Source: Diphasiastrum complanatum (lineage: Eukaryota; Streptophyta; Lycopodiopsida; Lycopodiales; Lycopodiaceae). Taken from it: a stretch of 64,000 bases of DNA. The notes below the pieces were generated by a model. It was given only the letters and a program-made list of their open reading frames with translations, made no database searches and was not told the DNA's origin. Where the stretch lies: NCBI GenBank assembly GCA_029204225.1, contig CM055113.1, positions 7,841,852 through 7,905,851 of the forward strand, in the 5' to 3' direction. This document shows, piece after piece, positions 1 through 64,000 of this stretch (the stretch's first letter is position 1; each line of letters starts with the position of its first letter). A program made the position numbers and the translations under genes.

Positions 1-847
1 AGATACATTTTTATGGCACACATCTATTACGGCTGGACGCTACGGGCATACCTATCCTTCCAGCATACCTTACACAGCCGCTCTCTTTTGATCTGAGATA
101 CCGTATAGGACAACTTAGAGTCTCTTCTCACCAACTTGCTATCGAGACAGGTAGATACACAGACACTCCCAGATTGCAGAGGATATGTCAGCTTTGCTCT
201 CTTCAGGAGGTGGAGGATGAGTTTCACTCATCTTTCGTTGTCCAGAATATTAGAAGATCAAAGGACGATACCATTGTTTATACAGAGATACTCCTCTCAC
301 GCTGAGATCCTTCCTCGAGTATCCAGACCCCATATGTGTAGGTCTTCTTTTGAGAGAGATGTACACTCTACGAGCTTCACTTATACTTACGCTTTCAGAT
401 ACAGATCATGGTCAGGCTCATATTACCGAGTTCTTCCAGAAGCAAGACAGAGAGGATATTTCAGTTGAGGATTTTGAAGTCCCCGTTCGAAGATCCAAGA
501 CACAGAGAGTTTCACATGCTTCTGCTAGATTCAGTACTACCAGGACTTCACGTGCTTCCCACCAGCCTACATCACGCTCCAATACTACCATCCCTCGTTA
601 TTTTCAGCTCGCTCGTAGCTAGTCTCCTCCGCAGAGTAGGTGGTTAAGCTCTTGCATTGTACTCTCGTAAGCTGGTGGTCAAGCTTTGATACTTTTTTTT
701 AGAGATAGAGAGATAGATATACTAGTTCTGTTCTTTTCAATAGTAAATAAGTCCGTATGCGGACAATGCTCCTCACGCTTGTACTCCCTTTTTTGTCTTA
801 TGTATCTTTGGGTACCAAAAGACGTTAATAATAATAATTCTAATTCT

Positions 848-850
<3 letters not shown>
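1..850 (+). mobile_element. LINE fragment: ORF2 C-terminus plus 3' UTR
   Basis: The sense strand encodes the C-terminal part of a LINE ORF2 in several shifted frames. The zinc-knuckle stretch (RICQLCSLQEVEDEFH) lies near 178-235. A serine/arginine-rich tail follows and stops at about 622. The rest is 3' UTR with two family hairpins: 751-764 (GTCCG/CGGAC) and 802-815 (GTATC-TTTG-GGTAC), then GACGTTAATAATAAT leading into a TC tract. The left end lies outside the window. Frameshifts make it a dead copy. It is the first of several + strand copies; the next 16 kb carries the same family on the - strand. Confidence 0.8.
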
Positions 851-922
<72 letters not shown>

Positions 923-930
923 GCGCGCGC
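851..930 (+). repeat. compound microsatellite tail (TC)n-(AC)n-(GC)n
   Basis: TC repeats run 851-878, AC repeats 879-920 and GC repeats 921-930. They follow the 3' end of the LINE copy with no poly(A). The LINE at 56992-57723 also ends in TC followed by AC, so compound tails recur. Confidence 0.95.
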
Positions 931-1014
931 ATATGTGCTCTCCATCACTCATGAGTCACTAGCAAAATGAAATTTGGGACTCCTCGCTGCTCGGGCCTCG
1001 GGCCTATTCAATTT

Positions 1015-1080
1015 TTTTTTTCCAGAGTCTAGCCGATTTGACGATTCAAATCGGAATTGCGATTCAAATTGAATGTGAAA
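1015..1080. repeat. short palindromes, possible transposon end
   Basis: A T-rich run is followed by nested inverted repeats of the type CGATTTGA/TCAAATCG. The style resembles the palindrome clusters at the hAT ends elsewhere in this window, but no partner end or target duplication was found. Function unassigned. Confidence 0.3.
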
Positions 1081-1099
1081 CACTAAAAACGGTATGATG

Positions 1100-1512
1100 C
1101 GGGATACAACGTTATCCCCGGATCATGTGGCACAACATGTTGATTTGGAGGTGGGAACTACTGGCCCGATCAGATAAAATGATACCCCTGCACCAAGTTT
1201 CTGCAACATGCATGATTGTTGGAATGACCAATGTGTTGAATAAGTGGCATCTACTCTCACTATTTTTGATATGCCTACGAAAGCACAATCTCACAAGGTT
1301 AACCAAGGAAGCTTGTCCCTTCCCCAACCTTACTAAGATTGTTGACCTAAACTTGGAAATCAGGTGTAAGATTACAACCCCAAGGTAGGTATACGAATGG
1401 ACAATCTCCACTGGCCTCCCATCTTGAGTGCATGAGTGTCTTTGTGCGTAAGCTTTGTTGGTGTTGAAGACAATGATTTTGGTCTTCAAGATATTAACTT
1501 CCAACTCCACAT
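1100..1512 (-). mobile_element. LINE fragment: end of reverse transcriptase region
   Basis: The - strand reads 132 residues (1510 to 1112) homologous to the region just after the RT palm in neighbouring copies: KTKIIVFNT, SYTYLGVV, AETWC and LQINMLCHMIRG. It is truncated at both ends. Its upstream boundary falls in a degenerate CT-rich stretch (about 1513-1533) that is the decayed tail of the preceding copy, so it is the last car of the - strand LINE train. Confidence 0.75.
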
Positions 1513-2201
1513 TCCACAGAGGGAGAAAGAAAACTTTGTTGTCCTTGAATGCTAAAAAGCATATAAGACCAAATCGTACATGTCAAGTGTGATAGTCTAT
1601 GTAGGAGCATGGAAAACATGTCTTTAAAAAACAAAGACTCAAAAAGAAACTAGTCTCTAAAAGCATCTAAGTGAGTTCTAAAAGAAACTTAATGAACTCT
1701 AAGTGAAAACTAGAAAAACTCTAATAAGTGAGTAGATACCATAAAGGATATCGTGATAAAATGATATACTAGTCAATGTCATGAGCTGTATTGGTAGAGC
1801 TGGATCTCTACTGAAGTAAGACGATAGATGCGCCTAATACTATGGATGATGCTGAAGATGATGGAGTCGTCTTCGAGGTCTCTGAACAACTTTCATGAGT
1901 AAACGTTGCCTTTGATCACCATGTCGATCATAGAATGGGATATCAGACTCATCATGGAATGTATCACTCTCAGTGTATGCTCTAGAACGTCTCCTCGAGA
2001 AAAAAGAGGTAATCTGGGATTGGGAGCCTATATCCCCAAGGGGTCGTGTTGGCATGTCTGTCGACGTAGAAGAAACATCTCATGTATCATCAAAATGACA
2101 GAACATGGATTCAAATAGGAAATAAGAGAGCAAAGTGTGAATGGAGTATCGTAGAATAGGCAATGGTAACGCCCTGTGATCTCGTAAAATAAAGGAGGGT
2201 G

Positions 2202-2206
<5 letters not shown>
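1513..2206 (-). mobile_element. 5'-truncated LINE: ORF2 tail plus 3' UTR
   Basis: Reading on the - strand, the copy begins at the (TC)n tract and enters ORF2 just after the zinc knuckle (FYEITGRYHCLF), then the R-rich tail (TSFFSRRRSR) and the 3' UTR. The 3' hairpin at 1549-1562 is ATGCT-TTTT-AGCAT, a compensated variant of the ATGCC-TTTT-GGCAT form in other copies. The tail has decayed to AACAAAGTTTTCTTTCTCCCTCT. Confidence 0.78.

Positions 2207-2280
<74 letters not shown>
2207..2280. repeat. (GA)n microsatellite at LINE-LINE junction
   Basis: About 70 bp of near-pure GA on the + strand, (TC)n in LINE sense. It is at once the 3' tail of the ORF1-only LINE at 2281-3577 and the upstream border of the truncated copy at 1513-2206. 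Confidence 0.97.
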
Positions 2281-2282
<2 letters not shown>

Positions 2283-3574
2283 TTTATTAACGTCTTTTCC
2301 ATGTCGAAAGGCGTATAAGACGAACAAGTACATCAGACAAGATGGAAACAAGACGGATCAGTGCCGTCAAAACAATCTAACTAAAAAACCAAACTAACTA
2401 AGAAGAGAGTGATATAGCCAAGATTATAGGGTACGTGTGCCACTTACATGCTCAACTGAACATCTCTTCATTTCTCTAACTCAGACTCTATCTCAAAATT
2501 AAGACTCCCATTAACTATAGGCTTACGATCCACAAATCTGAGAATGTCGTCACGATAGATGAGCCGTTTGCCAGTTGATAGAGCTTCTTGTCTTTCCTTC
2601 TTACGTTCTTGGACTTGGATGAAAGTAAGATCTTTGTCCAAATAGATTTTGGTATCACGTAATTTAGATCGTTTCCCTAAAACTTTGCGCCGGTGAGACA
2701 CTGACGTGAAGCGGATGACAAAGAGTATCTGGGGCCTTCTTAGGTCGCCAGGCAGTTTCCATACCTTTGCTATGGTGCTGAAGATTTTTTTCCAAAAACT
2801 TTTCGCTTCTTCAACAACATTTTGGGAGTTCCGAATACCTCTAACACGAACATTGAGAGCTTTGTGTTCCCGCAGACGACCCTCAGTGAACATGGCTGAG
2901 ATAAACGAAGGTGATGGCGAAGGTGGAGAGATAACTATAGACGAGCCTTTAACTACATCTGCCCATGATTGGACAGCCGTATGGTGCTGTTCCACCTGAC
3001 TTTTGAGCTGCTGAATTTTAGCTGAAGTAGCGATTTGGGAAGAAGTTTCACTTTTGATAACTGCAACTTCGTTCTTGAGTGCTTCAATGGAAATGTCTAG
3101 CTTCTGAAGGTGCGATTGCACAACGAGAAGCAGAGAATCATGGGAAAGAAGTCTCTCCCTGTGATTGTTCAGGTATTCAAATAGACGGAGTTGATCCTCA
3201 TGAAGAAGATTGACTAAGGTATATGTGGAGAGAGAAGCAGATGCTTTTGGAGTGTCTGGAGTCAAGGGAATAGCTACAGCAGTTTCATTGTTGGGAATAG
3301 GATTTGATGGAGAGATAAGAATTGCAACGGGCATAGAAGTAGAAGGAGAAATTGGATCTGCAATGATGGAAACTGAAGATGGATCAGGAGTAAGGAGAAC
3401 ACCTTTGCGACGAGGCATTTTGCAGATCTGAGGGATAGGCAAGCAAGATCAGCATCAGAGTTGGACAGGCGAGACAGGCAGCCGCAATGGAGCAGGAGGC
3501 ACCATCTGCGATGGACAGATCAGTGATGGGTAGGGGGGACAGGCAGCGACGATGGATCAGGCGCCAACAGCCGC

Positions 3575-3577
<3 letters not shown>
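2281..3577 (-). mobile_element. ORF1-only LINE derivative (half-LINE)
   Basis: In - strand order this unit has a 5' leader that starts at the (TC)n tract, an intact ORF1 and a 3' UTR, with no ORF2 between. About 100 bp after the ORF1 stop comes the family 3' UTR with hairpin 1 at 2352-2368 (GACGG-CACTGAT-CCGTC), hairpin 2 at 2301-2314 (ACGCC-TTTC-GACAT) and GTTAATAAAGC running into (TC)n. A second unit with the same layout and 3' UTR subtype lies at 56992-57723. The layout parallels mammalian HAL1 (half-L1) elements; that comparison is inference from organisation only. Confidence 0.75.
2468..3442 (-). CDS. LINE ORF1 protein (L1 ORF1p-like RNA-binding protein), intact
   Basis: An uninterrupted 324-residue frame; a second possible start (MPRRKGV) lies 8 codons in. 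Residues ~1-75 are Pro/Ser/Thr-rich. Residues ~80-165 are a predicted coiled coil (LRLFEYLNNH through KIQQLKSQVEQHH) ending in SWADVVKG. Residues ~195-260 hold an RRM-like segment (LNVRVRGI, then LFVIRFTSV). Residues ~270-315 match the ORF1 C-terminal domain (YLDKDLTFIQVQERKK, RLIYRDDILRFVD). L1-type ORF1p proteins form coiled-coil trimers that bind the element RNA. No CCHC knuckle is present, unlike the ORF1 of typical plant L1 elements. It is the only uninterrupted ORF1 here; those beside ORF2 are broken. Whether it is expressed is unknown. Confidence 0.72.
   Translation of the reverse strand: MPIPQICKMPRRKGVLLTPDPSSVSIIADPISPSTSMPVAILISPSNPIPNNETAVAIPLTPDTPKASASLSTYTLVNLLHEDQLRLFEYLNNHRERLLSHDSLLLVVQSHLQKLDISIEALKNEVAVIKSETSSQIATSAKIQQLKSQVEQHHTAVQSWADVVKGSSIVISPPSPSPSFISAMFTEGRLREHKALNVRVRGIRNSQNVVEEAKSFWKKIFSTIAKVWKLPGDLRRPQILFVIRFTSVSHRRKVLGKRSKLRDTKIYLDKDLTFIQVQERKKERQEALSTGKRLIYRDDILRFVDRKPIVNGSLNFEIESELEK

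Positions 3578-3625
<48 letters not shown>
3578..3625. repeat. (GA)n microsatellite at LINE-LINE junction
   Basis: About 47 bp of GA. In LINE sense it is the (TC)n tail of the copy at 3626-4286, followed directly by the 5' leader of the ORF1-only element. Confidence 0.97.
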
Positions 3626-3629
<4 letters not shown>

Positions 3630-4284
3630 TTTATTAATGTCTTTTCCATTCCAAAAGGCATATAAGACTAATGAAGTACATGTCAAGTGTGTGGTAACCA
3701 TGGGAGTGTATAAAACATCTCCAAAACTGTAATAAAGAAAACATCTAGTACAAACTAAAATAGACACGTATGCGAGAGTGTGTCTGTGTATCTATGTCAA
3801 GATGTCAAGACACTGCTGTGTTGCTGCTGCTGTAAAAGGATGTAATGTGAGCCACAACATGAGAAGGCACTGGCGTAGGATGTCTGGTGATCCTGGTAGT
3901 AACGTGATGGTGGGAAGTACACTATCTCTGATCTCTATGAGCATGCGAGCAGCTATCATCCTCGTCGTCGTCATAACCCTCATCCTCAGGCACTAAATCA
4001 CGCGATCTCCGCCTAGTAAAGAATGAAGTAATCAATGGTTGTGAGGTAAAATGCTGGGGTGGCTCGTATAAATCTCTCCGTAGGATGAACATCTCGCATA
4101 CCATCAGAACACACATCGTGGGTCCTCATAGGCGATGAGAGAGCGTAGAGTGGTAGGCATGTCTCGAAACAGGCAAAGATATCGCCCTCTGATCTCATAG
4201 TATACAGGGGATCTAAAGATAAAGTGCTCCTCAGACTCCACCTCCTAGAGAGCATAATTGGCAAATCTGCTCCTGTCTAGGGGG

Positions 4285-4286
<2 letters not shown>
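3626..4286 (-). mobile_element. 5'-truncated LINE starting at the zinc knuckle
   Basis: The copy begins a few codons before the zinc knuckle (EQICQLC) immediately after (TC)n. It continues through the ORF2 tail (TSFFTRRRSRDLVPEDE) and the 3' UTR. Hairpin 2 at 3648-3661 is ATGCC-TTTT-GGAAT, followed by GACATTAATAAAGTTAT(CT)n. The copy at 7791-8484 has the same truncation point and close sequence identity, but this one lacks a stretch of about 60 bp that the other carries at 8043-8102. Confidence 0.8.
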
Positions 4287-4357
<71 letters not shown>

Positions 4358-4376
4358 GAATAGAATAGAATAGAAT
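4287..4376. repeat. (GA)n plus (ATAGA)n LINE tail
   Basis: GA repeats (4287-4354) followed by four ATAGA units. In LINE sense the tail reads ATTAATATATTC, (TATTC)n, then (TC)n. This pentamer-plus-dinucleotide tail marks one subfamily and recurs at 8834-8868; a shorter version occurs at 13609-13706. Confidence 0.95.
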
Positions 4377-7300
4377 ATATTAATGTCTTTCGGGTGCCCT
4401 TGGGCACATAAGACAAAGAAAAAGTACATCAGAAAGGAGCGTTGTCCATGTTGGACTTATTTCTATCTGCTAAAGCTAAAAACAGAATAAACTGGAAATA
4501 AAACCAAAGCTTAACCTCCAGCTATGGTGAGGGTACAAAAGCAGTAGCTTAACCACCAGCTACGCGGAGGAGTACAACTCACTAACCGAAAGAGAAAAAC
4601 TGTGTGATCTGGTGTGAGGCACACGGTGGCCTCTGATGACGAACTCTGGACGGTCAAGGAAGATGCTGGAGCTTCGGTCGTCGAGCTAGAATGTCAATCT
4701 CACGGTCCGAAATATCATCCTTAACTCTTTCTGAAAGAAAAGTGTAATATGTGGCTGGCTGTGGTCAACATCCTGATCATCTGACAAAAGAGAAGATCTC
4801 AAAGAGAACATCTCTCGTAATAGCAAACCAACACGTCTCGCATCTAGATAGGCAAAGAAGGAATCAAGTGTGAGTGGAATGTCCCGATAGAGACAATGGT
4901 ATCTGCCTCTGATCTCATCGTAAGCTGGACATCTAAAAATAAAGTGAAACTCATCCTCAACTGCCTGTAGTGTACAACACTAACAGATTCGTAAGGGTCG
5001 TGGTGTGTCTATGTATGTGCCTCTCTCAATAGCGAGCTGATGAGAAGAGACCCGAAGCTGACCAATGGTAGCGCAGGCCAAAAGACAGCACCTGAGAGAG
5101 ATAACTCTGTCTGACGGGAAGCCCTGAAGCAAGGTGAAGCAAGTGAGTATGATAGAACTGAAGCTTAACCCGTGATGGATCCAGGTGAGACCAGACAGTG
5201 TGTATGTATGCTCTGTAGATCTGTCAGCGAATGAACGTATGAGTCCCATTTGGGAGGTCAGACATAGACAATCCCCAACTATGTAGAAAGTCCGAAGCAT
5301 ACTGAAACCATGAAGACTTAGCCCGCTGCCCAGCCAAGTGCGAGAGGATGTAAAAGTTGCTACCACGTATATGGAGGAATCAAGCTCTGAGATTCTGTGA
5401 ATGAATGTGATAATCTTGAAAATAGCCTCGACAAGTAGTGGAGGAGAAGCAAACTCCGCCAGAATAATCTCATGAGGAACGGACTGCTTGGCCCGAATCA
5501 TCCCGCTAAGCATGTGAATCTGTAAACGCGAGATATCACTCCAAGTATCTCTAGATAAGCCTGGGCACCATGTCTCTGCTGAGTATAGTGCCACTGGAGA
5601 AACAGTCAAAGAAAAGAGGCGATATTGTGTGTCTGGATCGTGCACATAATAAGTAGAGGAAAACCTCTCCATCTGAACAAGAGCAGAGCGCCCCTTGCGG
5701 AGCCTAGCCAATGCAGCTGGTCGAAACGAAAGCAATGGGCCAGAAAAGAGAACACCCAGGTATGTGTAAGACGCTACTATCTCTAGAGGCTGTCCATAGT
5801 ACATAGTATCTCTCATATGCTGCCTGTTGGTGTTAAACACCATAACCTTAGTCTTTCCAATGTTCACCATTAGCCCCCATATCTGACAGAAAGTATACAA
5901 AGCATCCAGATGTCGCTGAAGTCCTGTAGCTGAACTAGATAGTAAAACCACATCATCTGCATAAAGAAGGATGGGGATAACAATATCTGCTAAAGGACAG
6001 CCATCCCCCCCTTCTTCCCGAATAATACGCTGAAGGTCGTCAATGTACAAAGCAAAAAGGGTGGGTGATAAAGGACATCCCTGCTTTACTCTGACTGTAC
6101 TATGAATATATGAAGACCATCCATCTCCATCACAAAATCTGGCCAAAACTCTCTCATATAATGTGAGTATAGCAGCAATGATCTCCTGTGAGAAACCAAG
6201 GGATGCCAGACGCTGGAGCAGCAAGTGTCGCGGAACTAAATCAAATGCTTTGCGGAAGTCCACAAAACAGCAATAGACTCTCTGTTTCTTGAACTTCGCG
6301 GCCTCAATGATACATCTCAGTATGAATATCTGGTCTGCTGTGGAGTAGCCTGCTCTAAAACCTGCCTGTCCCATAAACATATAACTCTTCTGTCTCTGCA
6401 TGAGCGCTGATGATAGACTGCATAACCAAACCATAGAGCTTAGTCATAGTGTGGCTGATCATAATAGTTCGATAGTTGTCTACATTCAGAGGACCACCAG
6501 CCTTAAGTATAGGGTGCAAAAGGTTAGTACACCAAGGTGTGGGAAGGCCAAAAATAACAGATTGGTTAAAAACGTAGGAGATGTATGGAGCAACAATATG
6601 GGCGATAGGTTTTAGAAAGTCCATACTTAGAGAGTCAACATCAATGGCTTTATGGTTTTGGCCATTTTTTATGGCGTTTTCAATCATGGACGGAGTGAAA
6701 AGGGTGAATTCTGAAGGTCAGGGTGAGAGAGAGATGGAAGGAGAGTCAACTGTATAAAGTTTTGCAGCATAGTCAATCCACGATTCAATGGCAATAGGAG
6801 CTGGCATACATGAGTTTTTAGAAAACATCTTCCAAAAGAAGGTGGAAGAAGAAGAGTCCAAAAATCGATGAGTTTTTGTGCCAGAGATTGAAAGTACATG
6901 GTTTGCTTCTGCAAAGTCATCCTACGGTATTCTCTTTGTTTAGATGCTAAGGTGTCGGGAGAATGATTTTGAGCATAAACAACCTGCTTGTGTAGAGAGA
7001 GGCACTCATCATCATACCATCTATTGTAAGTGCGTTTATAAGATGAGAAAGTTTTGGAAGGATAAGCAGTATTGGCTGAGCAAAGAAGCGACTGAGATAA
7101 AAAGGCGGCTTGCTGGTCCACTGAAGATGAGAAGGGAAAATCGTCGAGCATTGTGGCCAAAGAGGAAGTGTAAGTAGGAAGACCAATTGGAGAGAAAGAA
7201 CGACGATGGTGGCGTGTGGAATGTGGAGTCGTAACAGTACCAAGAGTAGCATGGCCAAGAGACAGGAGCAATAGAGAGTGATAAGAGATGGTAGGGTGCA

Positions 7301-7724
7301 TAATACGAAAAGTATGAAGAAACGGAATTAAGGTTGGTGTGCCAATGAAGTAGTCAACAACGCTGTGTCCACCACCGTGCAGATGGCAGGTAAAAACTGA
7401 TGATGATGGCCACCGAGAAAGGCCATTCAGAATGGCTAAAGAGTGAGCTTCTGCAAGTCCAATCAACTGTTCTCCAAAGTGTGTAGCTGGGGTATTAGCA
7501 TCCTGAGAGGTCTTGTCCAAACCCACATCCAAAACCTGAATATGGAGGAAATCACTATCTGCATGAAGCTCTGTTTGCTGGGTGTTGGTGCGAGCGTTAA
7601 AATCACCTGCTAATAAAATAAGGCCCTGCTGTGCAAAGCTGGCTATATCATCTGAAAGAGCCTGGAAGGGGTCACCACCATAATCTGCAAAAGCTGATGT
7701 CTGAGGTGCAAAATAACAAACTGC

Positions 7725-7726
<2 letters not shown>
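4355..7726 (-). mobile_element. LINE, 5'-truncated within the endonuclease
   Basis: In LINE sense the copy starts in the endonuclease (AVCYFAPQTSAF) directly after (TC)n and runs through RT, C-terminus and 3' UTR. Hairpin 1 is at 4444-4456 (GTCCA-ACA-TGGAC) and hairpin 2 at 4394-4407 (GTGCC-CAAG-GGCAC). It belongs to the subfamily with a (TATTC)n(TC)n tail. Both borders lie in (GA)n tracts and no host flank separates it from its neighbours. Confidence 0.88.
4585..7726 (-). pseudogene. LINE ORF2 (endonuclease-reverse transcriptase), broken
   Basis: Three overlapping frames (7726-6684, 6687-6355, 6434-4980) rebuild most of an ORF2. The endonuclease has GDFNAR, but the usual SDH triad is SYH (ISYHSLLLL), so this copy probably cannot nick DNA. 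NRWYDDECLSLHKQ precedes the RT. RT blocks seen are GQAGFRAGYSTADQIF, CFVDFRKAFDLVPRHLL, KQGCPLSPTLFALYIDDL and LLYADDVVLLS, with the catalytic YADD intact. The long frame stops at a TAG (4980-4982) inside the zinc knuckle, where related copies have CAG. The rest of the knuckle continues in frame beyond it. Confidence 0.88.

Positions 7727-7790
<64 letters not shown>
7727..7790. repeat. (GA)n microsatellite at LINE-LINE junction
   Basis: About 64 bp of GA joining the 3' tail of the copy at 7791-8484 (sense AATAAAGCTTTCTTT then (CT)n) to the truncated endonuclease start of the next copy. Confidence 0.97.
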
Positions 7791-7795
<5 letters not shown>

Positions 7796-8480
7796 AAGCT
7801 TTATTAATGTCTTTTCCATGCCAAAAGGCATATAAGACTAATGAAGTACATGTCAAGTGTGTGGTAAACATGGGAGTGTATAAAACATCTCCAAAACCGT
7901 AATAAAGAAAACATTTAGTACAAACTAAAATAGACACGTATGCGAGAGTGTGTCTGTGTATCTATGTCAAGATGTCAAGACTGTGCTGTGTTGCTGCTGC
8001 TGTAAAAGGATGTAATGTAAGCCACAACATGAGAAGGCACTGGAACTTGTCGGCGTCGTCTGTGAACATGAGCATGTGTAGTAGTACTTCTCTGCGTGGT
8101 AGTCTGGTGATCCTGGTAGTAACGTGATGGTGGGAAGTACACTATCTCTGATCTCTATGAGCATGCGAGCAGCTGTCATCCTCATCCTCAGGCACTAAAT
8201 CACGCGATCTCCGCCTAGTAAAGAATGAAGTATTCAATGGCTGTGAGGTAAAATGCTGGGGTGTCTCGTATAAATCTCTCCGTAGGATGAACATCTCGCG
8301 TACCATTAGAACGACACATCGTGGGTCCTCATAGGCGATGAGAGAGCGTAGGGTAGGCATGTCTCGAAACAGGCAATGATATTGCCCTTTGATCTCATAG
8401 TATACAGGGCATCTAAAGATAAAGTGCTCCTTAGACTCCACCTCCTGGAGAGCATAACTGGCAAATCTGCTCCTCTCTAG

Positions 8481-8484
<4 letters not shown>
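7791..8484 (-). mobile_element. 5'-truncated LINE starting at the zinc knuckle
   Basis: Starts a few codons before the knuckle (REEQICQLC) right after (TC)n and includes the knuckle (FIFRCPVYYEIKGQYHCLF), ORF2 tail and 3' UTR. Hairpin 2 at 7818-7831 is a perfect ATGCC-TTTT-GGCAT, followed by GACATTAATAAAGCTTTCTTT(CT)n. It shares its truncation point with the copy at 3626-4286, pointing to duplication or to a short mobile derivative. Confidence 0.82.

Positions 8485-8560
<76 letters not shown>
8485..8560. repeat. (GA)n microsatellite at LINE-LINE junction
   Basis: About 76 bp of pure GA between the 3' UTR fragment at 8561-8833 and the truncated copy at 7791-8484. Confidence 0.97.
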
Positions 8561-8564
<4 letters not shown>

Positions 8565-8833
8565 AAGCTTTATTAATGTGTTTCCCATACCAAAAGGCAT
8601 ATAAGACAAAAGAAGTACATGTCAAGTATGTGGTAACCATGAGAGCGTCTAAAACGTCTCCAAAGCTGTAATAAAGAAAAACATCTAGTTCAAACTAAGA
8701 TAAATACATAAATGAGAATGTCTCCTGTGCAGAGTAGTCATATGTATCCATGTCAAGATGTCAGGTCTGTGTTGACGTTGTAGAAGGATGTAATGCGAGC
8801 TGCAGCATGAGGAAGCGCTGGAGGCGTCATCTG
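8561..8833 (-). mobile_element. LINE 3'-UTR fragment
   Basis: About 270 bp, 3' UTR only. It starts after the short (TC)n tail of the next LINE upstream and ends with hairpin 2 at 8587-8600 (ATGCC-TTTT-GGTAT) and ACATTAATAAAGCTTTCTTT(CT)n. No coding sequence is left. Confidence 0.72.
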
Positions 8834-9055
8834 TGAGAGAGAGAGAATAGAATAGAATAGAATAGAATATATTAATGTCTATAGAGTGCCCTTGGGCACA
8901 TAAGACAAAGAAAAAGTAATCAGAAAGGAGCAGTGTCCATGTCGGACTTATTGCTATCAACTACAACTAAAAAAAACAGAGATAAACTGGAAATAAAAAC
9001 CAAAGCTTAACCTCCAGCTATGGTGAGGGTACAAGAGCAATAGCTTAACCACCAG

Positions 9056-12000
9056 CTACGTGGAGGAATGCAACTCACCAACTGAGGGAGAAAAACTGTG
9101 TGATTTGGTGTGAGGCACATGGTGGCCTCTGGTGACGAACTCTGGATGGTCGAGGAAGCTCGGTCGACGAGTTGGAATGTCAATCTCACTATCCGAAGTA
9201 TCTTCCCTAGCTCTTTTCTGAAAGAAAAGTGTAGTATGTGGCTGGCCGCGGTCAACATCTTGATCATCTGACAGAAGTGAAGATCTCAAAGAGAACATCT
9301 CTCGCAAAAGTAAACCAACACATCTCGCATTTGGATAGGCAAAGAAGGAACCAAGCGTGAGTGGAGTGTCCTGATATAGACAGTGGTATCTGCCTCTGAT
9401 CTCATAGTAAGCTGGACATATGAAAATAAAGTGAAACTCATCCTCAACCTCATGTAGAGTACAGCACTGACAGATCCGTAATGGGCGTGGCGTGTCTGTG
9501 TATCTGCCAGTCTCAATAGCTAGCTGATGAGAAGAGACCCGAAGCTGACCAATGCGGTAGCGCAGGCCAAAAGACAGCGTCTGAGAGAGAGAACTCGGTC
9601 TTACGGGTAGCCCTGAAGTATCCAGGTGAAGAAAGTGAGTGCGGTAGAAATGACGCTTAATCCGTGAGGGATCCAGGTGAGACCAAACAGTATGTATGTA
9701 TGCTCTGTAGATCTGTCGGCGAATGAACACATGAGTCCCATTTGGGAGGTCAGACATATACAATCCCCAGCTATGTAGAAAGTCCGAAGCATACTGAAAC
9801 CATGAAGACTTAGCCCGCTGCTCGGCCAAAGTGCGAGAGGATGTAAAAGCTGCTACCACGTATCTGGAAGACTCAAGCTCTGAGACTCTATGAATGAACG
9901 TGATGATCCTGAAAATAGCTTCTACAATCAGTGGAGGAGAAGCAAACTCCGCCAAAATAAGCTCATGAGGAACTGACTGCTTGGCCCGAATCATCCGGCT
10001 AAGCATGTCTCGGCAAACGCGAGATGTCACTCGAAGTATCTCTAGATAAGCCAGGGCACCATGTCTCTGCTGAATACAGTGCAACTGGAGAAACAGTCGA
10101 AGAGAAGAGGCGACAACGTGTGTCCGCGTCATGCACGTAATAAGAGGAGGAAAACCTCTCCATCTGAACAAGAGCAGAGCGCCCCTTGCGGAGCCTAGAG
10201 CCAATGCAGCTGGTCTAAAAGAAAGCAATGGACCAGAGAAGAGTACACCCAGGTATGTGTAAGATGCCACTATCTCTAGAAGCTGTCCATCAAAATAGAA
10301 TATAGTGTCTCTCATATGCTGCCTGTTGGTATTAAACACCATAACCTTAGTCTTACTAATGTTCACCATCAGCCCCCATATCTGACAAAAAGTAGACAAG
10401 GCATCCAGATGTCGCTGAAGTCCTATAGCTGAACTAGAGAGTAGAACCACATCATCTGCATAAAGAAGGATAGGGATAATAAGATCTTCAAGAGGATAGC
10501 CATCTCCACCTTCTTCCCGAATGATCCGCTCAAGGTCGTCAATGTATAGAGCAAATAGGGTGGGTGATAAGGGACATCCCTGCTTTACGCCGACCGTACT
10601 ATGGATATATGAAGACCATCCATCTCCATCACAGAATCGGGCCAAAACTCTCTCGTATAATGTGATGAAAGCAGCAATGACTTCCTGTGAGAAACCAAGG
10701 GATGCCAAACGCTGGAGCAGCAACTTGTCTCGGAACCGAATCAAATGCTTTGCGGAAGTCCACAAAGCAGCAATAGACTCTCTGTTTCCTGAACTTCGCC
10801 GCCTCAATGATACACCTCAGTATGAATATCTGGTCCGCTGTGGAATAGCCTGCTCTAAAACCAGCCTGTCCCATAGCATATAACTCCTCTGTCTCTGCAT
10901 AAGAGCTGATGATAGACTGCATAACTGAACCATAGAGCTTAGCCATAGTGTGACTGATCATAATAGTAGGATAGTTGTCTACATTCAGAGGATCACCAGC
11001 CTTAAGTATAGGGTGCAACATGTTAGTACACCAGGATGTGGGAAGGCCAAAAATAACAGATTGGTTAAAAATGTGGGAGATGTATGGAGCAACAATATGG
11101 GCGATTGTTTTAGAAAGTCCATACTTAGAGAGTCAACATCAATGGCTTTATGGTTTTGACCATTTTTTATGGCGTTTTCAATCATGGACGGAGTGAAAAG
11201 GGTGAATTCTGAGGGTCGCGGTGAGAGAGAGATGGAAGGAGAGTCAATTGTATAAATTCTTGCAGCATAGTCAATCCAAGATTCAATGGCAATAGGAGCT
11301 GGCATACATGAGTTTTTAGAAAACATCTTCCAAAAGAAGGTAGAAGAAGAGGAGTCCAAGGAATCGATGAGTTTCTGTGCCAGAGACTGAAAGTACGTAG
11401 TCTTTTTCCGCAAAGTCATTCTATGGTATTCTTTTTGTCTAGATGCTAAGGTGTCGGGAGAATGGTATTGAGCGTGAACAACCTGCTTGTGTAGAGAGAG
11501 GCACTCATCATCATACCATCTATTGTAAGTGCGTTTATGAGACGAGAAAGTTTTCGGAGGATATGCAGCTCTGGCTGAGTGAAGAAGCGACTGAGATAAA
11601 AAGGCGGCTTGTTGGTCTACCGAAGATGAGAAAGGGAAATCGTCGAGTAGTGTGGCCAGAGAGAAAGTGTACGTAGGAAGACCAAGTGGAGAGAAAGATG
11701 GATGATTGCCACGTGTGGAATGAGGTGTCGTAGCAATACCACGAGTGGCACGGCCCAGATGGCCATCGAGATAGGCCATTCAAAATGGCTAACGAGTGAG
11801 CTTCTGCAAGTCCAATCAGCTGTTCTCCAAAGTGTGTAGCCGGGGTATCTGCATCCTGAGAGGTCCTATCCAAACTCACATCCAAAACCTGGATATGTAG
11901 GAAATCACTATGTGCATGAAACTCTGTCTGCTGGGTGCTGGTACGAGCATTAAAATCTCCTGCTAAAAGAATAAGGCCTTGTTGTGCAAAGCTGGCTATA

Positions 12001-12400
12001 TCATCTGAGAGAGCCTGGAAGGGGTCACCACCATAGTCTGCAAACGCTGATGTCTGAGGTGCAACATAACAAACTGCTATAAAGAGATCTTGAGGTAGCC
12101 CCAAGTAGTGACCAAAAAATTGTAACCAGATGAAACGTGCAAATGGATCACTTTTGAGCAGCTTAAAATGAGTACGATAAACTTCCTTGGTAAGACATGC
12201 AACACCACCAGAGCCATGTGTGGTTTTTCCTCGAACGAAAGGCATGTATGCTGAATGCCATGAATAATCCTGAATGGCTGGAAGAGGTCGATATAGTGAT
12301 TCATGAGTCTCTGCTAAGAGAAAAATATCACATTGCTGCAAAAGAGAGTGAAAGTCTCTACTGAAGAAGATGAAAGCACACCGTTACAATTCCAAAAACC
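9056..12400 (-). pseudogene. LINE ORF2 (endonuclease-RT-zinc knuckle), broken
   Basis: The endonuclease N-terminus (LLAETHESLYR, GSGGVACLTKEVYRTHF) and GDFNAR are present. The segment with the SDH triad is deleted at about 11760, where RWPSG joins the next block. RT blocks FRAGYSTADQIFILR, CFVDFRKAFDSVPR, VGVKQGCPLSPTLFALYIDD and LLYADDVVLLSSS lie in two overlapping frames (11021-10629 and 10807-9056). The zinc knuckle CQCCTLHEVEDEFHFIFIC fits C-x2-C-x9-H-x4-C. A tail rich in Arg, Ser and Pro ends near 9056. RT motifs are intact, so only the endonuclease deletion and the frameshift near 10730 disable it. Confidence 0.87.
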
Positions 12401-12454
12401 AATTCGTAATGGCTGAGGGGATTTCGGGCAGTTGTTCCCGGGATCCCCGACTTC

Positions 12455-13226
12455 CTATTGTGAAATTTTATCGTAGAATTTAGGCTTGCCTTCAATAAAT
12501 ACCACTCTTTGATTCCTAGCATTGGCCTCATGAATGACCAATTTCCTCGCTTGCCTTTGTGTGTGTGTTAGATCTTCATCCATGAAAATAAAAGATCCTT
12601 TGAGCTTAGCTCGAAGGCGTAAAGTAGCATTGCGTCGTTCAAAACTCGTATATTAAGAGCCTTCTTGGCTCTTCTCTCATGTTCCGTAAAAACATTCTCT
12701 AGGGTAGAATTCATTAACGAAGGCTGAACTTGGCTAGAGAAATTACCGTCCTGTTTAAGAACTGAAGCCCAAGTACGAGTTTCTTCCACTTCCTTTGCCA
12801 AGGACGAGATTTTACTTTCCACATCTTGCTGCGAATGAGTATCGTGCATCCCTTTCTCTTTCATCATGTCGATAGTGCTTTGCAAATCCTTATTTTTAAG
12901 AATGACCCTGCTAAGTTCTCCATGAAGCGTCTGATTTTGTAGCTGCAATTTCTCGATAAATTGAAACACTTCTTTGAACTGATGTTGTAAGTAGCTGTGA
13001 AGAGAATCAAAGTCGGATAAGTTGCTAGGTTGTAATTGCTCTGCGGGGATATGATAGGCATCTACAAAAGATAAAATCGGGACCGGTACATTGGCAATGC
13101 CCGGCAAAGAAGACGAGGTGATGATTGGCCGACAGTTGAAGAGCCAACGATGGCCAAGTTAGCAGGTGAGTGGCAAGCAGGAGAAGAGGGGGGCGAAGGA
13201 GACGCCCCCTTTTTGATTGAGGCCAT
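12455..13226 (-). pseudogene. LINE ORF1, broken
   Basis: The likely start is MASIKKGASPSP at 13226. A frameshift near 13100 moves to the frame with EQLQPSNLSDFDSLH, then a coiled coil (FQFIEKLQLQNQTLHGELSR to SSLAKEVEETRTWASVLKQD) and FTEHERRAKKALNIRV. The RRM-like core after ALNIRV is deleted and the frame jumps to the C-terminal domain (FMDEDLTHTQRQARK, then VVFIEGKPKFYDK), ending about 12455. Compared with the intact ORF1 at 2468-3442, roughly 60 residues are missing. Spacing to ORF2 is about 50 bp. Confidence 0.75.
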
Positions 13227-13606
13227 ATCAAAGATGCTGACAGGGCATGAGCGGGACAGAACCTGAGGACAGGTAGGGACTGGTCAGGGAAGGCAGGATC
13301 GGAGCGGATAGGACCTGAGCGGAGGACAGAAGCAAGCTAAAACCTCCAGTAGAAAGTCCAGAGTCTAATTACAAAGTTGCCAGAAGCTCCTCATACAAAG
13401 GGTGCCGCCTCAGAATAAGCCTCGCTTGAGCTTCGCTAGCAAGAGTTGTCCATGCATCTATATCATATTTGTAAGTGTTGATCTGCTACGCTCCTTCTCG
13501 TTCAATGGCGAGCCAAGCCCAACAATCTTCGAAGGATGACATGTAGCCGTATGAGATCCGAACTGCTCCAGTTGGCCTAACAAATCTTGATCGTCCCAAC
13601 AAACAC

Positions 13607-13608
<2 letters not shown>

Positions 13609-13693
<85 letters not shown>
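13609..13693. repeat. (GA)n microsatellite at LINE-LINE junction
   Basis: About 84 bp of GA. In LINE sense it is the tail of the copy at 13694-17842 and the direct upstream border of the 5' UTR of the nearly full-length copy. Confidence 0.97.
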
Positions 13694-13697
<4 letters not shown>

Positions 13698-13875
13698 ATA
13701 GAATATATTAATGTCTACAGAGTGCCCTCGGGCACATGAGACAAAGAAAAAGTACATCAGAAAGGAGCATTTCTATCAGCTTAAACATAGAATAAAACAG
13801 AAATTAACCGGAAATAAAACCAAATCTTAACCTCCAGCTATGGTGAGGGTACAAAAGCAATAGCTTAACCACCAG

Positions 13876-16800
13876 CTACGTGGAGGAATAAAACTTACTA
13901 ACTGAGAAAGAAAAACTGTGTGATCTGGCGTGAGGCACATGGTGGCCTCTGGTGGCGAACTCTGGATTTGGATGGTCGAGGAAGATGCTGGAGCTTCGGT
14001 CGTCGAGTTGGAATGTCAATCTCACTGTCCGAAATATCATCCTTAACTCTTTTCTGAAAGAAAAGTGTAATATGTGGCTAGCTGTGGTCAACATTCTGAT
14101 CATCTGACAAAAGAGAAGATCTCAAAGAGAACATCTCTCGTAATAGCAAACCAACACATCTCGCATCTGGATAGGCAAAGAAGGAATCAAGTGTGAGTGG
14201 AATGTCCCGATAGAGACAACGGTATCTACCTTTGATCTCATAGTAAGCTGGACATCTTAAAATAAAGTGAAACTCATCCTCAATTGCCTGTAGTGTACAG
14301 CATTGACAAATCCGTAAGGGTTGTGGTGTGTCTGTGTATGTGCCTGTCTTAATAGCGAGCTGATGAGAAGAGACCCGAAGCTGACCAATGGTAGCGCAGG
14401 CCAAAAGATAGCGCCTGAGAGAGATAACTCGGTCTGACGGAAGCCCTGAAGCCCCAAGGTGAAGCAAGTGAGTATAATAGAACTGAAGCTTAACCCGTGA
14501 TGGATCCAGGTGAGACCAGACAGTGTGTATGTATGCTCTGTAGATCTGTCGGCGAATGAACGTATGAGTCCCATTTGGGAGGTCAGACATAGATAATCCC
14601 CAGCTATGTAGAAAGTCCGAAGCATACTGAAACCATGAGGACTTAGCCCGCTACCCGGCCAAAGTGCGAGAAGATGTAAAAGACCGCTACCACGTATCTG
14701 GAAAAATCAAACTCTAAGACTCTATGAATAAATGTGATGATCCTGAAAATAGCCTCTACAATCAATGGGGAAGAAGCAAACTCTGCCAAATAATCTTGTG
14801 AGGAACTGACTACTTGGCCCAAATCATCCGGCTAAGCATGTGAATCTGCAAACGCGAGATGTCACTCCAAGTATCTCTAGATAAGCCTGGACACCATGTC
14901 TCTGCTGAATACAGTGCAACTGGAGAAACAGTCGAAGAGAAAAGGCGACAACGTTTATTAGGGTCATGCACGTAATAAGTAGAGGAAAACCTCTCCATCT
15001 GAACAAGAGCAGAGCGCCCCTTGCGGAGCCTAGCCAATGCAACTGGTCTAAAAGAAAGCAATGGACCAGAGAAGAGAACACCTAGGTATGTGTAAGACGC
15101 AACTATCTCTAGAAGCTGTCCATCATAATAAAACATAGTGTCTCTCATATGCTGTTTGTTGGTGCTAAACACCATAACCTTAGTCTTATCGATGTTCACC
15201 ATCAGCCCCCATATCTGACAGAAAGTATACAAGGCATCCAGATGTCGTTGAAGTTCTACAGCCGAACTAGATAATAGAACCGCATCATCTGCATAAAGAA
15301 GGATAGGGATAACAATATCTGCTAGAGGACAGCCATCTTCACCTTCTTCCCGAATGATCTGCTCAAGGTCATCAATGTATAGAGCAAATAGGGTGGGTGA
15401 CAAAGGACACCCCTGCTTTACTCCGACCGTTGTGGGGTAGCCTACTCTAAAACCTGCCTGACCCATAGCGTATAACTCCTCTGTCTCCGCATGAGAGTTG
15501 ATGATAGACTGCATAACCGAGCCATAAAGCTTAGCCACAGTCTGGCTGATCATAATAGTGTGATAGTCGTCTACATTCAGAGGATCACCATTCTTAAGTA
15601 TAGGGTACAATTTAGAAAGTCCATACTAAGAGAGTCAACATCAATGGCTTTTTTGGTTTGACCATGTTTGATGGCGTTTTGCAATCATGGACGGAGTGAA
15701 AAGGGTGAATTCTGATGGTCGCGGTGAGAGAGAGATGGAAGGAAAGTCAACTGTATAAAGTTTCGCAGCATAGTCAATCCAAGATTCGAGGGCAATAGGA
15801 GCTGGCTTATATGAGTTTTAGAAAACATCTTCCAGAAGGTGGAAGAAGATGAGTCCAAGGAATCGATGAGTTTCTATGCCAGAGATCGAAAGTAAGCGGT
15901 CTTTTTTCGCAAAGTCATGCTATGGTATTTCCTTTCGTTTAAATGCTAAGGTGTCGGGAGAATGGTATTGAGTGTGAACAACTTGCTTGTGTAGGGAGAG
16001 GCACTCATCATCGTACCATTTATTGTAAGTGCGTTAATGAGATGAGAAAGTTTTTGGTGGATATGCAGTATTGGCTGAGTGAAGAAGTGACTGAGATAAA
16101 CAGGCTGCTTGTTGGTCTACTGAAGATGAGAAGGGGAAGTAATGGAGCAATGTGTTTAAAGAGGAAGTGTATGTAGGAAGACCAAACAGAGACAAAGAAG
16201 GACAATGGCGACGGGTGGGAGGTGTCGTAACAGTGCCAGGAGTAGCATGGCCAAGGGACAGGAGCAATAGAGAGTGATCAGAGATGGTAGGGTGCATAAT
16301 ATAATAAGTATGAAGAAAAGGAATCAAGGCCGATGAATCAATGAAGTAGTCAACAACGCTATGTCCACCCCCGTGTGGATGGCAAGTAAAACCTGATGAT
16401 GACGGCCATCGAGGTAGGCCATTCAGAATGGCTAAAGAGTGAGCTTCTGCTAGTCCAATCAACTGTTCTCCAAAGTGTGTAGCTGGGGTATCTGCATCCT
16501 GAGAGGTCCTGTCCAAACCCACATCCAAAGTCTGAATCTGTAGAAAATCACTATCTGCATTAAACTCTCCCTGCTGGGTGCTGGTGCGAGCATTAAAATC
16601 TCCTACTAGTAGAATAAGGCCCTGTTGTGCATAGTTGACTATATCATCTCAGAGAGCCTAGAATGGGTCACCACTGTAGTCTGCAAAAGCTGATGTCTGA
16701 GGTGCAAAATAACAAACTGCTATAAAGAGATCTTGAGGTAGCCCCAGGTAGCGACCAAAAAACTGTAACCAAATAAATCTCGCAAATGGCTCACTTTTGA

Positions 16801-17060
16801 GCAGCTTAAAATGAGTACGATAAACCTCCCTGGTAAGACATGCGACACCACCAAAGCCACGCGCTGATTTTCCTCTCAAGAAAGGCCTGTACGTTGAATG
16901 CCATGAATAATCCTGAATAGCTGGAAGGGGTCGATACAGTTATTCATGGGTCTCTGCTAAGAGCAAAATAGCACATTTCTGCAAAAAAGAGTGAAAATCC
17001 CCTGCTGAAGAAGATGAAAGCACACTGTTACAATTCCAAAAACCAATTTGTAATGGCTGA
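13876..17060 (-). pseudogene. LINE ORF2, broken by stops and an RT deletion
   Basis: The endonuclease is well preserved: LLLAETHE, GFGGVACLTREVYRTHF, GDFNAR and the SDH triad (TISDHSLLLL). In the RT, GQAGFRVGYPT joins directly to VGVKQGCPLSPTLFALYIDD near 15430. The piece carrying motif A (FRKAFD) is therefore missing, about 75 residues. YADDAVLLSSS is present. The zinc knuckle (CQCCTLQAIEDEFHFILRC) and the tail follow in other frames (14590-14078, then to 13876). Confidence 0.83.
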
Positions 17061-17099
17061 GGGGATCTCGGGCTGTTCTGCCCGGGATCCCCGACCTCC

Positions 17100-17842
17100 T
17101 ATTTTGAAATCTTATCATAGAATTTAGGCTTGCCTTCAATAAAGACCAATGTTTGATTCCTAGCATTGGCCTCCTGAATGACCAATTTCTTCGCTTGCCA
17201 TTTTGTGTGTGTTAGGTCTTATTCATAAAGTTTCGTTCAATGGAACGAAACTTTATGAATAAGACCTTATCATCAAATTTACTCTGCCAAGCAGTTTCAA
17301 ATCCCTCAATATCATGTGAAAGTTTAGATACAAGAAGGCCTTTCGCCTCATCAAGAGCCTTGTTTCCATTAGGAATACCCCTAACTCGGATATTAAGAGC
17401 CTTCTTGGTTCTTCTCTCTTGTTCTGTAAAAACATTCTCCAAAGTAGAATTCACTAAAGAGGGCTGAACGTGGTTAGAGGAAACATTACCATCTTGCTTA
17501 AGAACCGAACCCCAAGTACGAGTTTCTTCCACTTCCTTTGCCAAAGACGAGATTTTACTTTCCACATCTTGCTGCGAATGAAGATCTTGCACCCCTTTCA
17601 CTTTCATCATGTGACATGTCAATAGTTCTTTGCAAGTCCTTATTCTGAAGACTGACCTTGATAAGTTCTCCATGAAGCATCTGATTTTGTAGCTGCAATT
17701 TCCTGATAAATTGTAGTACTTCTTTGAACTGATGTTGTAAGTAGCCGTTAAGAGATTCGAAGTCGGATATATTGCGAGGTTGTAATTGTTCTACATGGAT
17801 ATGATAGGCAAGGTAGGAGTCTAATGGAACAGGTGCATTCAC
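17100..17842 (-). pseudogene. LINE ORF1 with foldback lesion
   Basis: Starts MNAPVPLDSYLAYHIHVEQL, then coiled coil (FIRKLQLQNQMLHGELIKVS; ESKISSLAKEVEETRTW), KALNIRVRGIPNGNKALDEA and DDKVLFIKFRSIE. There the frame runs into a 25-bp perfect inverted repeat and a stop. Only the last part of the C-terminal domain (DLTHTKWQAKK, KPKFYDKISK) resumes after it. About 40 residues between were lost. Confidence 0.75.
17214..17267. repeat. perfect 25-bp inverted repeat with 4-nt loop
   Basis: The left arm (17214-17238) and right arm (17243-17267) are exact reverse complements around the loop AATG. The right arm in LINE sense is ORF1 coding sequence (VLFIKFR region); the left arm is its inverted copy. 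This looks like a snap-back synthesis event that replaced the deleted ORF1 segment. Confidence 0.95.
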
Positions 17843-17843
17843 C

Positions 17844-18155
17844 TCAGGTTAGGCAAGGCCTTGTCCCGCTCAACTGCTCCAAAGGCACTGGCCCAACTTC
17901 AAACTCCACAGGATGCTTCACGGGTTCGCATTCCTCCTTATTGGAAACTGACGAACTGTTGAAGTCAGCAGTCCCAGAACCGGATCCTTGCACCTTTACG
18001 TTGAATGCCAGACTAGATTGTTGGAACAATCTTCTGCGATCTTTCAGGGGTGTCTGTTTGAATCCAAACTGCGGGGTCTTTCCTGACAGTATTGAACTTT
18101 GAAAGTGTAATCGATGTTTATTCTTGTTTCTGATCGCTGGAAACAGGAAGGTCAC
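17844..18155 (-). other. unrecognised protein-like frame, possible captured exon
   Basis: A 103-residue - strand frame with protein-like composition and no low-complexity bias (GKTPQFGFKQTPLKDRRRLF; FEVGPVPLEQLSG). I do not recognise the family. It lies between LINE ORF1 and a copia gag and is unrelated to either. A CTTTCAAAG sequence inside it could be an old splice acceptor, which would fit a captured host gene fragment. It may also be chance. Confidence 0.25.
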
Positions 18156-18415
18156 TGTCTTTTTTGGTTTCTGATTGCTGGAAACAGGCAGGTCGCTGAC
18201 AGAAACAGATCTGATTTCTACAGATCGATCTGTTTTTTCAGAAACAGTCTACAATTTCAGACCTGATTGCTATGGATCACCGCTGTTTCAGAATTTTGTA
18301 GGGTTTTTGAGTACTGATTTATGAGGGAAATTTTGATTTAGTTTGATAAGATACTGATTGCTGAAAAATCAGGCTATAAAAATCAGGTTGTTAAGAATTG
18401 TTACGAATCAGAACA
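18156..18415 (+). other. presumed 5' leader of copia-like gag
   Basis: No gene. Two near-direct copies of a TTTCTGATYGCTGGAAACAG motif (about 18126-18147 and 18166-18187) and AGAAACAG repeats precede the gag start at 18416. No clear LTR or primer-binding site was identified. Confidence 0.3.
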
Positions 18416-19087
18416 ATGGCAGGATTGAACGATGCTGTATTGCTGGAGTCTAGCAAGGTAGATGGAACAATGGAAGTTCTTAAGATGCAAAATATTCTCC
18501 AGGATCGAGAATATTGGGAGATCGTAATAGGTGTCGAGGTACCTTCTAATACTGACAGGGAGTTGCGGGAGTATCAAAGACGTAGAAGAAAAGCTCATCA
18601 TATCATTAACATTTCAGTTAGAGATATGATCATACCTCATATCAGAGATGCTGCTGGACCCAAGGAGGCTTGGGATATACTGAAGAACTTGTATGAGACG
18701 GTGAATCAGTCACGAATCTTGTTCTTGACTAATAAGCTACACACATTGAAGATGGGTACGGGTGAATCAGTAACGGACTATTTTACTCAAGTGAAAGATT
18801 TGAGAGGGCAACTTATTGCGGTTGGAGAAAGTGTTCAAGATTTAGTCTTAGTATCCATTGTGCTTAATAGTCTACCTTTGGCTTATCGGAACTTTGTAAT
18901 GATGATATTGTTACGGGAAACGAAGCCTTCTTTCGATGAGCTAAATGCCATATTACTACAGGAAAAATGGGACGACAAAATATTGTCATTAGGGACAATT
19001 TCAAGGAATAGGCATTCCTGGCAAAGAAGCAAGAGCAAAGTCTCAAGAAGGGTGGCAAAGGGAACAAGAAGAAGAAGCAGCAGCTAG
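18416..19087 (+). pseudogene. copia-type gag (UBN2 family), orphan
   Basis: A 223-residue frame from MAGLNDAVLL to RRRSSS. Hallmarks of the copia gag/UBN2 family are DREYWEIVIGVEVPS, AGPKEAWDILKNLYE, LFLTNKLHTLKMGTGESVTDY and LVSIVLNSLPLAYRNFV. No zinc knuckle, protease, integrase or RT follows, so it is a gag-only remnant. After the stop comes a purine-rich (GAAGAA)n stretch. The gag binds element RNA in the cytoplasmic particle; this copy has no visible source of pol. Confidence 0.75.
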
Positions 19088-19089
19088 AT

Positions 19090-20480
19090 ACGGAGGATGT
19101 AGGAAATCAAAGTGCCAAGATCCTTCTAACATTCAATCTCCATATACAAGAAGAAGAAAAAGAGGAAGAAGAAGAAGAGGGAGAGGGTTAGGTGCCCTCA
19201 AGGAGAGAGAAAGTAGTAGCAATGCTTGAAAGGGAATGAATTACAAATGAACAAAGAGTACAGATAAATAGGCCTTCCAAGGGCCTAGACTCTTCCAAAC
19301 TTTAAGTTTTAGAACCTTCCAAGACCCACCACTAATTATAGGGCACCCCCAAAAGTCAAGATAGCGTCCCTTAACATAATGAGATTTTACTTGGACCCAT
19401 GAATTACTACTGGACCAAAATTGGGTCCAACTCAACTAAAACTGACTTAACATGGTCTAAATAATAAACCTAACCCATGGTTACACAAGTCTCGACCTTT
19501 TGGGTCAAAGTAACCTATGGGAAACTAACATTATCATTTATTACTTCTAACACCCTCCTTAAATGATAATGTAAAAAACATAACATGACATGAAGTATGA
19601 AAAATTGCAACAAAAATGCAAAGTGTTGCATGCTGCCCAAAACTTCATGTAGCCGAAAAAGAAAAGATGTAGCTTGCTGTCCAAGCTTAATGCCGCCAAA
19701 AACAACTTCAGCTTGAAGTAGTCGAATTAGCCGAAATCTCAGCCCCAATCATGCCCGATGTAGAAGAGATGTAGAATACGAAGTGCGGTAGCATCAAGTC
19801 GAAGAGTGAAGACAAGCATGCTCCATCCAAAGTAGGTAACCAAAAAACCAGCCACAAGCCGAAATATGGATTTGCAATCCATCAATGGTTCCCACATGAT
19901 TCCATAAGTCTTCTTACCACAAGAAACATAAAGAAGAGTATGATACTCTTTTACCATCACATCCTCCCGAATCTTACTATCAATGATCTGCTCACCAACA
20001 CTGGTAAGACAACATCGTCATCATAAGAAGTAAGCATCAAAACATGAAAATCAGCATAAGGTACTGATTTTGGTGAGGCATGTGTGTTTTTTCCAAGGTA
20101 AAAAGATGCTTTGCTATCCCGCAAAGACTCAGACAACCAACAAGAGGCTGTAGCAGGCTGTCCAACAGCCACGAAATCATCAACACTTTGCTGTCCAAAG
20201 TGTTCCAAATGTGGACCTTGCTGTCCAAAAACCTTCCGCAGGCCGTTCCCGATGCATAATAGGATGCTCACGATGTAACATAGGCTGAAAATGATCAATA
20301 AACCATGGCTGAATCTGGTGTCCACCATCTTCAAGAAAAAAACCAACAGCTTGCCACTTTGAACACCCAAAAAATCCAGCAACACGCCACTTTGAACCAA
20401 TGTACTAATTGACATGATTTTTTCCCCTCCTCCATTAGTACAAAATGGCTTCAAAGAATGCTTGATTTCAGCCTTTTCCA
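19090..20480. other. non-coding stretch with LTR-like features
   Basis: No convincing gene. On the - strand a purine run (AAGGAGGG) near 19553-19560 followed by TGTTAGAAGT looks like a polypurine tract and the start of a copia 3' LTR, ending perhaps near 19190. Between 19560 and 20480 there are only broken - strand frames without recognised motifs. Confidence 0.3.
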
Positions 20481-20690
20481 AAACATTATCTTAAGAAACT
20501 TGCTCATAAAGTTCTTCACTAATGCATCCATCATTTGCAACAAATGGCTCAAGAGAAGAAGAATGCTTTACCAGACCAACATTCCGATGCAAACTTGTAC
20601 TTGTAGAAAGACAATGATCAAACTTTGCATGACTTTGCTCTTCTACCTTCAAAGAGGATGTAGTAGAGAGGAGAAAGCATGATGATGAAT

Positions 20691-21936
20691 CCTTCATCTC
20701 ATAATATACTGGACAATGAAAGATGAAATGGAACTCATCCTCCATCTCATGAAGAGAACAAAGTTGACATATCCTCTGCAATCTGGGAGTGTCCGTGTAT
20801 CTACCCATCTCAATAGCCAGCTGATGGGAAGAGGCTCGGAGCTGTCCCATACGGTACCGCAGACCAAAAGATAATGGCTGTGTAAGATATGCTGGAAGGA
20901 CAGGCGTACCTGTAGTATCCAACCGTAGTAGATGTGTGCCATAGAAATGTATCTTGACCTTATCAGGGTCGGGCTGTGACCATATAGTGCGTATGTAACT
21001 ACGATAAATATGTTGTCTGATATACGCATGAGTCCGGCTCGGAAGATCAACTACAGATAAGCCCCAAGTACGAAGAAGGGCTGAGACACTGCCAAACCAA
21101 GAATGCTTGGCCCCCTGTCCAGCAATGGTGCGTGATGAAGTGAGAGCAACAACAATATATCTGGAAGTGTCTAACTCTGATATCCTGTGAAGAAAGGTAA
21201 TGATCTGAAACATAGCACCGATAACCAGGGGAGGGGAAGCAAACTCCGCTAATATGATATCATGTGGCACCGAGGGCTTAGCCCTAATCATCCTGCTAAG
21301 CATGAGAATTTGGATACGAGTAAGATCCCTCCAAGTATCACGTGATAAAGGACACCAAATCTCAGCAGAGTATAAAACAACCGGGGAGACAGTGGTAGAA
21401 AATAGTAAGCATCTGGTAGCAGGGTCCTGTACATAATATGTGGAACAGAATCTCTCCATATGAACAAGAGAAGTGTGCCCCTTACGGAGTCTGGTGAGGG
21501 CTGCCGGTCGGAATGTGAGTAGCGGACCAGAAAAAAGTACTCCCAAATAAGTGTAAGAGGTCACAATCTCAATCGGCAGCCCATCATAATAAAAGGTCAC
21601 ATCTCTCATATGCTGTCTATTGGTGTTGAACACCATAATCTTGGTCTTCTTGGTATTAACCGTCAATCTCCAAAGTTGATAGAAGTGATGTAAAGCAGAA
21701 AGGTGTCTCTGTAAGCCAGCTGCAGAGGATGAGAGAAGAACCACATCATCAGCGTATAGGAGAATGGGGATAATAATATTTGCTAAAGGACAGCCTTCTC
21801 CACCTTCCTCTCGAATAATCCGCTCGAGGTCATCAATATATAGTGCAAAGAGAGTAGGAGATAAGGGGCAGCCCTGCTTCACTCCAATAGTAGAATGGAT
21901 CAGCGAGGACCAACCACTACCGTCCCTGAACCGCGC

Positions 21937-21938
<2 letters not shown>
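20691..21938 (-). mobile_element. LINE fragment: RT to zinc knuckle
   Basis: In LINE sense it starts directly after (TC)n at an RT loop, then GVKQGCPLSPTLFALYIDDL, LLYADDVVLLSSS, SYTYLGVLFSG and the knuckle CQLCSLHEMEDEFHFIFHC, and breaks at YYEMKD. About 400 codons are open, the best preserved RT C-terminal half in the window. The 3' UTR is absent. The frame runs on into unrelated sequence (20691 to 20491) with no recognised domain. Confidence 0.85.

Positions 21939-22014
<76 letters not shown>
21939..22014. repeat. (GA)n microsatellite upstream of truncated LINE
   Basis: About 75 bp of GA; in LINE sense (TC)n immediately precedes the truncation point. The sequence beyond it (GGAAAAAAT in sense) lacks the family 3' hairpin, so here the tract may be the original target rather than the tail of another copy. 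Confidence 0.96.
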
Positions 22015-22024
<10 letters not shown>

Positions 22025-22405
22025 TTTGTGTCAAAATCAAATACACAAGATTGGAAAGTTGCATCCTATCTTGTGCCGTAGCTGGTAAGAATATAATATA
22101 TTTTTGAACATAAATTAGAAACTGAAGTTAGACATATCATATTGAGGTTAGAGATAGTGTGCATGGCCTATCTAGATACGTAGCCCTCTCATTTGGTAAA
22201 TACGACATTCACAATAAGTAGATGTACAAGATAGTGACTTGTGTTGAAAGATTCAATGGATGGTATTGGTCTATTTTGAAATTGAGATCATATATGCTTG
22301 TTTTGTTGGCTCCTCTGAGAAGTGGTACCTATATGTGGATGATGGTGACGCTGTATTGGAAACATGCATGTAGCATTTTTGTTTTGGACTTCGGTACACG
22401 CTTTA

Positions 22406-22413
22406 TGTATCAC
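22406..22413. repeat. 8-bp target-site duplication, left
   Basis: TGTATCAC, identical to 25849-25856 on the other side of hAT-A. An 8-bp duplication is the hallmark of the hAT superfamily. Confidence 0.8.
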
Positions 22414-22619
22414 CAAGGTTGAAGGCCGCGTTCCGGAACGCGTTTCGGAACGCGTTTTATCAAATGGAAGGTTTTTTCAAGGGCAATTCATTTATCAAGT
22501 TTGCCATCAATTTCAGGACACATCCGTTAACTTATTTTTCACTATTATATCATTTTCTACAATTACCGGTATTGTGTGAAATGAAATCATGTGCATAGCA
22601 AAGCATTGAAAGCATATTG

Positions 22620-22719
<100 letters not shown>

Positions 22720-22863
22720 AAGTAGACGATGCTGGAAAAAAATCATATCGAAACACAAACCGATAGGACACAATGTAAAAACGTGAAAATATATAATGTC
22801 GGGCTCAAGGCCAAAAAACAAATATAGTGACGTCCGATAAATAATGTCTCATAACACTAACAA

Positions 22864-25102
22864 CTAACAATCGTCCTCTAACTCAAAGTCTAAGTCATCA
22901 GTGTCTGTGGAACTGCCAAACAAGGAATCTGTAGATGACGCTGAGGATATCATGTGTCGTGTTGAGCCTCTGCCTCTGCCTCTGCGTCCGCCTCTGCCTC
23001 TTCCCTGTCCCCTACCTCTCCCTCTCCCTCTCTCTCTCCCTCCTGCCCCCTCCTGGCTGGCTCCAACTGCTCCTCCTCTGCTACTCCCTCCAGGTTGCCC
23101 TCTCAACTGTGATCTCGTACTCTGGGAAGGCCTTATAAACTCAGAACTGACCTAGCCCTCAACTGCTTGTGAAACTCCAGTCCTCTCTACAAACAAGGCC
23201 CCCAGACCCCCCCCCCCCCCCCCCCCGCTGGAACGTCTAGGTCGGCCTCTACGTCTAGGTGCAGGAACGGCTGGCTCCTCCTATGTCTCGGCATCGGGGT
23301 CTACGAATAAGTGCTACATGTCTCCCCCCCCTCATGCTCACCCTCATCCTCTGCCTCTATATCACCCTCATCCATCCACTCCTCCTCGTACCCATGCCCA
23401 AATCCCTCTCCATGCCCCAAAATCTCATCATCTCCATCCTCTCCCATCTCCTGACGTCGAGCTGCTCTCCTGTGACGTCGTGTAGACCGTGCCTCTGCAT
23501 CTGCCTGCCTATGTAGCTCTTGATAGATATCATCCTCGACCTCCTCCTCCGTAGGTGGCACCTGAGGATCAGCAGTTGTCGTATGTACCTTGCAGGAGAG
23601 TCAGGGTTCACCTACAAAAACAAACGGGCATGGTTAGCAAACGCATCTGTCAATAAATTCAAGAAACACCTCGCCGATGCGGTCCATGAACTCGTATATG
23701 AGACCGAGAGTGCACCCCTCTCGGTCTACTAGGCGCAACACATAGAAGACAGATCAAAGAACCTCTACAATCTCACTCGCACGTGTCCAGAAGTCCTCTG
23801 CAAAGACTATGGCCTGGAAGAACACTGCCTATGTCGTGCAGTTCCTGAACTCATCAAATGCCTCACTGGATACCATCCTTCGGAAATGATCTCGCAAGAT
23901 GCACAATCGCTCGAGAACCAGGAAGAAGAAGGCAAAGCGAGTGGGTGCTGGCTTCTTCAGGTCCAGCCGAGAGAATGTACGGAACAATGCCAGCACGCGC
24001 CTCTTTCTAGTGACGAACTTCACTATGCACTTGGCCTGAGAGGTGAGCTGCAAGACAAACATTAAACAAAAAACTGTTAGAAGCTAAAAGAGGTTAGGGG
24101 CCTGGAATAATTAACAGGTGCAAAATGCTTTACAAAGTGACGAAAATTGTACCTCACAAATCCATGGAAGTGCAACCATGTCCTGAATGAGAAGGTCGAT
24201 GCAATGTGCAGCGCACGGGGTCCACACAATACTCGGGTGCTCCCTCATCACCATCTCTCCCATCGATCTGCAGTTCGAGCTGTTGTCTGTAACGACTTGA
24301 ACCACATGCTCTGCCCCAATCTCCTGCACTACAGAGATCACTGCCTCATAGATGAACTCGGCCGTGATGGCTCCACCATCTCGAGTAGCATCCATGCCTC
24401 GTAGGAAGACTGTGCCAAGTGGGCAAGACACTAGGATATTGACGACAGATCGGCGACGAGTGTCAGTCCATCCATCGCTCAATATCGAGCATCCATAGCT
24501 GCAAAAATACAACATTTCTTAGACATGTGCACTTGCAAACACTGTGGTAATTTCTAGATTGAAACAAATGAAGTGGCAAAAAATTCTTACGTCTGCCACG
24601 TTGTGCGAATGGAGCTCAGCGCCCGTGTGATGGTCTCCTCCTCCTGTCGTAGCATGGTCGTGCACAATGCCTCTCTCCTCGGAGGCCTCCTTGACGAATC
24701 AGCTGATGCTATCTGAAGGCAAGTGTCTCTAAAGATCAAAGTGTTTGCAACAACAAAAGGAATGCCACACTCATAGAACAGCTGGCCAATCCGCCGGGTA
24801 CACAGGGCATGATGATGTCTCTGCCACGCACCTCGGTCCAATGTCTGCTGCCTAGCCCTAACCGCTCTCTGCTGCATAGAGGACTCTCCTGGTCTAGAAC
24901 GAGGGCAAATGGATATGCCCATCCCCTGCCCATCTGGCCTGGTGAGTCGTAGAAAATGGGCCCTAACCCTGGTAAGAGAACCAGTAAAGATGTCGCCACA
25001 ATGCAGGCATCTCCATCTGCGGGCACCAGATCCCTGGTGCGTAGCCACATCCCCCTCTATCAACTCTACCTCTGACCAAATGCCTCTACCAAGGACCGGC
25101 AT
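22864..25102 (-). pseudogene. hAT-A transposase, degenerate, with RG-rich tail
   Basis: Pieces on the - strand, probably exons. 25102-24587 is a BED-type zinc finger (WRCLHCGDIFTGSLTRVRAHF). 24515-24111 is the DUF659/catalytic region (GCSILSDGWTDTRRRS, VVQVVTDNSSNCRSMG, PCAAHCIDLLIQDM). 24062-23829 has RKRRVLALFRTFSRLDLKKP. About 23720-23600 has GLVYEFMDRIGE. 23561-22864 is acidic, then a long RG-repeat segment (GRGRGRGQGRGRGG) and an acidic C-terminus. I did not find the hAT dimerisation block (the CERNWSTW type seen in hAT-C), so the C-terminal half is incomplete. The family cuts and pastes DNA using a DDE/RNase H-like fold. Confidence 0.75.
23207..23226. repeat. poly(C) homopolymer run
   Basis: Twenty consecutive C residues inside the degenerate transposase tail; poly(G) in the coding direction. 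Confidence 0.9.
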
Positions 25103-25848
25103 CGTGTGAATTTGTCAATGTATCAGATCGTGTGACTCAGCCAATGTATCAGACCTGCAAAAGAGGAAGCAAACAATCACATGTCAGTATTCTGTTGGTA
25201 GCAACAACAATCGGATTGTTCGCATTCAACCCTAAACCCTAAAATGCATGTGATTTGGGCCCTAAACCGAAAACATTCTCTAGAAGCGATAAAAACCGAA
25301 ACTAACAGCACAAGCATGTTTGAGGGCATGACGAAACACAGTTTGGCCTAAAATTGCACCTCAATCAGATGATTATAAGCTACTTTTCAAAAAGAGTCAA
25401 AAACACATGGAAAAGGGGCATGAGATTCATATCTTTTGATACAAGCAAAAATGGGAAAAACTAACAGCATGAGCATTTCTGTGGGATTCAATACAGATGA
25501 TTTGAAACCAAAAACCAGTTCATTACGTTGCCTACAGCTCATTCTATGAGCTACCAAGGTTTGAAGTCAAAACTTACCTAAAATCGTTTTGGAGACAAAC
25601 GCCGCCACCTCGTCGCTTCCACCGCACTGATCGATGCCCCACGCTGCCCACAATCCACGATCACCTCCTCATCCTTACTCTCTCTCACTCTCCAACTCTC
25701 AAAATGCAAAAATTTTTATGTGGGCCGCGGGCTGCCTGCTCGCGGCCCACATAAAAAAATTTCAAAATTTTTTCGCGTTCCGGGACCGCAATCCGGAACG
25801 CACAATCCGGATCGAAATCCTTCTGGATCCCGATCCGCTGCAACACAG

Positions 25849-25856
25849 TGTATCAC
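25849..25856. repeat. 8-bp target-site duplication, right
   Basis: TGTATCAC, matching 22406-22413. Confidence 0.8.
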
Positions 25857-26992
25857 TAATGAGGTAGATATAATGTCTGCTATGGCTCTTGGTCTATGGC
25901 CAACTTATCATAGATCCTAACTCACTTTGTAATCACCTATATTGTTTATATAATAAGAACTATGATATTCCTCATTTTCTACCTTTGCCAATGTAAAAAT
26001 TTGACATAGCCTATTTTTTGCGAGTAAGCCTTGAATATGCGTATCTCAAAAAGACGATAATGAAGCAAGAGTTTTGTTGAAGCTTTAAGATGTGTACATT
26101 GTAGCAATCAAGCCTATAGGGACCATCTCACAACTGGCAATGGAAAGAAGCTATTTGAGTGAACAATGGTCTCTCAGTGTGAAATATTTATCAATAAAAT
26201 CTATAGATCTTAGAGCAAGCCTGAATAAAATGTTGCATTCAATTTAACCAGCTCAAGTGAATGGATGAGAAGAGAGTTTGCATGAATACCTCTACCATCA
26301 TGCCTCAAAGTCACCATGAAACTATGTAGTTTTTTATTAGATACTTTCTATGAATAACATCTCTACCTGCAAAGGTTAGAAGGTATTCTACCAATCATGA
26401 ATGACAATGTGGACACCTAGAGCTTGGAGGAATGAACCGATCTGATGTCACAAGATATGGATTAGACTTTTTCTACAAGCTTTAATTGTAAGTATGACTA
26501 GGTATCAAAGAGTCGACCCTGCAATGAAGCATCTTCAATTGCATTAAAGGCACCATCTTTACATAATTTACTTAAAATTGTAACCCAAAACATGTGTATG
26601 AAGTATTACCTCTAAGATTTGAGGAACATGTGCGCATGAATGGCTGTAGGGTTGACACCTATAACCTTGTCCTCAAAAACTTTCTCTAGACTTTGCTTGT
26701 AAGCTATGTAGTGTATTGATAGTACTTGCAAGGACTCTTATTATGACTAGGTAAGAAGTTAAGAACTATGCTTGTCACCTTATAAAAGGGATGGAGTTCT
26801 CATAATTGAGGAACCTATTGCCATGGCCACTACTTAGAAGTATAGCCTCCAGTTCACCACGAAGTCCATGTCTTGACTGAACAACCTTGGAAAATCAAAT
26901 GGTAGAGCATTTTATATTCATGTTGACTTGCTACTTGTTTGCCCAAGTTCTTTTTTCAATAGAAGACCACTTATTTTCATGATTTTTTGCAG
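25857..26992 (+). other. host intron sequence, no gene seen
   Basis: AT-rich sequence between hAT-A and the first visible ERMP1-like exon, ending in a T-rich tract and GCAG acceptor. No repeats or coding signals were recognised. No upstream ERMP1 exon was found from 1 to 26992, so the intron probably extends beyond the window's left edge. Confidence 0.5.
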
Positions 26993-27128
26993 GTTTATTA
27001 TTCTCGAAAAGTTGCGACTTTTCTACACTTATTTCCATTATTTGTTGTTATCTTGATGCCATTCTTGGCATCGGAAAGGTCATCTGGCTTTACAACAGTC
27101 ACGTCAAGGTTTCAAGCAATTATTCAAG
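26993..27128 (+). CDS. ERMP1: ERMP1-like metallopeptidase, internal exon 1 of 6 visible
   Basis: The exon lies between a TTTTTTGCAG acceptor and an AAG/GTATAT donor and is 136 nt, starting in phase 0. It encodes VYYSRKVATFLHLFPLFVVI and a following membrane segment. From knowledge of the family, plant ER metallopeptidase 1 proteins (M28 zinc exopeptidase domain followed by several membrane spans) have a YYSRK.AT.LH segment at this point. The protein acts in the ER membrane; the zinc-binding peptidase residues lie in upstream exons not in this window. Splicing to 27592 keeps frame (CAA G/GT GGA). Confidence 0.85.
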
Positions 27129-27591
27129 GTATATCAATTTATGATTTTTTTTTGGCTTTTGCAACGATACAGTTTGTACGATGTATTTAGATTGCATTTG
27201 GTTTACAAAACATATTTATTAGCAAATTTGACTTACAAGAGTCACAGTGTGATTGATTGAACCCTTGCATGATTCCATGGAGTTGCTTTGTTAAGTTCAT
27301 ACATCGAGCAATTAATTCTTCTTCATTAGTGCAATTTGTATAGTGATTTTTTTGTTGTTGTGAATACTTTCATGTTAGAATTTGCATTTTCGATCTTCTA
27401 AAAGGGAAAATGGTAAATTTTGAAATTTACGACATGCTAGATCAAAACTCAAAGTCATAGTGTCCTATACAATGCCCTTTGAGGGTTTATATGTTTAGAA
27501 AGAGCTTTCTGTGATAACTCGTTATATAGTTTTATTCTTTTCTGTGATGAATGTTGGGAAATTTTTTCATTACGCATGATCATGATTTCAG

Positions 27592-27688
27592 GTGGAATGG
27601 TACATTGCTTTGGGTTTCTTTTAGCAATACTGCTTCCTGTAATCATGGCAGTGCTAAGATTGTGCTTTTCAACAACTGCAATGACCTG
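27592..27688 (+). CDS. ERMP1: ERMP1-like metallopeptidase, exon 2 of 6 visible
   Basis: A 97-nt exon between ATTTCAG and TG/GTAGCC. It encodes GMVHCFGFLLAILLPVIMAV and LRLCFSTTAMTW, one membrane span that matches the FA(V/I)LRLLFS..AMSW block of plant ERMP1. The final tryptophan codon is split TG/G across the following intron of 26,130 bp, and the first base of the next exon restores it. Confidence 0.88.
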
Positions 27689-28699
27689 GTAGCCTATTTT
27701 CTTCCATGTCTCTCCCTTTGCTTTTTCTTGCTATCATCCAAATGATTTTTGTTAATAGTGTGGCTTTTGTTTGGATGTTTTTTTGTTGAAGCTGTACTAA
27801 ACTCTTAACTAAGTAATCGACTTGCTAATGTCATCACCAAGATGGTTACATTCGCAATCCATTCCTTGCTAAAAGCTACAAAAATTGAAATTGCCTCTAT
27901 GTCATCGAATCGGCCTTAGTTTATTGGTTGGCCATGGAAACTTGTGAGGCCTACCAGCTTGTGGGGTTCCTAGATGGCAAAATGGGTTGTCATGCAACCA
28001 TTTGTTTCTTATAGATATATTGATTTGGGTGGGGGCGACCCTACCATCCTTGACCCTGTTTTCATCATTGGGTAGAAGGTTCCTAACTAGGCCCTTTTCA
28101 ACATAATGTCAACTTTGCAATTATATTATTTGTTTTTAAAGAGGAAATTTTTTTTCTAGAGAGCCTTTCATTTGGAAAGTTCCTAAAAATTAGCTATATG
28201 GCACTATGTGAGATTCCTATTAGATCTCTAGAAAAATGAATGAGTTGACATTACAGTCGGGGAAGGTGTTGATGCAATTTCACTAGTTGAAGCTTCTGTT
28301 CCATTTGTCTCAAGAATTGACACCTCTCAATTGTTGGATGTTGAGCGACTACATCTACTTGAACTATAAATTTCTTCTATGAATCAACTATCCTAGGTAA
28401 CAATGCCTTCGTCTATCTAAGGTGGTCAATATCTCCCACCTACAACTTGTTAATTAGATGAACAATACATTCGTTCAGCTCATTTAACCACACTAAGTAT
28501 TATAGTAAGTCCTTTGACCATAGTAAGTATTATGATACATGCAATTATTATACACCTGTCACATGTACTTTGAATCCCTTTGCCTATTGTAAACTGTAAA
28601 TTGTAATTATGAACTGTAAATGGTTGAGTCACCGGCCTACGGAGACAATTGTGAATTGCAATGTAATTATTAGTTGTAGTGACTAATTCCAAGATAGCT

Positions 28700-29128
28700 A
28701 ATGGGATATTGGGTCTTATGAGAGTCTATTGGACTGACCTCCTAAAATGTAGCAGAGTAGATCGGTCAACAAGACATGTGTCATATGCTCATTGGGACAT
28801 TGGGAGAGTGACACATGTCAAATAGTCTACCTACTAGCTTGCCTATGCAGCAAGGCACTGCCAAGTGGCAAGTGTCAACTGTGCATGGAGTTGCCACGTG
28901 TCGATGTTAGGATGTGTCAAGGTTAAGGGGTGCTTGAGGGGATATAGTGTGAGCCTTGCTACACATTCCCTATCTTATTCCTATGCAACTATGGTTGGGA
29001 GGAGACTTGCAATAGAGCTTTCATGTTTGCTTGTTGATCTATGTGTAGTTACTTGAGATTAATAAAGAGACGGATTTGCTCAGTAATTCTGTATATCTAC
29101 TTGGGGTGTTGTTAGCTTGTGTGCAACA
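28700..29128 (+). mobile_element. possible LTR followed by primer-binding-like site
   Basis: A segment ending in CAACA (29128) is followed by TGGTATAAGAAGAGC, close to the initiator-Met-tRNA primer site TGGTATCAGAGC used by copia elements. AATAAAG lies at about 29060. The 5' edge is not defined and no gag follows. Sequence from 29150 to 30255 shows no gene. Confidence 0.35.
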
Positions 29129-30255
29129 TTTGGTATAAGAAGAGCTGCTTCCCAGACTTGTGGGATCTGGCATCATTGGCATGCTTAGTTAGGGTTTGAT
29201 GGAAGCTTACCCTACTGTAGGTGATGTGTTGATAGTGTACATGTGAGCATAATACTTTCATGATACATTTGAGATCAAAGGTCCCTTTGAAAAGAGATGC
29301 TGGCGATATTTCATGCAAATATGTTGTGGCATAAACATCATAAATGCCCATAATATACTCTTTTAAGAAACCTTGTGTTTCTGATTGCCAAAAGTTCCTG
29401 TGGTAGCACAACTATCACGTGAGTCAAAGCAAGAAAGGGACATATAAAACATAAAGAATTATTATTTTTTGGCTTCCCTCTTGTACTTTTTGTGTTACTC
29501 GAAAGTGTACTAGTAGAGGTATTTGGGTCATTTGACTCTCTTTTTTTATCTTGAAGGCTAGGGAAACTAATGTTAGTAGAAGTAAAGAGACATAATATGC
29601 TCAAAAGCATGGTTATAAAAGAACACAAGGAAGCAAGAAACTAAGTATTCAAAAAAGCAATGCGCTTAGGTCTTTCCCAAAAGATATGACAAAAGCCTTA
29701 TTATCATGTTCTCTAACAATCAAGGACTTGATAAATACCATCTATACATTTGAACACCCTAGTATTCCTTAAGGAAATTGTCACTAAAAAATTGGTTGCC
29801 AATTGACATTGTGATATTATAGAGGAGTCAAGCTACCTGAGCTTTAAAAAAAGCTCTCAAGTTTAATCTCTTCATAATTGTTTTTAGAGGCCTTGTTAAG
29901 ACTATGCTTTTCAAGCAACTCTAACGAGCAAAGCCAAACGTCCGAGAAAAACCTACAATCAATCGAACAAATGCTTGACATTGTCGAGATCGTTAGATCT
30001 CACCAAGCTATCGTCGAAAACAAGACTGCAATGGCTACACTCTATTTAGTATAGAATAACTAAATTTGTTTAGCAATTCACAAAATATTCAACAAGATAC
30101 AATTATCACGCGCTTAAACAAACTTGATGGAATGATTGTCACAAAGAGATGAAAGATATAGTAGAGATGGTGCGCTTGACCTATGTGAACACCTTATTCA
30201 TAATGAGTTAAAGTCTCTCATATGTCCAAAAATGAAGCCCTAAATTTTTATTCAA

Positions 30256-30483
30256 GGGAACATGCTCTAATTCTAATGAAAGCATGAACTTAACTTAAAC
30301 TTGGCTTTAACTCATGGTAAAACTCGTAGTAGCACTACCTTGTGTCGAAATGGAATTATTTAAAAAATAGGGAACATCCTCTAATTCTAATGAAAGCATG
30401 AACTTAACTTAAACTTGGCTTTAACTCATGGTAAAACTTGTAGTAGCACTAACTTGTGTCGAAATGGAATTATTAAAAAAATA
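30256..30483. repeat. 114-bp tandem duplication
   Basis: Two head-to-tail units (starting 30256 and 30370) differ at a handful of positions. They lie where the 3' LTR of the adjacent - strand copia remnant is expected. Confidence 0.9.
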
Positions 30484-30527
30484 GACTATGTCCTATGTCA
30501 TCAGGGAGTAGCAATTAAGCATCAATT

Positions 30528-30797
30528 CTAACACTCCCCCATAATGTTTGATTGGTTGTCTACTACTCCAAGTATGTTCCTAAATTTCTCAAATTTCTCT
30601 CTCCCAAGTTGCTTGTTAAGGATATCTACCACTTGGTCATTTGTATTGCAATAGACGTCTTTCCCATATGTAGTGTTGCTGAACTTCAATGAGTTTGGTC
30701 TTGTTATGAGAAACCTGCCAACCGGCTTCACGTGCTGCAGTTGTAGTTGCTCCATAGAAGATAATGCTATAGCAGGCTGCTTCTTAGAACAATTCAT
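30528..30797 (-). pseudogene. copia RNase H C-terminal remnant with LTR start
   Basis: The - strand encodes CSKKQPAIALSSME, then after an internal deletion YCNTNDQVVDILNKQLGREK and LGVVDNQSNIMGEC. These are the start and end of a copia RNase H domain. A polypurine tract (GGGGGAG, 30534-30540) and TGTTAGAATT (from 30533 downward) mark the beginning of the 3' LTR, which contains the 114-bp tandem duplication. Confidence 0.7.
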
Positions 30798-31134
30798 ATT
30801 GTCGTACTTTGACTAGATGCCAAATCTGTGCTGGATAAATTTCAAAATTCTTTTAGTTGATTTCCAATTTAGCATTTTAGGCTGTCATGTATTGACCTAC
30901 CATACTAGCAACATAAGATATGTCAGGTCGAGTAGTGGGCAAGCAGTTATGACTTTCAACCCGATGTCTATGCAAAATCTCGTCTATATCTTCATCATTT
31001 TCTGCTTTTGCTAGCTTCAAACTTGAATCATATGGTGTTTTTCAACCAACTATATAATATGCTCCGACTTGCTTCTATTAAAGTCAGCTTCTCAAAATAT
31101 TTGTCAATTCTTGTATATCATGCCTTGGGTGCCT

Positions 31135-31135
<1 letters not shown>

Positions 31136-31208
<73 letters not shown>
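31136..31208 (+). repeat. (CT)n microsatellite upstream of LINE tip
   Basis: About 73 bp of CT. A 142-bp LINE tip follows directly and is itself followed by another CT tract: the (TC)n-LINE-(TC)n pattern in miniature. Confidence 0.97.
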
Positions 31209-31211
<3 letters not shown>

Positions 31212-31346
31212 CCTAGCACTATTTCCTGTTTTACTGTAATCTTGTTTCTTTCAGGTGGTAGAGCTTTCACGCTCCCATCGGGCATACTTGACATGTACCT
31301 TTTTTCCAGTCCTATGTACCTTAGGGTATTCCATGGACATTAATAA

Positions 31347-31350
<4 letters not shown>
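31209..31350 (+). mobile_element. minimal LINE 3' tip flanked by (CT)n
   Basis: Only the last part of the 3' UTR remains (ACTTGACATGTACC), with hairpin 2 at 31316-31329 (GTACC-TTAG-GGTAT) and GACATTAATAAAGAT(CT)n. Orientation matches the CT strand on both sides, consistent with a heavily 5'-truncated insertion into a CT tract. Confidence 0.75.
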
Positions 31351-31395
<45 letters not shown>

Positions 31396-31403
31396 TCTCT
31401 CTC
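31351..31403 (+). repeat. (CT)n LINE tail
   Basis: CT repeat with one GT interruption, following AATAAAGAT of the LINE tip. Confidence 0.97.
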
Positions 31404-31409
31404 AAATCT

Positions 31410-31509
31410 GAAATCAGGTTTAGGGCTTCGAACGGTTTGAACCGGGTCCGAACGATTTGATGGTTCGAACCGTGAGGGGCGGTTCGAACCGCGGTTCGAT
31501 GCAACCTTG
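31410..31509. repeat. orphan hAT-like end with GGTTCGAACC palindromes
   Basis: Several GGTTCGAACC or related palindromes lie within 100 bp. The outer edge, read on the - strand, is CAAGGTTGCATCGAACCG, sharing CAAGGTTG with the left end of hAT-A. No partner end or 8-bp duplication was found. Confidence 0.45.
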
Positions 31510-32880
31510 GGCCTCGCCAAAGTGTAATAAGTACTCACCACATGGGGTTAGGTCCCAAGCTGTCCTCGAAAACCTGGTAACTTCCATCCCATCACTATCA
31601 AGGGTATGAACGTGACGCTTGTCGACAGTGTCGTGAAACTTTGACTGTCGTGAGAATGCCCTAGCAATAAAATCTCCAATGAGGAAAATATGTCCCCGCT
31701 ACAAATTTGACAATATCAACTAAGAGATCAAGGTATGGTGAGCCACAATGCCCTCAGAAAAAGATGAAGACTTTGGAGCAAAATAACATGCCGCAATAAA
31801 GAGGTCTTTGTCCAAACCAATACTCTGTTCAACAATACGAATACAAATATAATGTGCATGCTCGTCATGTCTGATGAACTCGATGATCAAATGAAGAGAC
31901 TCTCTGTATAAGCATGCTACCCCTCTGGATCCTCGATCACTAGCTGATCTAGTCTCAGGTCTCTGTACACGGAATCCCATCTATACCCTGGGAAAGTGGG
32001 TAGTCCTCGCTCCTGACTCTCATGAGTCTCCATGAAAAGAAGTAAATTCCGACCAATGAAAAAATCAACCAGGTCGCCTGCTGTGGAAAATTAGTGTCTA
32101 CCATCACAGTTCCATACTTCAATCTGGAGATGATGTGGATGGGCCCCCGGGGTACTCCAGAACACCCCAAATCCCTAGCGTTGGGAACCTCTAGGAGCGC
32201 TATCAATAAAGAGCACCCGTCCATCCTGATATATGACCCGTCTGCCAAACTCTTGGGCCTTCTGGAAGGCTTTACACCTTTCCTCAACCTGGATATATGT
32301 GAATCATCATCCATATAGATAGTACTGCGTAGCTTGGCTCTGCAACACAAAGCCTCTCTACGACTCTCCAAGGAAGTAAAACGAATAATCAATGTGGCTA
32401 CATCTTTGGTGGTCCTCCATCCAGCATCTAGTCCATCTGTAATGTGACTTGTGTCCAGGAATTGCTTAGCTTCAACCATGCATCCTGTGTATCCGGAATC
32501 CCTCGAACTCTAATGTTGTGGGCTTTTTGCTCTCTGGCTTTTTCTTCCAAAATGTTGGCTGAAATGACTAAGGGATATGGGAGCGCTGGGTTTTGTACCT
32601 TTCTTCAATATGGATGCCCACGAAAGCGCCAACTCTTTGAAGAGAAGAGGAGATGGTCACAGATGTGGAGGAGATAGGAATAGGATGGAACCCAGCGGGA
32701 GGGAATGGAGCAAAGGAAACAACTTCCAGAGGGCCATCGGAGGAGGCAGAGAGGAGAGGGGCAACAGGCAGTGCTGCCTGTGTGCTCTATGGCAATCGCA
32801 GCAAGGCATTTTGGGCTCCATTGTGGAGCCATGTGTTACGAGACCATAACCGTACCGACCCGACACAATACTCTAGGTGC
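31510..32880 (-). mobile_element. LINE fragment: end of ORF1 to endonuclease
   Basis: In sense, ORF1 RRM-like and C-terminal domains (AHNIRVRGIPDTQD; IRFTSLESRREAL; YMDDDSHISRLRK; DGSYIRMDG) are followed by the ORF2 start and endonuclease (GSRGVACLYRES, AACYFAPKSSSF), all with frameshifts and stops. It lacks RT and 3' UTR. It resembles the second subfamily at 33242-37738 more than the train copies. The first 300 bp upstream (32560-32880) are poorly conserved ORF1. Confidence 0.7.
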
Positions 32881-33241
32881 ATCTAACCACTTGAGGGCAG
32901 AGGACATTGTGAGTCAATGGCATGCATGCATACCGTGTAGTAGGTATGAGGGCCTGTAATGCCCATGCAGACACATGCATGCAGTCCTTCAGCAGTGGAC
33001 TGGGACTCCTCGTGCATCAATAACCCATTCATGCAACATGAATGGTGGGTGTCAACAACAACTAGCACCTACTGCATGCACACTCACACTGGGCTAGAAG
33101 GGGCATTCTATAAGAGGATGCATAGGCTGCGTGGATCAAACTTTGCCTTCCCTATGGTTATGTTGTTCCTAACCCCATGGGAGCAAAGAGCGAGAGAGAG
33201 CGCGCGTGCGCATCATAGATGTCTCTCTGCTTTTGAAAAAA
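32881..33241. other. no gene seen
   Basis: Spacer between two - strand LINE copies with scattered CATGCATG and CA/TG-rich motifs. Nothing coding was recognised. Confidence 0.5.
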
Positions 33242-33387
33242 AAATGATGTAAAGTATGTTACTGCACTGTCTCTGAGTGAGCTGCGTCTCTCTGTTGTCG
33301 AGTGGATGATCGGTGGTGTCTATGCTGTCGTGAAGCTGTAGGCTGTGGCCTGCGGGCTGGCTGTCTCTCTGGTCGACGACACTGTCT

Positions 33388-36300
33388 CTACCGTCTATGT
33401 ATGGTGGCATCTGGAATCTCAGCCTCTCCATTAGAATCACTACACTCCTGCCTCTGTCTCCGGCGGGATAGACACTCCTGTATGCTTAACTGTATCAAGG
33501 GGGAGGTGTCAGCGTGAAGACTCGCTATACGCAAGTCTATTATGTCCCGGATCATCAACGCAACACATCTGGAGTCCTCATACGATATCAAGGTAGAGAG
33601 TGCAAGTGGATGATCTCGAAACAAGCAGTAGTATCTCCCTCGAATCTCATAGTAAGCTGGGCATCTGAAGAGAAAATGAAACTCATCCTCTATATCATGT
33701 AGGTCACACATACTACAAATCCGCTCATCTCTCGGGATGCCCCTGTATCTGCCAATCTCAACAGCTAACTGGTGAGAGGAAACCCGAAACTGACCCATCA
33801 CTATCCGCAGTCTGTGTGAGATACTATCCACTAGGTATCTGGGTACAATGGGATACCTAGCAGGATCCCGGGATAGAAATGTGCCCGATAAAACTCCGTC
33901 TTCACCCTAGTTAAATCCTGCCAAGTGCTCTGAAGATATGCCTTGTACACGTATCCTCTAATATACTGATGAGTACCAGCTCGATCCGTAATGTGAATAC
34001 TCAATGTGGAGAGCAGACGACAGGCCTGGGAATACCACGAAAAGGAGTGTCCCTCAGAGTGTAGGTGTTGGGAGGACGACAAAGCTGCTGCAGCATAGTG
34101 TGTGCCTCTACCCTGGAGATCCTCCAGGCGCTGTATGAATGTGACAATATGGAACAGTGCCTCTATCTGAATAGGGGGGACGGCAAACTCTACCAATATA
34201 ATATGTTGTGGGATAGAGGGCTTAGCCCATATCATCCGAGAGAGCATATGAATCTGAAGTCGTGAGATGCGCGCCCACTCGGTAGCCGTCAAGCCAGTAC
34301 TCCATGTCTCTGATGCGTATAGAGCTGAGGGAATGACCATAGTGTCAAAGAGTCGGCACTTACTAGTCGCATCTCTAACATGTGAGCTGAAACATAATCT
34401 CTCCAAATCTACCAACGATGCATAACGTCGCCTGTCGCATGCTGAAAGTGGGACCAGAAAATACCACACCTAGGTATGTGTAGGAGTCAACTATCTCAAG
34501 TGGATGCTCCTCCCATAAAAGCACCTGTCGCATCATGAAGGATCTGGAGGTGTTAAATACCATAACTTTGGTTTTGGCCACATTCACTGATAATCCCCAC
34601 TGAGTACAAAAAGAGTGAAGCATCAAGAGGCCGCTGCAGACCTTCCCTCGTCCTCGAAAGCAAAACCACATCATCAGCATATAATAGGATAGCGATAACG
34701 AGGTCACCCAATGTGCATCCCTCACCTCCCTCTGTCTGTATAACCTGCTTAAGCTCATCTATATATAAACTAAAGAGTGTAGGAGAGAGAGGACATCCCT
34801 GCTTGACCCCAATGGTACTCTCTATATCTGGTGATACAACTCGGATACGACCAATAACTCGTCTGTACAATGCCACAACTGCCTGTATGATATCCTCCTG
34901 GAGGCCACGGTCCCGAAGTCTCTTTATCAGTAGATGTCGAGGCACAAAGTCAAAGGCCTTGCCGAAATCCACAAAGCAGCAGTATACACGCTCTCTCTGG
35001 CCTTAGCCTCCTCAATGATGGATCTCAGGGTGAAAATATGATCTGATGTGGTATATCCTGGTCTGAAACCTGCCTGACCTATGGCATGCAGTGCTCGGGT
35101 ATCCATCTCTGTACTGATCTTTGACTGAAGAATAGAACCATAAACCTTGGCAAAGAGGTGGCTGATCATGATGGTACGATAGTTGTCGCCTTTCATGGGA
35201 TCACCGCCTTTATGGATAGGATGGATAAGGTTTGTGGACCAGGGGGAGGGGAAACCAGATGTGATAGAGCGGTTAAAGAGGAGAGAGAGGAAGGGTGAGA
35301 GAATGTCAGTAGCTTGCTTCAAAAGTTCAGCTTCTAGATCATCAATATCTTTGGCCTTATGTAGATTTATTCGGTCAATGGCCTCTTCTTCTATGGCTGG
35401 AGAGAATATATCAGAAGTACGTGTGTAGGGATGTGTGGGAAGTGGAGGGGTGTCAGGAACAGTGTACAACGATGTGGCATAGGTTACCCATGTGGTAAGA
35501 TCTGTGATCTGGGGTGGAGGTGCCCGTGAGAGGAATTCTTGCCAAAATGATCGCAACGAGGAGCTAAAGAGAAGGTCCATCATCTTCTTCCCCTGGCCGA
35601 TTTCGTAAGTAATTTTCTTTTTTCGGGTGGTTCTACTATATACACGGGATGAGTCCTTTACCATATGGGGAAGGTGGCAGCGTGCATAAATCAAGTCCAG
35701 ATGAAGTTGGTTACACTCGTGGTCATACCAGGGGTTGTGTGGTCGATTATGTCGTAAGTGCTTGGGCCGTGGAGATGGAAAAGCAAGGGATGCAGCGGTA
35801 TGCAAAGTCCGGACAAGAAAAAGAGACTGGTCCGTCAAAGTATCGTCGTAAGGGAAATGAGTCAGGAGGTTAGATAATGCTTCCCTGTACCTGGGGGTCT
35901 TTTGAGGATTATAGCGGTATATTGTCTTGTTGCCAGGAGTTAGGGTACTAGTACATGGGGTGTGAAGAAGGCCAATAGAGAGAGAGAGGTATGAGTGGTC
36001 AGACAAAGTGGTACGGTGAACCAGGAAAGATGAAATGTAGGGGAGGAGAGACGACAATCCCATGAAATAGTCAACAACACTACTCCCTCCACTGTGTGGA
36101 AAACAAGTAAAGTCACCTGAATCAGGCCATTGCGATAAGCCATTATAAATGGCCAATCCAGGAGCCTCGCCCAACTGAAGCATCTGCTCTCCATCTACAG
36201 TAACTGGACCCTCTGCATCTGCTGATCGTCGCCGGAGGCCAAGATCATCCCAGTCTAAAGCATGTATCCATTGTGGATCATCCTCTGTTCTATGGAACTC

Positions 36301-36786
36301 TGTCTGCCTGGATCCAGTCCTGGCATTAAAGTCGCCAACTAAAAGAACATAACCCCGCTCCTCATATCTGATAATGTCTGAAGAGATATCCATGTAAGGT
36401 GACTCCTCATCTGCTGTGAAAACGGATGTGTCTGGTGGAAAATAACAAATGTCCAGAAAGAGGTCACGGTTCAGTCCCATCAAAGTCCGGTCCACCCGAA
36501 TCCAAATATAGCGAGCTCGCTCATCCGTATGCACCAACTCGACCCAAGGCCGAATGAAGTTGCGGACTAAGCAGGCCACCCCACCAGAACCCCGATCTGT
36601 CAATGCTCTCGTCGACTGCCGATGTGCAGAATACCAGCAAAAACCCGTAACAACCGGTAGACCTCTTTCCGGACTCTCATGTGTCTCGGTGAATAGGAAG
36701 AGATCACCCTTCGCACAAAAGTTTATAAAATTGCCGGTGGTAGCCGAAGAGTGAATGCCATTGCAGTTCCATAGCCTCAACCACAA
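33388..36786 (-). pseudogene. second-subfamily LINE ORF2, several frameshifts
   Basis: The first 619 codons (36786-34927) are open: endonuclease with LRLWNCNGI, FTETHESPERG, GSGGVACLVRNF, GDFNARTGSRQ and an intact SDH (TLSDHSYLSL), then NPWYDHECNQLHL and RT N-terminal blocks (GDNYRTIMISHLFAKVYG, GQAGFRPGYTTSDHIF). A frameshift at about 34950 leads to DFGKAFDFVPRHLL and KQGCPLSPTLFSLYIDEL with LLYADDVVLLS (34972-34553). Later frames give SYTYLGVVFSG, YASETWSTGL and the knuckle CSMCDLHDIEDEFHFLFRC. All catalytic motifs are present; only frameshifts disable it. This is the best endonuclease in the window. Confidence 0.88.
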
Positions 36787-36834
36787 TGCTCGAGGAGGAA
36801 CCCCCGAACCGCTTAGTCCGAGGGGCCTTAATCC

Positions 36835-37736
36835 CTATTTGTCAGAATTCGGAGGATCAATGTATCGAGCCTTGCCATCCCGATAAATTACCCTCTTCCC
36901 CAAAGCTTTTGCCTCAATGAATGCTTTTTTCCGATCCGCAACTTGCATGGGAGTGAGATCATCATCCATAAATATAAGTGTACCTCTAAGCTTGGCCCGC
37001 AGTTTGAGGGTTGCCCGTCTCTCTTCCAGATTCGTGAAGCGAACTATGAGTGTAGAGGGGTCTCTCTTGGTTCTCCAAGCTCTAGTCAACCCTTCGGAGT
37101 GATGGGAGAGTGTGCTTGAGAGAAAGCTGGCTGCTTCAGTCATTGGATCGTTGGTGTCTTCAACTCCGCGGACCCTAATATTTAGTGATTTGTATTCTCG
37201 CATTCGCTCTTCGGATATGGTGGCCGAAATGACTTGGTTGAAGGATGGTGTACCCTCCCTAACATCCTCCTTGAACAGAGAAGCCCACGATTTTGTCTCA
37301 GCCTTATGTTGCTTTATCTTCTCTTCCAACTCTTGAATTTTAGTAGGTTCTCCTTGGTTACTTATTGCTGCCTCCAAAGAAGTAATCGGGGTTAACACGA
37401 TCTCTCGTTCAGCGGCCATAGTGTGAATGACCGTTTGAAGCTGTCCCATTTCTTTTCGTAGAGAGGTGGATTCGTTCTTGACTTGCTCGATGTAGGAGAA
37501 AATTATTGCTCAAATGACTTGGCAGGTGTATAGATCTCAGGTATCAAGAAAGAGGAGTGAGCAGGTGGAGGGCAAGGAGTATGGACTGTAGGCAACATTG
37601 TCTCATCTTTTATACCGCATATGATTCCATCTGTAACCGCAGTAGTGCCATCATTAGGTCCCTGAGCAGCATTGGGAGCAGTGGCATATTGATTGGAAAC
37701 AATAGTTAGTGCCTCTGTAGCGCTGGTGGAGAGCAA
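36835..37736 (-). pseudogene. second-subfamily LINE ORF1, one frameshift
   Basis: The first frame is 37736-37503 (Ala/Thr/Pro-rich N-terminus). After a frameshift, 37449-36835 gives a coiled coil (AEREIVLTPITSLEAAI; IQELEEKIKQHKAETKSWAS), an RRM-like block (LNIRVRGVEDTNDPMTEA; TLIVRFTNLEERRATLK) and the C-terminal domain (FMDDDLTPMQVADRKKA; GKRVIYRDGKARYIDP). Domain order equals the intact ORF1 at 2468-3442. ORF2 starts about 50 nt after its stop. Confidence 0.78.
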
Positions 37737-37739
37737 ACA

Positions 37740-39193
37740 GACAACATATGAGAGACACTATGTTTTATTATGATGGCCAGCTTCTAGAAATAGTAGCGTC
37801 TTACACATACCTGGGTATTCTCTTCTCGGGTCCATTACTTTCATTTAGACCAGCTGCATTGGCTAGGCCCCACAAGGGGCGCTCTGCTCTTGTTCAGATG
37901 GAGAGGTTTTCCTCTACTTATTGCGTACATGATCCTGATACACACTGCCACTTTTTCTCTTCGACTGTCTCTCCAGTTGCACTGTAGTCAGTAGAAACAT
38001 GGGGCATAGGCTTATCTAGAGATACTTGGAGTGACATCTCACGTTTGTAGATTCTCATGCTTAGCCGAATGATTCGGGCCAAGCAGTCAGTTCCTCACGA
38101 TATTATTTTGACAGAGTTTGCTTCTCCCCCACTGATTGTAGATTCAGGATCATCACATTCATTCACAGAGTTCAGAGCTTGACCCTTCCAGATACGTGGT
38201 AGCGGCGTTTACATCTTCTTGCACTTTAGCCGAGAAGAGGGCTAAGTCGTCATGGTTTCAGTATGCTTTGGACTTTCTACATAGCTGGGGATTATCTATG
38301 TCTGACCTCCCAAATGGGAGTCATACGTTCATTCGCCGACAGATCTACAGAGCCTACATACACAACATACATACACACTGTCTGGTCTCACCTGGATCCA
38401 TCACGGGTTAAGCTTCAGTTCTATCATACTCACTTTCTTCACCTTGATGCTTCGGGGCTTCTCGTTAGACCGAGTTATCTCTCTCAGGCATTGTCTTTTG
38501 GCCTGCACTACCACATTGGTCAGCTTCGAGTCTCTTCTCATCAGCTGGCTATTGAGATAGGCAGATACACAAACACACCACGGCCCTTACGGATCTGTTA
38601 GTGTTGTACACTACAGGAGGTTGAGGATGAGTTTCACTTTATTTTCAGATGTCCAACTTACTTTGAGATCAGAGGCAGATATCACTGTCTCTATCGGGAT
38701 ATTCCATTTGCCTATCCAGATGCGAGATGTGTTGGTTTGCTTTGAGATCTTCTCTTCTGTCAGAGGAGCAGGATGTTGACCACAGCCAGCCACATATTAC
38801 ACTTTTCTTTCAGAAAAGATTCAGGGATGATATTTCAGACAGTGAGATTGACATTCCAGCTCGACAACCGAAGCTCCAGCGTCTTCCTCAAACATCCAGA
38901 TCCAAAGCTCTCCACCAGAGACCTCCATGTGTCTCACACCAGATCACACAGTTTTCTCTCTCAGTTAGTAAGTTTTTTTTTTCCCTCCGCGTAGCTGGCG
39001 GTTAAGCTACTACTTTTGTACCCTTACCATAGCTGGAGGTTAAGCTTTGGTTTTATTTCCGGTTTATTTCTGTGTTATTCTATGTTTTAGCTGATAGAAA
39101 TAAGTCCGGCACGGACAATGCTCCTTTCTGATGTACTTTTTCTTTGTCTCATGTGCCCAAGGGCACTCTGTAGACATTAATACATTCCATCGC
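37740..39193 (+). mobile_element. 5'-truncated LINE, + strand
   Basis: Starts within ORF2 at MRDTMFYYDGQLLEIVASYT and runs to the 3' UTR with hairpin 1 (39104-39116, GTCCG-GCA-CGGAC) and hairpin 2 (39153-39166, GTGCC-CAAG-GGCAC), ending GACATTAATACATTCC with almost no (TC)n left. It belongs to the train subfamily. Its knuckle carries the same CAG-to-TAG stop (38599-38601) as the copy at 4355-7726. Several frameshifts are present. Confidence 0.83.
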
Positions 39194-39829
39194 TGGTCCC
39201 TGCCCTCTCAGTGCTAGTTCTGGCCCTCTCTATTGTAGGATTACAGCTCTACCAGACTCGCCCTGCCAACACTAGTTCAACAGCACCTTTTGTCCACTTG
39301 GGGGAGTTTTCCCACACCTTCCAAATGTTGCAAAAACGCCATTCCAGCACAGTATTGACAGCCATTCCAAGGCATTTTTTCCCTTACAAATCTGTGGATT
39401 TAAGACCGGCAAATCAGCACCCAATTTTACTAATTGTTCCAGCACATTTCCAACAGCAAAATCACACTCTTTGAGAGCATTTTTGATCCATTTTTTTTTC
39501 AAACTGTTTACAGGGCCTCAGCATTACATTTGGAGATTTCTTGGTGGTCTCTTTTACAGGACCTAGTAGTTCGTTGCTTACTGATCTTTGTAGCCATATG
39601 CTTCAGCACTAGCACCCCTTTACTGTCGGCTCCTTCAGCTGCTTCTGTCCCTTCTTCTTATTCTTCCTCTGTTCCTCTTCTTTCTCTCTGCCTATCATTA
39701 CCCCAACCCCTAACATTTCATTAAAAGTAGGCTTGAGTACCATACTAGAGACCTAGATTCAACATGGAGAACAACACGGGACAATGCTACCTTATTCATC
39801 TGCTTTAGATCCTCAGATAGCCATCGTGA
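39194..39829 (+). other. no recognised gene; possible LINE 5' part
   Basis: Pyrimidine-rich sequence with short + frames lacking known motifs. Because an ORF1 C-terminus follows, it could be a diverged LINE 5' region, but similarity is not visible by eye. Confidence 0.3.
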
Positions 39830-40624
39830 TTCTTTACTTTGTAGAGCCAAGCTATGAGGTGCTCAAATTTATATGGATGAAGATCTTACGTATTACAGGT
39901 TGAAGAGAGTCGTAAGGCCTTTCAAGAAGCTAAAATGACAGGTAGACATGTTATTTACAGGGATGGTCAAATCCACTACATTGACATTACACCTAAGGAC
40001 TCCACGAAATAGGTAATTGGGGCGCCCAATATTGGGCGTATACTGAGGCCCCATTCACGCCGCTGCAAATTTGGGTTTGGAACTGTAACGACATAAATTC
40101 ATCGTCCACTGTTGGTGATCTGATTGACTTCATAGGTGAGAGAGATCTACTACTCTTCATGGAGACTCATGAAACTAAGGAAAGAGGATTATTTTTTTTT
40201 TCCAGGTTATAGATGGGACTCAATCTACCGACATGAGATGAGATCCGCCAGTGGTAGAGGTTCAGGTGGAGTTGCTTGCTTATAAAGGGAGTCACTACTC
40301 CCTATTTTTGAGTCCATCAGTCATGATGAGCACTCACGAAATAGCATTGATAAACATAGCATTGGTTCAGACAGGGACATTTTTGTTGCAGCTTGTTACT
40401 GCCCTCCAGTGTTCTCTTCCTTTGTGGAGGGTGTTGGTTCACCTTACAATGATCTTTTTATAGATATTATCAGATATGCAAAGCGAGGTTACATTTTTCT
40501 CACTAGCGACTTTAATGCCAGGACTACTTCACGACAAACAAACTTCTATGATTGTATAGAACAATTTCGTGTTCGTGCCCTTGATGGTGATGACATGAGA
40601 GTTACCAGGTACTTCCCTGGCTAA
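39830..40624 (+). mobile_element. LINE fragment: ORF1 C-terminus to endonuclease
   Basis: ORF1 ends with SRKAFQEAKMTGRHVIYRDG (39903 onward) and a stop at about 40011. ORF2 then begins (IWVWNCNDINSSS, FMETHETKERG, SGRGSGGVACL, SDFNARTTSRQ) with many stops and frameshifts. It breaks off at 40624. It appears closest to the fragment at 31510-32880. Confidence 0.72.
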
Positions 40625-42082
40625 GTATCTTGATTGCCAACGTTTGCAACTTGGGTGTGGAGGCTCCAAAGGACTCCCACCAACACACACCCGTTTGCCT
40701 TTGAGATGCCAAGTGTGCCACTGACCAACCAAATAACCTTTGCCCATTCCTATACATGTCCATTTGCCATTTGATTTAACGATGTTTCTTCATATGCAGA
40801 ATTTCTATTGAGTATCTCTCCACAATCTTTTTCCATCCCTTGACAATCTTGACGTCGGACTCTTGCCCCATATCCAACCAATGTGGATGCAAAGCAAATG
40901 CTGCAGCATGTAAGGGAGAATGCATCCATCTCTCAAGGCAAAGGCTCTCTATCACACCTATTCGAGCGGTATCAAAAGAGGTACATGACCATATTCTCTC
41001 AACCATCTAGTCCGCTCTCTATCAACAATTCGTAACAACTTTAGGATGGGTTGGCATAGCTTCACAATATTCTCTACCTCCTAAAAGAATGGACCAAGGA
41101 TTCGATGCTCATTGTCTCTCCCCACCTCAGTTGATGATGCTTGTAGTATGTCGATCGTCGCAATCGGATGTGCATAAAAACATTTGCTCCACTTTTTCTC
41201 CCCAACAGGTTCGGAACACTGCCCCCCGAAGTGTGTTTCGGCTGCAAGTGTGATATACTACACACACACACACATATATCATGGATGCAGCGGAACGTGT
41301 TTCACATTTTGAAACGCTCATTTCGAAATGTGAGCGTTCTAGACATCGGAGCGTTGTCCAGAATGCCAAAAACAAATCTTTTTTTTTTGGACTTAAATCC
41401 CTATGACTAAATAAAAAATTTGATAGTTCAGCTAGTGTTTAATGAGATGTTTAGCTAGTGTAAAGTTTTTTGTAGATAGGCGAAGGATCATGTGTTTCAT
41501 GGAATTAGCATTCTTTTACAATTTTTTAGGAATGGATATTGGAGCACATTGTTACTCAGCTCACAAAAACCATTAGATAATCAATCTATTACATAGTAGC
41601 AAGGCTCCAACTAGTCAACAACAGTTTATTGAAATAGAGCAGACATAGAACAAAGCAAGAATTAGTTGCACATAGCCAGTAACATGGCAATAGCCGACAT
41701 AGCTTCACTCTTTTATACAATTATCAAAACAAAATTTCAAGAACAATAAAAGAAAATTCAACGAAACATGATCCGAAACGCCTCTGGAACGTGGCATGCA
41801 TCATAATTGCACCAAAATGCGCTCCGGTGGGATCAGTGTTCGGGAACGAGTATTTCGAACAGTGGAACGCTGTTCGGAATGCTATTTTGATTATAATTTT
41901 AGATTTTTTTTGTATGTACATACATAACATATATAAGGGTTATATAAATCATATACTGTCTATAATTATAAAAAACATTTATTAAACTGTTTTTGGCCAT
42001 GAAAATCAAAAAAATTTAACTTAAAAAAAAATTGCAACTATTTAAAACGTCGTATCAAAGCGGTTCACTTATTACTATGGTG
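40625..42082. other. AT-rich intron sequence with palindromic patches
   Basis: No gene. An imperfect inverted repeat (CACATTTTGAAA/TTTCGAAATGTG) lies near 41301-41332. Two related GGARCGYTGTYC-AATGC stretches (about 41349 and 41861) are in direct orientation. This may be a decayed DNA-transposon derivative; unproven. Confidence 0.35.
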
Positions 42083-42087
42083 CTCAA
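42083..42087. repeat. 5-bp target-site duplication of copia element
   Basis: CTCAA, repeated at 47371-47375 immediately after the right LTR. Confidence 0.8.
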
Positions 42088-43032
42088 TGTTGAACTTATA
42101 AACCTAGTTAAATAAATAGTACATGGCACATGGTCATAATTGGGTCCAAATTTTTAAGGCCCAAATAACTTCCGCAAATTTTTTTCCTACCAAACTCGTG
42201 AAAGGCCTTTTTGCATGATGATGCCTTTGACCCATTTGAGTTTGGTAGACCCCCATGCACATGTGCATGGGGGAGAATAAGTTAGATTGCCACCTATCAT
42301 GACATGCATGCAACATGCAAATGCATAACTATTGTACATACACAAATTCTAATTAATAGAGGCTCCATGAGTTGGAGAGAGAGAAATTGGAAGCATCTTC
42401 CATCTTCATTGTTTTTGTGTCTTCTCGATCTACTTTTTATGTAGGAACTCGCTGCTGGCACAGATCCGGTTTTTCAGGTGTTTCTCCCTCATCACTCATC
42501 CAAATATGATGAGATCAAGTGCAAATTGATTGTAGGAGGAGGGCGCTACCATTCATACCGTTTCCACTTTCATTTAATGCATTTCTGGAGCAAGAACAGC
42601 CATCAATCATTTGTGATTGGGCGCTGCCTCAGTTTTGTAAAATCTTTCATTTCTCTTTGAATACTTGTCAGAAGTTGATAAATCAGAAGCATATGTTTTC
42701 TATTGGAACTATCACTACTTGTCAATTAAAATCTGTTTTTTCCAGATCTGATTCTGCTAATTGAAATGGCCAGCAAGTAGAAATCATTTGTTTTCTTGAT
42801 TCATCGAATTGGCATAGAGTAGCAGAGTTCATATAGATTTGAACTAGGGTCGAATTTGGGATCCACAGCTTGCTGGTTTTTCCATTTCTACTTGCATGAC
42901 AGTTGCATGTCAAGTTTTTACATTGCATGTTCCATTCCTAGTTATGTTAGGATCAAGTAGACCTTGAAATCAACATTACTAGGGTCATGAGATCATAATT
43001 TCAAGCTATTCTAGCATCATCAATTTACAACA
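42088..43032 (+). repeat. left LTR of copia element
   Basis: 945 bp from TGTTGAACTT to TTACAACA. It is similar to the right LTR throughout but shorter by several indels. Confidence 0.88.
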
Positions 43033-43067
43033 GTGGTATTCGAGCTTTGGTTACAGGAAACATGCAG

Positions 43068-46000
43068 TCAGAAATGGCAAACACAAGCCTACTCACCTTA
43101 AATCCAGTCGGCCTTATATTGGAGAATGGAAGACACTATTCCATTTGGAAGACAAAGGTTATGCTGGCTCTCAAGAGTGAGAAGAATGATCAAGCATGTG
43201 CTTGGATCAGTCTTTCCACTTCAGAAGACATCCTACTTGAAATATCTGAAATTAATAGTGCCAAAGATATTTGGAACTATCTAAAAAATAAATTTGAAAC
43301 TAAATCCACTTCTGAAGTTGTACATATGTCAAATAGATTGTATACAATGAATGACATGGAGTGGTAAAAGTGATATAAAGAAATTTATATCAGAAATGAA
43401 AAATTACTTTACTTCTCTAGCTCTTGTAGGACAAGAATATGCCATTAATAATGGCCAGAAGTTATCTATTTTTCTTGGTGCTCTTCCTACTTTTGACTCA
43501 CTTAGAATAATTCTTGCAAGAACACCTAACATGATTTTTTAAGAAGCCAGTAATGCAGTGATAGAAGATCACGTCAAAAGAGAAAGAGCAACCTGGCACC
43601 AACATGAAAGTAAGCTACAGGAAGCTTACTTCACCAAGAAGAATCCGGGAGACATGAAGAAGAAGAAGCAGAAGTCTAAGGAGAGCAAAGAGAAGGGGCC
43701 AAAACCCACATGTGACTATTGGGTGAAAGATGGCCATATATCCACCAAGTGCTGGTGCAATCCGAAGATACCATGCATCCATTGCAAGATCACCGGTCAT
43801 GTAGCTATCTATTGCGAGCAAAATCCTAGGAAGAAGAAAAGAAAGTCGAAGGCACACCTTGTCGAAGACAACTCTACCTATGAAGTTGGAGAGGCATCCA
43901 AATCAGTCGAAAAACTTGACCAAGGAGCATGAAGAGTGCAATATGGTCACTTCGGCCACTTCAGATATTGAAATGGTACTTAATTTGGGTGCTACTTCGC
44001 ATATTGCTTCTAGCAAAAACATTGTTTTGAATCTTACTCTTATCTCTTATGAAAAGCAAGCTATTCTAGGAGATGGTAGCATGCATAGAGTTGAAGAAAT
44101 AGGAGATCTAAGACTAAGAAACTTCAAGGGAATGATAGTTCTTAATGAAGCCCTCTATGTTCCTTCTTTGAAGACAGACCTCATCTCTTTAGCAAAAGTA
44201 ATTGATGCAGGATTAAAGGTATCGTTAGATGTGGATGTATGTCGAGAGTGTAGACATAAAAACAAAAGTTGTTGTAACTCATGCAACAAGAAAAAGGAAT
44301 CTATATTACTTAGAGGTTTTACTGAACAAAGAGGAGTTGCATGCGGTTAGATGTTTTATGGCATAGAAGATTATGTCATGTGCCTTTAAAATCTCTTCAT
44401 GAAAGAAGCTCAGGAGGACAATTTGTTGGATGTAAGATCCAAGAAGGTATTTCTAATCTCCAGTGTGATCTATTTCCCTTCAGAAAATATCACTTTGAAA
44501 TAGAGAAGTTGTTTTTGAAGAAGCCAAATTTCTAGATGACAGATCGAACGAGATTCGAGTTTTATGATCCATTTGTTTATGAAGTGCCTGAGCCAAGTGC
44601 AGAACCATATGCAGTTTTGCATGATGACATGCAAGATCCGGGAAGCTCATCAAGACCAAGGAGAATTCAGCATGGAGATATACCTGAAGAGCTACTTCGA
44701 AGATTCTTAAGGCTTGGTAAGGAGCCCATGAGGGAGAATCAACATGACTATCTTGTTGAAGGATGTTGTTTTGCAAGAGAATCCGAATGCTATAAGGAAG
44801 CTATAGGAGGAAAGGAAAAAGACAAATGGTTGCAAGCCATGCAAGATGAAATAGATTCCATGCATCGAAGGAAGGTATGGGATCTCAAACCTCTACCCAA
44901 AGGAAGGAAGGCAATTAAGTGCAAATGGATATTTCGATACAAGTTTGGACCAGATTACAAGATCAATCGATAAAAAGCTCGATTGGTGGCAAAGGGTTTT
45001 ACACAAAAGTATGGTATAGACTACTTTGACACTTTTTCGCCAGTTATCAAACATTCTAGTGTGAGATATATATTTGCGTTTGCTGCTCAACATAATTTGA
45101 TTGTCCACTTAGTGGATGAAAAAACAGCCTACCTTTATGGAGAGTTACAAAAATAGCTTTACATGGAGCAGCCCGAAGGATTTACATCCCATGAATTTCC
45201 TAATCATGTTTGCTCTTTAAGGGGGAGCATCTATGGCCTAAAGCAATCAGCAAGGGCCTGGTTCCAAATGAAGGATGAAGGTTTGAAGTTTCTTGGTTTT
45301 ACTCCTATTAGTGCTGATCCAAATGTTTACACAAAGTACCTTAATGGGAAAATTGTAATCATTGGTGTTTATGTTGATGATACATTGATTGCTATTAAGT
45401 CCATGAAAGATATGGAGATAGTCAAAAAGCAAATATCCTATATATTTGAAATTGTAGATATGGGAGAAGCCAAAGTTTACCTTGGTGTACAAATTGAAAA
45501 GGAAAACTCTAACTATTTCCTACATCAATTTCTCTATATTTCAAAGCTTCTTGACAGGTTTAACATGTAGGATTGTAAGGGAAAAATGGTTCCTATGCCT
45601 ACGAGAACCATATTATCAAAGGATGATTGTCCTACAACCAAAGAGGAAAAAGAGCAAATGACTCTTATTCCTTATCAACATCTCATTGGTTCCCTTATAT
45701 ACTTAGCAACATGGATTAGGCCTGAAATAGCTTTTTCAGTTTTCAGCCTTAGTCAACTCAATGCTAATCCAAGCTTGAAACATTGGAAGTTAGCACAACA
45801 TGTTTTGAAATATCTCAAGCATACTATAAACTATGGACTTCATTTTTCCCATGACAAAAGCATAGAAGTAATCACCTATACAGATACAAGTTGGATGTCC
45901 AGGAAGGATGATTCAAAGAGCATCTCTGGATGTGTTTGTCTAGTAGCAGGTGCTGCCATTTCATGGGTATGCAAGAAACAATAAATTGTTGCTCAATCAT

Positions 46001-46330
46001 CTTGTGAATCGAAATATGTGAGAGCAGCAAAAGCGTGCAATGAAATCTAATGGATGCAGTACATTTCGAACCAGCTTGGAGATTTTCAAAAAAATCCTTA
46101 TCATGGATAAGACTTCAGCTATCTTACTAAGCAAGGATTCCGTATTTCATCCAAGAACTAAACACATAGCTATGAGATATCATCACATTAGAGGTTTGGT
46201 GGAAAAACAAATCATCGAAGTGGAGTATGTGCTAAGTGAAGACATGGTAGCTGACATCTTCACCAAATCTTTGGATAAGAGCTTATTTGAAAAGCATCGG
46301 GAGGCCTTAGGAGTTATTTATTTAATAGGT
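43068..46330 (+). pseudogene. copia gag-pol, integrase deleted
   Basis: Gag has GRHYSIWKTKVMLALKSEK, SAKDIWNYLKNKFE and a CCHC knuckle (CIHCKITGHVAIYC, about 43774). The protease block reads NLGATSHIASSKN, where the family has DSGATSHI, so the catalytic Asp is Asn. A short pre-integrase piece (LWHRRLCHVPLKSLHERS) is followed at about 44530 by the region before RT, so the integrase core is gone. RT has KARLVAKGFTQKYGIDYF after a stop at 44971, YMEQPEGF, YGLKQSARAW and YVDDTLIAI. RNase H has YTDTSWMSRKDDSKSISG and KHIAMRYHHIRGLVE. At least six stops or frameshifts are visible. Confidence 0.87.
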
Positions 46331-46342
46331 TTAAGGGGGAGT

Positions 46343-47370
46343 TGTTGAACTTATAAACCTAGTTAAATAAATAGTACATGGCACATGGTCATAAATGGGT
46401 CGAAATTTTTAAGGCCCAAATAACTTAGGCAAATTTTTTTCCTACCAAACTTGTGGAAGGCCTTCTTGCAAGATGATGCCTTTGACCTGAAATGCAAAAG
46501 ATTGGAAAGGGACGATAGACCCCCATGCACATGTGCATGGGGGAGAATAAGTTAGGTTGACACCTATCGTGACATGCATGCAACATGCAAGTAGGCATGC
46601 AAATGCATGCATAAGAAATTGGACGCTTGTAATTTCATGGCAACTATTGTACATACACAAATTTTAATTAATAGAGGCTCCATGAGTTGGAGAGAGAGAG
46701 AAATTGGAAGCATCTTCCATCTTCCTTGTTTTTGTGTCTTCTTGATCTACTTTTTATGTAGGAACTCGCTGCTGGGACAGATCTGGTTTTTCAGGTGTTT
46801 CTCCCTCATCACTCATCCAAATGTGATGAGATCAATTGCAAATTGATTGTAGGAGAGGGCGCTACCATTCATACCATTTCCACTTTCATTTAATGCATTT
46901 CTGGAGCCAGAACAGCCATCAATCATTTGTGATTGGGCGCTGCCTCGGTTTTGTAAAATCTTTCATTTCTCTTTGAATACTTGTCAGAAGTTGATGAAAT
47001 CAGAAGCATATGTTTTCTATTGGAAAGACATTATCACTACTTGATCAGAGGTTAATTAGAGGTCAATTAGAATCTGTTTTTTCCAGATCTGATTGTGCTA
47101 TTTGAAATGGCCAGCAAGTAGAAATCATTTCTTTTCTTGATTCATCGAATTGGCATAGGGTAGAGTTCATATAGATTTGAACTAGGATCAAATTTGGGAT
47201 CCACAGCTTGTTGGTTTTTCCATTTCTACTTGCATGACAGTTGCATGTCAAGTTTTTACATTGCATGTTCCATTCCTAGTTATGTTAGGATCAAGTAGAC
47301 CTTGAAATCAACATTACTAGGGTCCTGAGTTCATAATTTCAAGCTATTCTAGCAACATCATTTTACAACA
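46343..47370 (+). repeat. right LTR of copia element
   Basis: 1028 bp, TGTTGAACTT to TTACAACA, preceded by the polypurine tract. It carries extra segments absent from the left LTR (for example near 46483-46515 and 46590-46640). Confidence 0.88.
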
Positions 47371-47694
47371 CTCAATATATTCCATGGCATTGGTGCCCAG
47401 AAAACAATATACTCTTAGTGAAAACTCTTTTAGAAGTGGAGCTATGGACAATGCCAAGCTTCATGGTTCACAAAAGCTCCATTTTGTAGCAAAATGTTTT
47501 GGGAAGAATATCACAAGAGCGTCAATGAGGAGTTGTTTCGTTTCTCCAAATCATTTATTAGTATGTGTTTTTAAGAAGTTATGGTTAGAGTGAAATAGAG
47601 ATAATATTGAAAATGGCTTGTAACATTAAGCATTTGCTGTATATATCCTTTATCAAGAGGAAAAGTAGTATTTTTTGGTAGCATATGTTAGAAC
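47371..47694 (+). other. no recognised gene
   Basis: A short intron stretch between the copia target duplication and the left end of hAT-B. A 69-residue + frame has no recognised motif. Confidence 0.4.
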
Positions 47695-47698
47695 CATA

Positions 47699-47775
47699 GT
47701 ACCCCCTAGTACCGTTGGTATGGTACCGCCAGTACGGTACCGCCCTGGGATCCGCGGTACCAAGACGGTACCATT
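47699..47775. repeat. subterminal GGTACC palindrome cluster of hAT-B
   Basis: Multiple GGTACC/CGGTACC and one GGATCCGCGGTACC within 77 bp, the same words as at the right end of hAT-C. Likely transposase-binding subterminal repeats (inference from hAT biology). Confidence 0.75.
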
Positions 47776-47932
47776 TTTTATATTTTTTTTTATTTTTTAA
47801 TATATTTAATAATTTTTTTTGCCTATTACTTATCAAAAAAGGACAAAAAAATGGAAAAAAAAAAAAAAGGGGTACTGGGTGTAAAAAAAGAGGGTACAAT
47901 ACATGCTGCAGGGGACTGGTGCAGTGGCACAT

Positions 47933-48104
47933 GGGCACTGTGGGTGAGCAGACCATGGGGCCAATGGGAGACCAACACAGGGGGGGAGCATCACATGGGG
48001 GCAGGTACAGAGGCACATGCGCATTGTGGGTGAGCAGGCCATGGGGCCAATGGGAGACCAACACAGGGGGGGAGCATCACATGGGGGCAGGTACAGAGGC
48101 ACAT
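47933..48104. repeat. two 86-bp tandem repeats in hAT-B
   Basis: Units start at 47933 and 48019 and differ at a few positions. They lie upstream of the + strand ORF and could be part of its promoter. Confidence 0.92.
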
Positions 48105-48146
48105 GGATGGATGATGGGGATCCACATGGCCGATCAGGCTGTGGGG

Positions 48147-48153
48147 ATAAATA
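48147..48153 (+). promoter_or_regulatory. TATA-like box before the hAT-B accessory ORF
   Basis: ATAAATA lies in a G-rich context about 175 bp upstream of the start codon at 48327. It is placed plausibly for a short 5' UTR, but no other promoter evidence exists. Confidence 0.35.
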
Positions 48154-48326
48154 GGCACTCACAATGCCATTGTGGTCGGCATTTTCAGAGGCTGTGAGAG
48201 AGCTAGTGATAGACAGTGAGAGAGCAAGCGAGAGCCGGTGACAGGCTGTGAGAGGCTGTTTGAGAGCCAGGGTGCTGTGAGAGGGTGTTCAAGGACCAGG
48301 GTGTTGTGAGGAGAAGGTCGATCGAG

Positions 48327-48692
48327 ATGGCAGAGCGCATACCACCGAAGTCCGAGGGCGAAGCCAGGAGGAAGCTTGAGGAAGATATCCGAAGGCACAA
48401 CGAGAGACATCGAAAGCAAGAGGCAGATATCCGAGAGATGCTGCGACAGACTCGGCAGAGAAATCCGGAACCGGAGCCACCCGCCCCCGCTGTGGATCCT
48501 GTCCCCGCTGTCGAGCTGGATCTGGATGAGCAAATCGGAATGAATTTCACACGACGGCAGCTCATCATAGTCAGGGAAAGGGCGGCCAGACGTCGGGCTA
48601 ACCAGGAGGCAGCTCGGGCTAACCGGGAGGCAGAGCAAGAGCGACAAAACAATGCACCAGACGAGGGCGAGGAGTCGGTGGAGGATCAGTGA
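48327..48692 (+). CDS. hAT-B accessory ORF, charged coiled-coil protein of unknown function
   Basis: A 121-residue frame starting MAERIPPKSEGEARRKLEED in good context (GAG ATG G). The upstream in-frame codons (to 48285) are probably leader. Two highly charged helical stretches (KLEEDIRRHNERHRKQEADI at residues ~15-34; ARRRANQEAARANREAEQER at ~90-110) flank a Pro-rich linker and the segment MNFTRRQLIIVRERA. The C-terminus is acidic. I do not recognise a family. It is convergent with the transposase gene in the same transposon, about 760 bp apart. Two-gene transposons exist in other superfamilies, where the second protein helps DNA binding; a similar role here is only a guess. Confidence 0.5.
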   Translation: MAERIPPKSEGEARRKLEEDIRRHNERHRKQEADIREMLRQTRQRNPEPEPPAPAVDPVPAVELDLDEQIGMNFTRRQLIIVRERAARRRANQEAARANREAEQERQNNAPDEGEESVEDQ

Positions 48693-49456
48693 GGGATGTT
48701 TAGAATAGATAAGGTCCAGCCGTATGTGAAGGACTGTTGCTATGTAGTTTTGGGTAGTTTATGGTGCAGGAAATAACTAGATGGCTGCTTAAAAAAATGA
48801 CAGTATATGTGATGTTATCTTGATACAACGGTTAAATATATACATAGTTGTTTTTTGTGCAACGCGAGCTTGGTCATGTAAGATGCAACCTCTGTAATTT
48901 TTTTGAATGCAGATGTATTACACGTGTTTATGAAATGTCGTTTGGGGTGTAGGGGTGATTGTTGTGCTCATGATGTAGGTGCATATATGTGAAGCTAGCA
49001 TTCACTTCAAACGAAATTAAATGAAAATAGGATTCACACATGCACATAGAATTTGACATAAAATTGAAAATACAGCATCACATATACAGAGCGACATACG
49101 CACAATGTGCAGCAAATAATGTAGGCCAAACACTGTACATAATGTGAAAAATCATCTGAGTACAATGGTAGACCGTCTGCTAGAGACAAACTACTGAAAC
49201 TAAAACAACAGAGCCACAATCAACCTGGCTCTGACTCAGACGAATGCTCTGGAGACAACTCAGGGCCCCGAGCTGACTATTGCAACCGATATCTCTGCAT
49301 GTCTGGAACTGGCATGGGCTGTGTGTCCGAGGAGGACTCGTCACTAGCATCATCCCAGTCTGCCTCCGCATCAGCCCCCAAGCAGGCCAAACCAACAACA
49401 CCTGCTCCAACTGGCTGTGATACTGCACCTCTACCTGTACCTGGAGCCTTGCGTGG

Positions 49457-52400
49457 TCATCCTCTCCTCCCTGGCAGTTTCTGTGCCTTGCCTTTCTTGT
49501 TCGGTGCACCCTTGGGCCTTCCTGGTCTCTTGCGGACAAGAGGAGCTGTCAATGCCTCGTCACCCCCATGTAAATCACCTGGCTGGCTAGGCTGGGCCCA
49601 AGTTGAGGCCGGCTGGGATAGGGAAGCAAAAGAGGGGACTCCCTGTGCACCTGAGCGAGGAGGATGAGCTCGTGGAGTGTGTGCCCGTGGGGCTGCTGCA
49701 GGTGGAGGAACTGGCTGTGCAGGAGGCGAGTACAGCGACGATATGTACTGAAAGGGGCGCTGCGGTGGCCAGTATTGGTACATCCTAGGTGCTACCACTA
49801 GAGGAGCAGCTGGAGGAGCCACTGTCGATGTGGGCGCTGCGAGAGAAAACCTGGGCACAGATGGTGGCCTGCCATGGAGACTTGGTGCTGCAGAAGTGGA
49901 CGGCGATGGAGGGGCTGCAGGCCCGAATGGCATTGGTGGCACTGGAGGAGCTGTGCGACGCACATACACCCTCTGAGGAGCTGGAGGAACTGTAGGCACC
50001 TCATGCGGCTGCTCTGGCTTGGACTCTGTGTATGGCATGCTGGCAAGAGATGATGGGGGCGCCCTGACACTCGGCATCTGCTGGGCCTCTGAATCCAATG
50101 TGGCAACCAAGTCGTCCAGCTGGGCATCTGAATACAAATGCTCCGGACTCTGGGACTCATCCTGTGCACCAGCCTCTAAATCATCCTGTGCACCAGCCTC
50201 TAAGTCATCCTGTGCACCAACCTCTGAATCATCCTGTGCACCAACCCCTGAATCAACCCGAGCCTCATCCCGTGCCTCATCATGTGCACCCTGTAGACCT
50301 TCCATGGCCTCCCAATCTGTGCAATCAAAGTCATCTGGTGCCTCCTCTGGTGTGCTGTCGTAGTAACGGCCATGACGCTGTACTGCACGCATCCAAACAT
50401 CTGCCGGACCGGCATCTAAATCACTCTGCCCTCTATCAAGAGCCTCCTCCATCATGTCGGCATAGGTAGGTATGCCACTGCCCCTCCCTGTGTGCCCTGC
50501 CTGTCTCCCGGTATATAACCTGTGCCACGTGTCCCACCTCTGCCACGTGATGCACCTGTGACCCCGACCCGTGGCGTGTGCCCTGCACCTGTATCATCTG
50601 CCTCATCCCTCTCTGATCTGGCAAACACAACCCGAATGGGCTCATCCTCATTATGCTCATCCTCTGACACTGGCTCATCTGCCTCATACAATGGGGGCTC
50701 TGTATGCTCAAGCCCAAGCTCTCTCTCTCTCTCATCTCGGCAAGCTCCCTCTCTCTCTCTGCCATCAACTGTGTGCCCAGGTCATCTGCAGGCATGGGAT
50801 GGCTACTGTCCGTAGGCAAGTCAACCTGGCGCTCCAAATCAGATATCTTCGTCTGCAAGGTTTAAAATTTGCATGTCAGAGAGACAACTTTATGAAGAAA
50901 TGAAACCAACGTACTAGGAGTCAACCAACATGCTATGGGAGAATAGCTAATCACCTGCAATGCGCTCGTAATGGTCGGAAGTCTCCTGGCGAGACGTGTG
51001 TTGGTGCTACAGAACACCAACCGCTCCAACTGACTCACTGACAACCAGTTTCTTCTCCTCGTGTGATTCAGTGCCCATGTACTCCAATTACGCTCACACA
51101 CGGAGGCAATGGAGGAAGGTCAACGAAACAAAGCAATGGAGGATGAAATGAGATGCATACCTGAGAAAGGACACGCAGTGCAAGACTCTGTATGGATGGA
51201 TAGGTGCTACCGAACATGGTCCACCAGGTAATGGGAAGGTGCCTCCTCTCTGGATCCTGAGCAGCTAGGTGGTCGAACGTGCCCATGCCGAAACGAAATG
51301 CAGCCTGATAGGATCCAAACCTATGTGTGGACCCACCCTGTGAATGTACTGAAGCCAATCGGCCTCCAGCTCCCTGTCTACGATCTGTGTCGGAGAGAGG
51401 AAGAGGGGATGCAGCATGTGTGCAACGCTGTGGATACTCCTGTGGAAGTAGTTCCACCGCGTCTCCCATATGAACTTCAGCTCTGTCGTCCTGCCGGTGA
51501 GAGGCATGTGGTTTAGGGCATTACGAAAAAACTTAACACTGACAGAAAAACACACTAGCAATTACTAAAAAGATAAAGGCCAATTACATTACTATACTGC
51601 TTACCTCTCTGGCTGCAAGATGGGCAGCTGCAGGAACTGTCCAATCCGGTCCATGAGCTCATATACAAGTCCAAGTGTCGACCCCTCGCTGTCAGCCATG
51701 CGGAGCACAATGTAGAGTGGTCGAAGCAGTCCTGACAATGTTTGTGCATCCCTCCAGAACTGGTCTCCCCTCACCGTGGAAGAAAAGTGCTCCCCCTCGT
51801 CAGCGTGCTGAAACGTACTGGCACGCCAAAGATCATTGGCAACCATCTGTAGAAGCTGCGCCCTACACCTGATCAAACGGTCGATGACCACCAAGTCGAA
51901 TGCAAAGCGTGTGAGGGCTGGCTTACGGAGGTCCAGATGGCTGAACACCCGGAACATGGCAAGAACACGCCTCTTCCTGGTGACTTTTGTCACCAGGAAG
52001 AGGGCCTCACGGACGATGGCTCTAACCCAGGGAAGTGCACCTATGTCCCCCATGAGAAAGTCGTAAACCGGGGGCGTGCGAGCAACAGGTCGTGGAGGTG
52101 GAACCACAGTGGCAACTGGCGGACGCGATGGACGGGATCCACCGGAATCTAAGCAGATGGGGGTGCGTGAGGCAGAACTGTCTGAGGGGGATGAGGGGCA
52201 AAGGGACTGGACGAGGATGCACTCCCTCTCCTCGTGCGTGCCAGCCAAGCAGGCAGCAACTCTGGGTCAGCCACATAAGGAGCGGTGCAAAATCGGAGAA
52301 TGCCCTCCGAAATGGTGTTCTCCCCCGCCACGAGCCGCGGCCCGTAGGTGTCCAGTAGTCGTTGCCTGTCGAGGACGGTCGTGCTGCCACAAGGGGCAGC

Positions 52401-52589
52401 ATTCAAGGTGGCACCATTTTTGGCGCGTGCACTGAGTAGATGGCCTTTAAGGCGAGTGAGGGATGCAACAAATTCGACGAGACAGTATCGACAGTGCACG
52501 ATCTTCTGTCCGGTCTTGTTAGACTTGTCGGCAACCCGCCTGACAATGTCTACCTCGTCCCACAGACCGGAAAGGTTGGATTGCACCAT
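49457..52589 (-). pseudogene. hAT-B transposase with internal deletion and AT-hook tail
   Basis: Exon 1 begins MVQSNLSGLWDEVDIVRRVA with a BED finger (CRYCLVEFVASLTRLKGHLL). After VYDFLM it jumps to GDIGALPWVRAIVREA, so about 250 residues with the DUF659/catalytic core are deleted relative to hAT-C. Then come LVYELMDRIGQF and, after introns, ELKFIWETRWNYFHRS, PITWWTMFGSTYPSIQ and the dimerisation block CERNWSTWALNHTRRRN. Unlike hAT-C the long C-terminal exon survives (50858-49457): acidic, four 8-residue AQDDLEAG-type repeats, a Pro-rich stretch and an AT-hook core (RKRPGRPKG). Frameshifts occur in exon 1. Confidence 0.78.
50161..50256. repeat. 24-bp tandem repeat (x4) in transposase tail
   Basis: Four units starting at 50161, 50185, 50209 and 50233, in frame, encode the acidic AQDDLEAG-type repeats on the - strand. 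Confidence 0.9.
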
Positions 52590-52904
52590 TGCGATGTAGA
52601 AAACTAGGGCAAAATGCAGATGAAGCTAAAGCTGCAAGGATGGAACGCTGGGAAAAAAACAGCAGGGTACATTGTGTGAGAGACGCTGAAAATGGGCGAA
52701 GGCAGGTTCTTGCAAATCAGATGCAAGGCAGGGCGGTCTGTGGGCGAAGGGCGACGCAAATCAGACGCAAGGCAGGGAAGGCAGGGCAGCAAAACCAGTA
52801 GCGAAGGCAGGGCAACGATGGCTGCAAAAAAACTGGGAGAGAAGAAGCGAGGGGGGCGGGTAGATTAGGTTTAAAAAAATTTCAAAAAATATTAAGCAAC
52901 AAGA

Positions 52905-53674
52905 AGTGCAGCATGTGAGGCAATTTGGTTAAGGAGAATCTTGTACGATCCTCATATTGTTCGAGAAGAATCTCCAATACTTCAAAGTTTGGCAAAGAAC
53001 CTGGTGTTTCACAGCAGGTCAAAGTATATTGAAGTACAACCTGTCATAAGAGGAAAACTTCGTGCTTATGAAGTTGAGCTTGTCTATTCTACTACAAATG
53101 ATCAAGTAGCAGATATATTTACTAAGGAATGTAGTAAAAATAAATCTGAGAAGTCGAGAGAATTTCTAGAAGCAATAGATAACATTATAAACATTAAGGG
53201 GCAGTGTAAGAACCAATGTCTCATTGTTATTAGGTTAATTTAGGCCAAGCTTGCGTGCTATGACTACGGGCCTATATGTAGCTGTAATAATCAAAGTCAA
53301 AGTTTGACTTTAGTCAACAATGTATGTGCATGAGATAATGCACGATTCTTTTATAGTAATAATTGACTAGGAAATCTACCAAATTTAGAGACCAATATTA
53401 GTCATTAACTTTTTCAGATTTAGTCATAGTAGATAGTGCTGGAGAAGGATATATTAAGGCTATCATTTCTCTTTGTCAAGATGGTAGATGAGTAGATGAT
53501 TGGAGGATGATAAGCGTGTTTAGATCAAAAGTTGAGCAACTTTATACTATTGTGTTGTGGTTTTGGTTATGAGGTTAATTAATATAATTGAACTTTTCTC
53601 TTTATTTTTGGTGTTTGTGAGTGCTAATAAGATTAGATCACCCTTGGTTAGGAATTAAGAACATAATTCCTACA
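52905..53674 (+). mobile_element. copia 3' fragment: RNase H end plus LTR
   Basis: Starts abruptly at the broken end of hAT-B inside RNase H (ACEAIWLRRIL; KNLVFHSRSKYIEVQPVI; STTNDQVADIFTKECSK). The frame ends near the polypurine tract AAGGGGCAG (53196-53204), then TGTAAGAACC opens a 470-bp putative LTR to CCTACA (53674). It belongs to a different copia family from the 42-47 kb element. Confidence 0.68.
53205..53674 (+). repeat. putative copia 3' LTR
   Basis: TG at 53205 directly after the polypurine tract; the proposed CA end at 53674 (AATTCCTACA) is inferred from the motif alone. The 5' LTR is absent. Confidence 0.45.
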
Positions 53675-53818
53675 GCATCAAGCATGGATTATTGTCATCC
53701 TATTAGCATGAAAACATCTTGTCTAAAATAAAACCCAATTAGCTGAAATTAGTGTTTGCTTCAAGTGCTTAGGTGGCCAGTAGGCAACACTTGTCTTAGT
53801 TTTTTATCTCTTTTGTAG

Positions 53819-53948
53819 GTTTGGACGACCATGGGTTGCAGTTGGTGTTTTTCTGCCTAGTGCGATGGTGGGCCTGTTGATACCTAAGGCACTTGAGCTT
53901 GGAGACAAGATACCGAGATGGAATATCAGGAAGGCTGATGTCATTCAG
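53819..53948 (+). CDS. ERMP1: ERMP1-like metallopeptidase, exon 3 of 6 visible
   Basis: A 130-nt exon between TTTTGTAG and CAG/GTAAAA. Its first base completes the tryptophan split at 27688. It reads FGRPWVAVGVFLPSAMVGLL, then IPKALELGDKIPRWNIRKADV. It matches the W(F/Y)AHP.LA.LMF.PCSLVGLLIPR block of plant ERMP1 proteins (family knowledge), including the invariant GLLIP. It ends in phase 0. Confidence 0.9.
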
Positions 53949-56146
53949 GTAAAAATATTTTGAGGTTTTTAAGGATACATACAAAACCGAGGGGTTAAAT
54001 GGCTAATGTTGTATAACAATGTAGAATAGACAAAAGAATGAAAAGTATTATCAAAGGGACTGATTGCAAAATAAAAGCCCAACATTTGCTGATTTTTTCA
54101 AGAAAATTATGTTTATATGCTTGCTTTCTACCTGACATTGCCTTCATACCTTAAGACATCGGTTCTAGTATTCTAACTTTGACAATCTTTGCATGACCCT
54201 CTTTGCTGCCCTGTGCCTTCTGAGGGCCGGGGTCCACAGTATTATTCCAAGAAAGAACAAAATGCAATCATCTGCAATGGGATACAACGTACCATGTTTG
54301 CTGGCTGAAATGGGACCTTGCTCTCAGATGAGCAAATAGCTAAAGAGCATATCTTTGGCCTCTATGCATTGAATGGCTTGTAGAATCCATTTAACTCTTC
54401 TGTTGTTCCTTCATAAGAGCTCAACTTAAATTATATTTCCACAACTTTTATTTAACCTTTGATTTCTAACCCTTAGATTTTTCAGCTTTGGTTGCTCTAT
54501 GATCCCTTTCATTACCTTCAACTTGTAACTGGCTGATTGATTAGAGTTCTTTAACGAGTAGACTGTCCCATCACACTTTCTATTCTGTCGTGTCTCCAGT
54601 ATGTAAGGGCGCTATTCTGATATCTGTTCGTTCTGTTTCCACAGCAATGTGCTACTCCTCTTGGCATGTACAGGGACACAACTCAATTTAGCCCCTTTGC
54701 CTGCATTCGACTCTTGCATGTTCCCTTCCCAGCACATATTTACTCCTTTCTTGGTTTTCTTCCTGATCAATTTTATTTTAAGGCATCTATCGAGCTGCTG
54801 GTGTTGACATGTCAAAGGTTAGGTTCTGCATGTGAGCGAATGCTCGTGTTCCAAACACTCAGTGACCTTCTCTAGCACATGTTAGTGTACCTGTATTCTA
54901 ATTATGCTCTTCAATAACTAAAAGTTTGCCTCTAGGCTCTATACCAGTCTTGATCTTTAGTAACAATCTAACCATTTGTATCTACCAGCTTTGATTCACC
55001 AATATGGAAGTCTGTGACACTTGCTGTTCTGAGGCCACTTTCATTTTTGGTTTGCTTTTTCAGCAGATTCCAGCAATAATTTCTTAGTTGCTTCCTCTGT
55101 GTCACGTGCAAGGAACTCATATGAAATTATCAAGTTATTGCATGCCTTTTCCTTTATGTATCAATAGGCCTTTGTAATGTTTTATCACCCTAGTTAAATT
55201 GACCTAGTAAATGTTATTATTCTTCTTTGATGTTTTAGCTGTAGGACACTCAACGAGGGAACTCTCAACAAATGATTACCTTCATCTATCTTTGCATTTT
55301 TTGTTGTAAATGTTTTGCTTTTCTTTGTTTTGTATGTTTTCAGCCTTCTTCACATAAAACTTTTGCGCAATTACGCTGCTTTTGACCAGCTTCTGTAGGT
55401 AAGATTAGCGTCCTCTGAAGAATTCCATACAAAGTTCGTTCCATCTTTCTGTGATATAGGTTCCTCCATCAAAGTAACTGCTCCTGCATAGGCCATATCA
55501 TTAGCATCTATATGGTATTTTTCAAGCTTGAGAGCATTGTTTTGCTACAAGCAGATTATAGTGACTGGCCGGTGGACCTGGTTAAACCACAACTATATAA
55601 TTCAATGTCAATCTTTTATTTGGTTTTTGCTTCAAAATAAATCTGAGTCTACATGTTTTTCCATGACGATTTATCAGCAAAAGTTCAGGTGCATTTACCT
55701 TGAGTTGGAATCGACCTTTCTATGTATGAAAATTGTCTGAAGCTGCTGGACAAACTTCTGTGCTACAGCAGCCAGCAGAACGAATAAGTTCATAACATTG
55801 TTATGCCATTCTGCTTGGCAGCCCAGGCCGAATGTTTCAATATTTCATCTGGCTTCATATGCAACCAGGAATATTGAGTCTGTTAAATCAAATCCTGCAT
55901 ATTGAGTTTTGATATGACCTTTATTACAGAATATATTATAAATCCTGAGCTTTATTCCGGTTTCCCTTGACATGGTTTCCTTATTTAAAGGTTTGTTTAA
56001 TTTCTGATTTCATACACATGTTTTCTGTGTGAAACTCAAGGTGCTGTTTAGTCATACTTGATGGTGATAGACCATATAAGATTTTCTGAACTCAATCTTG
56101 TTAAGAATGTAGTTGCAACACATTTTCAGTCGTTGGCTTGAATTAG
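53949..56146 (+). other. ERMP1 intron 3, no gene or transposon recognised
   Basis: 2.2 kb of T-rich plain sequence with GTAAAA donor and AATTAG acceptor. Six-frame translations show only short frames without known motifs. Confidence 0.6.
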
Positions 56147-56206
56147 GTGGCAATTATCTGGGGAAGTCACTGGGGAGCAGTGGGTGTATATGCTCTTGAA
56201 AGTGCA
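56147..56206 (+). CDS. ERMP1: ERMP1-like metallopeptidase, exon 4 of 6 visible
   Basis: A 60-nt phase-0 exon encoding VAIIWGSHWGAVGVYALESA, matching the EARFWGAFGFYA block of plant ERMP1. The acceptor is AATTAG and the donor GCA/GTAAGA. The donor is followed without a gap by a CT tract (56213-56253). Being short and flanked by an insertion-prone tract, this exon is the weakest of the six, but frame and position both fit. Confidence 0.72.
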
Positions 56207-56209
56207 GTA

Positions 56210-56212
<3 letters not shown>

Positions 56213-56253
<41 letters not shown>
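56213..56253 (+). repeat. (CT)n adjoining a splice donor
   Basis: Begins six bases after the exon 4 boundary: GTAAGAT then (CT)n. Confidence 0.96.
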
Positions 56254-56257
<4 letters not shown>

Positions 56258-56538
56258 ATTTCTCTCCCATACCAGAAAACCCTAAAAAAACCTAAAAAAC
56301 AAAAAATTCTGACGCTCTCTCTTCGCGTTCCTCTCCTACCATCTCGTTTCTCTCTTACCATCCAGATTTTATACCCTATCCTCTCTCTAGAAAGTTCTCT
56401 TTCCAGAAGTTTCTAGAAAGAGAGTGTTCTCTCACTTCACCTCCTTTTCAACTCATTTTCAAATGCCCTTCAAAGACGTTTTAGGGCAAGCGTGGACCAA
56501 TGAAAACCTCCGAAATGACTTTTCTCCACAACAGCCTA

Positions 56539-56540
<2 letters not shown>
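56254..56540 (+). other. 287-bp insert between two (CT)n tracts
   Basis: Contains AAACCCTAAA (telobox-like), a CT-rich leader-like stretch, an inverted repeat around CTAGAAAGTTCTC/TTTCTAGAAAG, and a short frame from 56463 (MPFKDVLGQAWTNENLRNDF) that runs into the next CT tract. Its source is unknown; position and orientation fit an insertion into the CT tract. Confidence 0.4.

Positions 56541-56599
<59 letters not shown>
56541..56599 (+). repeat. (CT)n tract in intron 4
   Basis: About 59 bp of CT at the 3' side of the 287-bp insert. Confidence 0.96.
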
Positions 56600-56601
<2 letters not shown>

Positions 56602-56807
56602 GTGGACAGCCGAGTTTATTCTAGTTTAAATTGAATGTGTTTTTGATCAATTGAATCACAAGCTAAGCTTGAAATAGTAAGTCAGAAGTTAATTCTCTGG
56701 ACTATGATTGTTGCTTTAAAGGCAGAAATTTATTGCTAATGGATATCAAACTAGAACATATATAGATTTAATAATACTTTTCTATGGGGATTTTCAAAAT
56801 CAAGCAG

Positions 56808-56926
56808 GTGGTAACTCTTCTTGGACTCAACAGCGGATTTTTTACATTTTGGTGGGCTTTGTTCATGATGCCTGCACTTTCAATACATCAGATGGTTTCT
56901 CGCATTGTGGGCAAACATTCGATGCT
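56808..56926 (+). CDS. ERMP1: ERMP1-like metallopeptidase, exon 5 of 6 visible
   Basis: A 119-nt exon after CAAGCAG, encoding VVTLLGLNSGFFTFWWALFM, then MPALSIHQMVSRIVGKHSM. It aligns with the AYLVAGLSGGFLTF..S.SM(L/I)PAW segment of plant ERMP1. The donor is GCT/GTATGT and the next bases are already the CT tract. It ends in phase 2; joining to 62379 gives CT/A, then an open frame. Confidence 0.87.
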
Positions 56927-56927
56927 G

Positions 56928-56931
<4 letters not shown>

Positions 56932-56991
<60 letters not shown>
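56932..56991 (+). repeat. (CT)n adjoining a splice donor and a LINE 5' edge
   Basis: Starts right after the GTATGT donor of exon 5 and ends at the ORF1 sequence of a + strand LINE. Confidence 0.97.
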
Positions 56992-56997
<6 letters not shown>

Positions 56998-57719
56998 CTT
57001 CATCTTCATCCTCTTTGTCTTCACCTCTTTCAGCTGATTTTTTGTCTGGTTTCCCTCGCTTTATTGAGTCTCTTCAAGAGACCAATGTATCCTTGCTTGC
57101 GTTAATCAAGCAACAAGCATTTCAAATCTCGACTCTGGAGAATACGGTTTTGTCCCTCCAGGGCAATGTTGGCATTCTTGAGGTTGATGTTACTTACCTC
57201 AAGAATGAATTGGAATCAGGCAAATGCTTTCATTCATTCCACCTTTGGTCTCAAAGAGGATGTCATATATGCTGCTTGGGTGGGTAAGCTCCAAATTACC
57301 AAAGTGTTTATGCATTTCGAGGATGCTTTGCTTCGTCAATAGGTTCTACGTAAAGGAGGTTGCCTGAAGGATCTACTATTTTTATGGATGAAGACTTGAC
57401 GCCCATTCAATGGACTGAGAGAAAGAAACTTATCGCAGATGCTAAGGCCAACGGTTTCCGGGCTCTCTTTCGAGACGGATGCCCGGTCTTGGTTAAAATT
57501 GCAAAACTTAAAATTTCAGATTCTTCTCCCTCTCCTACGTGAGAGATGTTTGAGCTATGGTCATTTATTTCCTCTCCTTGGTGAGAGATGAGCTTTTTTA
57601 CCTAGCGAATTACGTTTTAGTTTGGTTTTCTATTGACGGCATTGTTCCGTCCGAGTTCCATCTCCTATGTTGTACTCCTTTTCGTCTTATACGCCTTTTG
57701 GCATGGAAAGACGTTAATA

Positions 57720-57723
<4 letters not shown>
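56992..57723 (+). mobile_element. second ORF1-only LINE derivative
   Basis: Directly after (CT)n comes ORF1 coiled-coil sequence (FPRFIESLQETNVSLLALIK; ISTLENTVLSLQGNVGILEV). The RRM region is mostly lost, then the C-terminal domain (FMDEDLTPIQWTERKK; RALFRDGCPVLV) with a stop at about 57541. The 3' UTR follows at once: hairpin 1 (57635-57651, GACGG-CATTGTT-CCGTC), hairpin 2 (57691-57704, ACGCC-TTTT-GGCAT) and GACGTTAATAAAGCT(CT)n. No ORF2 sequence is present. The 3' UTR subtype matches the ORF1-only element at 2281-3577. Confidence 0.75.

Positions 57724-57815
<92 letters not shown>
57724..57815 (+). repeat. (CT)n-(CA)n compound LINE tail
   Basis: CT to about 57784, then CA/AC to 57815. Another LINE ORF1 begins immediately after it. 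Confidence 0.97.
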
Positions 57816-57816
<1 letters not shown>

Positions 57817-58189
57817 GGACTCCATCTCTTCAACCTCAACAACGTTTGCATGTCCAGCTACGCTTGCTCCATTGTCTAGATCTGATCTGCCTCATGCCAG
57901 CCCTATCTCTGCTTCTTTGTCTACTAGTAATAATGAGCCCAACATTGCTCTTCCCTTACCCCCTATTAGGACTCGATGTTTCTATCCACTCCAACAAAAG
58001 ATCTGACTCATCTGATCCCTCTATTGTGTGAAGACAGCAACAAGCTATACAACATAGTGGAATATCAAAAGACAGTGATCGATGCCTAGCAAAAGATGAT
58101 CCATGAGTTGCTTTCACATATGCAGCGACTCGAATCTTCCATCGCAAATGTTAAAAAAGAGGTCACAGAGACTAAAGAAAGAATACCAT
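57816..58189 (+). mobile_element. LINE ORF1 fragment cut by hAT-C
   Basis: Pro/Ser/Thr-rich ORF1 N-terminus (ASLSTSNNEPNIALPLPP) followed, after stops, by the coiled-coil start (MIHELLSHMQRLESSIANVK). At 58189 it is joined to the truncated left side of hAT-C. Confidence 0.65.
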
Positions 58190-61052
58190 CTGCCTCATAC
58201 AATGGGGGCTCTCTGTGTTCAAGCCCAAGCTCTCTCTCTCTCATCTCGGCAAGCTCCCTCTCTCTCTCTGCCATCAACTGTGTGCCCAGGTCATCTGCAG
58301 GCATGGGATGGGTGCTGTCCGTAGGCAAGTCAACCTGGCGCTCCAAATCGGATATCTTCGTCTGCAAGGTTTAAAATTTGCATGTTAGAGAGACAACTTT
58401 ATCAAGAAATGAAACCAACATACCAGGAGTCAACCAACATTCTATGAAAGATTAGCTTATCACCTGCAATGCGCTCGTAATGGTCGGAAGCCTCCTGGCG
58501 AGACGTGCGTTGGTGCTACAGAACACCAACCGCTCCAACTGACTCACTGACAAGCGGTTCCTTCTCCTCGTGTGAATTAGTGCCCATGTGCTCCACTTAC
58601 GCTCACACACGGAGGCAGCACAGTCCTGTGGTGCGTGCATTGAAATACTTCAGCACATTGTGGCAGAGGTGAAACTTCAACGAAACACAAAAAATGGAAG
58701 ATAAAATGAGATGCATACCTGAGAAAGGACACGCAGTGCAAGACGCTGTATAGATGGGTATGTGCTACCGAACATGGTCCACCAGGTAATGGGTAGCTGC
58801 CTCCTCTCTGGATCCTGGGCATCCGGGTGGCCGAATGTGCCCATGCCGAAACGAAATGCAGCGAGCTCCTCCATGAGCCTGATAGGATCCAAACCTATGT
58901 GTGGACCCACCCTGTGAATGTACTGAAGCCAATCGGCCTCGAGCTCTCTGTCTGCGATCTGTGTCGAAGAGAGGAAGACAGGATGCAGCATGTGTGCAAT
59001 GTTGTGGATACTCCTGTGGAAGTAGTTCCACCGCGTCTCCCATATGAACTTCAGCTCTGTCATCCTGCAGGTGAGGGGCATGTGGTTTAGGGCATTACAA
59101 AAAAGCTTAACACTGACAGAAAAACAAACTAGCAAGTACTAAAAAGATAAAGGTCAATTGCAACACTGTACCGCTTACCTCTCTGGCTGCAAGATAGGCA
59201 GCTGCAGGAACTGTCCAATCCGGTCCATGAGCTCATACACCAGTCCAAGTGTCGACCCCTCGCTGTCAGCCATGCGGAGCACAATGTAGAGTGGTCGAAG
59301 CAGTCCTGACAATGTCTGTGCATCCCTCCAGAACTGGTCTCCCCTCACCGTGGAAGAAAAGTGCTCCCCATCCTCAGTGTGCGGAAATGTACTGGCACCC
59401 CAAAGATCATTGGCAACCATCTGTAGAAGTTGGGCCCTGCACCTGATCAACCGGTTGATGACCACCAAGTCGAATGCAAAGCGCGTGGGGGCTGGCTTAC
59501 GGAGGTCCAGATGGCTGAACACCCGGAACATGGCAAGAACACGCCTCTTTCTGGTGACAAAAGTCACCAGGAACAGGGCCTCCCGGACGATGGCTCTAAC
59601 CCAGGGAAGTGCTTCAATGTCCCCCATCAGAAGGTCTATGCCGTGGGCTGCACAGGGGATATGAACAATATGAGGGAACTCGGCCTCTAGCAGTACACCC
59701 ATCTGAATGCAGTTCGTGGCATTGTCCGTCACCACCGTGACGACATGCTGTGGGCCTATGGCTAGGATGGAAGACTTGATGACATCAAACATGAACTCTG
59801 CAGATATGACTCTCCCCCCCCTGCTGCAATCCATTGCCCTCAAAAACTGTGTGCCCATGCAGCTGGAGACCAGTATGTTGAGGATCGGCCTCCTCCTGAC
59901 ATCAGTCCAGCCATCGGACATGATGTTGCAACCGTAAGTGGCCCAGTGCCGACGCAGAGGCTCCATCTCTCTAGACAAGGACTCAACCCTATCCCTCAGC
60001 ATGTGTGTGCGGACAACCTCTGAACTAGGGACTCTCCAGCTAGGGCTGACAGACTGTGCAAGGCGGAAGGCCCTTCTGAAGGGCTCAGAGTCGGTGATGG
60101 CAAAGGGCAGGTTCAGCTCGTAAACCAGACTGGCCACGGCCTGTGTGGCCTCTCTGTCCATGTGCGGCTGATGCGCGCCACGAATGGTCTGCTGCACGAG
60201 GGCTCTCCCTGGTGGGTGACGGGTGGTGGACCTCCAGCACGGTGCACCAACCGTGACGGGAATGGACGATGACGCGACAAGCTGGGCGCTGGTGGATGCA
60301 TCGGCTTTAGACGTGGAATGGGGAGAGTGGGATGCACTGGCAGGGATGGGTGCAACAGCGTAGGTGGGGTGCACTGGTGGAGGGGCAACATCTGGCATGG
60401 GGTACGAAAACTGCTGGCTTAGGAGGTCATCCGGATGGGAAGGGAAGGAAGAAGGGATCTCTTCCACATCCTCGAAGGCCCGCCCAGTACCATCCTGGGC
60501 CTGCTCGGGTGGCGGAGAGTCCATGAGAAAGTCGTAGACTGGTGGAGTGCGAGCAACAGTGGGTGGTGGTGGAACCGCAGTGGCAACTGTCGGACGCGAT
60601 GGGACGGGATCCACCGGCATCTGAGCAGATGGGGGTGTGTGAGGCAGAACTGTCTGAGGGGCAAAGGGACCGGAGGAGGATGCACTCCCTCTCCTCGTGC
60701 GTGCCAGCCAAGCAGGCAGCAACTCTGGGTTAGTCACATAAGGAGCGGTGCAAAATCGGAGTTCGCCCTCCGAAATGGTGTTCTCCCCTGCCACGAGCCG
60801 CGGCCCGTAGGTGTCCAGTAGTCGCTGCCTGTCGGGGACGGTCATGCTGCCACAAGGGGCAGCATTCAAGGTGGCACCATTTTTGGCGCGTGCACCGAGC
60901 AGATGGCCTTTAAGGCGAGTGAGGGATGCAGCAAACTCGACAAGACAGTATCGGCAGCGCACGATCTTCTGACCGGTCTTGTTGGCCTTGTCGGCAACCC
61001 GCCTGACAATGTCTACCTCGTCCCACAGACTGGAAAGGTCGGATTGCACCAT
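58190..61052 (-). CDS. hAT-C transposase, four exons, C-terminus truncated
   Basis: Exon 1 (61052-59179) is open for about 625 codons. It has a BED finger (CRYCLVEFAASLTRLKGHLL, residues ~32-55), a Pro/Ser linker, then DUF659/catalytic blocks (GCNIMSDGWTDVRRRPILNI, VVTVVTDNATNCIQMG, CAAHGIDLLMGDIEALPW) and RKRRVLAMFRVFSHLDLRKP. Exon 2 (59064-58719) has FIWETRWNYFHRS and WWTMFGSTYPSIQ. Exon 3 (58625-58464) has the hAT dimerisation motif CERKWSTWALIHTRRRNRLS. Exon 4 starts at 58361 and is cut at 58190. Donors GTAAGC, GTATGC and GTGATA with CTGCAG/CCACAG/TTGCAG acceptors support splicing. It would bind the terminal repeats and catalyse excision, but the lost tail and left end imply it is stranded. 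Confidence 0.8.
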
Positions 61053-61336
61053 TGCAGATGAAATGAGAGATGGATTGCTGGAAAAAAAACAGCAGGGTTC
61101 ACTGTTGGAGAGACGCTGAAAATGGGCAAATGCAGGGCAAAGGAAATCAGATGCAAGGCAGGGCGTTGCGTGGGCGATGGGCGACGCAAGGAATCAAAGG
61201 CAGGCAAGAAAAACCAGCAGCGATGGCAGGGCGGAGAGGGCGCAAAAAAATTTCAGAGGAAATGCGAGGGGGGCGGGTAGGTTTAGGTAAAAAAAAATTT
61301 TAAAAAATATTAAATAATAAAAATATAATTATATTG

Positions 61337-61420
61337 TGGTACCGCGGTACCATCATGGTACCGCGGTACCAGTATGGTCCCGCGGTACCGGGATCCGCGG
61401 TACCCAGTACCGCGGGACCT
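61337..61420. repeat. subterminal GGTACC/CCGCGG palindrome cluster of hAT-C
   Basis: At least five GGTACC or CGCGGTACC units and one GGATCCGCGG within 84 bp, adjacent to the terminal CTATG. Confidence 0.85.
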
Positions 61421-61423
61421 ATG

Positions 61424-62378
61424 GCTCTATTACTGAAGAAAGTTGAAGGTTTTGCTACTTTATCTCTATTGTTGCTTTGTTGACTCTTGCAAGACAACAT
61501 TCCAAGGTGCAAACCTTGGGAGAGAATGGAAGAGATTGGTGTCCCCATTTAACATAAGGCAGTTGGGCACCTATACAAAAGAGTGATGGCAAAGGTGGGA
61601 TCTTTGAAGGGCTTCACTGTTGAAATTATTAGCATTATCGGTGTGAAGCAAGAATGTTGTTTTTCATCCCGGTATCAAACTCCTATATGCAAATGATGTC
61701 CTTTGACCAACTTTTTCATCCATCAAGTACTTTTCAACGATCAAGGTTAGGTAGTCCTTTAAGTATAGCATGTTAACCAATTCATTGGTTGCCTAGAAAC
61801 TTTTTAAGAATTTCTTTACTCTTGATAGTTGAAACTTAGTCTATACAAACAATAGCATGTCAAGTCTTTATGGAAACTCTTCCATTCTAGAGGCATTTCT
61901 GAGAATTGTGTCAATTAGGCCTTTCAAGAAGCAAACATAAGAGCCACAAACTTTCCATATCCAATGCTACTATTTTCTCAACAATAGTCATAAATGTCCA
62001 CTATATGAGCATTGAGAGTGAACTTTGAAGAGCTGATGGTCTATCAAGTAGCTGAGCAATTAGAAATACTTGCCTGTAATGTTTTTAACCCAAAAAAACA
62101 CTTATACACCTATTGCAAGGTGGTCTTGTACACCACAACCAAGAAATTGATCACCTTGATAATTCTAGGTTGAGAAAATTCTGCTAGACAAGAATGGAAA
62201 CCTATAAAAATGATTCGTGTTCCCTTGCTGGTTTTCATGAATGTCATGCAGTTAAGTCAATAAAAGTCTGTTATGTAAATAGTTTTCAAACAGCATAGTT
62301 GCTTCTTATGATTCAAAAATAAGCTGCATTTATATTTATATATACAAAAGATAAGTTCCAAGCCTCATTCTTTTGTAG
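61424..62378 (+). other. end of ERMP1 intron 5, no gene seen
   Basis: Plain AT-rich intron sequence ending in TTCTTTTGTAG. No motif was recognised. Confidence 0.5.
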
Positions 62379-62503
62379 ATCCTTGCTAGGTTATCTGTTT
62401 CCTGCTATCTTACCTGCCGCATATTCAATCTCATCTGGAGTAATTATGGTGCAATTTATTGCTGAAAAGATGGGAATGAGTGGCTCACATCCACAGCCAT
62501 TTG
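62379..62503 (+). CDS. ERMP1: ERMP1-like metallopeptidase, exon 6 of 6 visible
   Basis: A 125-nt exon. Its first base completes the leucine codon begun in exon 5. It encodes LLGYLFPAILPAAYSISSGV and VQFIAEKMGMSGSHPQPFG before the GTATGT donor. It matches the PLIPC..Y.VYFGGFL.QFLIEK.GMMGS.P.P(Y/F)G block of plant ERMP1 (family knowledge). The gene continues beyond this exon; the remaining membrane spans and lumenal domain are expected to the right of the window. Confidence 0.88.
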
Positions 62504-62991
62504 GTATGTTTCTAATCTTGTTCAAAAGTCTTTGTTGGTAAAGCTTAGCAAAGTACAAGGGATGATATGATGAATTATGATCAGAACATAGTCATTTCCA
62601 TGTATACATGAATCTCCCAATCTATGCTCAATGTTTCATGCTGTGATGCAGCTATTGTTTTCATATATGGAATCTACAATTTCACATCACATCAGAAAAA
62701 CAATTTTTGGTTTGATTGTCATCCTTGTTTGTAATTTATTGAATCTGCAAAAGGCATGACTGTCTTGGAAGAGGGGAGGCAAAAAAGGGGGGGGGGGTCG
62801 CGAGTAAATTTTTGCGAGTTTCTTTCTTTTGACGATTCAACAAAATGATAGCACATGGTGTGCTACATTTTTTATGCCACTACTCGAATGTTTATTATTA
62901 AGAATTGTGGTTTTAGTACGTAGTTAAAATCCCACAATGAAATCCCAAAGTAGGAAAATTTTTAAATTAATTTTTTTTTGCAGCTTCCAAA
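62504..62991 (+). other. ERMP1 intron 6, first part, no gene
   Basis: T-rich sequence with a G homopolymer (about 62789-62798). Nothing coding was seen. Confidence 0.5.
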
Positions 62992-63074
62992 GGTAGTATG
63001 CCAGCATGCCAAGCGAGACCGCCCAAAAAAACAAAAAAGTTTGGGTGGTCTCACTAGCACGCCGGCGCACTACC
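62992..63074. repeat. small foldback element (imperfect 35-bp hairpin)
   Basis: The left arm 62992-63027 and right arm 63040-63074 pair almost fully around an A-rich loop. Nearly all differences between one arm and the reverse complement of the other are transitions, plus one 1-nt gap. The arms begin AAAGGTAGT. It may be a miniature inverted-repeat element. Confidence 0.75.
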
Positions 63075-63363
63075 TTTTTCATGCAGATTTATCTCCTTTC
63101 AAAAACTTCTTCATACTCGGGACAAAGAACAACTCTGTGCTTACATTATCTTGTGCCAATCTCTCTAGAAGAGTTTATATCTTAAGTCTATTTTTCTTGA
63201 ATAGGGGTAGCATTTTTCTAATTTAGATGTTTGGAATGATGTCAAGTGAACAAGACACTGATATCCCCCTCAATTCTTGTAAAAAACTTGGAATGCAAAG
63301 GTACATGAGCTACAATATAGATACATCCATGTAAATTTGTGTTCTTGTGATATGTACATGCAC

Positions 63364-63365
<2 letters not shown>
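63075..63365. other. no gene seen
   Basis: Short intron stretch between the foldback and the LINE tail, without recognisable features. Confidence 0.5.

Positions 63366-63398
<33 letters not shown>
63366..63398. repeat. (GA)n microsatellite
   Basis: About 33 bp of GA; in LINE sense it lies downstream of the interrupted copy at 63399-64000. Confidence 0.95.
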
Positions 63399-63401
<3 letters not shown>

Positions 63402-64000
63402 TGCCCACAACTGGTCTTGGGTAGCGTGTCCATGCTAGGGATCAATCGGATCTCATAGTAGGCTGAGCATCTGAAGAGAAAATGAAACTCATCCTCTATA
63501 TCATGTGTATCACACATACTACAAATTCGAGCATCTCTCGGGATGCCACTGTATCTGCCAGTCTGAATGGCTACCTGGCGAGAGGAAACTTGAAACTGAC
63601 CTATCCGCAATCTGTATGAGATACTATCCACTAGATATCTGGGTACAATAGGATACCCAGCAGGATCTCGGGATAGAAAATGTGTTCGATAAAACTCCGT
63701 CTTCACCCCAGACGAATTCTGCCAAGTGCTTTGAAGATATGCCCTATATAGGTGTCCTCGAATAAACTGATGCGTACCAGCTGGTAGATCCGTAATGTAA
63801 ATACTCAATGTGGAGAGGAGACGACTGGCCTGGGAATACCACGAAAAGGAGTGTCTCTCAGAATGTAGGTGCTGGGATGATGACAAAGCTGCTGCAGCAT
63901 AGTGTGTGCCTCTACCCTGAAGATCCTCCAGGTGCTGTATGAATGTGACAATATGGAACAATGCCTCTAGCTGAATAGGAGGGACAGCAAACTCCGCCAA
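63399..64000 (-). mobile_element. second-subfamily LINE, ORF2 C-terminal part, runs off the window
   Basis: An open frame of about 200 codons: FAVPPIQLEALFHIVTFIQH, ITDLPAGTHQFIRGHLYRAY, RLRIGQFQVSSRQVAIQTGR and the knuckle CSMCDTHDIEDEFHFLFRC. It breaks at YYEIR into about 40 bp of other sequence and then (TC)n. It is close to 33831-34200 of the second-subfamily copy. The 5' part lies outside the window. Confidence 0.83.

Follow-up and report, generated by a model that had tools for sequence, protein, structure and literature searches.

LINE copies in the window and their anatomy

Analysis of the window, the whole 64-kb stretch of DNA under study, revealed nine successive LINE segments (copies I to IX) arranged head to tail on the minus strand between positions 1100 and 17842. 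The copies and the tracts between them are the following:

13694-17842, minus: copy I, ORF1 to 3' UTR, decayed; begins within the ORF1 region, with no TC at that end
13609-13692, minus: (TC)42 tract behind copy I, 5' border of copy II
8847-13608, minus: copy II, near full length (ORF1, EN, RT, CCHC and 3' UTR)
8835-8846, minus: (TC)6 tract of only six units, joint II/III
8561-8834, minus: copy III, 3'-UTR fragment
8485-8560, minus: (TC)38 tract, joint III/IV
7792-8484, minus: copy IV, C-terminal part of ORF2 and 3' UTR, same 5' start as copy VI
7728-7791, minus: (TC)32 tract, joint IV/V
4355-7727, minus: copy V, 5' truncated in EN, RT and 3' UTR present
4287-4354, minus: (TC)34 tract, joint V/VI
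3626-4286, minus: copy VI, paired with copy IV
3578-3625, minus: (TC)24 tract, joint VI/VII
2282-3577, minus: copy VII, ORF1 fused straight to the 3' UTR (half-LINE)
2207-2276, minus: (TC)35 tract, joint VII/VIII
1534-2206, minus: copy VIII, C-terminal ORF2 and 3' UTR, decayed
1513-1533, minus: degenerate pyrimidine tail, joint VIII/IX
1100-1512, minus: copy IX, RT-region fragment without 3' end, 39% identical to the open ORF2 of locus L044

Seven of the eight joints are pure (GA)n on the plus strand, that is, (TC)n on the sense strand, and the eighth (VIII/IX, about 1513-1533) consists of a short, degenerate run of pyrimidines. The original prediction had placed nine one-strand segments and their tracts here and had counted seven TC joints and one degenerate joint; the tract positions bear this out. 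No TC tract was found at the outer ends of the train, the 5' end of copy I (about 17842) and the 3' end of copy IX (about 1100). The coding start of copy V lies 3 bp from the TC tract. Copy VII carries an open ORF1 of 326 amino acids (2468-3448) and gave no ORF2 match. Outside the train, the window contains these copies and tracts:

1-850, plus: copy facing the train, with ORF2 end, 3' UTR, hairpin and AATTC tail, followed by (TC)14(CA)21
851-878, plus: (TC)14 after the 3' end of copy 1-850
20693-21938, minus: solo 5'-truncated RT copy, (TC)38 abutting its 5' end; no TC tract at its 3' end near 20693
21940-22015, minus: (TC)38, 5' border of copy 20693-21938; no LINE match ahead of the tract
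31137-31208, plus: (TC)36, 5' border of a solo 3'-UTR fragment
31209-31349, plus: solo 141-bp 3' fragment, hairpin and TTAATAAAG, TC on both sides
31350-31403, plus: (TC)n with one interruption, 3' border of the 141-bp fragment
33388-37509, minus: copy of related family D, ORF1 at 36835-37509, EN/RT at 34927-36834
37736-39190, plus: 3' part of related family A, no TC tract at either end
56932-56993, plus: (TC)31, 5' border of a solo copy
56994-57723, plus: solo copy, coiled-coil ORF1-like frame (by eye), 3' UTR and hairpin, probably of the half-LINE type
57724-57785, plus: (TC)31 running into (CA)n, 3' border of copy 56994-57723
63446-64000, minus: family D fragment, with (TC)16 in the same sense at 63366-63397, 48 bp beyond the fragment end

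The pattern of the train, noted earlier to recur elsewhere in the window, was found again at 21940-22015, 31137-31403 and 56932-57785, and orientation followed the TC strand at all these places and at 851-878. The ends of the family D copy at 33388-37509 lacked any 12-bp TC tract, and a 9-base CT run lay near its 3' side. LINEs were absent beside three long TC tracts of the window (22622, 56213 and 56542).

The copies with a preserved 3' end have a 3' stem-loop in common. A comparison of 35 distinct ends showed pairing in 92.8% of the 348 cells and 19 two-sided changes (33 to 59% pairing in slid controls), demonstrating covariation. By sequence, this conserved stem-loop would place the elements with the stringent-type LINEs. 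As in microsatellite-specific LINEs, copies lay in a single orientation inside one repeat, with the repeat on both sides, the 5' side not universally.

A Pfam scan of the open 1,183-residue ORF2 frame of locus L044 revealed an APE endonuclease (PF03372, 2.5e-14) and a reverse transcriptase (PF00078, 1.6e-33). A CCHC knuckle was represented by one C-x2-C-x9-H-x4-C match at residue 1042. The scan detected no RNase H family in this ORF2 at E of 0.1 or below and no restriction-like endonuclease domain. The structural model of the ORF1 of the window was of low confidence (pLDDT 66, pTM 0.35). All seven PDB chains found with it at E of 0.001 or below were human L1 ORF1p (TM-scores 0.28 to 0.36). The ORF1 sequence profile retrieved mainly coiled-coil proteins, and L1 ORF1p was not among the 52 matches listed. 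The ORF1 product is thus modeled as a coiled coil, an RRM and a C-terminal domain, which resembles human L1 ORF1p. A phmmer search found an R2 protein at 5.7e-24 and human L1 ORF2p at 1.2e-21; with copy II, human L1 came first (9e-13). ORF1-only relatives with the LINE 3' end were copy VII, L024 and L036. As part of the best explanation given below, the elements are very probably autonomous L1-like LINEs with truncated and ORF1-only relatives, and their placement in the L1 clade is tentative.

Flanks of the copies in the genome

Flank counts were strand-matched over the 1.74-Gb genome, with GA as the control for TC. The 3'-end word AAGACRTTAATAAAG occurred 3,481 times forward and 3,548 times in reverse (5 and 7 times for the backward control). 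It was followed by (TC)4 within 15 nt in 2,145 of the 3,481 forward cases. In the same test, (GA)4 followed once forward and never in reverse, and (CA)4 followed four times forward and once in reverse. The remaining 1,336 forward ends had no (TC)4 within 15 nt; such ends in a sample of 30 mostly carried (CTTT)n or (CTT)n tails, and a few carried neither. A 12-nt pyrimidine run starting no more than 3 nt past the word was present at 3,026 forward ends, and there is a gradation of tails between (CTTT)n and (TC)n. The target is more accurately described as a pyrimidine microsatellite, with TC preferred.

On the 5' side, (TC)5 preceded the 3'-UTR word TTGACATGTAC at 37 places among the matches listed (21 reverse and 16 forward, about 30 of them LINE), a count which was selected on TC and therefore speaks for specificity, not frequency. 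The controls in this test gave 0 for GA and 1 for CA. Among the matches listed, 25 different sequences followed the (TC)5 tract, three of them chance types; with these omitted, 22 different LINE truncation sequences abutted TC, on many contigs. The 5' test for a second subfamily, run without the GA control, gave one locus only.

Tracts of this kind are abundant ((TC)10 20-mers gave 1.9 million overlapping matches per strand), so that LINEs might come to lie near them through chance or selection, with no targeting at all. Strand symmetry, however, predicts equal numbers for TC and GA, and TC greatly exceeded GA on both sides of the elements. These counts refute a chance association, to which we assign almost no probability.

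Among 61 coding-block starts, a mixture of full-length starts behind a 5' UTR, old broken copies and starts that truly lack TC, 13 had TC within 60 bp and one had GA. The random expectation for a tract ending within 60 bp upstream in sampled DNA was 1.7% for TC (20,000 draws) and 2.2% for GA. The enrichment of TC at both flanks that had been predicted held over GA, CA and random DNA, but it did not extend to the other 48 coding-block starts, which had no TC within 60 bp. No TC tract was present in 9 of 11 inspected 5' regions, which had been picked mainly because an earlier check showed none.

Loci L067, L072, L074 and L087 are examples of copies flanked by TC at both ends with no LINE immediately ahead. 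Where the 5' TC of a copy is preceded by non-LINE DNA, this indicates that the tract predates the element. Two further loci (L076 and L078) carried a 5' tract but hardly any TC at the 3' end, so that the tract need not be a tail of the RNA. Target-site duplications were not readable, and no empty site was seen in this single genome.

Proposed model of insertion and train growth

The counts on both sides support the original reading of target-primed insertion into (TC)n by L1-like LINEs, each copy making a new target. We estimate the probability of this explanation at roughly 80%. The reverse transcriptase would recognize the conserved 3' stem-loop and then TTAATA. Reverse transcription would start where the purine (GA) strand of the (TC)n is nicked, and the pyrimidine end of the RNA may anneal to the GA primer and aid the start. 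As a consequence of priming on the GA strand, the copy would point along the TC strand, with tract usually left on both sides. The (TC)n left behind the 3' end would be the next target, so that trains would grow by successive single insertions.

The same orientation and flanks would be expected if fragile TC tracts broke and the pyrimidine RNA tail primed on the exposed GA ends, independently of an endonuclease that has no TC preference. The (CTT)n and (CTTT)n tails and the copies without 5' TC are compatible with such entry, but the APE endonuclease domain has been kept in the open ORF2, and we consider this route unlikely.

Trains were not confined to the window. Within 1.2 kb downstream of 30 unselected 3' ends, a LINE was found in the same sense in 17 cases and in the opposite sense in 1, and none was found in 12. 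Neighboring 3' ends less than 5.5 kb apart were in the same orientation in 18 cases and opposite in 3; farther apart, the corresponding counts were 8/10 and 24/32. Of the 28 short copies that were verified, 15 had a LINE directly before their TC. Five random 10-kb pieces, a small sample, contained 10 TC/GA tracts, one of which had LINE matches beside it. Trains thus look more common than a random choice of TC tracts would make them, as would follow if TC were the element's own 3' tail, RNA-borne or made by RT slippage, and trains were concatemers of one event in which the RT, on reaching the 5' end of one RNA, jumps to the 3' end of another. The graded tails also suit this explanation, and short-repeat tails are usual in LINEs, e.g., TAA in the I element and TGTAA in UnaL2, according to the relevant passage of PMC3747384. 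Against it stand the 13 short copies with 5' TC and no LINE directly before it, and the near absence of 3' TC at L076 and L078. The train members have also decayed unevenly, with 16 in-frame stops in the aligned ORF2 stretches of copy I (two stretches), 2 in copy V and 1 in copy II, and with copy IX at the low identity listed above; this argues against a single simultaneous event. We regard the own-tail explanation as improbable.

Segmental duplication of one unit had been named in the original prediction as one finding that would speak against insertion. Trains could arise by such duplication, or by unequal exchange between TC tracts, with no insertion involved. Copies IV and VI begin at a common 5' start, differ by 3.9% substitutions and are a local duplicate pair. 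This start adjoins TC at only these two LINE places, and a third match to it has different letters. The remaining train pairs diverge by 9.5 to 10.7% and have different ends. The members belong to several subfamilies and lengths, and the variety of truncation sequences at TC given above likewise opposes duplication. Duplication explains one member of the train and is already insufficient for the whole, and as a general origin of trains it is very improbable, even with several near-duplicate pairs of loci seen by eye. These pairs were L065/L066, L068/L086, L073/L083, L081/L082 and L084/L091.

Relation to known systems

On target-primed insertion into (TC)n, each insertion supplies the target for the next. 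Such a mechanism, simple and testable, would account for the clustering of LINEs and for how TC repeats spread in large genomes. It is an even call whether L1-type LINEs of the green lineage evolved strand-specific (TC)n insertion separately from the animal Tx1 group. They would make their own landing sites, so that about half of the insertions fall behind earlier copies, in a self-extending one-way network of trains with ORF1-only passengers and recombination via the TC joints. If an APE-endonuclease LINE targets a microsatellite in a green-lineage host, this strategy could have arisen a second time, and the element could serve as a natural system for separating the roles of the endonuclease and of primer annealing in the choice of target.

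Kojima and Fujiwara reportedly described animal microsatellite-specific LINEs of the Tx1 group, Kibi and others, in 2004, and the target of Kibi is said to be (TC)n. Both systems have an APE endonuclease, a simple-repeat target and one orientation; the elements described here differ in their host, which a small RuBisCO fragment places probably in the green lineage, their L1-ORF1p-like ORF1, their head-to-tail trains and their ORF1-only relatives. HAL1 is a mammalian half-L1. It likewise combines ORF1 alone with a LINE 3' end, whereas here ORF1 joins the stem-loop 3' UTR directly, in a separate host lineage.

The target-specific LINEs named in the relevant part of PMC4640811 are from animals, oomycetes and others, with plants and algae not among them there. 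The same part lists Togen as (TG)n families and some HERO families as targeting microsatellites. HERO is placed among the restriction-like-endonuclease clades, with Togen related to them (PMC4640811, same part). The microsatellite specificity is alike, but the present elements have an APE endonuclease and, in Pfam, no restriction-like domain. Plant L1 elements with RNase H are also named in that part of PMC4640811, in contrast to the ORF2 of L044, where RNase H was not found.

A stringent-type plant L1 lineage of maize and sorghum has a 3' hairpin (excerpt of PMC3747384). A covarying 3' hairpin is common to both, but the hairpin itself differs, and that excerpt does not mention a microsatellite target. 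Zepp of Coccomyxa forms nested clusters, one per chromosome and probably centromeric (excerpt of PMC3446292); it too represents clustered LINE copies, in an alga, but is not described at microsatellites in that excerpt.

SaTar elements of guayule and rice are nonautonomous Mutator-like DNA transposons found predominantly at (TA)n (excerpt of PMC5907723). An identity with SaTar was rejected, as the present element is a coding LINE with RT. The termini inspected show a stem-loop at the 3' end and truncation at varying points on the 5' side, in place of the terminal inverted repeats of a Mutator-like transposon. SaTar elements are not retroelements, and no fixed orientation is reported for them in the excerpt of PMC5907723. 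Common to both are plant mobile elements in non-nested linear arrays at microsatellites (PMC5907723, same excerpt).

TC tracts and LINE copies in the window

The analyzed window comprises bases 7,841,852 to 7,905,851 of contig C22, and genome-wide counts were obtained from the assembly of 1,744,706,496 bases in 5,176 contigs. Analysis of the sequence, the tract list, and the reading frames bore out the predicted row of nine LINE segments (the train). Of the eight joints in this train, seven consist purely of (TC)n when read on the LINE sense strand and measure 12 to 84 bp, and the eighth is, as claimed, a short degenerate pyrimidine stretch. Neither the 5' end of copy I nor the 3' end of copy IX carries TC. 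The predicted recurrence of the pattern outside the train was confirmed for two copies with TC on both sides.

about 1100 to 17842, minus strand: train, copies I to IX
17214-17267, inside copy I: inverted repeat, perfect over 25 bp, with 4 nt in the loop
21938, minus strand: start of a LINE copy with TC on its 5' side
31209-31349, plus strand: LINE copy flanked by TC on both sides
56994-57723, plus strand: LINE copy flanked by TC on both sides
22622-22717, 56213-56254, and 56542-56599: long TC tracts with no adjoining LINE
851-920 and 57724-57815: (TC)n followed by (CA)n, each after a 3' end

The three LINE-free tracts are candidate empty targets. The element E0 (locus L009) is bordered by (TC)n(CA)n upstream of its 5' end; from this flank and those of the two 3' ends, compound microsatellites are read as targets as well. 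Inspection by eye of copy II at the position matching the inverted repeat revealed no such repeat, and the repeat in copy I appears to be a fold-back rearrangement.

Genome-wide occurrence of TC at both ends

The 3'-end word AAGACRTTAATAAAG was found 3,481 times in the forward and 3,548 times in the reverse orientation, and its backward control 5 and 7 times. For gapped patterns, the forward counts represent one per word among the matches listed; overlap-inflated reverse counts were not used. The (TC)4 pattern TCTCTCTC lies within 15 nt after 2,145 of the 3,481 forward words, compared with 1 for the (GA)4 pattern GAGAGAGA and 4 for the (CA)4 pattern CACACACA, where pyrimidines come first among the matches listed. 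This result supports the predicted TC downstream of the 3' tails. A run of 12 pyrimidines starts within 3 nt of 3,026 forward words. In an unselected sample (first 30 ends of contig C1), the pyrimidine run was present at 24 ends and (TC)4 within 15 nt at 17. Many tails grade from (CTTT)n into (TC)n, and some are (CTT)n.

On the 5' side, the (TC)5 pattern TCTCTCTCTC precedes the 3'-UTR word TTGACATGTAC within 30 nt at no fewer than 37 places (21 reverse, a complete and uninflated set, and at least 16 forward, from 100 of 124 matches), with at least 25 different sequences directly after the tract. Replacement of TC by GA gave 0 places genome-wide, and CA gave one, non-LINE by its letters. Thirty-one of the 37 places were retrieved, the six omitted being apparent repeats or chance types; 28 were LINE and three were chance matches (L092 to L094). 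These three chance types cover 7 of the 37 listed places, leaving about 30 LINE places. At 15 of the 28 places, the tract is directly preceded by LINE sequence or by the 3' end of another LINE; at the other 13 it is not, although two of these (L065 and L066) have LINE-like sequence about 200 bp further upstream. With five near-duplicate pairs among the 28, the distinct places number, by eye, about 13 with and about 10 without a preceding LINE. Four loci (L067, L072, L074, and L087) consist of a LINE piece of about 60 to 75 bp with TC on both sides within non-LINE DNA, and two others (L076 and L078) have TC before the copy and almost none after it. The 5' test for a second subfamily (word TGATGTACTT) revealed one place only. 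The explanation that TC is merely the element's tail fails, because solo copies have TC at their 5' borders and some copies lack a 3' tract.

The frequency of TC on the 5' side is the weak side of the case. Among 34 elements with inspected upstream sequence, two of them false ends (E20 and E30), the truncated copies E6, E13, and E18 begin a few bases from TC and others do not. A TC tract was present in two of 11 inspected upstream regions (E0 and E3), which had been chosen mainly for showing none. Coding-block starts numbered 65, or 61 after removal of four too near a sequence end. Within 60 bp before these 61 starts, a TC tract was detected at 13, five of them within the window itself, and a GA tract at one, compared with 1.7% and 2.2%, respectively, of random positions. 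The other 48 starts are an unseparated mix of full-length copies behind their 5'UTR, decay breaks, and true non-TC starts. The predicted TC upstream of 5' ends is specific (at least 37 TC places, about 30 of them LINE, versus 0 GA) but was seen at a minority of coding-block starts. Five random 10-kb pieces contained LINE coding matches in one piece and the short 3'-end motif in none.

The 3' hairpin and the formation of trains

The preserved 3' ends have the common structure GTCTTAT-(stem)-loop-(stem)-..AAGAC-RTTAATA. Of 44 motif matches, the two false ends were removed, and the other 42, together with the degenerate ends of copies III and VIII, gave 35 distinct ends. In these, 92.8% of 348 hairpin cells were paired, and two-sided changes occurred at five pairs, in 19 cells in total; shuffled controls reached five pairs in 14 of 500 cases and 19 cells in 0 of 500. 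Further pair types were within the shuffle range (11 versus 9.7; 77 of 500 shuffles reached 11). Control structures slid by 1 to 3 columns were 33 to 59% paired, and RNAalifold, unaided, recovered nine of the 10 hairpin pairs from a smaller set of 25 picked ends. According to an excerpt of PMC3747384, a covarying 3' hairpin marks stringent-type LINEs and is known in one monocot L1 lineage.

The copies share one orientation relative to TC, carry TC flanks, and form trains. The simplest account of these observations is target-primed insertion into the TC tract, as originally predicted, with reverse transcription starting from its GA strand. Priming at broken TC tracts, free of endonuclease, is judged a less likely origin. 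Under target-primed insertion, the GA strand would be nicked and serve as the primer, the enzyme would recognize the 3' hairpin, and the pyrimidine end of the RNA may anneal to the primer.

In the unselected sample of 30 ends, a LINE coding match started within 1.2 kb downstream in the same sense at 17 ends, in the opposite sense at one, and was absent at 12. Among the first 100 ends of C1, 21 gaps were shorter than 5.5 kb, versus about 2 expected under uniform spacing; 18 of these neighboring pairs were same-strand and three opposite (one-sided p 0.0007). At distances of 5.5 to 20 kb, eight pairs were same-strand and 10 opposite. Within the train, aligned ORF2 stretches contain 16 in-frame stops in copy I, two in copy V, and one in copy II, and copy IX has 39% identity in its aligned stretch. 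This unequal decay speaks for insertion of the train members one by one. Copies VI (3626-4286) and IV (7792-8484) have a common 5' start, and their start word is found near TC at three places genome-wide, the third with different letters. Because this start occurs by TC at only these two LINE places, one copy of the pair probably arose by local duplication. Substitutions amount to 3.9% between IV and VI, 9.5% between II and V, and 10.7% between I and II. There is thus a hint that TC joints may also mediate local duplication.

Coding capacity, related systems, and other elements

The train segments fall into several subfamilies. In a relative on C1 (locus L044), ORF2 is open over 1183 residues and encodes an APE endonuclease (residues 22-273), a reverse transcriptase (residues 532-784), and, at residue 1042, a single CCHC knuckle; in front of it lies an ORF1 frame that is open over 460 residues. 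Family search of the L044 ORF2 matched no RNase H family, in contrast to the plant L1 named in an excerpt of PMC4640811, which has RNase H. Reverse transcriptase matches in the PDB did not separate L1 from R2, and this domain alone leaves the clade undecided. Searching the PDB by sequence with the ORF1 profile revealed chiefly coiled-coil proteins and no L1 ORF1p among the matches listed; therefore, a fold comparison was needed. The model of the window ORF1 at 36835-37509, built from five window sequences, is of low quality (mean pLDDT 66, pTM 0.35) and predicts a coiled coil, then strands and helices in RRM order, then a C-terminal domain. At E≤0.001, the model matched seven PDB chains, each a human LINE-1 ORF1p, and the TM-scores were low (0.28 to 0.36 over about 185 to 200 columns); ORF1 is therefore predicted to be L1-like. 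Megablast against the plasmid collection gave no match, and no relative was found in IMG/VR.

In copy VII (2282-3577) and at two loci elsewhere (L024, 518-1273; L036, 346-1272), ORF1 runs straight into the stem-loop 3'UTR. These ORF1-only half-LINEs resemble HAL1, the mammalian half-L1. At L019 and L030, an endonuclease part lies close to a 3' part, and the reverse transcriptase core is absent.

Microsatellite-specific LINEs are already known (PMC4640811, excerpt). The SaTar elements, described in part of PMC5907723, likewise form plant arrays joined at microsatellites but are DNA transposons, whereas the element here is a LINE. Among the matches listed in literature searches of open-licence papers, there was no description of a plant or algal microsatellite-targeting LINE, nor of a LINE joined at microsatellites in a green-lineage host.

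Other elements were also observed. Direct repeats at 42088-43032 and 46343-47370, 4.3 kb apart and about 80 to 97% alike by stretch, are probably LTRs; the frame between them (43805-44350) is presumably copia-like. A long element is present in two copies (50676-52895 and 58187-61313), about 74 to 94% alike by stretch, and its frame at 59175-61193 resembles a BED-finger hAT transposase. Short RuBisCO large-chain fragments at L062 and L063, within long contigs, are probably plastid DNA insertions. A 48-residue RuBisCO piece weakly suggests that the host belongs to the green lineage and is perhaps a streptophyte. The best matches of this piece, which we take to be land-plant enzymes, scored 77 to 79 bits, compared with 75.5 for 1rbl and 71.4 for 1gk8, presumably the cyanobacterial and Chlamydomonas enzymes, respectively.
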